Part shown: piece after piece, positions 1 to 64,000 of the stretch
Layout: each line of letters starts with the position of its first letter
Numbering within the stretch: position 1 is the first letter of the stretch
Assembly (NCBI RefSeq): GCF_963576615.1
Contig: NC_088711.1
Coordinates: forward strand, 25,576,182-25,640,181
DNA: 64,000 nucleotides
Source: Watersipora subatra
Taxonomy: Eukaryota > Bryozoa > Gymnolaemata > Cheilostomatida > Watersiporidae
Direction of reading: 5' to 3'
Program-made: the position numbers and the translations under genes
The notes under the pieces: model-generated
Database searches by the model: none
Told to the model about the DNA's origin: nothing
What the model saw: only the letters and a program-made list of their open reading frames with translations

Positions 1-133
1 ACTGCTTTCTCATCACCAATAGGTGACTGTGACTTTCTCTTGCGCTTCTTTTCCCTAGCTCGATCAACCTTGTCAACTTCTTTTTCATAAGATTTGAATC
101 CATGTCGTTTCTCTGGCTCAGCTGAGCCTTCAC
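1..133 (-). CDS. RBBP6: RBBP6 Lys-rich exon, cut by window edge
   Basis: After an ATGTAG acceptor at 134 the frame encodes a basic peptide with KEVDKVDRAREKKRKRK and SPIGDEKA, and no stop before the window edge. Its composition fits the Lys-rich C-terminal half of RBBP6. The phase agrees with the previous exon. The rest of the gene lies to the left. Confidence 0.75.
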   Translation of the reverse strand, partial: MKAQLSQRNDMDSNLMKKKLTRLIELGKRSARESHSHLLVMRKQ

Positions 134-3100
134 CTACATAGAGCATTACTGTCGTGTAGCTAAGCATGACAGTTGAAATACAGAAAAAAATATGATCAAA
201 GCACTGCATTTTTGTCTCGTTTATGTTTGGTGTATTTTATCAATCCCAATCCATCAGACTGTATAAATTCGCCAAGTCTAGAACTTCTTCACACAAAGGA
301 AATTATAATCTCCCTAACAAATAAAACAATCACTTGTAAAAGATTACACTTTTTGATAATAGCGTGTTTCACACTTTTTGACTAGCAGCTGTGAATATAC
401 AAGTTATTTTAAAACATGTAAAATATAAAAACAAACAAAAGCTTACTTGGCTGTAACAAGTTAAATACAGTCAAACATGGATAACTCGAACTTCACGGGA
501 CCGAGCAAAAGTGTTCGAATTATCAGAGCGTGCACAAATGGCTTGTTTCAAATTAAATGCTTCTAATGTAAAGTTTAAAACGTTTTTATCAAAAAGTATA
601 GAGATTTTTCTATCACTTGAGATTGGTTTGTTGTTTGAGGTGATGTTATTGCCAGGACGTTTTTCAGATTGACATTGGCAAAACTTGATCGTTGTTGAAA
701 TGCTCAAAAGAAAAGACAGATTTTTCTTTTGAGCGTTTTACCCACGATCAATTTTGTCGATTTTTCTTGAAGTTTATGCAAAGATAACTTTACTTTACCT
801 GGGATTCGTTAAGAGCAACACTCCGAGGCAGTTCAATTAAAAGTTTTACGAGGTTTTACGGTACATTGTATATCACTCACGCTTTTTGAATGGATACTTA
901 TTGAATGTACACACGTATTCTGTGTTTAGGTCAAACGATGAATAGTTTTTTTTAGCTAAGACAACGTATACGTTTAATTACCACAATTTTTAAGACGTTT
1001 TAAACATTCAACATTCCGACGTTGATTGAACACGGAATCAACGTCGGAAAACTATTCGTCACGGGCTAGCCGGGTCACGCACTCAAGGATTTTCGCCACG
1101 CACATACAAAACAACATGCTGTTTTTGTTTTGTATGTGCGTGGCGAAAATCCTTGCGCGCGAGACCCGGCTAGCCCGTGCTACTCATCGTATAGCAGTAT
1201 AAATCAAATTTCACCAAACCTTTAGAAAAGTCGTTGACAGAAATATTTTGCCGATGGTGGTAATAACGACGCTTATGAATTACGAAAAGATGAGGTTTAC
1301 CTCTATGGCTTTGAAAAAAGTGATTTTCTAAAGCGATAACAACCGTTTCGGTATCCGTTGGGCAAAAAAACAGTTCGAATTAACAGTGTTGAGTTCGAGT
1401 TATCTATAGCAATTTATCATTACGTGGGAACGGACCAAAGAAACCGTTCGAATTAACCATGTGTTCGAGCTATCCGTGGGCGAGTTATCCATGTTTGACT
1501 GTATAATGGAGAGATGCGAGTCATTATATTTCACAGCTCATCCACTCATTTTTAAAATAAAATTATCCTCATAGAAATTAAAAAAGCTTATCTTACATAC
1601 TTTTAATATTCTTCTTTGGCGTATGAGACTCTTCCCGTTCACTCAGCCTTGACTCCTGCTTATCCTTGCGCGATTTCTCGCCATATTTCTTGCCATGTTT
1701 GGAAGACCTGCCTTCAGGTTTGTCATCACGTTTCAAATATTTGTCATTAGACATGCCATCATCATATTTTCCGTCGTACTGGGAAGATCTGCCTTCGTTT
1801 TTCTCTTCATATTTGGATGACTTGCCGTCATATCTTTCATCGTATTTGGAATATTTGCCGTCATGTCTTTCATCATACTTGGAATATCTGTCTTCATATT
1901 TATCATCATACTTGCTATTGCTAGACTTCCTGAAATACTCATCATCTCTGTCAACCTTATGCCTTCTTTCATACTCCTCCTCCACATACTTCCTGTCATA
2001 CTCTCTATAATCTCTCCGTCTTTCTTCTTCATACCGAAAGATGTCCTCGTCATAGTGCCGCCTATCCTTCTCCTCAAACACTGATAAGTATAACAGAACA
2101 AGTGTGTGATAAATCAGGCATATGGACGGCTCGATTTCCTTTTTGCACAGAAAAAGATGAAAGATGATACTCACATCTCTCTTCTCTTCTAGGAGAGTAA
2201 GCCCTGCTGCGAGGAGATCCATAATCCCTTCTCTCTGGAGTGTAAGCCCTGGGGAAGGGTGAGTAGCGTGACCTATCATAAGGACTGGCTTTGCCACCAT
2301 TAAACATCAGCCTCTCTGCATACCTATAAGTAACATGGGTGGATAAGAACAATACTGGTGAGCTGAATTCTACCAAGCAGCTGGTCATTTACTCTCACAA
2401 CTCACTGCCTTATAACCTATTCATGTTAGTTAGTTCCCTACAGAGCTTCAATGCACATGACCTGTTCACGCAAACAGTTACCGGAGAAACTATGACATAG
2501 TCAAGCAGATGATAAATAAGGCAGTCTGCAGCATCACTTTGTAACATTGCAGGGTATTACGCCTCCGGATAGAGTGAATGATCTATATTACTGAAGATAG
2601 TCATTACACTGCAATCCCTAAAATCTTTCCTCTCATGCACAATATGATAATTTCTAGTTGGCCAAAACGTGTACTGATGAGTAAATACATATAAAACTGT
2701 ATTTTATGCTTATTTACCTCTCATCTCTATACATTTCCTCCCTTCGTGATCTATAGTAGGAATCTGGTGGATAATAAGCATCAGGGTAGGTACGGCGGTA
2801 CTCGCCTCTGTATGGAGGAGGAGATCTCGAGGTATAGCGATAACCAGGAGAGCTTCAAATATCAAAATATGTTGAGCGATGAAACAGTAAACTGTCTAGC
2901 TGCTAAACTGGTTTCAAGTTGTTGGTGACAATATACATACCGTCAAACCTCGAAATACAATTAGCCCAATATATGAGTTTCTAGATTTACGATTAATGAT
3001 TCACGTCAAATTCTTATGGCTCAGGTGAGCAATAATTTGCGATATGAGCTGTTGTTTCAAGGTAGCCGACGCAGCATGTATGGTCTGCACGAGAAACAAG

Positions 3101-6100
3101 ACTTAGTTGCTAATATGAAAAAATTAGGTAATGTTTGTTATATGATAGAATTTTTCTTTGCTTTTACCGTACTGTAGCAAAGACGTACAAGTATTTATTG
3201 CATACAAACATCTTTATAACCCTTTCACTGCCGCCCATGTACAAATTTAGCTATCGGCCTGAAGCCAGCCATTTTACCGAAAATTGCCGATATTGCTTCA
3301 TGATATGTACACAATATTTTTTCAATTTCAAACTCTATCTAGAACATTTTTGTTACATATTTTATTTTGCCAACATTGCTATGCAAAAGACTCAATGTAT
3401 TTATACTTTGTGCGATGATAAGGCTATGTGAAGCTACAATTGCTACGAAGCTAAAATGATCCTCCACTATGTTCCTTACTCTTACAAAACTATTACTTTC
3501 ATCACTATCAGAGTCAGTGCTGCTACTTTAATTATCTGTATAATCACGAAAATCTAAATTGGCTATAATGTCATTAACATAAGTTATCTGTTTTCTGATT
3601 CGCGTGGTACTTAACAAAACTTACAAAAAAATATTCGTTTTTAGGTTGGAAAGTCTCAAACAAAAATTTTAAACTGCTTCGTTAATTTAGGCTAATTTTA
3701 TAGAGGAATCTTCGGACGCCAGTGTCAATATCATAAAAGTCCTAAAGATCGTGGGTTATCAACGAATAATAAAACTAAGTTACTACGCAATTGCTGAGAA
3801 AGTCGTAAAATGGTCGCAAAAATGCGTCTATAGCACTCGACCATAGAAAACGCATTTATGCGTCTACAGCAGTGAAAAGGTTAAATAAATAGCAAATGAT
3901 AGTGGGACATTTTTTAAGTCAAGCAAACATAACTCTATTCCAATTATTTTACATGTGATTAATTCAATTGACATATAAGTTTACTGTTAAACAAGCACAA
4001 TCATGGAGCGAATTAAACTTGTCTTTTGAGATTCAGCTGCACTAGGAATGCTTCACAGCCATGCATGGCAAATTTTTACCTGACAGTCCCATTCAATATT
4101 CACTGTCTACTAACAAATCGAATGCCATATATTAATTTGAATGATGCTGATGCAAAATGTTTTTACACCCAATTTAAAGATGGACAAAAGCACTACACAG
4201 TCAACAGAACAACCTTAATTATTTTCCAACACACATGGTTACTTCTTGACAATGCATTATTGGAAGAACAAACTTCCTGACATTTTAATGAACACTCACC
4301 TTAACAATGTGATAGATTTAAGAGATTCATTAATATTATCTTTGGTGCAAAAAAATAAAGATTTTACAAGATAATCACAAGCGATCTGACATTTATGTTT
4401 AAGAAGCCGTTTATTCTAATCACATAATATAGGATGCTTACATAGTGCAAGCAACAAATTATGATGTGTGTCATAGAAAAGGACAATATTTATAATTGTT
4501 TCTAAGTTTATTTGGTACATCTGTTATTGTTACGCTAAAAGAAATATAAGGGTGAATTAGTAACTCTGTAAATTAGCTGATGATTGTGCGGTCTATTGCT
4601 GGTGATTGTGAAGCAACCTGCCAAGTTGATTAATATACACGAAATGATTTCTTTTTACACCATCGTGTTCCTTTGTGAGTAAGCAGCTACAATATCAAGT
4701 GAAGGTTGCAAAGAAAAGAAACAGCTCCTTATTGCATCTTAAGTCAAGTTTGAATACAAGTTTCCAATTGCAATTCCAATTTGAAATGGCCATTGGAGGT
4801 TGGATTTGTGTTATAGGGAAGGATGGTGAGGCCTTATTCATATTTTGTCGAATGCTCACTGATAGTTTGCTCTATATTCAGCGTTGTACGTTGCTTTAAA
4901 AGCAAGTATATTGTCACAGTTTACTGTTAGTGTCATAAAAAATTTTAAAAAATTAGTTAATTATGTTAAAATGGTAGCATTCGTGTTTTTAGCCAACTTT
5001 CCAACGTATTTTGATAAAAAGTATTTTGCAACTCAACGCTTTAATTGGAAACCGAAGGTTACTTTACAGCATGTTACAAGTGTTTTGAATTGTAAGACCT
5101 TGCGATGTATCACTTATAGACATTTCGCCCTTATTAATTGAAAGTCGCTGAAATACTGGTATAGAAGTCTAATAAAATTCAGAAATAATTATTGGCTCAC
5201 TAAAAAATTAAAACTTGCCTTAAAGGTTGACTTGCAACAAAATTCACATTACAGTTATTTGGTATCAAAAGATTCACCATGTCTTACTCTGTTGTGTTGT
5301 AGGTGCAAAATATATGGAAATGCGATTAAAAGCTCTTAAAAGCTAAAAAACGAACAGTTAATCGCCGCCGTCACGAAACCGCCGTAGGTTGGAATCTCTT
5401 TATCTCTTTGACGTAGTCAAACGATTTGGTTATTGTTTCATCACGTGATGTTCTCACGTGAATGGAAAGGCCAATAAAGGGCTCAATATAAAACTTCTCA
5501 TAGCACTAGTTTATGACAAACGCTTCGGGTTTTACCAAAGAGCCTTCACCAAATATAGATGCTTGCTACGTTAGTTTCATTTTGGCTTGGTCTAATTGTC
5601 TAGTCGTAATCTGATCATATGACCCATACTTCCTGCCAAACAGCACGAATAATTTCTGCAGCATTTTTCTATCACAGGTGACCAACAGGCTCGTCTTGTT
5701 TATCGGAGGATGATATGAACTCCTTTGAGCTAAGGTTAAAAAATTAAACGAATTTTTACAGTGGGTTTTGAGATATCAGTGCTCACAATAACATCATCAC
5801 AATGATGATGAAATAGACGCGTAAGGACAATTATAGACATGGTTTTATTAAATGCGCGAAGTATATTTGTGAAAATACTTTGACGAATGAGGTTGCATGA
5901 AAGTGTAAACAGAAGCCATCTTGTTCAGTTATGTCCCATTTGAGCCGTTTGGAAAGGGATTCTAATCTACGGCAGTTTCATTGATGACTGCGATCAACTG
6001 TTCGTTTTTAGCTTTTAAGAGCTTGTAATCACATTTCCACATATTTTGCACCTACAACACAGCAGAGTAAAAGACATAGTGAATCTTTTGATACCAAATA

Positions 6101-9100
6101 ACTGTAATGTGAATTTGGTTGTAAGTAAACCTTTATGGAATAGGTTTTTTTAGTTTTTTTTTTCAAGTTTTTACGCTTCCTTGCATTCCCCAATGAGCGA
6201 TTTTGATACTGAATAGCACATGAACTACTCACCTCCTCCTAATCGGCCTCGGTGAGATACTGCGTCGTCGAGGTGGCGGTGAACGAGTCCTACGCCGCAC
6301 CGGAGACCGGGAATAGCCTCTACGCCGTGACCTAGAGCGTGAACGACCCCTCGGAGTTCTTGACCTGGAACGATTGCGAGGACGTAGATACTCTCCAAAT
6401 GCATCCATCATCTTATCTTTAGGCTTGACGATCCCCCTGCAGCGTGTGAGAGCAGAAAGAGCATTAGAAGCAGAGCAAACTCATAATCAACAAAAAAGCA
6501 TAACTTGACATTCAACAGAGCAAACACGGAACACTTGCAAATTTATTTTTCACCTCAGCGACTTGCGCTTATACTCTCTGACTCGTACTCTAAAAGACAT
6601 CAAAGCAGAACAGGATTATCACGTCTTTTTATAAGTAACAAAAATTAGTAATTCTGAAGAAGCTCTTAAAAACTGTGTTACAAAACCAATTAATGCAGAA
6701 ATATAAAAGATAGCATTTCATCTTACTTTTTAAGCTTTATGGCCTATGAAAATAGTTTAGATGTAAAAGTTGATAAGATTCCCAAGTGATCAGTTTAAAC
6801 AAATCAATTTTGAAATGGACAGAATTTCAAGTGGCTAAAAATATAGTACAAGAGTTGGGGAAAAAGCAGTCGCTCATTATAACACTACATTTACCAACTT
6901 TGAAATTGTCACGTATTACTTGTAATGTTTGACAAGTTCCACGGGGAAAAAGCACTCACTCGTTCATCTTCTGCTCTAGTAACTCGGCTTTGGTTTTATA
7001 AAATTCTTCTTTTGTCATGATGGAGGATGTTGAAGGTATAACTGGCTGCAAACAAAACTGGAAAATATTTCATAACTTAGATATCAGTCAAACAGTACAA
7101 CGTTAATCTACTATTGTCCTAAATCCACTGCTGAGCTAGAAAAACGGCTGAAAAATGAAAAAGTATCATTGCTTGAAAAATATTCAAGATACTCTAAATA
7201 ATGGAAATGCAAACCTACGAACTAACCTGGCCAAAGCTCGAAATGAGTCCCGGTCGCATGCCAGGTGGAAACTGCGTATAGGACGGTGCTGGAACAGATG
7301 GAGCCACAACTAAAACAGCAATAGCAACAATAGATAGACAGGAAATGTTAATTCTATTTGAGAGTGAAGCAATTTGAATATGAAAAAAATGACTTAGAAA
7401 GACAGCAGAGGAAGCCGACTCAATGTCATGCAGGTTTTATTACTGGCACCCACAGAACAGAAAGCAATTTTATGAGATGTGTCTATTACCTGGTGGATAG
7501 GTGACACCCGGGAAAGGTGTGCTACTGACATTGTACAACATTTGTGGAGTGCCTGTATAGCTAACAGTCGCAACAGGCAGTACAGCAGGTTGGGGAGGAA
7601 TAGAAGCTCCCGGTAGGATAGGACCAGCAGTCGATGACGCAAGAGTGGCGGATGATGAAGAGGGAACTATGGTTACAGGAACTGTGCCTGGTGCTGCTTC
7701 CCCTATAAAATAGGAATTAGACCATCAACTAGAGGTGTTGTTGAGCAAGTGGCAATGTATGCATGCAGACATAGCAGATATAATAACAATGAAAACGTAC
7801 CCAATGATGTAGAGGAAGGTGTGTCAGCAGCTACAGTGGAATTCACAGCCATGGCAGCAGTGCTATCAGTGCTTTCCTCAGATTTATTTGCTCCATCTGA
7901 ATGGATAATATGAAAAGGACACATAAGAAATGGCAACAACAATTGGATTGTTGCCAACCCGATTGTGAGCCTTTGCTAAACTATGTAACCATTTGTATTT
8001 GAACATATACCAGAATATACCCATGCACAATGCCACTAATCTTCAACTTGTTATGGATTCATTGCGAGCATATGCTAACCTGCTACACTTGTGATTGCTG
8101 GAGTAGAGCTACTACCAGGTTCATCCGTGGTGCTAGGATCGCCATTGAGCACCGCTGCTGTTGAAGAAGTCATCGATGCAGCGGTGGTACTTGGGCTAGT
8201 GGCGGATGAGGTGACAGAGATTCTATCAGGAGTATTTCTTGATGAGCTGTAGCATGTAAAGAGAACACGACTCACAAATCCAGCAATGGGGACAGGGTAT
8301 GTAGTGTGACGATTGAAAACAAAAAGAACGAAGCAATTTAAACATTAACAAATCTATGCATAGATTTGTCATTAGCCAAAGTTGAAACGTGCAAAAATAA
8401 AATTAACAAAGGAATGCCATTGGGAGTATTTAAACTGTACAAAATAAATTAAGAGTATAAAACGGGGAAACAAGAGAGATTCTGTGCCAAAAACTATTAA
8501 CAAATTACTATAAAAACAAATATGTGAAAAATAAATCATAAGCAAATACTTACACAGCCACAGAATTTACAGGTCGAGTAGGAGAGCCGGTGCTGGGTTG
8601 CAGTTGAGAAGGAGAATCAGATCCTATGGGTTTCTTCACTTTTCTGGTGAGTCGGAAGCCTGAATTAGTTTTATTAAGGAATGTGGAAATGGCATTACGG
8701 AGGATGATATCTGGCACAAGACCATCAGGAGATTCAACTTCATTGCACTGAGGACAACTCTGGTCTTCATCTTCCAACAGCGCCTCACGAATACCTGCAG
8801 ATCATTTGTAACATCTCAATAAAACAGCCTGGCCATAGGACTATTGCATGGTAACAATAAAAACCTATTTACTTAACTGCCAAAGCTGATTATACAATAA
8901 GGGTGACAATAGGCATTACCTTGAATATACAGTAGCAATGACGGTGTGCGTTGATGATTACAAACATAAACAGAAGTGCGAGAACCTATGTTAAAAGGTC
9001 AAACAAATCCAGCAAGCAGGTGATGGCAAACAAAAAATCTTACAAGAATCACAGAAGTGGGTGACGCAGCAGGCTGTCTTTACAGCATCAGTCATTATCT

Positions 9101-12100
9101 TTTTACATAGAGGGCAGATAAAGTTATCAGGGATTTCAAATTCCGGCAACTGTTGTGGTGTAGACTGGCTTTTCTTTTTCTTCGATGCCTCTTCATACGC
9201 CTCGCTAACATTACACGCAAAACATGTAGAGTGCCAAAATTATAACAACACACTAGGTAATAATATATTGTAAGGCAAAGCATCACACTAACAAACTGGT
9301 ATTGATTTCTCATGTCATCAGCTCATCACTAAAGTTATCAGCTCAAAATTGATGGCCAATAATCACAATGTAACAGCTATGACTTACGCATCCTTTTTGT
9401 TGATAACATATCCATATTTAGACCAGAATGCTCCTGGAGTGTTAGCATCAGCAGGTTGTAAAAAGTCGATAGGTATTCCATGACCTCTCCTTTGTGTGTC
9501 CAAATTACGCAGAGAGAATCTTGCATTTGGCATCATTGGAGCGCTAGCCAAAGGACAGTTCATATAGAAGTGTCCGGGTTTATTGCACCTAAAACCAATA
9601 TTGCTGAAGCTCTAACACCTCAGTCACAACTCAGTTTTTGTTACCGATATATCAAAGTCACATTTAAGCGAATGAGGATAACGCAAAACTAGTGCCATTA
9701 TATTATATCACCTTTTACAAATATAACCGGAGTGTGGCTGCCCCGCTCGAGGCATACACCGTGGACGGATGGTGTAATGTTGAACATCATAATTATTTGT
9801 AGACTCAGCCATCATAGCTTGAATGCTTTCTTGTTCAGCCATGCTGACTGTACTTTCTGCTCGCTAGAAAACCAATCAATGAAAAATTCTGCTTTTTTAT
9901 ATATTGCATTTAAATTTAATCAACAAACATAATCGCTTCACTCAACCAACTTGGCTTTAAATGCCGAACAATAGGGCATCAAGTACTATACAACAAAACT
10001 ACATTACTGTGAGGTTTCAAGCAAATTTATGGTTAATGCATCTGTCATCATGACCTTGGCACACCTATGAAATGATCAAGATTACCAGTTAAACTTGAAT
10101 ATTTGCAACTAGATCCACAAACTGGAATTGACTACACAGTTACCTACTAAATAGTAATATTAGCAAAATACCAGCAGAAATATGTGAGCATGTAACAATA
10201 ACAAGTGTTAGTAACTAACAAAACTTTAATCATGTATACCTTGGCAAGAAATGTTAGGTGGGAGTCTTCATTCATCTGTCCAGAAAAAGAGATAAAGCAA
10301 GATGAGCACAATAAGATTAAACTAATGTCCAAATACATAACAAGAAACAATCGCTGACCATCATGGTATTGAATTGTAAATAGAAAGGCAAGTTGCAGCA
10401 ATAAACGCATTTCATGTGCCCGATGTCAAAGACACAGCCATTGAATAATAACCATTTCATGGCGAAAAGTGAAGAGGTATACTATCAAGTAATAACCGAT
10501 AACAATGACTTGGGTAAAATAACAGGTTTTGTAAAAATACGCATGATGTGGGAGGACGTATCTCTTGTTGAGTGACACAAACAAGCGATGGCAGAACATT
10601 GTCATTCCCTGATGAGACGAATTCAATGACTTCGGATCAACTCAAAGAGGCAGCGACTAGTTACAAAAACTTTCACTAAAACCATGTCTACCAATACACA
10701 TCTACCACTAGCATGGCAGTAGCTTATGTAATAATTGAATAAATTTGCAAAAAATGCTCCATGTGATATTTAGTGACATCACATCAAATGCTCTTTGCCC
10801 AAGTCCATAAAAAATGATACAGAAGGCTTCTGCTCTGAAAATCTGTACAATGTGAGACCATCACACTACCACGGCTAAATAATTGTTGTTTGCTCAATGC
10901 AGCCCACTTACACAGCTCTTAGCTGATAGGCCAAAACTGCCTGCCAATTTTTTTACTAATACTAAACAGATACAACTGTAGCATCAAGGTTCAAGGGAAC
11001 CTTAGAGCAGATAACAGGATGAAATGTGTTTGTAGAACAAGACATGCTTTGAAAAGCTTCTTGTTATTGCGAATCGTATCAAAGCTAGACAACAGTCATG
11101 CAAGGGATTGGTCAACCAATCAGTTACAACTAAAGATGCCTCACTTCATATGATTGAAGACGATCTGGATACCAATCCATCCATCAACTCTCTTTAAAAA
11201 CCCCCCTGATCCAAATCTTTTGTGTTGATTAGTTTTTTTATTGAAAGATATAAATGAAACATACAATTGCATGTATTTATTTTAAAACATCTAAAAGACA
11301 GAGTATATTTTATTATAATTATGCTAGTATTACGTTGAAATCTTAACCTGTGACTATTTGTAGTTATTTTTAAGATTGCAAATGAAATGTATGACATGTT
11401 TTCAAACTGGCTTGGGCAAAAAAATCATTGTCTACTGAATTCATCAGCTATGTTGCAGAGATATAAATAAGTCATTTGTCAAAATTTGACTTAATTAAAT
11501 ATTTGTATATAAGTTACAAAAACTTGCAGTTTACATTTGTAGGTGTGTTAGGCTATATTATACTGTCACCATTAATTGATTTGTAGAAAGGAAACAAAGT
11601 TTCAGATTTATTAAAAAAAATATCAGCTGATAACCATTAAGCTACGCAACCCCCATACTTGTGTATACACCGATATCCATACAAAGATTGGGGCATCTAC
11701 TTAAAACCTTTATGATCTTGACCTTCAAGAGACTTTATTAGTTTTTACAATTTTATCACGATTGTTGCTAATTTCTGATTAAATCTAGTTTAGTTTTTTA
11801 ATTGCGAGCTATTCCCCTTACAACTGTAAAAATATGGAAACCATTGACGCATCGCTGGATCAATGACATAATCAGTGACACCATGAAAAAGGCAAGGGCT
11901 TAGGCATTAAAAAAGGACCACGATCAGTAATGAATTTTATCTGTAAAATGGAACAAACATCAATGTTAATGATCAAATGCTTTAAAAATAAGACAAAGCA
12001 GATGCTTATCATGCACAGCAGGTCGGTTACACAATGGTAACGGACAAATAAGCCAAAACCAAATATTATTAGTTGAAGTCTTTTTATTACTACCAATTAA

Positions 12101-15100
12101 GTTACAAGTTGTTATAAAATTATTAGCTGATGAAAGACTATATATGTGAAGAATATAACAAGCTAAAACTTATTTTCCCTGACCGGAATAATTTATGATT
12201 TTTAAAAACTTTGGAAAAAAATTAAAAAGACCGGAACCATACGCTCTGGTTCTGACCCATCCGTATTTTGACCCGTTTGTATTTCGCAACACTGTGTAGA
12301 AAATAATAAGATGCTTGACTCGTAAACAATTGAAAATATTGTCTAAAGAATTCAACTTTAATGAAATTTTTGATCTAATTCAAGACTTGAACATTAGCAG
12401 GTAAAGAAACTGGCAGATATCGGGAGAAACAGGGTAAGCACTATACGAGTGGTGATTCTAATATATCACACGAATAAAAGTGCCAGAAGAAAGTAGTAAC
12501 AAAACCAGAAAGTTCGAACAACAATATCCCTCTTCCTCTGTTATTGGTCATTGCTTGGCATATGATTTATTACTTTAAATGGCGAATTCTCCAATCAAGT
12601 AGATATACGCTGCAACAAGGGTTTCAGCAACCAGACATTTGTCGTCTCTTTTGAGTTAATGGCTGAGTAACTTGTTATATTGCAGAAACTGCACTATAAT
12701 TAATTATTACGTGGGCCAACTATCTGCATTCCAATAAAAACATGGCAACAGAAAAGTACAGCAGCCTGTACCGACAGGGAATCAGCTATGAAGCATTAGA
12801 CGGCAGCAATTTTACAAAATTATAAGCGTAAAGATGCCAGTAAATAACAAAATCTGCACAGCTGACAGCTTTTATTCATTTCCATGGTTAAGGATAAAAT
12901 CCAGCCAATTATGACAAATGTGATATTTCACATACTGCAATGTGTTGAACATGTGCCAAGCCCGAGAATATGATACATGTGCGTTTCACACTATTATAAA
13001 CCATCTCATGCCTAAAGAATTGCTCAAAAAGCATAAGCTGGAACTGTTGCAGAACAGCAACGTAGCTAGTGAACAAACACCTATCACCTGATATAGCCAA
13101 AATCAACCTCGGGGAGAAGTTGACAAAATGACTGTTTCTTATGCATATCATATTTGCATGATGGCCCCCAGGCTATCGACGTACCAAAGCCGCAGTTATT
13201 TGAGTAATCTGACTAGCTCAAATTAAGCTACTAGTCAAACTAGTCTAAATTCACTGCTTTATTTAAATGCAAACAAACTTAACAAAGACTACCATGACAT
13301 ATGGCAAAAGGCTCACAGTCAATAACAAGTAACCAAAAGCACCTTTGTAAAAAAGAAAAAATGTAAAGCTTAACAATGATTGAAAAAATCCTGACTAATG
13401 CAAGCCTCACTGGGGTGCATGTGATGTTTTATTATTACCCAGATGAGGCTCGCTTACAATAACTCCTAAAATTAGATGATATAAGCATATAGCTACCCGC
13501 ACGCAGGACCATTTCCACTGGAGGCAACTGTAGCTTGACTGGTTACCGCGACTCATGATTAAGAACATACTTACTAACATCAATCAATTCACAAACCACG
13601 AAATACTTTGTGTTTACGTACATTTTCACCATCGTCATCTCTACAAGTACAGTAGAATTATTGGAAAATATCCAACAAATGATGCCCATCTGGTACAGCA
13701 TAACGTATTGTGTGTTAATGTATTATTGCCTTCATAAAGTGATGCAACTAGCGAGCTGAAGTTGTACCAACTTGGCTCCGCATGCTTTATAAAACCACAC
13801 AGACTGACTGAATCACTACATGTAGGATAATAATGATTTTGCTAGTGCAATTACATTATACAAATGATATTTTTAAGCCTGGTTCATACAGGAGGTCAAA
13901 TGAATGTAGCACTGATGGGATGTGCACTTGTCATATAATGCAAATGGTAATGTTTGGCTCGTTGAAACCTTTCCACACTGTTTGACATATAAGCCTCTGT
14001 GGGCAGTTACATATTTGGTAAATGAAAATACATGCTAAACATTGCACAAGTTTTAAGATGTATCTAGAAAAAGCCGATATTTTCGATCCTGATCAATTAT
14101 CAGAAAAAGAGATCTTAATTGCTCTATGCCAATCGAATACGAATCAATCTGCATCACCGACTGACCACCACATACATAACTGGAGTTTGACGAATGAGCC
14201 CGGATTTCACCAATTTTTCCTATACCCTATAGTCCAGCTATGGCCAAATGGCGGATCTAGATCCGGATCTTTGTAGTTTTTTGTGGATCTTTCAAGTTAG
14301 CTGTCAAAAAACCTTTTGAAGAATTTTTTTAATTTGTTTCAAAAAAGATTTTTGTAAACTTTTCTCAGAATTTTTGTAAATTCATTGTTTTCAGCAATGA
14401 ATTTTGTAAAAAGTACTCATAGAACACGACTCACAAATACTCATCTTCGTAAACTTTAAGAGTCGCTGTAAGTAGCAGATAACTGCGTTTTGATATTATT
14501 GTGAAGTCAAAGCCCACTTCATTTTTCTCACTGATATCAGACATTTATTACAGCACATTCCTTCACTGATTTTTAGTCAAATTATGTAGATAAGCAAAAT
14601 TTTGTAAAATCGTTTTTGATGCCTTGTTTAAGATATACATATCTTCAGCTTGGTTGTGGATCTTTCATTCGTCAGATTTGTCTGTAACGGATCATGGCCA
14701 AAATCATTTGGCCACCCCTACTATAGTCTATCAATATTTCAAGATCAATCAGATTATGTCAACAGTTATAGAGCGTCATGGCATTCAATTAGAGGTTTTA
14801 CGGTAAATGCATTGTCTTATTATTACGTTGAAGTTTTCTTTTAAATTTTTACAAACCTGTTCATTTACAAACCTGCGATGGTTGAAAAGAATCCAAACAT
14901 TGTATGTTGCCGATTACTAGGAGTGTAGAGTCAATTATTCGCTCGAATTTCATATTGTTCGTTGGAAACTGCGTATGTGTAAAATTATGTAAAATTCACA
15001 TACACATGCCAATATTTCTTAGCTGACTGTATTAAATAATACTGCTCATGCAGCGGCCTCTTTTGACATACCAGCTACATTCACCATCTATCCAACATAG

Positions 15101-17376
15101 ATGTATGTTCCCATTGTAGGCAAAAAGTAATAAATCCTAAAAATGACTCATTCTGGAGACCCCATGTCAAAACTGGCATAAGTGTAGAGAATATAATTTC
15201 CGAGAGGCGTAAAGAGCAGCATAATTCAAATGGCATCCAGTATGAACCAGGATTAAAGTAGCCTATCACTCTGTGTTAAGTTAGCATCCTTTGTTAATGT
15301 TAGGCAAACACAATGAACAATCCATAAAATTCATGTCATGTTGTTTTTGGGCCTTAAATATAAATTCATAAATGAGTATAATGAACTTATAACTATGCCT
15401 AATAGGAATCCTGAGTCAAACCAAACAAAGGAATATGAAGTTCAACGACATGCTGATAAAAAGGAACAATGGTTTTATTGATATTAAGTTCACTTACCCC
15501 TTGAAAACTTTAGCAATTGGAACTCTTGTGACATTCACGGATGTGTTCTTCGGCACCAGATCAGAGTCATTTTTGTAAACTAAAACAAATTATTTTTTGT
15601 ACAAATCCAAAAAAATCACGCATGCTTTTTAACACTAGCAATAACTCAAATGTTGAATTTTTTTGCGAACATAACGCACACGAGTAAAAAAAAGACAACA
15701 TCAGATGACAATATTATTTTCTGGCAATAATATTGATTCTGTATATATTTGAATGTTACAGACTAAGCCTAGTCAAATAATGATTATTTATAATCTGAAA
15801 GTTCAATTGTCACACTATAAACATGTCATCAGGGCTGATGTTAGTAAGCTAACCTTAAATAGATTAGGTGTTATTACTTAGATGTGAACAATTATTTTTA
15901 TATGTCATCAAATGACTGGTTGAGACACTAATTGTCCTCAAGCTCTGGTCAATTGTGCATGCACATTTTAATATTAACCAGTTGCAGATATACCTTGAAA
16001 AACAAATATAGTAGACACTCTTACAACGTAAACCTTTTTTTACATAAATCCAATTCACGTAAAGAACTTATGTTAAGTTTAAGAATCGTATTACATAAGA
16101 AATATTACGCAGAGTCAAGTTGGTGCAAGTTCTCAAATTCAATGTGAATAACGAAAGATACTTGTTAAAAAAAAATCGCTTTTTTTGCCAAACCAGAGAG
16201 AGAAACTGAGTATCTCCATTATATATAATAGTACACTGGCAGACTAATGCGTGGTCAGAGATTATCAGATGTCGACAAAATACAGAAAATAAGCAGCTAC
16301 ACAATAACTCCAAAATACCTGAAGTGGCCAATTGGTGCAAGGGTCTCGGCCTACCACCCCGAATATTACGAGTTGGAGTCGGGTTAAAAGCACGCTAACC
16401 CTGGCTTTGGACAAACACCGCGAGTGCAATAGTAAATATGTATTTTGTTCTAATTCATTTTCGACCTGTAGACAATTTTTTTTTCATTCCAGCACAGACC
16501 TTGTTGTCTAGAAAAAATTCCAGCAAAATTCGTTTTAAATTGACATTGAAGGTGTGCGCTTTTCTAATTTAATGTAAAATTACCATAGCCATGAAAGCCA
16601 AACAAAGGAGAAGAGATAAAACATGTTGTCAATATAAACCAATAGTACCACAGTTACTGTACAGTCACTACATTAAAGTTACTTTTTTCAATTTGAAGGA
16701 CCAAAAGGTTTTAGTTTGGGATGATCTTGCAACAGATTAGGAAATTTACCTGTATTTTACTGATCATAACATAAAATCTATAACGTAAACGTTCTCGGAA
16801 CGGATGATTTATGTTGTAAGAGCATCGAAAATCTATTGCATGACTTTTTTTACTTGTTCAAATGTTTAAACGCAGACTATGGGCAACCATAGTCCTGTCA
16901 CACAAACCTCTGGGCAACCATCCCCAAAGATATGAGAATGGTTACAAAGACTAAAATGTTTTGGCTAATTAAAGCCATAGTCGAGTAGTTCCACCAAAAC
17001 ATTAAACTCAATGAATTGCCGTAATTAAAATCGTATCTTTGCAAAAACAAGTTTTAACAAGTTTATTTTTAAATGCGCTGGTTAGACAATTGGTTATATA
17101 TAACAAGCAACAAAATAATATACATTGGCCTATATTTGTAAGACTTCTAATAGATCAAATGCGAAGAAAACGTATATCCAGTTGATATGTCACTCTCAGA
17201 TATATACCTTCTTTAGTTTGAGCATTGGTTATTTGAATGGAAAGGTCAGCGGATGGGGCTAACTTGCTTTTGTTGAGTATAGCGGTTCTCAAATCAGCCA
17301 AAGAAATTGACAGACCATCAAAGGTGATCGTGTCATGATCATTGCTACTTTGGAACTTATAATGAACGTGTGACAT
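1..17376 (-). CDS. RBBP6: RBBP6-like E3 ubiquitin ligase, 5' and middle part (gene continues beyond left edge)
   Basis: RBBP6 proteins are nuclear RING-type E3 ligases that also act in mRNA 3'-end processing (Mpe1 family). I joined these exons by splice sites and phase, in transcript order: 17376-17208, 15579-15498, 10936-10912, 10275-10240, 9863-9712, 9588-9388, 9204-9044, 8794-8554, 8246-8080, 7896-7801, 7702-7490, 7309-7227, 7045-6960, 6589-6554, 6436-6233, 2852-2718, 2323-2175, 2080-1601, 133-1. Together they give about 949 residues with all phases consistent. Domain order is DWNN (1-84), CCHC knuckle (153-166), RING (252-292), Ser/Thr/Pro-rich linker, a TKEEFY block typical of the family, an RS-like region, then a charged tail. 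The start is the ATG at 17376 (MSHVHYKF), the conserved DWNN N-terminus. The 25-nt exon at 10936-10912 is the least certain; the 36-nt exon at 10275-10240 is supported by weak alignment to the human linker. The C-terminus lies outside the window. Confidence 0.93.
468..1501. mobile_element. Palindromic TA-flanked MITE, family A copy 1
   Basis: The ends are inverted: CAGTCAAACATGGATAACTC at the left and its reverse complement at the right, each flanked by TA (466-467 and 1502-1503). This fits the Tc1/mariner superfamily, with pogo/Tigger-like ends. The centre (about 1060-1180) is a long hairpin with arms containing gggctagccgggtcacgc and gcgtggcgaaaatcct. No transposase frame exists, so it is non-autonomous. 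It lies in an RBBP6 intron, between exons 2080-1601 and 133-1. Confidence 0.85.
1601..2852 (-). CDS. RBBP6: RBBP6 exons for Tyr/Arg-rich and Lys/Tyr/Asp repeat region
   Basis: Exons 2852-2718, 2323-2175 and 2080-1601 continue the frame with Pro/Tyr/Arg-rich peptide (SPPPYRGEYRR, AYSPRREER) and then a highly charged 160-residue exon. Within the latter, a heptad-to-decapeptide motif around SKYDERHDGK recurs at least five times with variants (SKYDERYDGK, SKYEEKNEGR, SQYDGKYDDG). I end this exon at the GTATGT donor at 1600 because only that donor keeps the frame open into exon 133-1. The nearby GTAAGA would create a stop with the next exon. Confidence 0.85.
3216..3884. mobile_element. piggyBac-like MITE
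   Basis: Left end AACCCTTTCACTGC and right end GCAGTGAAAAGGTT are inverted. The right edge is TTAA (3881-3884); the left has ATAA, one change from TTAA. Such ends are typical of piggyBac-type MITEs. It lies in the intron between RBBP6 exons 6436-6233 and 2852-2718 and has no transposase frame. Confidence 0.7.
5220..6135. mobile_element. TTAA-flanked element, family B copy 1
   Basis: It starts TTAAAGGTTGACTTGCAAC and ends with the inverse. Terminal arms of over 100 bp (gatattcaccatgtc-like and ggtgcaaaatatgtgg) are inverted repeats. Four copies of about 0.9 kb occur in the window. TTAA at the edges suggests a piggyBac-type target, although TTAA could also be part of the inverted repeat. This copy lies in the intron between RBBP6 exons 6436-6233 and 2852-2718; its right edge has decayed to TTTA. 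No coding capacity. Confidence 0.8.
6233..6589 (-). CDS. RBBP6: RBBP6 exons for RS-like region
   Basis: A 36-nt exon (6589-6554) with REYKRKSL leads into a 204-nt exon (6436-6233) dense in Arg-Ser dipeptides, including RSRSRTPRGRSRSRSRRR and SPPPRRRSISPRP. RS repeats are usual in RBBP6 and target nuclear speckles. The donor GGAGGAG|GTGAGT lies at 6232. Local GC is clearly above that of the surrounding introns. Confidence 0.9.
6960..8246 (-). CDS. RBBP6: RBBP6 exons for Ser/Thr/Pro-rich linker and TKEEFY segment
   Basis: Five exons (8246-8080, 7896-7801, 7702-7490, 7309-7227, 7045-6960) encode a low-complexity Ser/Thr/Ala then Pro-rich linker, ending with SIMTKEEFYKTKAELLEQKM. The latter matches the human PLSREEFYREQRRLK block between the RING and the RS region. 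Donors and acceptors are canonical and the phases chain without a break. The linker is probably disordered; its sequence is not otherwise conserved. Confidence 0.88.
8554..9204 (-). CDS. RBBP6: RBBP6 exons for RING domain
   Basis: Exon 9204-9044 encodes CPLCKKIMTDAV and CCVTHFCDS. Exon 8794-8554 continues with CIREALLEDEDQSCPQC. Metal ligands fall at about residues 252, 255, 267/268, 273, 276, 289 and 292, the C4C4-type arrangement of RBBP6. This domain recruits E2 and makes the protein an E3 ligase. The following peptide (ESPDGLVPDIILRNAI) corresponds to the conserved human segment after the RING (VSPDALIANKFLRQAV). The domain is split by an intron in the middle of codon 276. No ligand is missing. 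Confidence 0.95.
9388..10275 (-). CDS. RBBP6: RBBP6 exons for linker and CCHC zinc knuckle
   Basis: Exon 10275-10240 encodes the linker peptide MNEDSHLTFLAK. Exon 9863-9712 continues it with AEQESIQAMM (human: EEDKIKAMM) and ends inside the knuckle at YICK. Exon 9588-9388 completes it with RCNKPGHFYMNC. The whole is C-x2-C-x4-H-x4-C, the canonical CCHC spacing, which binds one zinc and is associated with RNA binding. Downstream, the segment RRGHGIPIDFL replaces the human STGIPRSFM motif at the same place. Splitting the knuckle across an intron right after the first cysteine is visible in the phase of the join (AG|G). Confidence 0.92.
10912..10936 (-). CDS. RBBP6: RBBP6 putative 25-nt micro-exon
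   Basis: A 25-nt segment between a CAG acceptor and a strong GTAAGTG donor on the minus strand. It is the only piece I found that enters in the phase left by exon 2 and leaves in phase 0 as the next exon needs. It encodes about eight residues (FGLSAKSC). The peptide shows no clear similarity to the human linker, so support is phase and splice sites only. A different small exon could lie elsewhere in the 4.6 kb between 10936 and 15498. Confidence 0.4.
15498..17376 (-). CDS. RBBP6: RBBP6 exons 1-2: DWNN ubiquitin-like domain
   Basis: Exon 1 (17376-17208) encodes the signature start MSHVHYKF, then FDGLSISLADL and QITNAQTKE, which closely match the DWNN domain of animal RBBP6. Exon 2 (15579-15498) completes the fold with a stretch like DLVPKNTSVNVTRVPIAKV, equivalent to the human segment that ends in VRRIPIGGVK. 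The donor at 17207 reads GTATAT. The acceptor at 15580 is preceded by a TTTGTTTTAG tract. DWNN is a ubiquitin-like fold found only at the N-terminus of this family. The intervening intron (15580-17207) holds a tRNA-like SINE. Confidence 0.95.
16229..16440 (+). mobile_element. tRNA-derived SINE copy
   Basis: Leader acactggcagactaatgcgt, then a tRNA-like part (ggccaattggtgcaagggtc and gagttggagtcggg as box A/B-like stretches). The same leader plus module occurs at 28411, 29212 and 38941. It lies in RBBP6 intron 1, upstream of exon 2. Confidence 0.6.
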
Positions 17377-17625
17377 CGTTTTAACGTCAGGCAGAAATAC
17401 TGGGCAATCAAAAATTAAGTTGAACCCTGTCGCAGATCGTCAGCGTATAACGAGTTCTCCTAAAACAATATGACAACAGTTAACAAGTTGGTCTACAGTT
17501 TGAGTGAATTATCCTATAACTATATATTTGAGACAATCTACGAACCGAATAGAGTATTGCTTATCGGCCCGAAAATATAAGCCATTTCATCGCCATTCCT
17601 AAGTGAATAGAATAGAGATAGTATT

Positions 17626-17712
17626 TAGCGCACAATTTGTGCGCTAAATATGAGCATACGTTCTCAACTTTATTTGTGCGGCACAAATAAAGTTAAAAAC
17701 GTATGCTCATAT
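17626..17712. repeat. Two adjacent perfect or near-perfect hairpins
   Basis: The first palindrome is tatttagcgcacaa followed directly by its reverse complement. The second has arms reading gagcatacgtt and aacgtatgctc around a smaller palindrome with aactttatttgtg and cacaaataaagtt. They stand about 250 bp upstream of the RBBP6 start codon and could form a cruciform or, if transcribed, stable stem-loops. They may also be a worn palindromic transposon core. Confidence 0.75.
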
Positions 17713-19615
17713 CTATTTTTAGCTACCAAAACATTGAAATGCATATAATAACAACTTGAAAGTTGCACTATACGTTAATCAGACATTACCACATAGAAAA
17801 CATTCAATTCATTAGAAAAGAAATACAAATTTAACTTACTATTTTTGAAGAATATATACGATGTTCATTGCAATATTATGACTGCGACAAATATGTACGT
17901 TTTTGCAAATGAACACTGCAAAACAAAGTGTAACCTGAATCCTGATAGATTCACAGTACTCAAATGGCAATCTGAAACTTCAATTACAACGTTAGCCGAC
18001 TGCAATATGGCCGACAATGCTTACAGACCGTGACGTAAATCTTCGCGATTTCCGAGATCACGAGATGTTGCTTTCGTTACGCAGAGCCGTATTATAGCTT
18101 CACAGAGTCCCGCGAGTCTGTCGGTACAGACCGGCTTTTGCGAATCATCTCTCAATGCAGGCTGATATGTTGTAGGTAAGATCGGGTACCTTTATCCATT
18201 ATAACAAGCAAATTATATTACGTGTATTTATCGAGTGCCTAACTGATTAATGTTGGATCTCAAGCTACAGATAAAACAGAAAGCGCTTGTCACCGTAATA
18301 ATATACCCCTAGACGAGATAATATTTTATTGAACATCTTGCTAGGTAAGTTGTATGCTGTAACTGCATTATCACGAGTAGCTTGCTCAACTCGTGACTAA
18401 GCTTTGTAATAATTGTTTTAATCATATGTGATTAGCGATTTTAGGTAAAACTTTTGTCGCTTCGTATTAAAACAACATTCTCAAGATCTTCCAACTCCAA
18501 GGGATCGCATACGACACAGAGTGTCATTATAGGGATGTATCAAGGCTACTAAAAATGGTCATTTGAGCTACAAACTGACATGTCTTTTTATTGTTATTTG
18601 TTTATATATTAGCCATTCTAAACTATTTATCAAAAGCATGCGGAAATAAAGTAGACTAGACGTTCACTTCTCACCAAAAATGAGGGAGATCCGATGAAGT
18701 TAATAAAATTGAAAATGTGATGAAAGCCATTAATCCCTTAATCCCATTAATCTATTGTGGGATACTCAATTAAGCTCTAGATTTGCTATTTATCATTCAC
18801 CAAAAACAATTCAATAACTTTTGAATTTTTAAAAATTTTAAATTTATGAACATGCATAAATAAGCCACAACATTAACCAACAAAAATTACTCTCATTGGC
18901 AGTCGTTTTAAAATCGATTGTTGTATCATACACCATTTAAAAGAGGTGCAATAAAATATTGGCTAATGAACGTTGTTAGGCCTGGTTTGGAGTATGGGTG
19001 CCAAAACGAGACTATTTTTAAAAAATGTAAAAAGCTTCTGCCAAAGTTAAAGTAGCACTACTAAAGACAGGCATGGTAATGCATCCTTAGCATAGATGTT
19101 TTAGCACCAAATGTATAGCAGACCTCTATGAAAATATTGAATAAGAAAAGTGTCAAAGACGAAGTTGTGTTGGTCACACAAGTATATATCTTTTACAGAT
19201 ATGTAAAATAATTGTCTATATATAGTAAGCTGATATTTAACTACGTCATATATACGTAATTGATTCAGTAAGGATTTTTTGCTATTCTATGTGACATTGA
19301 TAACTTGTATAAACAAACATTAGAAAATGATAGCAAATAGTTCTGTCGAGAAACAGATTACAGTATGTTATATTTAGGTGCAATTGATACTGTATGTTTG
19401 TCTGGTTTAATCACCCATCAATAGTACTAGTTCAGACGCCTTTTGCGCTTGTGTTGATTAGGAAGATTTATCTCCTTATCTGTGCGATGTAGCTATCTAT
19501 AGGTTTGACTAACACTTTTTATCTGTTTATATTTTGATTATCATACCCTATCATATCATATATCTACAAAGTACTCTTTTGTTATCCACCATACAGAGGG
19601 GGTTATATTTGCGAA

Positions 19616-19624
19616 ATGCTCTGA
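19616..19624 (+). promoter_or_regulatory. Minimal upstream ORF before TMC start
   Basis: An ATG CTC TGA (Met-Leu-stop) lies eight bases before the chosen TMC start codon, in a different frame. If it is part of the 5' UTR, scanning ribosomes would meet it first and reinitiate with little spacing. Whether the mRNA 5' end lies upstream of it is not visible from sequence. Confidence 0.4.
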
Positions 19625-19631
19625 TATCTAG

Positions 19632-22600
19632 ATGGCAACACGAGATGATGAGATCGAGTTGGGATTTGGTAAGCACCAAAGATATGTATTTATTACTTAT
19701 TACGGTATCATCAGCAGAGAACCGCATATATGGTAGATAGTAGCTATGCTAGCTTATGTATATTATTCTGTTTGCTTTACATAAATTTCACTTGTACCTA
19801 TACTTGTTATCTGTTAGTACAAGTTCCGCGTTTGCATTGAGTTCGGCAGCCTTGCATGTGTTTCTAAATGCTGTGTAAACATACCAGATGAGTACTAGAT
19901 GCTAATGAAACCGTATAATTATCACTTATAAATAATATGTGCGGCTATTGATGTAACTGTTGAAAAAGCCTGTACATGTCCTTCTGATCTGATTGTTTTC
20001 ACTGTGATCAGGTTGTGTTGATTTTATTCTTGAAACACTCTGGCAGTCCGACCACATAAAACATCAAACAAAATCTCAAATGATAAAAAAATGTCTGCAC
20101 TTTATGATAAAATCTTTTGAAGTTTGGTGTGACCCTTTAAACAGTATGTAGGCTAAACCAAACCATGTTGACTGTAGCGAACTTAATCAGTCAAATAAAT
20201 CAATAATTGATTTTGTTGTCTCCTGTGCTTTCTCACTACATGAGCTCTGTCAGGATGTTTAATTCGCATAATATAGTATTATACTTACCAATTGTGAGCG
20301 CCAATTACTCGATTAGACTGAATGAATATAATAAAATGCAAAATATTTATACATGAATTTGTTTATCTTTCACAAACCTAGAGTTGTTCCTCCTAATCAG
20401 ATTGGTTCATTCTGTTTAGCACGCAGTTGTCTCTCTCTTGTTTTAACCATCGCTATGCATTAAATACATTTTTTGTCTGCTATAGCACCTAGTTGAGCTT
20501 CTACTACATCACCACGCAGTTAGTTATACTTATTAATTTATTATAGACCGTAAGAGGGGTCAGGTGATACTCAGCTTCCTTTGGCTGCTGTTGATAATGT
20601 TAAATATTAACTTTGAGATTAACTTGATGTTTGAGATGACTGCCAGGATGTTTTAAGATTAAAATCGACAGAACCTGGTTATGGTTCAAACTTTTAGAAG
20701 AAAAATACGTGGCAAAATGAAGTAACTAGTTGCTATAGTTGATATTGATTATTGCGTTCGTTGCAGCCTTACACATCCTTATTTTGTCAGTCTATTTGCA
20801 ACTACCGGTATAATAGTCAAATCATAAACACACTTGATCTGAGTGTTTTAACCGTGATCAAGTTTTTTTATTCGACTCTTGAAACATCCTGGCAGCCAGA
20901 TCACCTCAAACATAAAAACAACCACAAATGATGGAAAAATACCGATACTTTCTGATAAAATCTATTAAAATTTTGTGTAAGTTTATCTTTAAAGGTTGAC
21001 TTACAACAAAATTCACATTACAGTTATTTGGTATCAAAAGATTCACCATGTCTCACTCTGTTGTGTTGTAGGTGCAAAATATGTGGAAATGTGATTACAA
21101 GCTCTTAAAAGCTCAAAAACGAAAAGCCGCCGTTGATTGGAATCTCTTTATTTCTCTGGCGTAGTCATGAAATTTATTTGTTGTTTTTTCGTGTGATGTT
21201 TTCATGTGAATAGAAAGGCCAATAAAAAGCTCAATATAAAACTTATCGTATCACTAGTTTATGACAAACACTTCGGGTTTTACCGAAGACCCCGTATCAA
21301 ATATAGATGCTCGCTACTTTACAGTTTTGTTTCGGTTTGGTCTAATCGGCAAACTGTAATCTGATCGTGTGACCCAATACTTCGCAAATAATTTTTGCAG
21401 CACTTTTCGATTATCACAAGTGACCAACAGGCTCGTCATGATTATCAGACAATGATATGTATTCCTTCGAGGTAAGGCTAAAAAATTAAACGAATTTTTA
21501 CGGTAAGTTATAAGATATCACTGCTAAAAGTGAGTAGTGACAGCATTACAATGATGCTAAAACAGCTGCGTAAGAACAATAGACATGGTTTTATTGAATG
21601 TGTGAAGTATATTTGTGAAAATATTTCGACAAATAAGGTTGCATGAAAGTGTAAACAGAAACCATCTCCCACAACTACGTCACGTTTGAGCCGTTTTGGA
21701 AAGAGAATCCAAACTACGGCGGCCTCGTGTGGCTGCGATTAACTGTTCGTTTTTTAGCTTTTAAGAGCTTGTAATCACATTTCTACATATTTGGCACCTA
21801 CAACACAATAGAGTGAGACATGGTAAATCTTTTGATATCAAATAACTGTAATGTGAATTTTGTTGCAAGTCAACCTTTAAGTAGCAAGCGGTAGGCAAAT
21901 TCCAATGATAATTATTAAAATGGTGTTGTACTCATAACTCCAAGGAAAAAGCGGGTGTGCGGCTATAATCTGTGCTGAAAAAGTTTTTGGAATATGTTAC
22001 ATATCGTTTGTTAATTAAAACAGTTTGTCGTAGTTTTCAAGTTGCCTAGGCTATCCTTAAAAGTAGCATCTTCAGAAAATTAGTTCATCATAGTCTCTCA
22101 TTCTAAACAATCTTACTAGAGTTTAAAATTTAACAGTGAATTTCATTTTTCCATTGATTTTATACCTGAGAAACTGACTCGTACAAAATTTACTGCCTTC
22201 TTTTAGTAGCAGCAGAGTACACAATTTGAACAGTTGCTAGGCACTAAATAGTTTAATAACGTATTCAACTCACCGGAGTTGGTTTAAACGAGTTCACCAG
22301 TTCATATTGAAATATCCTCTATATATGTGTACTAGGTGCCCCATGCTTATCAGTTATATAGTGTACTTATGATGTATACAACATGTAATGTACAGAATAT
22401 GTCTATTTCTTGTATATAGGTTGTGAGCATAATAGAGTCTTCTGTGGTAACAGTGCTGAGCCTAGAGCGTCAAAGAAATAAACCTTCACTGCCCTTCAAG
22501 AATCCGTACACATTCGTGTGTACAAATTCAAACAATATGAAAGATTATTATTTATGCGTTGTCAGTAATAGGAAAAAAGGAAGAGATAGAGTGCTTAATT

Positions 22601-25600
22601 TTGTTTGTTAATTTATGATTAATTTCCAATGTTTATATTCACATGTTTGGTTGTTACGCAGTAAATGGGTATGGTCCAAGGGGAGATGCTCCAACACGAG
22701 CTGTTCGCTATGATGATAATGTGGTCGACATAGTGGACAGGCCATATCTCAACTCCCATGGCAACCTGCATGACCCGTTCGATGATTCGGATGCGGAGTC
22801 AGAACATATCGACCTTACTGAAGAACTGCCTAGTCGTCAAATTCAGAGTGAGCAGTTTTGTTCAACCTTTATACATGTTGCTTTAATTCTGCGCTGTAAT
22901 ACACTAGTGTTACATGCTACAAAGTTTTGTCGTATTTTTCATTTTTGTAGCATGTAAATGGTTCAAAACGTCGAATCTTTAAGTCTTCGAAGCGATTCAA
23001 ACCTCCGTTTCAAGGGAAGTATATTTGAAACCATCGTAGCAACAACGTAGTACTGCGTATCATGTAAACATCAATATTCGTAGTATTGCACAAATCTTTG
23101 CGATCGGAGGTTGGATTGTCATCGTTTTCATTAGTGGCGTCCTTACAGCATTTCTATTTTTAATGCACGTGTTTTAAAAATATTATCTTCAAAATTAAAA
23201 ATATTACCTCCGAAATTTAAAGAAAAATTTCTTACACGCTTTGACATTGGTGTTTGACCTTAGACGCATTTTAGGAGTTCCAGCTGCGATATAAACTATG
23301 CGCCCCGTTATAGATAAAAGCGCAACAGACTAATATAAAAAACGCGGAGTTGTACGGCAATTTCTTCGTAGCATGTAAACTCCTCAGCTATGAATAATTG
23401 CGAATGGTGCGACCACTCCAGCATATCATGTAAATTCGTCCTCCTCATTCCTACGATCAAACCCACAACTCCAAGCTCAAAAATTCGTAGCGTGTAACAC
23501 TAGTGATAGTTATTTGACAGAAGGTTACGACCTCTGTCAATAATGTCTCTGCGGTCTGCTAAAGGTCTATGGCTGTAGTTTGTGTATCATTCATGTTTGA
23601 CAGAGTTGGTTGCAGAGTTATGGCTGGTTCACACTATATTGTCGTATGTCTGTGTAGTCCTCTCAGCGATTATTCATCGACTATGTGCACTGTAAACTAG
23701 TGGCATCGTCGAGGCAATGCGAATACATCGGGAAATATTGCAGCTGTCAAACTCTCCCGATATTTTGTCAAACATGCACAACAGCCTGCGCAATAGGGCC
23801 TATGCATCACTTCGGCGATAGTGATTGAGCGTTGCGGAGTGCTTGATCGACCTATATCCTTTTCATGGCAGTTGCTGTGGAACTAGTATTTTACCATTAC
23901 CCCGAATGCATTCTGTAATGAAAGTGCTATGCCGCGGACTATTCGTCGATGTAAATGGAGATGTTTTTGTGATAGTGTGAACGTTGTTATCATAGACGAT
24001 CACCAAAGTATTGTGGAATTAACACCGACATACAGCGGTATAGTGTGAACCAGCCTTCAAGGGATATAATGCGGACATTCATTAATATGCAGACAACCAT
24101 TGTGTGACAGAAAGCTTGGTTACATTCACATTAGTAATGAGTCATATGCCATACGTCAACATTGGGCGGGTCTTCGTATTTCCTTTGTTTATTCAATCTG
24201 CATACATCATAGCAGGGAAGGTTTTACTCATAGCATAAGTTGTCATATCAGCTGTACAGGTTCCCTTAGGTGACCTTCAAGACTCTTGACATGTTTACTC
24301 AGATAAGCATATAAGCTTTTAGATGTTGCAGTAACTCGATTTGATACATCTCGCTTAAAATGCTTATGATTGGCCACACAAACATTAGAGCAGCCTAACT
24401 TCATCTTCTCCATTAGCTAACATTAAGCAAGATTCAGTAATAATTATCTACAAAAATGCCATAAGCAATCTGATATATGGAGAGTATATTTTGCTGAAGG
24501 CTTAACGTACAAGAACCTAGATGGTACAATCAGACGGAGAACTACATCTGCAGCCAAAGCAAAGATTCATCGGCCAACTCATCTGTACAACAAGTGGAGA
24601 GAGGAGCCAAATCTGGTGCGTTTATTGGGGGATTGATATACGGTAGATGCTGTGGTTTTAGTTGTCAGTGAAAGCGTGACAACAACAAAGTTTACGCATT
24701 TTGAGAAAATGTTTACAAGGTAGACAACTTCATTTTAATCAGGGATAAGTGCCTCGTAAAACAATCATAAATGTTTGAAACTTGCGCAGTCGTGGTAACA
24801 CAGGTCAATAATTAGCGTTAAGTTTCGGTTTTCTAGTTACATACCAGACTATTTATTCCACTTTTATTTAAAAAAATTATGTTACGATCAACATATTATT
24901 ACATTGTCATTTCCTTTTATTTACGGATCGAGCAGAAACATTCTTAAAATAGCCTTACACCGGGATCCTTCCCTACTTCGTGGCTCATCTTTCGTAGCTT
25001 CAGTACTTCACGGGGTAACAAATATTCATTAAAAGTTAACAACATTAATACAAATAAAGACATGGAACATAAAATACATAAATCTCTCCCATACTCTGGC
25101 TCAGTGAGATCCCTCCGTGAGCATCGTTGCTAGCAGCTGTCGCAGTTTGCTAGTTTCCTGTTACGTTTTGTAAAGTGTAACAGTGTATTGCGCTTGTCAC
25201 ACCATTCAGCGTGTTTCTTGGTCGAACACCCTAATCAGTCTACCCTTAATCGTCTACGACTCTCAAAATTGTCCGATGAACTGAAGAGAAAGTGAACAAT
25301 GCTCACGATTAATAAAACAGTGACTTTATTACATATGAGTTTATTAGTTTCTATTACCTGCGGGTGCTGATTTTCACTACTACCTGCGAGTGCTGATTTC
25401 CACTACTACCTGTGGGTGCTGATTTCCACTACTACCTGCGGGTGCTGATTTCCGCTACTACCTGCGGGTGCTGATTTCCACTACTACCTGCGGGTGCTGA
25501 TTTCCGCTACTACCTGCGGGTGCTGATTTCCGCTACTACCTGCGGGTGCTGATTTCCACTAATACCTGCAAGCTGTGACAACTGATCTCACATGGTTATG

Positions 25601-28600
25601 GTCTCACAATATGGTGATGGATACTGAAATAAAGTGTTAATATCTGTGTGCTGTAATTAAGTTTATTTGAGTTTGTACTCTGGTGTTTATATATGCCAGT
25701 TCGATTCTTGCTTAGCTGATTGCTATGGGGGTCGTATATGATTGCTACATGAGGTATGTACGTATGTATGTACCTCAATATCTTTGAATGCAAAACATAA
25801 AGCCCACAAAATATAAAGATACTATAGTGACACTGGTTAGTAAAGGAATAGAGTTACCATATCAACAATGCGCTGATTAGTAGAGAAATAGAGTTACCAC
25901 ATCAACAGTGATATTCCTTTATATATGATAGTTGTGTCACAATCTCACCACCTGTAATAATGAACAGGGTGAGATGATGATGCTCATAAAGCATTTCAAA
26001 CAGTTAGTGATAGGCTCTGGTGTAGTTTGTATCAGCCTTTCTGTATGGTTATCTCCAGTTTTAACATGCAATGTTGTAATAATTGTCTTTAGTGATAGCT
26101 GTGAAAGGAGTTTTTCAATATACAGTGAAACATGGATAACTCGCCCTCGGATATAGCGAACACATGGTTAACTCGAATGGATTTGCTTGGTCTGTTCCCA
26201 CGCAATGATAAATGGTTCTATATAACTCGAACTCAACACTGTTAATTCGAACTGTTTTTTGCCCAACGGTTACCGAAACGGTTGCTATCGCTTTAGAAAA
26301 TCACTTTATTCCAAGCCATAGAGGTAAACCTCAACTTTTCGTAATTCATAAGCGTCGTTATTACCTCCATCGGCAAAATATTTTTGTCAACGACTTTTTT
26401 AAAGGTTTGGTGAAATTTGATTTATACTCCTATACGATGAGTAGCACGGGCTAGCCGGGTCACGCACGCAAGGATTTTCGCCACGCACATACAAAACAAA
26501 AACAGCATGTTGTTTTTGTTTTGTATTTGCGTGGCGAAAATCCTTGAGTGCGTGAACCGGCTAGCCCGTGATGAATAGTTTTCCGACGTTGATTCCGTGT
26601 TGAATCAACGTCGGAATGTTGAATGTTTAAAACGTCTTAAAAATTGTTGTAATTAAACGTATACGTTGTCTTAGCTAAAAAAACTAATCATCGTTTGACC
26701 TAAACACAGAATACGTGTGTACATCCAATAAGTATCCATTAAAAAAGCGTGAGTGATATACAATGTACCGTAAAACCTCGTAAAACTTTTAATTGAACTG
26801 CCTCGGAGTGTTGCTCTTAACAAATCCCAGGTAAAGTAAGGTAATCTTTGCATAAACTTCAAGAAAAATCGGCAAAATTGATCGTGGGTAAAACGCTCAA
26901 AAGAAAAAGATGTCTTTTCTTTTGAGCATTTCAACAACGATCAAGTTTTGCCAATGTCAATCTAAAAAACGTCCTGGCAATAACATCACCTCAAACAACG
27001 AACCAATCTCAAGTGATAGAAAAATCTCTATACTTTTTGATATACTTTACATTAGAAGCATTTAATTTGAAACAAGCCGTTTGTGCTTTTGATTTATATT
27101 ATAGTTTGTATATGTACATGTATCTACTAATAAATAAGTAAATACATGGACTTGTGACAGTGCTCTGATAACTTGAACGCTCTGATAATTCGAACACTTT
27201 TGCTCGGTCCCTTGAAGTTTGAGTTATCCGAGTTTCACTGTATTTCTACATCTGCTGATATGCAGTTAATCAGTAAACCACAAATGTTTTGATAAGGTAG
27301 CCTGAGTTTCTCTAACCATGTTAAATCTGTAATAATTACAGAATTATGTATTTCAGTAATTCATGTATTACTTTATGTATTTCAGTAATTATTTCTAGTG
27401 TCCTGGACTACACGTTAAATCTGTAATTACCTGTGTCTTGGACAATGGAGGTTTGCATGGGATCTTTGTACTCGTACTCATTGGCAGTTCTTTTTTGGTG
27501 TTTTTGATTATGTGATATGCCGACATGCGTCACGCCAACTATTTAGACTGAGGGTAAGCCATGGTTACCACTTCACTCGGTCCGCAACTAAAAACCAGCA
27601 GAGGTTACTAACAGTGAAGTAGCGGCTGCTTAACCAAAAGACCTAGCTAGACTGCCAATTTTTAAGTCCAACGACAATTGCACACCTAACATATCTTTTG
27701 AGCTCATTTTAATCCCATCAAAAATTAGTAGAATATTATTTTTTTGGCAAACAGGTTCATAGCCCCATGATTTTCTCTAGCTCCTTGTCCTCTCTTGGAC
27801 ACCACTTGCTCATGAAGAGGCTTCTTTCTCAGTCTGTTTTATTTATTTTAATATGATGTTACGGAGCCGAAATGTTCAATTACGCATTTCAAAAAAATTT
27901 AAGATAAATAATACCAGCTTTTATAAGTGCTTTCAGATTTCATTCGCTGTTATATGTGTACTAAGTATGTGTGACCTTGAAGCAATGTTATGGGTGGTCT
28001 AGCTGGTGTTATCTTTATGACTCATCAGTACTGATCAAGCAGCCTAGCTAAGCAGTCGTCTTGAATTATCCTTGTCAACATTCATACAATAAAACCACCT
28101 TGAGGAAACTCCACATTATAATATTCGCGTACCCCAGAGCATCACGCGGAACAAAAATATCTATCATCGATTTGGGTATATCAAAGCATCCATTATTCCT
28201 AGATATATCCATAAACTTGAGAGTTATCCTTTTGGTGCCATTTTTAGCGGTGTGGCAGATGCAGCAATTACTCTAACAGTGATTTGCAAGGGAATCTTAT
28301 GAAACACTTTTACCATAAACCAAGCACGTTTCTTACAAGAGAACTTTTAATAATCGTAAATTAAAAGCATCAAAATATTTGTGAAGATTTCGGCGCATGA
28401 CTTTTAAAAATGCACTGGTATTGTCGTTGTGCTGTGGGAAATCGTCAAGTCTAATAAGTAACTGCAAAATTATTCCAAAATGTTGCATGGTGATCGATTG
28501 GAGCAGGTGGTAGAGTGTCGATCTGGAGGCTGAGAGTTCAATTCCCGTTAAAAGAAATCCTTTTCTAACCTCTGAGCATGGTTACTGATGGACTCGGTTA

Positions 28601-31600
28601 TATTATAGTAAAGGTGTTCACGTATGTTTCTTCACTGTCAACAAACCCAACTTCATTGAGTTTTGATCTGCGATCTTATTCTCTAATCATGGCAAAACTA
28701 CGGTAATAGTCTTACGATTGTGAGGAGTACTTGGCTTGAAATCTGAACGCACCAGGTTACCTCAATAGAGAATCTTAAAGCACCCTAAATCACTATTGCT
28801 ATGGTATGACTGTCTGCAAATATCAATCGCGTTGTTTGTTTTGCTTTTTGTCCAACTTGCTTTAACATTACAAACTCATGTAGAGTTTTTTATTTTACCT
28901 GCGCTAGAGTTTACCTGCGCCAGAGTTTACCTGCGCCTAAGATATGAAAACGGTCCCTTTTTCTATTTTATGCTATATAATATTATGGTTTATGAAGTAT
29001 CTGGCTATATTAAATAGGAAACCAGTTGTTTGTCTTGAGTAAGCCTTGTATCACTGTGTATCAGTTTGGTCTTAGCTAGATTTAAGTAGATTGCAAGCAA
29101 GTGGAGGGTATTAGGGGCATTCTATGCAGATGTTGTGTAGATGCTCAATAAAGTTGTCATCGCTTCATGTAATTTTAACATATTGAGTGAGGGCCGAGAA
29201 TACTATTGTATTACACTAGTACACTGGCAGTCTAGCGTGCCGTAAGAAATCGTCAGGTGTAAGGACAAAATGCACAATTATTCCGACAAACGACAAGGCG
29301 ATCGATTGGCACGTATGTAGAGTGTAGGTTTACCAAACCAAAAGTTCAGATCCCTTTGAAAGCAATCGTTTTTCCTAATCTGTAAGCATGGTTTCTAGTG
29401 CATAGGTTTGGCATGGGCTCTTATTTTGATAAAGCTTTAGTGCAAATTGTCTCCATGCTATCTCATCTCTTGTCTCGAATGGATGGCTTATGACCAAAAT
29501 TATGCCAGTCTTTTAAACCATCGGTCTTGCAACCATTGCTCCACTACACTTTACAAGGTCGACTGTTATTAGACACCTTCATATCATCTCTCTAATAGCA
29601 TTGACCAGGTCAAAAGCATTGTCAAGGTTAGTAGCACAAATAGCAAAACTAGAAAGGTTTGTGCTTTGATTTTTTACTTTTTTCAGCGATAAAAAACAGT
29701 GTGCTTTATCGGAACATTCTAATCACTGTATTCATTGCTTTGTTGTTATACAAATACTTGTTGACAGCGGTTTCAATTAATTTTGTATCTGATTTTTTTA
29801 TGAGAAATATTTTTTAGGCTATATAAATGTTGAAAATTGTATTACAACGATTGCATCTTTAAAATCGTTAGTTGCTGGTGCGAAGTCAGTCTATGACTAT
29901 TTTTATCAATGGCCTGTCAATCATTTGTTGATGAAAGTTTTTTTTTCTGTGGACGGGGAGAGGCTCGCTATAACATTGTCACATTGTTCCCTTTTGTGCC
30001 AATCAGTTTTATCATTGACTTACAACACATTTTCAAGGGTCACTCATGTCAAATTCCAACTATTTTATTAGAAAGTAAAGCTTTTGTTAGGTGCTTTGGA
30101 TAAGTCTGAGAACGTCTTTTTCTTTTAACTGTGATCAAGTTTTATCAATCTTAATCTTGAAACACCCTGGCAGTCAGGTTACCTTAAATAAACAAAATCT
30201 CCAATAATAAAAATATATCTGTACATGAGAATAGAATTTTTAAAATTGTATGTGAGTGACTCTCTGAGTCTGTCATGTGAGTCTGCCGATTGGGCTACCT
30301 TATTGGGAGTCCTCGGATTCGCTTGAAGCTTACATAACTAGTTAGTTACCTTGACCTTTACCGTGACCTGTATGTTCCACTCTGCTTTACAGCTTTTTGA
30401 GCAGATTCTGTCTGCTTGGCGAGAACAAGATGCTCAAGAAGCCGAGGAGTTAGATGCAGCGCAGGAAGTGACCACTAACAAGCGCATTGAGGAACTTAGA
30501 GAGATGACAATCAATCTTCAAACTAAGATACGACTCAGGTAAGACGGTGGCAGCAGGTGGGTGATTGCAGTCGCGCAGCAAAGTTTGTGAATATTAACGT
30601 GACAGACATGTGTCTGTTGCATGATGTGAATGGGAGGATTTGGCATAAACAAGCTTTTCTGTGGAGTTATGCTAATGTGAACATTGGCAGCCTCAAATGG
30701 CATCTCTCTTGACGAGGTTGTAGGATATTTTCTAATCTCTATATGTAATTCTCAGTGTTTCTTTTTCATTCGTGTGTCCAATGATAGCGATAAAGTTATA
30801 GGAACAAAAAATCTGCATCGCACTGGGTTTGAGCTCAGAACCTCCTGTTGTCCAGACATGCTAGCTAACCACTAAACCACACTGACTATTTGTGATAAAT
30901 GGAATAGTTGTGCACATAATGTTAACACCTGCCAGTTATAATACCTATGCTTCACACTTAAACTAGTTCACTCTACTAAAAATTTTACTAGCAGAAAAAT
31001 ATGTGCCCAGACTTGTATAAAATGCTATAAATATATGTATATATCACAAACATTATTAAACTTAAAGCACACACAGAAATAACAAACATCTTCATTTAAA
31101 AGTTGGATCTTAAAAAAGTGTTTATTTTCTGTGCAAAAGTTTTTTGTTACCTGTGCAACGCCTGGGATTAGTCAAGCAGTTATATATTGACAAGTTCTAG
31201 CAGGTAGTCCGACAGTGCAAACAGCAGTTTTCAACATTTTTAGTAGATAAGATAACCAGGCTTGTCCAAGTTATAATATGACCATCTGACTCCTCCCACT
31301 CAGCTCTTTATCATTCCAACCTTTTATTGGTCAAGCACCTTCTATGTATTGATATATACAGTACATGTAATCACCTGCGTGCATATGTATTACTACTCTT
31401 GTTATTTGTTTATGTTGTCATTTGAACCTTGGGCTATTTGGCGGACACTGTTGTTTCGATCTATGAAACTTCAATCGGTTACGAATCATTTGCTTTTTTC
31501 ATTGACATCCCAGATGTCTCTACCTTAAAGAGCAGCCGTGACCTAGTGGTGCGGAAGGCCTGATCTGCAAACAACAGGCGGGGGGGGGAGGGGTGGGTTT

Positions 31601-33030
31601 CAATTCCTTAAAAATGCCACTGGTTGTGACAGGAATAACATACAACCTTTGCAACTGGTTATGTCTCCAGTCATTGAGGTTCCCTGGACGCTAGACTCAG
31701 GCACGTCCAGCCAGCAATAACAGAGTCAAGGCTTGTGCATCAATGCTCTGGAAAACATCACAGCTTCTGCTTGCAGTAAGCTCAGCAGATGCCATACTGA
31801 TCTTCTAGAGATTGTTCACAGACCTGTTTGAGAAAAGAATAGCCCGCGTCTGTCTTTTCATTAGGCTGAAATTTACTTCATTTCAGGATCTAAGCCTTAG
31901 ACCCTGAAATGAAGTAAAATTACCTTAGACTCTAAGGTATGGACAACATCGTTTATATAAACAGAAACTGGTATCGCTTACATGTAGATAGTTTAATGTT
32001 TGCTAGTCTGAGGATATTTTGTCACTTTGAAACTGTGTAGCAATTGGAATCAAAAATATGTAGATGAAATAATCATGCCGGAATTTATTTAACAGTCAGT
32101 TCATGGCCAAAATTCCAACACTGTATTGTGTATATTTGTACAATAGCATGGCACTCTATTAGCCACAGCAGCTGTGATTAGTTCAGTGCTAGGCATGATA
32201 GACTTGCCCTGCTGAGAGTCAACGATCTGGTAATTTATGAGGGCTCTGCACCACAACCTCATAACAATAATAGCATCTCTCTCTAAAGTTGCTTATGCCC
32301 TTTAGGTTAAATTATATTCATCCTTGTTATGAATGTACATGTATATATGGGTCATCAGTGGTAACTTGTCTGACAAGCTGTGCCCATCCTACGCACTGGC
32401 ATGCCTGATGGTGGTCTGTCTTACAGCTGTGTTATACATGGCATGCTGTTTACACTGTATATATTATGCATTCATGTCTGCTAGCTGGGTTACGTGTAGC
32501 AGGCTGTGTACATTTATCCATACATTTATTATGCATTGTTGCTATTTTCTCTATGAACTCTGGAGAAAATCTTGCAGCTGTAAACTGTGATGTTCCATTA
32601 TGTTTGTTAGTTTAATTATATTTTAATTATTTTGTTATTCTTTTACCGGTTAGAAGCTTTAGTAGCCATCAATACAGGGAAATGTTGCTTCGCACGCTTA
32701 GCCCACTGTTACAGACGTGCTTTCACCCATATTGCTTCCTCAGTGGCGTACATTAGTGTTCCGACTTCTCTCCCTCCTTTCATCAGGCTTTAGAGCAGTT
32801 GACCTGTCATGTCCTGTCAAGTCCTGTCAAGTCACTCATTAAAATCTTCTTTTACTTTGTCTCATTATCCGTGTTTTAATTTTTTAGATTTGATACAAAT
32901 ATTTTTCTAAAGATTGTTTGTTTGACTGTACAGGGACGCGCTGAGGAAAGCCACGATTAGGAGAAGACAAGGGGCTAGGAAAGTGAAAGGTATATCGGCA
33001 TGGAAAAACATGAAATACTCACTTGCCATT
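19632..33030 (+). CDS. TMC exons 1-5: cytosolic N-terminus
   Basis: These five exons encode about 194 residues without a membrane segment. Exon 1 gives MATRDDEIELGF. Exon 2 is acidic (FDDSDAESEHIDL). Exon 3 is basic (IRRRTTSAAKAKIHR). Exon 4 has a helix-prone, charged stretch (REQDAQEAEELDAAQEV) consistent with a coiled coil. Exon 5 ends with AWKNMKYSLAI, which resembles the family's WK...KYS segment ahead of the first membrane helix. In exon 5 I use the donor after ATT (33030), not the earlier GTATAT at 32990, because only that keeps the frame into exon 6. Confidence 0.85.
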
Positions 33031-36000
33031 GTAAGCATAATCACTTGCACTTCGCACTTCGCGGCATAAGCATAGTTTTATGGATTGGCATTAGTGTGTG
33101 TTCAGTACATGCTTCTGATGGATTCAGCTTGAGGTACAGTTTGTTGGTGTGTGTTTGGTGCTCTTGCATAACCCATTATTTTATTGATTAATTGTGTTTA
33201 ATCGGAATGCTCTTTTGGTCGTTTGATAAGCTGCGAAAAACATCAATTTTTTCCTCACAGTTAATAATGACAAAAAATATTACAAATATTGAGAATCGTG
33301 AAAAAACATCAGCCTGCATCATCAGTCTGTCCCATTGAAGCAGAGGAGCGATGTTCCTTGTCAAGGATTAGCTCTTTCTGACCTTGACCTGTGTCATCTG
33401 TCGATCTTGCTATCAAACTTTGTTGCTGAAGGTTTTGTTGGCACTTTTGCTGGAGTGAATATTAACCCAGTCGCCTGAGTTAGTATTGGCACTGGAGTGA
33501 GTATTGGCACAGGAGTTGGGAGCTTTTATTATCAAACATTTCTGACAATGATTATTTTCTCTTGGCTAATGGGAGAATGGAAACGGTCTCCTTGTAGAAA
33601 TGGGAGCATCTGAAGAGCTTTATGTCGAAGACATTCAGTTCTATGGGCTTATGGGAGGGACACCTCAAGGCCTTTGCTGGTCACTTTGGCACTGACGTTA
33701 CTGCCTACTTTCTCTTCCTGCGTTGGTTGTTTGTAGCCAATGTTATCATAGGTAGGTCTTGCGTGTCAGCTATAGCAGTGGCCCCCAATCTTTGTCTAAC
33801 TGCAGAGCGTTAGACAAAGATTGTCTAAGCTTGACAATTTTATTACAGACCGGGTGGTTGAAATAATAATAATAAATGTGAATCCTTCGTGTACTCATAT
33901 AGAACTTTATTACCACATTGCTCCTACAATATAACATAAGGTTTACAAGTTTACAGATTTATAATTGTATCTAGGTTTAAGTTGTAGGGGTTTTATATTA
34001 TACGAACAGTAAATATATGTAAATTACCTAATACATTCCAAGATCTTTCCAAACTCACACCTTTGGCCATTCCAAAAACTAGACTTAACTTTTTTAATTT
34101 AAAGACTGAACAGTAACTGTAGTAATAATACATGTAGTTTGTTTCGACAAGTTTTTACCTTTTTTTTATTAATTTCACTCCTTTTATGGTTAGTGTTAAC
34201 GGTAATTTTACGAGAAGTTGAAGGGAGCTCTTACCTTCAATGTCAATTTACATGGGCTCTTTCCATTTTTTAGACAGCATTGTCTACTCTGCTAAGGAAA
34301 AATATTGCAAAATATTTTATGTACTTAAAAGTAAGACAAAAAGATGGTTTTACTATTCGTATTAGGAGCGGTGTGCTGACTGATGGCCCGTCGCCAGGAT
34401 TTGAGGTTATTATAAAAAATAGCTTTCGGTGCAACTAAAACTCATGACATCAAGCTTGGTATATCAACCTCGGACGCCTACACCAATAGATCGTCTTCAA
34501 GTATTTATGAGTAATTGCACCACTACTTACTCAAATTAGATTGCTAAGGTATTAGTGCATATAGAGAGCCCTAAATGTACGTCGTTTCTAGACTTAGATA
34601 ATAGATAAAGCAAATTACTAATTAAATTAATTAACTCTTGTGCGGCCCGGTACAGATTGATCCACAGACCAATACCAGTCTGCGGTCTGGCGGTTGGGGA
34701 CCTCTGAGCTAGAAGACTCTCCTTACAGAAAGTGTCATTGTCAGCGTGATAAGATTCTAGTGTTTACACTCGTCAAAGAAATTCTAATTTGTACCTTACA
34801 GAGCTACTCAATAGAGAGCTTGTAGTTTTGGTCACTTACAAAGTGTAATGTATGTTTGTTTTTGTTCTATTTGGGTAGTAGTCATTAAAAGAGTTTCTGG
34901 CTTTTCATGGCAATTACTGGAATATTAGTTTATTAATATTATCTCTTAGTAGAATCAAATTATTGATAGTTTTACCTCAAACATAACAATATTTGCACTG
35001 AGGTGCTTTCGGATATCTTTTGTTACCACGTAAATGTATACTACGCCTGGCGAAATATTGAACAGTATTTATTATGAAAAGTGGTACGTGATAAGCATTT
35101 GTTTAGTCATATGCATATCCATAAATTTGGAATTACCCTCACCTTGAAGCTTTCAGCGGTATTTGACCGACGCAGTAGTTATTCTATCAATGCCCTCCAA
35201 ATGAATCCAATAAAATATTTTTGGCATACATTAAATGTGTCTGTTGTAAGGCTAGCCTAAAAATGTCGAACTATTCATAAAGATCTCAGGCTACAGCTTT
35301 TGGTAATACATCACTACGCATACATTTATCCACTGTCAATGGAACCTGGCTTGATTATCGATCGATCGCATACTCATGTGCATCTCGTTCAAGGCTAAAA
35401 GTACAGTTTCATTTGAGAAGGGTCAGTGATTGAAATCCAAACATTTCACATATACTCAATCACATCACATACCTTGGAAAACCGAAAGCAGCTTAGTCAT
35501 TCAAATTGTCTGACCCGTGAACCGAAACTGTAGTCAATGATGTCACATCTTGCTTGGCAGTAGTGTAGGCTGCTACCGATTCACCAGACCGGACATAGAG
35601 TCACCCCAAAATTCATACGGATCGTAGGAACTAGGAATAGGCACAGCATAGACGTATACCCCATGCACTTGCTTAGCTTCTTACCTAAAAGCCTATAGGG
35701 CTGTCATTGAGAAAAGCGGGGCAATCCATCTATCTGTTTCATACAGGGTTGCTCATCCTAGTCTTCCTCTTTGTCCCGAACACTCTGTCAACCTTTGCTT
35801 CAACCAGCGAGACTAATGAAGTCGTTGTGATATCCTTATCAGACACTAATCGTTCGGTCCAGAATTCGAGATACACTCCACTACAGAATGCAGTTGAGCT
35901 TTTAATTGGCAAGGTAGGAGTTGCCTAGTTTTATTGGATATTGCAATACTTGTTTCGTTATTAGCATTTATTGTCTACAGTACTTTTTGTACTATTAACC

Positions 36001-39000
36001 GCACCCTTATATAAGCCGTATCTGCTTTATTTTAAAAAAAACAATAATAAATGTAGTAAACAATAAATGGTTCGTATTAACTGACGCTTTTTAACCCAGT
36101 GCCTAACGGAACAATACCGTTAGGCATTGTTTCGTTTTTTCTTTCACCGCTAGAGGTGCACTAACCGGAGATTCCGGTTAATGCACCCTAGCGGTGAAAA
36201 AAAACCACAGAATAGCTGCACCCTTATATTAGCCGCATAGCTCAAAACATCAGAAAAAAGTAGCGGCTAATAGTCCGAAAATGACGGTAGTTTGTGTATT
36301 TCAGCAGGTACGACGACCTGAATATAAAGTATTATAATATATAATGAATGTGTTCAACCAATTATTGCTGTTTTTTTTTAAATCTTTCAGTGGATTTGTT
36401 ATCAGAAAAACTGATACAGCTTCCTTAACACTTTGAAGTCTAAGCTTGTATACACAAGCAGGACCCCTGATTCTAGACTGTATTAATAACTTTTCATCGA
36501 CTGTGAAAACACTTACAAGTGCACAATCCCTTTTGAACTGAACACTATTTTGAAGCCCCAGGCTCGTAGAAATAAAAAACAGAAGTCAAGCTAAGTAAAT
36601 ACCTCTTTTCCTACTCTTTCAAGGAAGTGATGTTTTAGAGGTAATTGAAGAGACATAATGACTAGAGTACGCAGAGTCTGATAGAGTGGCTGTACTTAAT
36701 GTATATACTTGTTAGAGAAAAGCAAATAGTTTTAGTGTAAAACTTTTAGCGTTGTCTTTTTTTATCCTTTATTACCACGAATTTCAATCAGTGTGTCATC
36801 AAAATCTAATCTTCTGTCAGCAGCCATTTTGACTTTTCAGTCGGTTAGAAGTTCCCTCGGTATTTTGATGAGATCTCAAGAACTAATAAGCCAATCGACT
36901 TGAAACTTTGGAATTATACTGAAGGCATATTATACACAGAGTAACCAAAATGGGAAAGACAACTCCCCGACTTTTTCAAGCCGAGGCTTGTGTCAACTAG
37001 TAACCTGTCTTGACAAACTGTTATTTTTGCGGAGTTGTCCTCCGGCGAGCAGAGCGAGCAAAACAACAGCTTGTCACAATGCGCACTGCACCTGATGCAT
37101 CAGCTGCACTGAACTAGAGTTGTTCACTTCCGTCTATGCGGCTTGGCTGCGATGTTATGTCAGTTGCTCCATTGGTAATCATAACGGATTTAATCCAAAA
37201 ATTTATGTAGAAAAAATATGATAATATTGTTTAACCAGAGATCAGTCTCTGCGGTAAACTTTAGTAAAACTTAGGAATAAAATATATTAAAAATAAAATC
37301 AATAAGAACAGATAAAACTGACTGATACAAAAATTCAAATAAAACTGACTGAGCGCACAAATAACAACATGTTTAGTTGCTGTTGTTGCCTAAGTTTTTC
37401 AGTTTTATTAAAGTTTAGCGCAGAGACTGGTCTCTTGTTAAACGTTTTTATCTTATTTTTTCCTACATAAATTTTTGGGTTGAATCCGTTGTGATTACTA
37501 ATGAAGCGACTGACATATGTAACATTGCAGCCAAGCCGCATAGACGGAAGAGAACAATTCTCCCTTTCGGTGCAGCTGATGCATCAAGTGCAGTGCGTAT
37601 TGTGACAAGCTGTTGTTTTGCTCGCTCCGATCGCTGGGGAACAACTCCGCAAGAACAACAGTTTGTTAAGACAGGCTAGTTAACTAGCAGTAGTGAAAGT
37701 ACGTGTATAAGTTTTACACGTGTACCTACCAATCATCCTGTGAACATAGTCGCTGAATAAACATTGGTTCACATTCTCTGTAAATGAGACTTGGTTCTCT
37801 ATTCGACTACTTATAATGAAGTATGTGGATTTGTTGCATGAAATAAACTGTGGAATATCCATAGATATATATACCTATATATATGTATATATATCTATGG
37901 GAATATCGTTGAGAGGCGTGAATATGTAATAGATGAAATGAGACCTGGCTTTCCGTATGAAATTAGATGCTGCTTTTGCTGTTGTAATATACGTTAGAGA
38001 TTCGAATGCAGGCACCAAACAGCAACAGCACGGGATGCTTTGAAAATACTGGCATGTATTATGGAGACTACGACAGCAGGAACATCACCTCCATTGGCTC
38101 CCATATTAGTTACAATATGCAGCTGGCCTACCTCATCAGCTATTTCATCTATTTCCTCGTCTACTTCCTTGTTTTAGCAATCAGGTTAGTACAGTTGGCA
38201 GATTGGCACGAGCATACTTACATCATTTCTTATCACTTGAAGACTATCAAAACTTACCCTATTCCCGATTACACTATGTACCTTGTGATGTAGCCATGCT
38301 GTTAAGCAGTTTATTTCCTTGTACGCTAGTTTTAGCCTCTTGTTCTCTTTGTTGTGCCAGAGTTACTTGGCTCGCTGTGCTATATGAAGGTCTGCACCTC
38401 TCTGCTGTTAATAGCTTTTGCCTCAGTACCCTCAGTAGCCTCAGTAGCCAGTGTCACTCTCCAATCAATGTTGCTAGACTACCCGTAATGGTAGCCACTG
38501 GTATTGCGCATCTCTTCGCATCAAAGGTGTTTTTGGATTTCCTTCTCATATCCTTCTCGTATCTTTTACTCATACAAAGTTCAAACTTCTAAAAGAATGA
38601 GATAAGCTTGATAAGATAGACTTGATAAGGTAGAGCAGTCGAAGAGGCTGAACTCAGTTTCTACTGATAACTACTCAAACACCTTCTTTATGACAGCGTC
38701 TTACAGCTGTAATCTCTCTTTTTTCTTGCAGTGTTGCCAAGTCATATAGGACTAACTTCGTAGAGAGTAATGACAAGTTTACCTTCCAGTATGTTTTGAA
38801 CATACTCGATGGCTGGGACTACGTGGTTGACTCGGCCAAAACAGCTGAGACTAAAAAGAAAAACAAATTTAGAGATTTCAAGGTACGCTTAGCTGTGCTC
38901 CACAAATTAAAAGTGTTGCGAGGTTGACTGTTGTGAAGGCACTAGTATTCTGACAGTCCGGTGTACAGTGAAAGATCACAAGGTGTACTGTGAGAGATCG

Positions 39001-42000
39001 TCAGGAGTGCCAATATAGCACAGAAAATACGTATGTGCACAATAATGCGTAAACACGGAAGGTGAGGGATTGGTACAGCGGTTAGTGTGCTGGTCGCTCA
39101 AGTCAATGGTCGCAAGCTCGACTCTTGTTCGTTGCAACCTTTTTACAACATCCAACCATTGCTTCGGACAGACTGACACGGCCCTTATTATAGTAAAAAA
39201 TTAGGCATGTTTGTTAGGTGCTGTCATGTGAGTTTTGATATGGTGGATTGAATAACGTGATCCCAATAACATAGTGCCATGCATAGTAGGGTGTACGACT
39301 TCCTTCACATATATGTCACTACTAGATTTTTTTTGCAATGCACCAACCCAGAAAATGTGTTGTACCACACAAAACACGTATAGTAATGGAGTCGAACCTC
39401 AACATAAAAAGTTAGTTTGGTTCATCATTTGTTGCGTATATTGAGTTAATCATAAGCTGATGTTTTGCTGTACATCACACGATGGGAACAGATTAAATAT
39501 CAAAGAAGCCTGAGGTGATCACAGTTGAATTACGTGTTTGCTAATTGTTTGTTATCAACCCCACACTCTCCCAGTTACTATTGGTGTAAGTATTGCTGTC
39601 ATTAATGCAGAAAATGTTGTAGGATTCGTGTTTGCGAAAAAAAGTGGTGATGTTTTGTAATACAGTAGATGCTCCTATAACGTAAATTCCAGATAACGGG
39701 AATATTTTATGTGAAGTTTTCGCTTTGTACTACGTAATTACTTCTATATAGCATGAAGTGTCAAGTCGGGTGAGTTCTGTGAGAGAAAAAACGATAAACA
39801 TGTAGCGTTTTACCTGTTATATTACAACTTCCATTACATTTTAGTTCGTCATGATAGTTCATCAGATGTGTCAACAAAATATAGAATAGGTAGTTGTGCA
39901 ATTGTTTGTAAATACTTAGAGGCGATCGATTGGCGCAAATGTTACAGTGTCGGTCTACCAATCTGAATGTCACGAGTTTCCGTCTCATTTCAAGTTTTCT
40001 TTTATCCTAACGTTGATCGCTGGATACAGATGTATCTAATGACGATAAAAAAGTAGCACCGCTCTTTTTATTGTAAAAATATTTTTTGTTCTGCTTTATT
40101 GTAGATGTATAAAATATTGGTTATTAGTTTTACTTTGCGGAATAAACTTTCCTGTTTAGAAAAATAACATCGTTGTAAATGGACGTCGAAGATGTGGGCT
40201 CCCCATCAACCTGTAAAATTTCAGCAATCATAGTCTATAAAACCAGTGAAATTCATCAAAAAAAAGGAGAAAAGTGGTCGATGCAAACTAATAATACTGC
40301 AGTTACGGAACAGCCGACAAACTAAAAAGTCTAGTTTTTCCTTTTTGTATGGCCCAAGGGGTGAGTTTGGAAAGATCTTGTTAACTACATACAGTAGGAG
40401 TGCCTACTGTATGTAGTTATGTTTTCTTATTTGTTGAAGAGGAAATAAGTCGGGTTTAGCTTAATAAAGACCAGTGCTACGCTGTAGCCTTTATTTCTAT
40501 GTTTACAGGATTCTTACAATATTCCGTGTTGATCAACTAATAATAACACTGCACTAAAAACTACTGCCCTAAATTGATGTCAAGCGAATGACTATTATTT
40601 TAGGTTAAAAAAAGCTCACAGTATTGCATTGCTCAAAATATTTTTTTTCTATTTCATTATATTGGTTGTTTGACAACATAGCATTTTATTTAAGAAACGA
40701 TGAAAAGTTTTTAGAGCAAGTTACTCAAACCCTGAAACTAACAAAATGGAGTACCCAACAATAGTTACGAGTTATATCATATACGAGTTTTACTGATAAT
40801 CAACTCTTTAACCTTTCTGGCTATTCATTTGTCATACTTTGTTTTTAAGACTTGAATGGTTTGGTCTATCGACTGTGTTTATCACATTTCGCGTACCTGT
40901 TTATTTTTAGGAGTTCTGTTGGGGTAAGAGAGAGCCAGAATCGGATGTGAACTTCGCTGACAGTCTCATGCTGTTCATGTTCAGGGCTGGCGCTGTCGTT
41001 GTGATGCTAATCTTTATAGCCTTGAGTGGCTTCGGTGTCTACGCACTTGAAAGGGACCAACATGCGGTAGGCACACTAATTTTTTGTGTAATAGTTAGTT
41101 TTTAACTAAGCCAAAGCAATTCACAAATCACTGAAATCGTGGTTCTTCGCATTTTCAATATATTGTCCAAGAATATAGTATCTATTAAAAATTCTTTAGT
41201 TTGGCTAATATCAGATTTTATAATCAGTAAAGATATTCTGTTAGAACATTCTGAAACCTTAGAACATTTTGGAACCTTAGAACATTCTATTACCTTAGAA
41301 CATTCTGGAACCTTAGAACATTCTGGAACTTTAGAACATTCTGGAACCTTAGAACATTATGGAACCTTAGAACATTCTGGTAGTAGTGCTAGTTTGTGAC
41401 TTGAACAATTAAATAATATAGAAAATAGAAATTTGCCTGGAAGTTGTAACGGTTGGTTGCTTTAGGAGAATGTCTGGCTGAGAGATCTAGGAGGGCCGAC
41501 CATTATAACTGCCATCAACAGTATAGTACCTTTCCTCTTCACCATCATCTCTTCTTTTCTCAAGTTTACCTACCAGAAGTCTGTGGTATACCTCTCGCTT
41601 GTCATGTAAGTCAAAGGTTCCAGGTTTCTTGTTTGCCCGTTACCATTTCCTTTGCCTAATTTAAACCATAGGGGTAGAAATCTCATTTATAAACCAAATG
41701 CAGATTACAAATACGTTGCGTTGTTTGTACTATTTTTTCTGAAAATTTATTCTTTGGAATATGATTACAAAACAAAATGGCATGCAGTTATTAACAAACC
41801 TGTAGCATTATACCTTAAGAGCGATGGCACGCACCACCCTATTTTTACATGAAGCAGCCTAGAAGGGATACACACATTCTGGTACACCAGATAGACAGAG
41901 TGCCCCCCCCCAAGCATTACAAGTAACAACACTATATAGCCCAGTTGACTAGATCATAAGTTAAATACGCGCTTGTTTTATTTTATCAGTGGCTCTAGTG

Positions 42001-45000
42001 TTCCGTAGGATTTTAAAATATTGTCTACAAATGACGGTCCTTTACCTAGGTGCGGAGAATAATTACAAAACATTGCATTCTAGTAAAGATAATGTTACCA
42101 GACTTGTTTATTTGTCTGAGTAGCGATATATTGATTGGTAGAGCAGATTCAACCATGGCTAACGGTGCCATGATACAGTCAAGGTAGGAGAATATTATGC
42201 TCTTTAGTTTCATAATAATCGTTTGTCTGCAGGACAATGTTTCTATATGGAGCCACCCTCGGGGTCTACTTCTTTGTGGCCATGTTTCCATGCGGCAGCG
42301 AAGGCAATTTTAAATGTGAACTGGTGAGTCTATTATCATTTTACAGTCTTTTGTCTTTGTCCATTTCCATGAGCCAATTAATCAAAAATACTGTGCTTAA
42401 TAGATTATGGAACAGTTTTTGTTGAGAATAGTTTAAAACCATTTTTGTTGTAAAGAGCTTTCAATTTTTCAAAGTTGCTGTGGCTGCCAAAACTGGTAAA
42501 ATGTGGGTTTAGTAAAGTTTATGAATTTTTTCTACCGCTGCCCTTCCTAAAATGACTAGCACCTTATGAACAGGAAAAAGTTTAATATGGTTAAGAAATG
42601 CACAAAACTGTATGGTAATAATCTCCTATGTTGATTAATCGAGCTCCATTTTGTTCATGCTTTAGGAGGGGTGCTGGGAGACACGCCTCGGTACGAAAGC
42701 TTACACTCTTGTCGTAATTGACTTCTTGTTTGGAATTATCATTTCTCTGGTGGCTGAGGTTCTTTACAGGTAATATATGTGTGGTTGACGAGTCATTGAA
42801 ATCCAATTGATGTAATTTCTTATTTTCTGTAGCTGGTGAATAACAATTTGTATTACAAGTGAGTAGCTATTGACAACACTGAAGTCAACATCTTAAAGTT
42901 TAGCTATTGACAACACTGGAGTCAACATCTTAAAGTTAGAATGCATTTAAATTTATTCCCTAAAGTTACTCTTGCTATAGCAACAACAATGCATAGAGTA
43001 CTTCATATTGGTATCTAGGGACAGACATTGCTGCCCCTCCATAGACCTATTAACTATATTAGTATAGCTAATAAGTCTATGTGCCGCTCTAACTTTATGT
43101 TATCTGTCCTTTATGTAAATTAGACATGAAATATTCCTACTCTGGCATGATGTACACATGGTGCTGTTAAGGGGGTGCGTTGGTTTGCAGGCTCGTTGCT
43201 CAGTTCTGCTGTCAAAGGTGGGAAGCTCAGCAGAAGGAGGAACAAGAAGGACATTCAATTTATCCGCAATTTGATATAGCGAGGAACACTATGGCCATCA
43301 TATACAATCAATTTTTACTCTGGTTAGTGAAGTTCTATTCTTTTGTTTTCTGCCATTAAAAAGGTCAAGGTAAAATTATCTAGAATAGTTACTTCCATTT
43401 GGACTACAAACTTGGTAAGTTCATGTAGCAGTTATAGCTGTACGACGGAGTAGACTATCGATAATAACCTAAGTCTAGCTAAGAACTAAATTTTCTGACT
43501 AGCTTTGCTACTTGATCAGCTAACAGTAGCGGTAGTTGGTATCTATTGCTTGTGAGATTGTCAGTGTATAAAAGATATCTAACCATCAAATACATTTATT
43601 TTTTAGGCTCGGCATCTATTACAGTCCTCTCTTAACTGTTGTGGTAGTCATTAAACTATGGATCACATTCTATTTTAAGAGGGTAAGTAATAAGTAAACC
43701 TCTGAAGTGCAATCATTGTTGTTTTTTTATTAAAGATTTGTTCAGACAGATAAGCAATATGCTTGACATGGTGCTGCGTGATTGTTAATGAACTACTGTT
43801 TTATAAAGGCTAGTTGAGGCTTTAGTAAGTGCACTCTTGGTCTCTTCATCGCATTTCCATGGTTTGTAAGATATTAATTGATATAAATAAGTGCAGCACT
43901 ATAAGTATATCGTGTATACGAGAGCCAACATTTTTCTTTCACCCATGGTGACAAATGAAAACTGTCTGAAATATTTTTCTGTTTCTATTTCTCACTTACC
44001 CCTTAAGAACTTACCCCTTAAGAATTTATTCCTGGCTGATATTTTCACTTACCCCTTAAGAACTTACCCCTTAAGAACTTACCCCTTAAAAACTTACCCC
44101 TTAAGAACTTACCCCTTAAGAACTTACCCCTTAAGAACTTACCCCTTAAGAACTTACCCCTTAAGAACTTACCCCATAAGAACTTACCCCTTAAGAACTT
44201 ATCCCTTAAGAACTTACCCCTTAAGAACTTACCCCTTAAGAACTTACCCCTTAAGAACTTACCCCTTAAGAACTTACCCCTTAAGAACTTACCCCTTAAG
44301 AACTTACCCCTTAAGAACTTACCCCTTAAGAACTTACCCCTTAAGAACTTACCCCTTAAGAACTTACCCCTTAAGAACTTACCCCTTAAGAACTTACCCC
44401 ATAAGAACTTACCCCTTAAGAACTTACCCCTTAAGAACTTACCCCTTAAGAACTTACCCCTTAAGAACTTACCCCTTAAGAACTTACCCCTTAAGAATTT
44501 ATTCTTGGATATTTTCAATTTTTTGACTTCCTAATTAAAACTTAGCCTTGTCATTAGCAAAAACTTTGTTAAAGGTTGACTTGCAACAAACTTCACATTA
44601 CAGTTATTTGGTATCAAAAGATTCACCATGTCTTACTCTGCTGTGTTGTAGGTGCAAAATATGTGATTACAAGCTCTTAAAAGCTCAAAAACGAACAGTT
44701 AATCGCCGCCACCACGAAACTGCCGTATATTAGAATCCCTTTCCAAAACGGCTCAAATGGGACGTAGATGAACGAAATAGCTTGTTTGCACTTTCATGCA
44801 ACCTCATTCGTCGAAATATTTTTACAATTATACTTCACGCATTCAATAAAACCATGTCTGTTGTTCTTACGCGTCTGTTTCATCATCATTGTAATGCTGT
44901 CATTTGAGCACTGATATCTCAAAACCTACCGTAAAAATTCGTTTGATTTTTTAACTTTGGCTCGAAGGAGTGCATATCATTCTCTGACAAACATGACGAG

Positions 45001-48000
45001 CCTGTTGGTCACCTGTGATAGTCAAAAAATGCTGCAGATATTATTCGCGCTGTTTGGCAGGAAGTATGGGTCTCATGATCAAATTACGACTAGACTATTA
45101 GACCAAGCCGAAACAAAACTGGAATGTAGCGAGCATCCATATTTGATGCGGGTTTTTCGGTAAAACCCGAAGTGTTTGTCATAAACTAGTGCTGCGAGGA
45201 GTTTTATATTGAGCCTTTTATTGGCCTTTCAATTCACGTGAGAACATCGTGTGTCAAAACAATAACCAAATCGTTTGAATACATCGGAGAAATAAATTGA
45301 TTCCATTCTACGGCGGTTTCGTGATGGTGACGATTAACTGTTTGTTTTTGCGCTTTTAAGAGCGTGTAATCACATTTCCACATATTTGGCACCTACAACA
45401 TAACGGAGTAAGACATGGTGAATCTTTTGATACCAAACAACTGTAATGTGAATTTTGTTGCAAGTCAACCCTTTAAAGTTTAAAGTTTGATAACATAATC
45501 TGAATTAAACCTTCTATTATTCGATGACATTTATTGATGTCATCATGTTGACATCTATTGATTTATCAGTGTTTAAAGATAGTAATACTGGAACATTAAA
45601 AACAGTAATAACAAATAACACTCTTTAATATTTTTTGGGAATGGTTTGTTCAAAATACTAAGAGAAGCTAACTCCAAGCTTCTGTATTTGAATTGTGCAG
45701 TGGTCAAATTCTTATAGGTGACTGTGATGAATTCATGCATACCAACTACCAAACCATGGAGAGCTGCCAAGATGCACACCGTATTCCTTGGACTCCTTTT
45801 CATTGGATTCATTGTCTGTATCGTTGCTTTCACTGCTGCCGTCGCTGTGTAGGTGGTCTGGCGACATGGTGTTATCACCATTTAACCCAAAAACTGTTGC
45901 CCTCTTGTTTCATTGTCACTATGGTAAAGATACTGATTGTATAGAGATATGTCATTTGAGAATAGCATGAATAGCATCACCTCCAGTGCTGGTAGCTCAC
46001 TAAGCTCTTGGCAAGCATTTAAGCTACTGCTTTGGAACCTAGCTGGTCGTAGAATTTGGAACCTAGTTGGTCGTAGAATTCAAATTATATATAAAATAGC
46101 TGCAACAATATGTAGCAGAGGTATTTAACTTGAGGTTAAACATGATCTGGCAATGTCGACGCATTTAATCAAAGGTTATCTTCTCGTGTAACAATTTATA
46201 ACCATTCAGCACCTATTCGCATGGGCAATGTGCAGTAACGCAGGTCTATGACACACACATTGTAGTCATTATAGTAACTGACTATCTACTCAATTAAAGG
46301 AAAAAAATTATTGCTTTGGGCACAAATTGTCACTGTATCTTTTTTGACAGCTAATGCATTTAAAAGACTTGTTTGAAATAGCTTAGCATTTGTCACAAAA
46401 AAATCTTAGCCTTTTCAAAATTTGGATACGTTGTCATCCCACCATTTCCATCCCATTCATCACATCTTTGGTTACCTACTGACGCCGTCTGTCAATATCA
46501 GAAGTATCGCAATTTTCATTTGTTCTGTCAATCTCATTTAAAAATTACATGACAACACAGTAACAATCTACCCCGTCTAGCTGCTGAAAAGATATTAAAA
46601 TAGACTGTTTCCGCGATTTATGCCCATATGAATTATTGCATCATCAACAATCAAAATGCGGAGTTGTTAGAATTTTAGCTTCTGCCGCCGCTCAAGCGTA
46701 GACCAAGGGAGACAAATCTAGAAATTATTTTGGTATAAATCTTAGCACGAAAAAGCTATTACTAGTTGAAGTTGTTCAACCTTTTGCGTTACATTCCTGT
46801 TTCAAGTTATTTGTTAACTTTTGACAATTTTGGCTTTAAGAAGCTGGTAATGCGTGAGATTATGTTATTAGCTATGCATTGCATCAAACTCGATCTGTGA
46901 TATTTGCTTTTACTCATTTTATCAGTTACCTTTTTGAACAGTACCGCAGAGCTGATATCATGTCATACTTCTATTTAACCTGAAGGCGAAATATAAAATC
47001 TATTGCTTGCTAGAGATGGCTTCTTTTTTTCCAATGGTGTAACCTTCAATCGCCAGCAACATTCTGTGTAGAGTTTATATGGAGTATTGAGCTAAACTTG
47101 TTCTTATTTGTTATGTATGACTTATTACTTTTATTGATTACCCTTTCGAGTATTGTGTGTTACATCATTACCCACACTTTTAGGAGTGTGGGTAATGATG
47201 TAACACATAACCTGACACTTATCCTATAGTGTTCTTTTAGGAGTGTGGGTAATGATGTAACACATAACCTGACACTTATCCTATAGTGTTCTTTTAGAAG
47301 TGTGGGTAATGATGTAACACATAACCTGACACTTATCCTATAGTGTTCTTTTAGAAGTGTGGGTAATGATGTAACACATAACCTGACACTTATCCTATAG
47401 TGTTCTTTTAGGAGTGTGGGTAATGATGTAACACATAACCTGACACTTATCCTATAGTGTTCTTTTAGAAGTGTGGGTAATGATGTAACACATAACCTGA
47501 CACTTATCCTATAGTGTTCTTTTAGAAGTGTGGGTAATGATGTAACACATAACCTGACACTTATCCTATAGTGTTCTTTTAGGAGTGTGGGTAATGATGT
47601 AACACATAACCTGACACTTATCCTATAGTGTTCTTTTAGAAGTGTGGGTAATGATGTAACACATAACCTGACACTTATCCTATAGTGTTCTTTTAGAAGT
47701 GTGGGTAATGATGTAACACATAACCTGACACTTATCCTATAGTGTTCTTTTAGAGTGTCTCCATCAACAACTTGTGGACCATTTATGGGTCTTAAGAAGC
47801 CGAGTGACATAATTCAATCAGCGATTGGCGAGGCTGATCACATGGTGACAAACATAGTACTGTCACCCGGTGTTGTCGTCGGTGTCATAGTTGTACTTTG
47901 GTAAGAACCTACCTACCTGCTAGTTATTACTAAATAGCATGGATGTAATGTTCAACTCCCACTGCGCAGTGTAGCACTCACTTTATATCATTCTGTTACT

Positions 48001-50051
48001 ATTAAGGGCTGACAACTCACTCATTCCAAAGCAGAGATAAATAAGCCACCAAGGATGCATAGCTTAACAGGGTAGCCATTACGTTATCATCAAGTTAAAA
48101 CTAGCAGTTCGGCTGTCAAACAATATCTGGATGTAAAAACATACGCTGCAGCCATGTAAATCTTTGTGTCATTTTTATCCTGCCTGTTGATTCGTACCTT
48201 ATTAATGATGTTTATTTGTTAAATAAAATATCTATTGTATTTATTAGTACTAACGGAGCCAATGGAACTCGGAGGGTTGTGTACTCTTTGTTTTGTTACT
48301 ACTCTTTAACCTAGGCAATCGACGGCTCGTTTTAGTTTTGGTTGACCATTAACAAAGCCGAGAGAAACCCATGTCAACTTTTGTACCATTTTTTATTTTC
48401 CGTCTTGTTCACTTTTCCACTAGTTAGTTGCTTTTCTCAATTTTACTTTTTCCTGATGTTTACTTTTCTACATATTTAAAATATTTATTGCACTTATTAG
48501 TATTAATAATGATTTTTTTAAATAAACTCCATAAATTGTAATAGTGTTTTTATTACGTTTTCTGTTCTCACCAGGCTGAGACAACAGTTAATGAGTAACC
48601 ATGTTTAGATTCTTTGGCTTGACACAATACACAATACAAGCTTTATTTGTTGAATGAGTATCCAGAGATTTGTTTGCTTATTGTAACTTTTCCATTTGAT
48701 TAGCGATCTACCGCATTTGATAATTTCATTATCAATAACATGGATGTTCAAAATCGATGTTCATTTTTCATATATTTTAGTGTCATCGTTCATTATGTCC
48801 GAGTTACCAGCAGTGGTAGGCAGACCCTCATCTCGTTGCTCAAGATTCAAATTACTTTGGTAAGTGCAAAAACTATAACTCCTTTCTTAACCATTGAGCT
48901 CTTTTCTTTCTGATGTTTTTGCTAGTGGTGTATGTGGTTGGTTAAACATTTTACCCCATACTTAGCTGCAGTATAAGTTTGTGATATGGAGTGCGACCCA
49001 TCATAAGTGTTAAAGGTATACATTAGCTGGTTGTACCTATCGTCTTTACTATACCCAGAGCCGTGTCTAAAGCCATGATTGGAAAAAGATTACACCTTGT
49101 GAGATTCGAACACACAACTAGCAGGTTGACCACCCAGTACACTACTACCTGCACCAGTCAGCTCTCTCGCTCTATTTAAGAATAATTGTGCTAATGGTTA
49201 TTACACTTAATGATCTCTCACAGCGCACTAGATTACCATGGTACTAGCATGCACGTGTATAACGAAAGCTAGTGCAGTTGTTGTTATTCTATAAATCTTA
49301 GCAGACAATTGTGGGCCAGAGGAGTAGTGCCAAAGGAGGTGCTTTACTTGTTACTAGTAGATTATTGCAGGGTGAGCTTAGGAAATCTACATCAGTGTTA
49401 GTAGAACAATACCAACATACATGTAGATCAGAGTCTGTAATGATTCTCGTCATGTATTACTGGATTGATAATTTTCACCCCATTTCTAGGCGAACGAATC
49501 ATTTATAGAGTGGGTAGATACTAGGACAATACAACGTTTTGGTTACATGGAAGCGCGATGTTGGCTGTTGACAAACGTTCTGTTCCATGGCATTGTCAAG
49601 CCAAACCGCTCTATTCTTGGTGCAGGAATCGAAAGACAAGGCCTACCTGAGACACATGCTAGAGGAGGTTCAAAAGCATAAGAATAATCGACGGGAGATG
49701 AGAGAAGCTTGTCGATGTATCGGAGCATGTCACTGCGGACAGGTGAATCACAGTAATGGAGACGCAATAGCGCCACGCCAGAGAGGTACCTGAGTATTAA
49801 TGTAAAACATTGTGTTTAGTTGTTAGAAATTGAAGTTATCTTTCATTGCTTAGTGCTGTTGAGCAAAGACTACATCGTAGTAAATGCACTGTTTATTTAT
49901 TATTCTCAATTGTGACACAGCAGATGATAGCCTTTCACAAGACAGTTTAGGTAAGGTTTACATCTATCACAACTCCTCTTACAGTGATTATTGTAATTCT
50001 CAGACTATGCACTCTTTTTCACTAGTCATATTCTATGATGTCTCGAGATAG
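19632..50051 (+). CDS. Transmembrane channel-like (TMC) protein, complete 21-exon model
   Basis: TMC proteins are multi-pass membrane proteins with a TMEM16-like fold; some are mechanotransduction channel subunits. Coding exons: 19632-19668, 22662-22847, 24500-24615, 30393-30538, 32934-33030, 33598-33751, 35747-35913, 38012-38184, 38732-38882, 40911-41066, 41466-41605, 42233-42323, 42666-42769, 43191-43322, 43607-43682, 45718-45848, 47754-47900, 48781-48859, 49626-49785, 49924-49950, 50026-50051. They sum to 2496 nt (831 residues plus stop), with GT-AG borders and matching phases throughout. The start has an in-frame TAG directly upstream. Family hallmarks are CWETRLGTKAY at about residue 541, KPWRAAKMHTVF in exon 16, STTCGPFMG in exon 17, and about ten hydrophobic segments. 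I cannot assign the subfamily. The last two short exons are the least certain; reading through exon 19 would stop two codons later. Confidence 0.93.
19977..20985. repeat. Cluster of a dispersed repeat of about 130-150 bp
   Basis: Two direct copies (about 19977-20135 and 20825-20985) share the order gtgatcaag/ggt, cttgaaacatcctggcag, cacctcaaac and ctgataaaatct. A reversed, partial copy lies at about 20600-20700 (gccaggatgttttaagatta). The same motif order also appears inside the family A palindromes. The right-hand copy runs straight into the family B element at 20989. Confidence 0.65.
20989..21880. mobile_element. TTAA-flanked element, family B copy 2
   Basis: Same ends and internal order as the copy at 5220, with TTAA at both edges (20989-20992 and 21877-21880). 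Internal marks include the segment gacaaacacttcgggtttta. It lies in TMC intron 1. Confidence 0.85.
22902..23505. mobile_element. MITE with CACTAGTGTTAC ends
   Basis: Inverted ends cactagtgttacatgctac and gtagcgtgtaacactagtg, about 19 bp with two mismatches. The interior is non-coding. It lies just after TMC exon 2 (exon end 22847). The superfamily is not clear to me. Confidence 0.7.
23632..24056. mobile_element. MITE with GGCTGGTTCACACTAT ends
   Basis: Inverted ends ggctggttcacactatattg and atagtgtgaaccagcc, with further imperfect inverted pairing inward (tcgtatgtctg and cgacatacagc). About 425 bp, no coding capacity, in TMC intron 2. Confidence 0.7.
25354..25566. repeat. 26-bp tandem repeat, about 8 copies
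   Basis: Unit ctactacctgcgggtgctga plus tttcca or tttccg, in TMC intron 3. Copies differ mainly at the cca/ccg position. On the minus strand each unit reads GCAGGTAGTAG, a good 5' splice-site match. Confidence 0.9.
26123..27240. mobile_element. Palindromic TA-flanked MITE, family A copy 2
   Basis: The ends (CAGTGAAACATGGATAACTC and the matching right end) are flanked by TA at 26121-26122 and 27241-27242. It is largely the reverse complement of the element at 468-1501, including the central hairpin with gggctagccgggtcacgc and arms that read gttgattccgtgttgaatc. It sits in TMC intron 3. An extra A/T-rich insertion near 27090-27150 is absent from the other copy. Confidence 0.85.
28411..28640 (+). 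mobile_element. tRNA-derived SINE copy
   Basis: After a leader (gtgggaaatcgtcaag) comes gatcgattggagcaggtggt, tagagtgtcgatctgg and gagttcaattccc, matching tRNA box A and box B spacing and wording. Tail with attatagtaaa. TMC intron 3. Confidence 0.65.
29212..29440 (+). mobile_element. tRNA-derived SINE copy
   Basis: Leader acactggcagtctagcgtgc and gaaatcgtcaggtgtaagg, then ggcgatcgattggcacgtat and agttcagatccc. It retains the fullest leader of the family in this window. TMC intron 3. Confidence 0.65.
30115..30255. repeat. Dispersed repeat, further copy
   Basis: Contains aactgtgatcaagtttt, cttgaaacaccctggcagtc and accttaaat in the same order as the copies near 20 kb. It lies in TMC intron 3, about 140 bp before exon 4. 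Confidence 0.6.
30780..30890 (-). mobile_element. tRNA-like SINE of a second type
   Basis: On the minus strand it reads gtggtttagtggttagctag and gaggttctgagctcaaaccc, close to tRNA boxes A and B but without the leader of the other SINEs. TMC intron 4. Confidence 0.55.
31525..31745 (+). mobile_element. tRNA-like SINE of a third type
   Basis: Reads gccgtgacctagtggtgcgg (box A-like), then a G-run and gggtttcaattcc (box B-like), followed by about 130 bp of unique body. TMC intron 4. Confidence 0.5.
31868..31925. repeat. Short hairpin
   Basis: Arms tttacttcatttcagg and cctgaaatgaagtaaa with a loop of about 20 bp, in TMC intron 4. Confidence 0.65.
33598..45848 (+). CDS. TMC exons 6-16: membrane core with TMC signature
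   Basis: Exon 6 carries GHFGTDVTAYFLFLRWLF, matching the conserved FGTxVxxYFxFLRWL motif at the first helix. Exon 7 continues that helix and opens an extracellular loop with potential N-glycosylation (NRS). Exon 8 (LAYLISYFIYFLVYFLVLAI), exon 10 (AGAVVVMLIFIALSGFG), exon 11 (INSIVPFLFTIISSF) and exon 12 (MFLYGATLGVYFFVAMF) are further helices. Exon 13 holds the TMC-domain signature CWETRLGTKAYTLVVIDFLF. Exon 14 has DIARNTMAIIYNQFLLW, exon 15 LGIYYSPLL, and exon 16 the helix after KPWRAAK. The order matches the usual TMC layout with no missing block. Confidence 0.93.
33776..34706. mobile_element. hAT-like non-autonomous element
   Basis: The ends CAGTGGCCCCCAA and TTGGGGACCTCTG are inverted and typical of hAT elements. 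Flanks agctatag (33768-33775) and agctagaa (34707-34714) agree at 6 of 8 positions, fitting a worn 8-bp target duplication. An inner inverted stretch (tctgcggtctgg and cagaccgggtgg) supports it. It contains a family C element. Confidence 0.7.
33980..34600. mobile_element. Family C copy 3, nested and truncated
   Basis: The segment shares aagatctttccaaactcac and ctttggccat with the other two family C copies, and later the reversed tRNA-like module (gcctacaccaatagatcgtc). The ends are worn, so the borders are approximate. It lies inside the hAT-like element at 33776-34706 in TMC intron 6. Confidence 0.55.
36095..36210. repeat. Adjacent short hairpins
   Basis: First hairpin: gcctaacggaacaa / taccgttaggc. 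Second: ttcaccgctagaggtgca / tgcaccctagcggtgaa around ccggagattccgg. TMC intron 7. Probably the core of a worn palindromic transposon. Confidence 0.65.
36995..37686. mobile_element. Foldback element with arms of about 300 bp
   Basis: The left arm (aactagtaacctgtcttgac, later gcgagcaaaacaacagcttg and gatgcatcagctgcactg) recurs in reverse complement in the right arm. The centre is A/T-rich around 37300-37345. It lies in TMC intron 7. The short frames on both strands here are arms of the foldback, not genes. Confidence 0.8.
38941..39205 (+). mobile_element. tRNA-derived SINE copy
   Basis: Leader gagagatcgtcaggagtgcc, then gattggtacagcggttagtg (box A-like) and gcaagctcgactc (box B-like), with the tail ttattatagtaaaa. 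TMC intron 9, upstream of the family C element. Confidence 0.65.
39663..40409. mobile_element. TA-flanked element with internal tRNA-like module, family C copy 1
   Basis: Starts CAGTAGATGCTCCTATAACG after TA and ends GTGCCTACTG before TA, consistent with Tc1/mariner-type ends. At about 39840-40010 it contains a tRNA-like module (ggcgatcgattggcgcaaat, then gtcggtctaccaatctgaa) that is also found in free SINEs of this window. It lies in TMC intron 9. Confidence 0.75.
41240..41385. repeat. 18-bp tandem repeat, about 8 copies
   Basis: Unit ccttagaacattctggaa with variants, in TMC intron 10, ending about 80 bp before exon 11. The 18-bp period keeps an open frame (TLEHSG repeats) that is not a gene. 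Confidence 0.9.
42865..42940. repeat. Tandem duplication of about 38 bp
   Basis: The segment tagctattgacaacactgaa plus gtcaacatcttaaagt is repeated twice in TMC intron 13, with one difference. Confidence 0.8.
44048..44500. repeat. 15-bp tandem repeat, about 30 copies
   Basis: Unit CTTACCCCTTAAGAA, nearly perfect, in TMC intron 15. A two-unit stub stands at 43995-44030, followed by aagaatttattcctggctga. The array's right edge runs into a very similar aagaatttattcttggat. The period is a multiple of three, so both strands show long artificial frames. Confidence 0.95.
44569..45476. mobile_element. TTAA-flanked element, family B copy 3
   Basis: Begins TTAAAGGTTGACTTGCAAC and ends AAGTCAACCCTTTAA. 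It lies in TMC intron 15, about 70 bp after the 15-bp tandem array. The internal part is in the opposite orientation to the copy at 20989 (ttttcggtaaaacccgaag on the plus strand). Confidence 0.85.
46035..46082. repeat. Tandem duplication of about 24 bp
   Basis: The segment ttggaacctagctggtcgta plus gaat is repeated twice in TMC intron 16, with one difference. Confidence 0.75.
47156..47753. repeat. 57-bp tandem array, exactly 10 units, abutting TMC exon 17
   Basis: Units run from 47184 to 47753, and 570/57 = 10. Each ends in tagtgttcttttag, a pyrimidine tract plus AG, and the last one is the exon 17 acceptor. The left edge forms a perfect hairpin with arms of about 21 bp (gttacatcattacccacac and inverse, 47156-47206). 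Confidence 0.95.
47754..50051 (+). CDS. TMC exons 17-21: last helix and cytosolic C-terminus
   Basis: Exon 17 begins just after the 57-bp tandem array and holds the conserved PSTTCGPFMG loop and the final helix (LSPGVVVGVIVVLC). Exons 18 and 19 encode a basic cytosolic tail with HMLEEVQKHKNNRREM and a Cys-rich patch (CRCIGACHCG). Two micro-exons (49924-49950 and 50026-50051) give DDSLSQDSL and VIFYDVSR with a TAG stop. If exon 19 is not spliced, the protein ends two residues later at TGA (49791-49793), losing about 17 residues. The Cys patch could be lipidated; that is inference. Confidence 0.8.
49050..49262 (-). mobile_element. tRNA-derived SINE copy, reversed
   Basis: On the minus strand it reads leader, gctgactggtgcaggtagta and gtgttcgaatctc, a good box B. 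The reversed leader (tgatctctcacagcgcacta) is at the right. TMC intron 18. Confidence 0.65.
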
Positions 50052-50351
50052 CCTCAGGTAAACCTTCCTATGTCTCTCTGAGGGGTGGCTTCTTAAGGGC
50101 TCCTATGCATGCTCATGCTTGCTACTTCCTTGCTGATGCCTGCATTGAGATGAAAGTTGAATGGTTTGCTACACTCCGCAGTGAATTCCGTTCGAACAAC
50201 TTCTGGAAAAGGGATTTCTAAATACACTGTACAAAAGCGTAGTTTTGTAAATTATCAATCGCCAACCATTGAGGCTATTCTGAGTTTAGTCTGGTGTTGG
50301 ATAATCAGGTAAACTGCTATTGGCTGGCGCAGCATGTGAATAATTTAGTTC

Positions 50352-50357
50352 AATAAA
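50352..50357 (+). terminator. Putative polyadenylation signal of TMC
   Basis: An AATAAA hexamer lies 300 bases after the inferred stop codon, the first such signal on the plus strand at a reasonable 3' UTR length. No downstream GU-rich element is clear. Confidence 0.45.
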
Positions 50358-52366
50358 ACCATTGCTCCCATACCGTAACAGACTAGATCAGGAATCACTA
50401 AAATTCATTTGGATTATACTGAATTTTCACTTAAAGCACCAGCATGCGTTAATAATACCTCAAATGTGGTTTACTTATAGCTACCAGCCATTTGTGTTGG
50501 CAAAGCTATTGTTGACAGGGATCTGTGGGGTCATTTATACCCTGTTTCAACAAAAGGTTCCCTTCACCACAATTTGTATTAGTGTAAATTTCAGAAATAT
50601 TTTGTGTATACACATGAATATAAACCACCTGTTCGTCAATACTTCCTTAGCAAGTTTTAGCAGCAATTTTTAGAATTGGCATGATGATTTACAAACTAGA
50701 TTAAAGGTTATTTACGTAATATAAATCTTTCAATTTAAATTATAAGATCAGTTACACGCCAACAGGCATTGTATCTAATAATACATTTACTTATCAAATT
50801 AAGTAACTTAATGGTTTATGTACAATTTGAACTTATGTATTTTTGGTAACATCTGGTCAAGTAAATCATTGATACACTGCGACCTCTCTCGAATAGTTAC
50901 ATGGCTTGTAAGTATTCATTCGTGCTCGCAGACGATGTTTACAGTAACTCTTATAAATTATTATTTAATGTATGATTTCATTTCATAATAGAAATAATTT
51001 TCCCTGCCCGAAAGAGATTTAGAACATTAACTAAAGTTTTTCATCAAATACACCCAAGGTACAAACATGAATTAGTAAAAGGTTTTTTAGCTAGTTACAA
51101 CAGCGCCATATAAAATGGTGAATACCCACAACCTTAGCTTTTTTCAGACTTATCCGCTGATAAGCCATTATCAAGCTGTTCAGGTGTTTTTTGCACAAAG
51201 AAAAAGCTGCTTTTTATCTTTATTTTCCATGATTTTGGTGAAAAACTGTTTATGCAAATAATTCTAACCTGTGGAAATTTTCAGGTATCGGTGCCTTGCC
51301 ATTGACTAGAATATTTTGGCATTTGCCTAGAACCAGTGAGAAAATTTTTTTTGAAGACCAATGATAGTCATTTGGTTGTGTTTCATGTTAGGATGTGGGG
51401 CCACAATCCATATGGTATTCTTTGAAAAAATTCTTTTCATATTTGTTTCTTATTGAACCAACATAAAATAACTGAGAGGACACTTTTTTATAAGGTCACC
51501 AGCATAAGGCAACATTTCATATAAAAGCTCTAATTGACACCAACTGGTGTTCATATTCAAAGTTTAACTGACCCCATGGGTGGCTAATATGCTTGTATCT
51601 TAAATAGCCTTATTCTTTAGAATGATGCTTATTTGTCAGTACCTGCTTAGGTGGCAGTTCCTTGGGCCACAGTTTCCAGGTTGGGGAGCTCTTATCTGTC
51701 CCTTGCTGCATGCAGGTCTTATGTTGTGTGAATATCTTGCTATTACTGACAACCCCAATGTCATGATTTATCAGTCATGTCACTGTTAATGTATTTACAT
51801 CGTCACTCTCCATATTTTAGAGCGACGATTATTTGCCAAAGAAAGAAGCTCTGCTTCACTAACAACACCTTGGACAACAGGAAGCGCTGCCAGCTTGCTC
51901 GGGTCGAGGGAATCTGGGTTGCATCTATCCCGAGAGGATTTATCAAAAACAAATCACGAGCGCTTTTAAAATCACTCCTTGTAGGTGAATACCGATGTTG
52001 GTCACGCAAGGATAGCTAGCTAGTCTCTTATTCAGGTCATCTAGCCCATAGTTATGCCCTGTGGGTTTTAGTAAAACCTCTCATATACTCACAGCCCACA
52101 TTGGAGAAATTTACTACATTACTATAGAAAATAATTATTATTTGTGGTATTATTCATATCCTTAAAATTACAAGAGACCTTTTTCGTCTGTAGGCTCTTC
52201 CAGTATGGGTAGCAGTCGAATGTACTTCTTGTTACATTTTTATTTCTTGGCTTCACCTGGTATGCATACAACCATGTCATATTGATATACAAAAAACTAG
52301 GAAAGTGCTGTTACCTATGATGTGTATAGTAAGGTCATTCCAGCTCAATCAGCTAACCTAATATTA
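50358..52366. other. Intergenic region between convergent TMC and LLPH
   Basis: I see no supported exon. Short open frames on both strands near 51.8-52.0 kb have no recognisable motif. No inverted repeat or clear transposon end stood out on reading. Confidence 0.5.
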
Positions 52367-52372
52367 TTTATT
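52367..52372 (-). terminator. Putative polyadenylation signal of LLPH
   Basis: TTTATT on the plus strand reads AATAAA on the minus strand, about 340 bases downstream of the LLPH stop codon. It is the best-placed candidate but the sequence is AT-rich, so chance occurrence is possible. Confidence 0.35.
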
Positions 52373-52713
52373 AAAATTGTTAATTTTATAAATACATTTT
52401 CATACAATATTTGCTTATGTAGTTATACATGTATATTGTTACGCAAAACAAAGGTGAATGGTATTAAAATGAATGGGCATGTGGTTAAGCAATTTCTGCA
52501 CATTTGGCAAAAAGGTTGCAACTCCAAGACTGTCCTCATCTCACATGACAACCTTGACTGAATGACTGTTACATTTAGTGCTTTGCCAGGAAAGCCCTGC
52601 TTCAATGCATCAATAGAGTGGTAAAATACTTCAAGTGCATAATGTAATGTTTGCCGCTGTTCGAACAGCATTTTAAACATCACAAACTAGTAAAGTTATT
52701 TGTTAAAAAGCTG

Positions 52714-54740
52714 TTATTTTCTCCAAGGTTTAGAGCCGGCTCGCTTGCCTTTTCTTTTCTGTTTTGCCTTTTTCTTTTCTGCTCCTTTTGCACGTTTTAT
52801 CGCTCGCTTGTTCATCCAGACAGGAAAACTCCCGCTGTCTGTTCGTGAACCCACTCCCATCGGCAGCTCTTCTTGCTCTAAAACAAAGTAGTCAGATGTA
52901 GGTTGCCAGATGTAATATAATTAAACAAATAGCGGTATTGCATGACTAATGCTTACGGTCACACAGGGTCGAATCACAGTGTTGCAATAGGAAATGGCAA
53001 GCTTTTAAGTATTTTTAATATCCGGTATCCTACCAAAATTTAATGTTTACTGTTTTACATTAATAACAATATCTCATCAGGCTCAATAAGTAGAAACTGG
53101 GAAGCTGTGTTGATTTACTGATCCTGCACAAACCATGTTATCAAAATTGGAATGCGCTACCCTTCTGTCATAAATTGGAGTGATGCAGTTATCCCTTGTG
53201 TCTCTCTGGGTCAAGCAAGCACACGTCGAAAAGGATTGCTGGTTGGTCAACTATGAGTGATGACAGGCTTACACACAGAAGACTATGTCATAATGAACAT
53301 GAAACAACAACTCTATTCAAAATATGGGTCAAATAGAACAAGCTATCTGAAATAAAAAACAAATAGCAACAGAAATTATATGTAAACCTTAAATATAACA
53401 ACATTGTTCAATGACATTAATAACAAAGAGGTATAACAATCAGGTAATTCTTTTATAATTAAAATGCATTTTATGGTAATTTTAGCATGAATTTGGTAAA
53501 TACATCTGCCATTCGTTGTGAGATACCAGTTAAAAAATTATCGAACAACTAATCAATGTGGCATGAATGAAAAGTCTTAAATATGACAAAGTTCAATTAT
53601 ATTGCTAACTTGTGCTATTTTTAAATAAACAAATGGTGGGAGAGAGAGCCTAGTCGAATGCTTCAAACTCTTCTGGATTATATACCTACATATACTATGC
53701 TTGTACATTCAACGATCTGTTTATATTTTTTTAACTGAAAGCAGCAATTTAAAATGCTACCTCCAAATCGACAGGCAATACATATGTAAGCAGTATAAAG
53801 AGAGAATCAAACTCACCCAAAAATATCAAAGTGTAAGATTACAACTTATCCAAAATTGCTAAGTTATCTCAACCTCGGGAGTTAGTATTTGCTTGATTGA
53901 TATATTGGTACGGCTGTTTCCATTTTGATGGCCTTGAACAAGATCAAGTAAAGCCATTTCACCTCCATAAGACGATAAGGCTAATCACTTATGCACAAAC
54001 CTATGCCTCGCATCATAGATTATGGTTGACCACCTGTTGTTTGGCTATGTATTATTACATGCAACGTTATACGCTGCTGTACATTTTTTAACTTACAATG
54101 GATTATTTGAATTATTACCTGTACATAATAGCAATATACAAAATATTGTTATTAGATTTTCAAGCAGCTATTTCCAAACCGACAGGCTTTGTTAATAACC
54201 AAACCTGATGTGAACTTATTCCTTCTGAAGTTTGTTAATAACCAAACCTCATGGCAACATAGTTCTTCCGAGGTTTGTCAATAACCAAACCTGATGTCAA
54301 CTTATTCCTTCTGAGAAATAAGTTCACATCAGGTTTGGTTATTAACAAGCCATATTTTAATAAGATTAGCGAACTCATGTGACTGGTGGTAAAAATCATT
54401 GCAATGTAAGCATTTAAAATAGCATTCAAATATAGTTGCCTTTGCTTTCACTCAAGTGCCTAAACATTTGTTTAAAAAACCACTGATATTTACCTTCATC
54501 TGCATCAGCCGCCTTCAAAGTAGGCTGTTCTCCATCAACTATCATTTCCTCAACTTGAACCGTAGAAGAATCGGTAGTCGGTGCACCAAGCACTGTGTAT
54601 ACTTTCTCAGGTTTTGGTGCTATACCTTCTTTCACTTGCTGTACCATCTTCTCCAATTTGGCTAATTCTTTCTTCGAATTCTTCTCCCGTTTTAACGCAC
54701 GGTTGGCTCTTTTAATTTTACTTCGTCCACTTTTGGCCAT
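52714..54740 (-). CDS. LLPH: LLP homolog (LLPH / LAPS18-like) nuclear protein, complete two-exon gene
   Basis: LLPH is a small basic nucleolar/nuclear protein, first described as a learning-associated factor in slug neurons. Exon 1 (54740-54494) starts MAKSGRSKIKRANRALKRE (human MAKSLRSKWKRKMRAEKRK) and ends GATGAAG|GTAAAT. Exon 2 (52877-52714) begins after a TTTGTTTTAG acceptor and encodes the conserved FPVWMNKRAIKRAKGAEK, like the human YPIWMNQRQRKRLKAK, then a Lys/Arg-rich tail and stop at 52714-52716. The join is phase-consistent and gives 136 residues, close to the family length of about 130. The 1.6-kb intron carries a short tandem/inverted repeat. The gene is convergent with TMC, 2.7 kb apart. 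Confidence 0.93.
54190..54350. repeat. Short tandem and inverted repeats in LLPH intron
   Basis: A unit of about 55 bp (gttaataaccaaacctgatg and cttattccttctga) is present about three times, then followed by its inverse (catcaggtttggttattaac). The last tandem copy and the inverse form a hairpin. Confidence 0.8.
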
Positions 54741-54912
54741 TATAAATTTATTAGGAACCTATAACGCAATAAGTACATATTTTCTGTAATGACACTGCAC
54801 ATTTCTATTAATAATCTGCAAGGACAGACAATTTTCAAGAACTGACGATCATGAAAGTAATGCTAAATGCTACAGCTGTAGTTTATAATAAGCTTGCAGC
54901 TTTTGTTTTAGC

Positions 54913-54980
54913 CTTGGCCAATCAACACGCCTCATCATTATCTAGATGGCCAATCAACACGCCTCATCATTATCTAGATG
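54913..54980. repeat. Tandem duplication of about 32 bp upstream of LLPH
   Basis: The segment ggccaatcaacacgcctcat plus cattatctagat occurs twice in a row, about 170-240 bp upstream of the LLPH start. ggCCAAT-like boxes inside could be promoter elements (CCAAT, both copies). Confidence 0.7.
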
Positions 54981-56162
54981 ATTAAAATGTTCAGAAAGAC
55001 CTAAATTCACCGCTTGTATTAAAGTTCAATGCAATTACAACCGGATTCAAATTTGTGAAAAACATCAACTTCCTAGTTTCGAAATTCTCTCAACTTAATT
55101 TTAGAATTTGTATAATGATGCCATCCATAAGTTATCTAGTTCTATGGTAGCTGAACTGAAGGGGACTAAGATGATTTTGATTTTTACAGAGAGCAAGCAT
55201 TTGTTGAGCAATAAGTCACAACAACGGATAAATTCTGAGCTTGTAACCTGTGTAAAAAAGTCCTGTACCAGAAATCGTCAACAAAAAAGTCCTGCGACAG
55301 AATGTGGGCTCCAAAAAGTCCCATTCCGTATAAAACAGTACAGGCTATTTATTAGATACACAATGTAAAGCTCATTTAATACTTCTCCCTTTTCGATCAC
55401 ACACAAATGGAATCTTTCATAAAGATTATAGAGTTATAAGATCTTGTTACAGTGGTCTGTGGAGATAACAAAAACATAATTCGATCCATAATTGCTTTTA
55501 TATTACAGCATTAGTTAGCAAAATAGGAGTGCAAGTCTGGACATAGAGCTGAGGCCTGAGAAAGGCAGTAGCCAGCTTTCATATCAAAATGGTTTAAAAC
55601 ATTCTTGTAACAGTTAAAACCTTTAGGCTTTTTTATAAGTGGATTCTTCGATTATAACCTAACATTCAGTCATTCTGAATCAAAACACAATCCATTAAAG
55701 TATTTCCATGTTTGTTCTGTGCATTTACTTTATATATGGCACTAATTACATTTGTAAGTTTAGACTTTTTTTAAAGTCTCCAAGTTCTCATGTTTTATAC
55801 TCATCTGATTAAACTGGCTGCCACATCTAGCAAACCCAAAAATTAATTAAAATTAAACTCAATTGAAAGCTGATGATGTAGTACTCAGTAAATTTATATG
55901 TAAGACTATCATGCTCATGGATCCTGCATGCACCAATCCAAATTAAGAAGCATAATTTCCTAATTATTTGTCGATGGCATAAGGGTTCCAGCTAACAACA
56001 TTATATACACATTTTATTCGAGTACAAAAGTTTTAACAATTTGTAGATTGCAAAAATAATGTGTATTTAAAAGTTTTATAGTTATATTGCCTTACATGAA
56101 ACAATTTGATACGTTATGCGATATACAGTTTGACCATTCGTGTAAGAGCTCCTATGAAGCAT
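54981..56162. other. Intergenic, no feature recognised
   Basis: AT-rich sequence upstream of LLPH. A short frame at 55108-55368 has no recognisable motif. I see no repeat with clear ends. Confidence 0.4.
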
Positions 56163-56893
56163 AAAGGTCCGGCCACACGTAACGAATTATTCGTTCAATC
56201 TGACCGAATCCACGAATTTCACAGAATTCACAGATTTATTCTACCGAATATCATAGATTCGTCTGAGCTGTGCATGCACACCGAATTCGTTACCGAAACG
56301 CGTTTAATTGGCTAACCAATTTTTTTAGCGAGCACGATTATAGTAGCTTTGACAAGTGCTATAGTCCAAGACACGTACGACAACACACAATAAAAGTATC
56401 ACCGCGATATGACTTGATACATACGATGCAACTGCCTATATGCGCTAGAGATAGCGACTGTTTTTGCGACGGAGCTTTTGCTGCATAAAAACAAATTATT
56501 ATTATTGAAAAAGAAATAATTCATAGCTTCTAAAACATCTAAAAGAAAATTCTGGATACACGATGAGAAGTTCCTGTCATGGTGAACCAACGAGAGAGAA
56601 CCAACAATAGCGCATATAGCCCGTTGCATCGTATGTATCAAGTCATATCGCGGTGATACTTTTATTGTGGGTCATCGTACGTGTTTTGGACTATACCACT
56701 TGTCAAAGCTACTAGAACCGTGCTCGCTAAAAAAAATTGGTTAGCCCATTAAAAACGTTTCGTTAACGAATTCGGTGTGCATGCACAGCTCAGACGAATC
56801 TATGATATTCGGCAGAATAAATCTGTGAATTCTGTGAAATTCGTGGATTCGGTCAGATTGAACGAATAATTCGTTACGTGTGGCCAGACCTTT
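56163..56893. mobile_element. Foldback MITE with long inverted arms
   Basis: The arms start aaaggtccggccacacgtaa at the left and end ttacgtgtggccagaccttt at the right. Pairing continues for over 300 bp on each side (including gaattattcgttcaatctga and ctatatgcgc). The centre, near 56480-56560, is A/T-rich. Flanking TA is possible. The short frames here are arm sequence. Confidence 0.85.
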
Positions 56894-57442
56894 AGATTGA
56901 TTATGACTAAATGCACTTCTTATCGTCACCCTAACCATAGTTCTAGAGACTTGTACATACAACACTAGCGCTTCAACAACACATCCTAGATTTTCTACTT
57001 GAACAATTAAAAAAAGTTAGTCGCATAGTTACAATATCATTTTAATGTATTATTTATGATCCACCATTTATTCATTATCACTATATATTTAATATATAGG
57101 TAGAATACAATAGTGCTGATGTATAATATAACATTTTATTAACTCAAACATATACATCTTGAAGCCCGTTCTATGTCAGACTAAAGTCACGAGCCTGCAT
57201 CGGTGCAACATCCTAGATAAACTAGTTCAAGCAGATAAAAATGTACAGCATTGTGCTTCAATGACCAGAAAAAAACAAGATGAAACTTCATCAACTGAAC
57301 AAACAATACCAGTTAGCTGGGTTAAATTTTAGGTGGTTACATTTTCAGATTCATCAAAAAGAACACACTCCTACTTTATGCCTATTATAAGCACATATTA
57401 TATTTCCAGAACTAGCAACAACAAAAAATGGAGCTAGCACTA

Positions 57443-58323
57443 AAAGTAGGGGTTCCTACAATGTAAATAATTCATTCCACGAACGTTTACATTAGGGGGA
57501 TTTTACGTTATAAAAACAGTAAAATACATGTAAAATGTCTAATCCGTTCTAAGATCTTTCCAAACTCACCCCTTTGGCCATACAAAGGGGTGAGTTTAGT
57601 GAAAAAAAACTTCACATAACTTTTTAATTTGTAGACTCTCCTGTAACTGCAGTTTTATTAGTTTGCATAAGCAACTTTTCTCCTTCTTCTGATCAATCTC
57701 ACTGGTTTTGTAGACCATGATTGCGGTAATTTTGCAAAAAGTTGATGAGCGGACATCTTTGACATTTATTTATGATTTGCTTATTTTTCTAAACAGCCAA
57801 GTTTATTCTGCAAAGTAAAGCTAATAACAAATATTTTATGTCCACAATAAACCAAAACAACAAAATATTTTTACTATAAAAAGCAGTACTAATGGTTCAT
57901 CATCTATCTGTATTCAGGGGTCAAGGTTAGGATAAAAGAGAACTTTTGGCGACACTCCAACTTCCAAGATTGGTGGACCGACCACCGTAACACCTGCACC
58001 AATCGATCGCCATTAAGTATTTATGAACAATTGCGCAGCTACCTGTCTTGTTTTGTCAACACACCCGACGAACTATCACGACGAACTAGAATGTCAAGGA
58101 AGTTGTATATATAATAGATATAACGCTATACGCACACAGTATTTTCTTTCGCAAGTGCGTCGAGATAGATTACAATTCAAATAGAATTTGAAAACTCACC
58201 TGACTTGACAATTTTAAGTTATAGAGAATGTTTTACGTAGTACGAAGCAGAAACTTCACATAAATTATTTACGTTTTTTGGAATTTACAATATAGGAGGT
58301 ATACATTATAGAAGCGTCTACTG
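57443..58323. mobile_element. TA-flanked element with internal tRNA-like module, family C copy 2
   Basis: Opposite orientation to the copy at 39663. The right end reads gaagcgtctactg followed by TA, and the left end is worn (aaagtaggggttcctaca). The tRNA-like module appears reversed at about 57930-58090 (caccaatcgatcgcc). Alignment by eye extends over most of the length, including ccaaactcacccctttggcc near the left end. Confidence 0.75.
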
Positions 58324-58966
58324 TATTCATATTAATTTATTAGGATCCAGCTCTACTGATCATTAATATCATTATAATTGCAGTAACAATTTGTTTGTTT
58401 AACAGCCAGCAAAATCGTTTCTTTGTGGGTTTAAGCAGTGGCTATAAAATCGCTGCCTTTTGAAAATTGCTGATAAGCAACAGCTATTTTCAAGTCCTCT
58501 TTCTAAATCTTATTGCATTCTCTACTTTCCTGAATAAAAATTGTGATCAATGTTTGAAATATTCTAGCTGAAACATTGAACAAATTTAATATACATATTA
58601 GCAACTAACAACATTAACAACTATATTAAATGACAGTTACTTCTGGTTAATATTTTAACAATGTGATTTTTTTGTTGTAAATGTAAAAATGGATAGAACA
58701 CTATTTAGTTAAAATTAAACAAAAATATTATTAGAACTCCAACTTGTAATGTTATCTACTGTCATTATTCATTAAATTCGTTCAGTTTCAGTTAATCTGT
58801 AAATTACAGTAGCGCCTGTAAACATAGAAAAAGTGAGGCTATGACATTCATTGTCTATGGGTTATGGCAAAATATGTGCTATGGCAATGGGATTTTTTAA
58901 AACAATGTTACTTTCGCTTTCGAAGAGTCACAATATAATAGACAGAATCTTGTGTTTACTTTACAT

Positions 58967-60051
58967 TAAGGAAAGTAGTGAATGAAATACGAAGAGATGG
59001 TCTTAAAGAGATGAAATCTTTGTCCAGAATCTTGTGTCCATTTTACGTTGAAGCACATAAATAATAAATTACATAATTTTTTTATCATATATTTCAATAC
59101 ATCAGAGTCTTGGCTTTTGAATGAGCCATTGTTTGATATGGTGAGACAGACATTGGTTGGTGTTTATAGGATTTTCCCAAAGTTCTACCACAGAAATGTT
59201 CAATGGTATAGGCTCGAAAATTGTAATGTCACAATTTTCATATTCGGTGTTGTGTGCTCTTACCGCTTATTTTATTACTTACCGCTTATATTTATCAACT
59301 ACGATAATGACGCTAGTGGCAAGCGAAGGTAGGACAACTCCAGAGAACCAATGAAGATGACAAAGGAATCAGTGTCATTAGCTCTCCATGTACAGATTAT
59401 TTCTATGATAAATAACTCAGATTCCAAGCATCATATTATGTTTTCCCGATGATACTATGCACTAGCCCTCTTTTTTTATTGTGATGTTGAGGAGCACGAC
59501 TGAGACTAATTAATTTCAAGCATTGCATGATCTCACGAAACTGCGATTGACATATAATCCTAGGGCCACGCAACTTCAGGTCACAATTTATTCGATGTGA
59601 TTTCATTACCTTTAACAACGACAGTATATTTATTGAAGCATAATTAATTAACCCAGAACATGCGTTTGTATTGGTAGGGCATTAGCACGATCCCTGGGCA
59701 TTGTTGATTATCTAGAATCCTAGTTTATTATTAGCGCTCTCTGGGTTTAACAGCACTGATTGTCAAAGAAAAGCACAGCCTCAATGGCAGCAAAAGGGAT
59801 CGACTACCTAAGGCTAAATAATAATTATGACATCACATTGTGGGAACCGCAACCAAGTGTTTTTTTATTGCAGGACATACTTTTGACACACTGTTTTTCA
59901 TAGTTCTATTATTCTTTGTGTATTGAATATAGGCTCATTCGAAAGCCAAGACTCTGATGTATTGAACTATATAATAAAAAATTATATAATTTATGTGCTT
60001 TAAGGAAAGTAGTGAATGAAATACAAAGAGATGGTCTTAAAGAGATGAAAT
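58967..60051. repeat. Direct repeat of about 51 bp flanking an inverted-repeat element
   Basis: The 51-bp block containing gaaagtagtgaatgaaatac and gatggtcttaaagagatgaa occurs at 58967-59017 and again at 60001-60051 with one or two differences. They lie on either side of the inverted element above. This is too long for an ordinary target-site duplication. Confidence 0.7.
59050..60005. mobile_element. Probable inverted-repeat element with arms of about 80 bp
   Basis: The left arm (about 59050-59128, with catcagagtcttggctttt) and right arm (about 59932-60005, with aaagccaagactctgatg) are inverted. The interior, about 800 bp, has no recognisable coding region. Confidence 0.6.
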
Positions 60052-60429
60052 ATATGCGACCTTATGCCTTGATATAGACCAAAGCTTGGAGCAAAATATA
60101 TGCTTCGCTGGTTCATAGCAGTCAAATGTAATGCAGTTTTTATACAACATAAACATCTGACTTGACTACTAGTTATTTTGTAATCTGCTCATACACTGGC
60201 CTTAGTTAACAACTCCCGGAGGAAGTTTGTGTATTGGTTTATACGATTGGACACTATAACAACATTTGTTAATGGTATGTTCATGAGCTCCACATATGAA
60301 CACCTTAACACTTCATGGTTATTTTCATTTGACACAAAGGAAAATTTTATTTGGTTTATTATAATTGTCTGCAGCTATGATGAAATTGGTATTATATTAC
60401 ATATGAAGCAAACTGCATTATAGTGAACC

Positions 60430-61480
60430 ATTCTTATGTCTCCGCTTTTATAATTAAGTGGCATGTCTTGTACAGATGAGTTCTATTCAATAGGTAAACA
60501 AGGCAGGACTGTTTTTAATGACTAAAAAGTTACACGAGACTTTATTTTGCAATAATCATTAAACAGAAGAACAGCTATATACAATTATCATTTTCAGTTT
60601 GGGATACAACAGAGCTTAGGCAAAGAACTTCATGTTTGGCACTGCCAACAGCAATGAATCGTTGTTGTGAATCGGTTAAATGACATAAGACAGACCATTA
60701 TAGTATCCCACTTAGTTACATATAACGAACCTCTAAATGAGCGCAGTTTTACAGCGTGATGAACGACTATCAATTCATGTATTAGATTCGAACAAATTAC
60801 TGTACCAAATCAATAGATTTTCACTGTACTAAGTCTGACAATTACACAGCTTGTTCTCAGAATTTAATAAAACATTTTGACAGCAGATTTTTTTACGCTT
60901 ATAAGGCACTTTAGCTTTTTACAACAATGAGATATGTCATATCGTAGTCCCCTAGTAATTATGTTGTGTCTAAATCATTTGATAAAAGTTTTGGCTTGGC
61001 ATGCAATAGGATTTGAAGTATAAGTTGAGTTCTTTCTCAATCAGTACACCAAATATCAACTGAATGTTTGCGCGCACAAGAAAGTCCCAGTTGTAGACGC
61101 CACATTAAATCTCACTTGGCTGCGATCATTCGCTGTTTGTTTGAGTCACGATCCAAAACAATTTACTTTCAGACTCTAGTTTTGTTAAAGCTGTTGTATA
61201 GAAAAAGCAGATAGAATAATGGAGAAACCTCTAAACACCGGAGACATACACAATATTACAACGAACATAACATCTAATACATTAGAGAACCAGCAATAAA
61301 GACAGTCATCATATACTCATGCACAAGCAGCTTAGAAATCGCATTCGGAAGAAATCCATAAGGAAAGAGTCATCAATCGACATAGCAGAAAAGTATTAAA
61401 AGATATCAGTCCTGTACTAGACACGACCAAGACAATTGGAGTTGGTCATCATTTCCAATCATTATACTCTCATGACGTAC
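60430..61480. other. Intergenic, no feature recognised
   Basis: AT-rich, without a supported exon or clear repeat ends. The last 200 bp lead into the family B element at 61481. Confidence 0.4.
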
Positions 61481-62367
61481 TTAAAGGTTGACTTGCAACA
61501 AAATTCACATTACAGTTATTTGGTATCAAAAGATTCACCATGTCTTACTCTGTTGTGTTGTAGGTGCCAAATATGTGGGAATGTGAATACAAGCTCTTAA
61601 AAGCTAAAAACCGAACAGTAAATCGCAGCCACACGAGACCGCCGCAGTTTGGATTCTCTTTCCAAAACGGCTCAAATGTGACGTAGCTGTGGTAGATGGT
61701 TTCTGTTTACACTTTCATGCAATCTCATTCGTCGAAATATTTTCAAATATACTTAACGCATTCAATAAAACCATGTCTATTGTTCTTACGCGTCTATTCT
61801 ATTTTGTCTTCATTGTAATGCTGTTACTTTTAGCAGTGATATCTTATAACTTACTGTAAAAATTCATTTAATTTTTTAACCTTACCTCGAAGGAGTACAT
61901 ATCATTGTCTGATAATTATGACGAGCTTGTTGGTCACCTGTGATAATCGAAAAGTGCTGCAGAAATTATTTGCGAAGTATTGGGTCACATGATCAGATTA
62001 CGACTTGCCGATTAGACCAGGCCGAAACAAAACTGTTAAGTAGCGAGCATCTATATTTGATACGGGGTCTTCGGTAAAACCCGAAGTGTTTGTCATAAAC
62101 TAGTGCTACGATAAGTTTATATTGAGCGTTTTATTGGCCTTTCAATTCACGTAAGAACATCACGTGACAAGACAATACCAAACAATCATGACTACGTCAG
62201 AAAAATAAAGAGATTCCAATCTACGGCGGCTTTTCGTTTTTGAGATTTTAAGAGCTTGTAATCACTTTTCCACACATTTGGCACCTACAACACAACAGAG
62301 TAAGACATGGTGAATCTTTTGATACCAAATAACTGCAATGTGAATTTTGTTGCAAGTCAACCTTTAA
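61481..62367. mobile_element. TTAA-flanked element, family B copy 4
   Basis: TTAA at both edges and full terminal arms. Its internal orientation matches the copy at 44569. It lies immediately upstream of an LTR-like block that begins near 62440, so it may have inserted into the 5' part of that block. Confidence 0.85.
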
Positions 62368-62439
62368 GACAACTTCACTCAATTGCTAACCCTCTTCAAC
62401 ATAAAGAACAGAACCTGAGCGTCTAAACACCTTCTCACA

Positions 62440-62830
62440 GGCTAGCAGAGACATCTATAAAAGAGAACAGCTCTAACGACTTAGCTGATCGATCTATCTC
62501 TTTCTCGAGTCTCCCTCTGCCTGCTGAGGCGCGTTCTTCAGCCTCTGGAGCCTCTCTCTCACCCCTCTGCCTCTGGAGCCTCTATCCTTTCTCTACCTAT
62601 GGAGCCTACTTCTCCATCAGCTGATCCTCTTCTACTTTCTTATCTCAACTATCAAGCTTCTATATATAATGACTGCCATGACTTTCGTTTGACTGTTGAA
62701 ACTCGCAGCCGTAGAACCGAGCAAGCAAACATGGACGACCATTCGAGTAAGGGTGTAGCTTTTATTAGCTATTTTAACCTTTTGTCATTAGTATTATTGT
62801 TTAGAATTTTGTTAGTTGTGTATTTTAATT
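62440..62830 (+). mobile_element. LTR-like block, copy A
   Basis: It has a TATA box in gacatctataaaagagaaca, a C/T-rich region with repeated tctggagcctct, and a distal part with cattcgagtaagg and tattattgtttagaattttg. All recur in the same order at 63625-64000. This looks like the U3-R part of a retrotransposon LTR. No gag or pol frame lies between the two copies. A 115-residue frame at 62599-62946 is LTR sequence, not a recognised protein. Confidence 0.5.
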
Positions 62831-62949
62831 GTTTAACTTATAGAATAAAAAAGTACCTTCAACTGATAAATATCAGTATTGCTTACAATAGTGTAATCCC
62901 TTCACTTGTACCTGAACTAGTAATAATCAAGTTAGTTCCCACATGATAA

Positions 62950-63460
62950 AGCAAAAGTGCACAAACTGAACATAGTCCGAATAGAATGAAATGACAAAGC
63001 AAATTCAACACTGATATTGTGTGTGGATTCGGGTAGTTATGCATAACATAATTTCTCCATTTTCACCCATAACAAAGCCGTTGACGATGAGCATTTTTGG
63101 TTTAAAAACAGTGTAGTTTCCCAACATTAAAAATGTACCATAAGTGTCTGCTGTTGTATGGAGATACTGCGAAAACAAGATATCAACAGGGAATGTAGCC
63201 AAACCACAGGATAAGCATATAATACCTACAAACAGCAAGACGTCTAAAAGAAATCAAATAATTCGCTAATTGGAAACGTCAAAAGCAAATTATGAACGTC
63301 AGAATTGGAAGAATCAATCATAGAAACTGCATCAACACCAGATGGAGAACATGCCAAAGGGAAGTCGAAGCAATTAAACTTACCAACCACCATCATCAAA
63401 AAGCCACCAAAGAAACATTACAGACGAGTCAAATGAGTCACATACAGATCTGCCATTCCT
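62950..63460. other. Sequence between the two LTR-like blocks
   Basis: About 500 bp with no recognisable gag, pol or primer-binding site. If the flanking blocks are LTRs of one element, this would be a very short non-autonomous interior. If they are separate solo LTRs, it is ordinary flank. Confidence 0.35.
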
Positions 63461-63624
63461 GTCAAACATGACCTAGATACCAGGAGTAAGTCACGAGCTC
63501 CACCCTACACGCCGACATCACGTGCACCAGCTGAAGACTTACGCAAACAAGATATCTTCACACGCCTGATAAAAAGCATTGAACCTTAACACTCAACCTA
63601 CACCCACAGGCTAACCGTCCCACA

Positions 63625-64000
63625 TGCCAGACATCTATAAAAGAGAACAGCTCCAATGACTCAGCATCTCTATCCCCATCTCTATCTCCGGCTCCAGCTT
63701 GAGGTCTGGCTCTCTCTTCCCGAGGGCCTCCTTGGACACTTTCCCATCTGCCTGCTGAGGAGCCTCTCTCTCGCTTCTCTACCGATGGAGCCTCCGTCTC
63801 TTTCATCAGCTGAGCCTCTTCTACACCACTATCTCAACTGCTGACACTCTACATATGGCCTCTCACGACTCTCGTTAGACTGTCGAAACTCACAGGTATA
63901 CAGGACTGATCAACAAGCATAGACGACGGTTCGAGTAAGGATGTAATTTTTATTAACTCTTCTAATTGTTTGTCATTAATATTATTGTTTAGAATTTTGT
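63625..64000 (+). mobile_element. LTR-like block, copy B (cut by right edge)
   Basis: Shares with copy A the TATA segment, the tctgcctgctgagg and gcctctctctcg stretches, tcagctgagcctcttctac and ttcgagtaaggatgtaat, with many substitutions and small gaps. A possible LTR start (TGTCAAACATGACC) is at 63461. The window ends inside the block. Confidence 0.5.

Follow-up and report, generated by a model that had tools for sequence, protein, structure and literature searches.

An intron of an animal TMC (channel-like) gene in the analysed window, a stretch of 64,000 nucleotides (C4:25576182-25640181), ends in a tandem array of ten nearly identical 57-bp units that runs into the acceptor of the following exon, and the last copy of the repeated acceptor is the only one that leaves the reading frame open. 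The array bears at its left end an inverted copy of part of its own unit. The results are best explained, with a probability of about 60%, by a locus-specific neutral minisatellite of the 'mirage' kind, a type of repeat that is rare but known, which would have been born from a hairpin and in which the last acceptor would be used and give protein.

The array was placed within a gene model comprising ten exons between 40911 and 49742, downstream of the 5' exons. Joined by GT-AG introns, these exons returned a single open frame of 391 codons, whose product matched the Pfam TMC family (PF07810) at 6.8e-30 over residues 132-250, the match stopping before the exon adjacent to the array. When a 274-residue part was compared with solved TMC proteins, E values of 5e-25 and 4.4e-20 were obtained for 7usw_A and 8tkp_A respectively, and both alignments continued through the start of that exon (SPSTTCGPF); we take the two structures to be C. 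elegans TMC-1 and TMC-2. The exon upstream of the array is located at 45718-45848 on the forward strand and leaves phase 2 at its donor, CTGT/GTAGGT, and the exon 3' of the array, 147 nt in length, is located at 47754-47900 on the same strand and ends at the donor TTTG/GTAAGA, both being supported by GT-AG borders, an open joined frame and the TMC match. The intron between them spans 45849-47753 and is closed by the productive acceptor TTTTAG (47748-47753, forward strand). The exon border at 47754 proposed by the original prediction was thus borne out by the GT-AG joining, the open frame and the TMC alignments crossing the exon start. Two more TMC-like loci, at C1:67346126-67346548 and C4:13149138-13149557, show long open frames of 640 and 617 aa; as both read open across the region, without a matching intron, they were discarded as an intron comparison.

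TRF analysis delimited the array at 47177-47758, with a period of 57, 10.2 copies, 98% matches and 0% indels. By TRF, repeat search and register alignment, ten units were positioned at 47178-47747 on the forward strand, which differ from one another only at one G/A position immediately 3' of TTTTAG; from left to right, this position reads GGAAGAAGAA (G G A A G A A G A A). Ten copies with one variable site are not the product of base composition, and the ten-unit 57-bp array reaching the TMC exon acceptor, as originally described, is real. The range originally given for it begins at 47156; the array is indeed present in that stretch, but the array proper begins at 47177/47178, and 47153-47182 is occupied by the inverted copy, which the earlier account of the array had overlooked. 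The variable site showed a rhythm of three units, lag 3 matching in 6 of 7 comparisons; as 9 of 210 arrangements are equally good and lag 3 was one of six lags examined, a higher-order three-unit repeat finds only weak support and was rejected.

The hexamer TTTTAG occurs eleven times, spaced at 47178+57k, and the last occurrence closes the intron. Nine of the upstream occurrences, starting at 47235, 47292, 47349, 47406, 47463, 47520, 47577, 47634 and 47691 (span 47235-47696, forward strand), are decoy acceptors that share 51 of 51 upstream bases with the true acceptor. The leftmost one (47178-47183, forward strand) is sited at the hairpin loop and is a partial acceptor copy, with 19 of the 51 upstream bases, so that the ten near-identical upstream acceptors previously claimed come down to nine. 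A branch-point-like CTGAC stretch, a putative branch point by its consensus, lies at 47725-47729 on the forward strand, 25 nt from the AG of the productive acceptor, and recurs every 57 bp upstream; each unit also contains a second AG (TATAG), which precedes the main AG by 11 nt. The initial five bases of the exon, AGTGT, are found in the 57-bp unit too, and the array, with its TRF end at 47758, spans the intron-exon boundary, including the acceptor and these five exon bases, the exon share being small.

The consequences of using each acceptor were derived by translation from the upstream exon in phase 2. All ten upstream TTTTAG sites yielded V followed by SVGNDVTHNLTLIL (14 residues) and then TAG, in agreement with the about 14 residues and TAG stop announced beforehand; the same stop is common to all units because 57 bp correspond to 19 codons. 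The inner TATAG acceptors change the frame and also reach stops (three of ten were translated). Among the TTTTAG sites of the array, only that at 47748-47753 leaves the frame open, which lends sequence-level support to the idea that the most distal acceptor alone is productive. On the minus strand the array reads open for 217 codons; this is explained by a 19-codon unit with one of six frames stop-free, and an antisense gene was discarded. A Pfam search with a 97-residue piece of the antisense frame returned nothing above the cutoff, the best match being SCAB-ABD at 21.5 bits against a cutoff of 25.

Splice-site scores and folding do not single out the last acceptor. A crude matrix built from a tiny set, the nine other acceptors of the same TMC gene, returned 0.3 for the true site, 7.2 for three decoys, 2.6 for six decoys and -4.6 for the leftmost site, the differences among array sites stemming from the exon-side bases. 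Since the ten real acceptors scored leave-one-out ranged from 0.0 to 11.7, the matrix decides nothing between decoys and true site. Two features speak against the mirage reading: the true site scores below nine of the ten decoys, so that its own sequence does not account for the choice of acceptor, and the A/G that follows TTTTAG in the units is absent at the exon, which makes the exon-side homology imperfect. The mean unpaired probability of the true TTTTAG was 0.74 in the array alone and 0.67 with flanks, where one decoy equalled it, which places the site among the more open ones in these two global folds, and 0.194 in the local fold, where five decoys were higher (up to 0.325); structure as the reason for the choice of the last acceptor was therefore ruled out. 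The whole array folds better than its shuffles (z -7.57, 20 shuffles), which is expected of any repeat that carries an inverted copy.

These data bear on the regulatory reading put forward with the original prediction, in which the units would serve as poison acceptors, use of an upstream copy leading to a stop and to less TMC output, with the repeat number setting the level. Such a role would agree with the uniform stop after V and 14 residues at all ten upstream TTTTAG sites, with the identical upstream context of nine copies, which were not scored weaker than the true site, and with a donor-side precedent in the human ABCA7 VNTR (PMC5954066). However, any intronic stop would act alike, a stop being likely within 57 random bases, and the corresponding lancelet structures are described as harmless to splicing in the available accounts (PMC3087553, PMC3902484); we consider this role unlikely. 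Under the mirage reading, the splicing machinery would mostly pick the exon-adjacent acceptor through exon definition, exerted by the exon of 147 nt with its donor GTAAGA, and transcripts spliced at an upstream AG would reach TAG after V and 14 residues and presumably be lost to decay.

The inverted arm is the feature that bears most on the origin of the array. Identified by repeat search at 47153-47182 on the minus strand, this left arm is an inverted copy of part of the unit and is complementary to each of the ten units, either over 26 nt at 96% or over 30 nt at 93%. Together with the first unit it builds a hairpin at 47153-47210 (forward strand) with perfect arms of 23 bp, a loop of 6 nt and a predicted energy of -42.3 kcal/mol (z -10.9), which none of 200 shuffles equalled. 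The loop region reads CACACTTTTAGGAGTGT and the native acceptor reads GTTCTTTTAGAGTGT; CTTTTAG is present in both, and both borders of the unit lie within it.

On this basis an order of events can be inferred, namely hairpin, duplication and expansion. An ancestral short perfect hairpin would have stood about 57 bp upstream of the exon, and the CTTTTAG shared by its loop and by the native acceptor would have provided the microhomology for a tandem duplication that copied the right arm of the hairpin together with the native branch-point, tract and AG. A duplication running from CTTTTAG to CTTTTAG predicts a unit made up of right arm, CTGAC, tract and AG, as observed. Further rounds would have led to ten units; the exon would still be spliceable because it is the native acceptor that closes the last unit, and the other nine acceptor copies would be by-products. 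The near-identical units running into the acceptor and an arm complementary to every unit argue for the mirage reading, as does a second array in the window with an inverted copy at one end (54188-54314). The frequency of inverted flanks speaks against it, as these do not generally accompany arrays: among 28 arrays of at least 100 bp and period 12-200 collected from the window and a genome sample, only three have one, namely the present array, that at 54188-54314 and a third whose inverted flank is a single AT-rich 13-mer. Inverted flanks as a general rule for arrays were therefore rejected. The array at 54188-54314 is made up of three copies of 43 bp, behind which an inverted one stands at about 54314-54350 (54188-54340 overall), the latter being nearer to the first unit (GTGAAC) than to the third (GTCAAC).

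As the left arm can pair with any unit, a second functional reading was considered, in which it would act as a docking arm for a single repeat at any one time, the preceding acceptors being looped out; pairing with the tenth repeat would conceal all nine decoys and expose the productive acceptor. The array would then represent a docking/selector system at birth, in which an intronic hairpin arm and an acceptor were duplicated, one docking arm facing ten selectors with no exon yet duplicated, and copy number and pairing choice would determine how much of the TMC mRNA is productive. The thermodynamic ensemble indeed predicts pairing of the left arm with exactly one of the ten repeats (medians sum to 1.0), the predicted stems end immediately upstream of each CTGAC, and duplication of a stem-loop arm giving rise to competing structures was proposed by Ivanov and Pervouchine (PMC6071210). 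The preferred partner is nevertheless repeat S3 and not the tenth, with probabilities of 0.41 for S3, 0.29 for S10, 0.14 for S9 and 0.13 for S6 in the array alone, and of 0.71 for S3, 0.21 for S9 and 0.03 for S10 with flanks. In growing transcripts the minimum-energy partner shifts outward with back-steps (S1, 2, 3, 4, 3, 6, 7, 6, 9, 10). The first repeat is transcribed first and is predicted to form the very stable hairpin described above, and the folds do not consistently show the true acceptor as more accessible than the decoys. In a comparison with Dscam-type systems, a single site complementary to many tandem copies and exclusive pairing, predicted here, are shared with docking site and selectors (PMC6071210), whereas in Dscam each selector serves a different exon and in TMC ten selectors would serve copies of one acceptor, and a coding exon follows only the final copy. 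Docking and selector sequences belong to mutually exclusive exons, and here there is one exon and the other copies lead to a stop. A docking device is, by these model-based predictions, improbable.

The genomic distribution of the unit was examined in the assembly, which comprises 784 Mb in 239 contigs. Two units searched against it returned at least 10 matches, all in this array or its inverted arm; by this search, whose counts are lower bounds, the unit is locus-specific. An origin as part of a mobile element, by which the acceptors would have been imported, such as an introner-like or MITE-like insert, might be suggested by the inverted arm, which at one end resembles a terminal repeat, and by the presence of transposon-like repeats in the genome. 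Dispersed elements of this type have copies elsewhere; here, by contrast, all of the at least 10 matches found in 784 Mb fall at this locus, self-comparison of the window at E 1e-4 gave no match for array or left flank outside the array, and no target-site duplication was seen by eye around the array. A scan of viral contigs with a 39-base stretch returned 0 matches. A mobile origin is accordingly very unlikely.

The mirage reading instead requires ingredients that are at hand, since this genome is rich in both minisatellites and short perfect palindromes. TRF repeats make up 3.4% of the window, and 15.3% of the part in which the TMC gene was modelled; in the genome sample (200 kb, 20 stretches at round coordinates, 36.6% GC) they make up 5.8%, and 13 merged loci there reach 200 bp or more. 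Perfect palindromes with arms of at least 12 number 15 in the window and 0, 1, 0, 3, 0 and 0 in six Markov shuffles, and 13 palindromes with arms of at least 15 that are not plain AT runs were recognised by eye in the genome sample, among 198 rows consisting mostly of AT runs. By supply, an array at a splice site is unsurprising, and what needs selection is the retention of the site.

Other repeats were also observed in the window. A repeat family whose members measure about 0.9 kb and have inverted ends, with 81-91% identity between full copies, occupies 44570-45488, 5204-6135, 20987-21883 and 61478-62375, one copy sitting in the intron upstream of the exon that precedes the array. Two repeat copies at 532-1508 and 26116-27086 (93%) contain internal perfect palindromes, and the motifs of these palindromes are met again in the genome sample. 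Another TMC intron harbours 33 copies of ACTTACCCCTTAAGA at 43994-44501, the reverse complement of which contains GGTAAGT, a 5'-splice-site-like motif on the antisense strand. Finally, frames on the minus strand at about 6200-17440, with a ubiquitin-like start, a RING-type C-x2-C stretch and an RS-rich part, resemble what we presume to be RBBP6.

The closest known structures are the lancelet mirages, minisatellite-like repeats across intron-exon boundaries described for Adh3, the globins BflGb6 and BflGb9, TnC and PGBD5 (PMC3087553, PMC3902484), with Adh, TnC and PGBD5 presented as further cases in the second report (PMC3902484). In BflGb6 the unit comprises the 3' end of the intron and the 5' part of the exon, one haplotype carries 6 units and another 3, and regular splicing is undisturbed, as RT-PCR suggests (PMC3087553). 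The TMC array likewise crosses the intron-exon boundary and, as in mirages with AG/GT signals in many units, nine of its ten upstream TTTTAG sites are full acceptor copies. It differs from the published descriptions in that the exon adds only about five bases, in its nearly identical units, in the inverted arm at one end and in belonging to another gene; the words 'inverted' and 'hairpin' are absent from the main text of the lancelet globin paper (PMC3087553). A lancelet mirage was misassembled in a draft genome (PMC3087553), which would be a precedent for an assembly artefact in the copy number or the existence of the present array; against it stand chromosome-scale contigs and, more weakly, the single variable site with its three-unit rhythm, and we hold such an artefact to be highly improbable.

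In human ABCA7 the intron 18 VNTR begins with the exon 18 donor and has a 25-bp unit present in 12 to about 427 units between alleles; use of the donor in the next unit, with retention of one unit and a premature stop, was demonstrated (PMC5954066). There too a real splice site forms part of the repeat, and splicing at the neighbouring unit brings in one extra unit with a premature stop, but ABCA7 concerns the donor side, and the TMC array the acceptor side with a branch-point-like stretch, tract and AG per unit. The 38-bp VNTR in human TERT intron 6 shows that intronic repeats can affect splicing via RNA:RNA pairing (PMC3948165). Intronic repeats with RNA pairing are common to both, pairing being predicted in the TMC array, although the TERT repeat lies more than 1 kb from exon borders and pairs with other parts of the pre-mRNA, as tested by compensatory mutation (PMC3948165). 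Less close is the viral EBV IR1, whose repeated units each carry W exons (PMC12451641). Examples of tandem repeats crossing such borders in open-licence PMC text include the lancelet genes and human ABCA7.

Ten acceptors that share a 51-nt upstream context, of which only one gives protein, offer a natural test of whether, among identical sites, the spliceosome takes the first that it meets or the one bordering the exon. The sequence of the inverted arm also displays the step by which, in the proposal of Ivanov and Pervouchine, competing RNA structures arise (PMC6071210). If only the last copy is used, the array would support exon definition and extend mirages beyond the lancelet cases considered here; if upstream copies are used too, the copy number of the array would tune the TMC gene.
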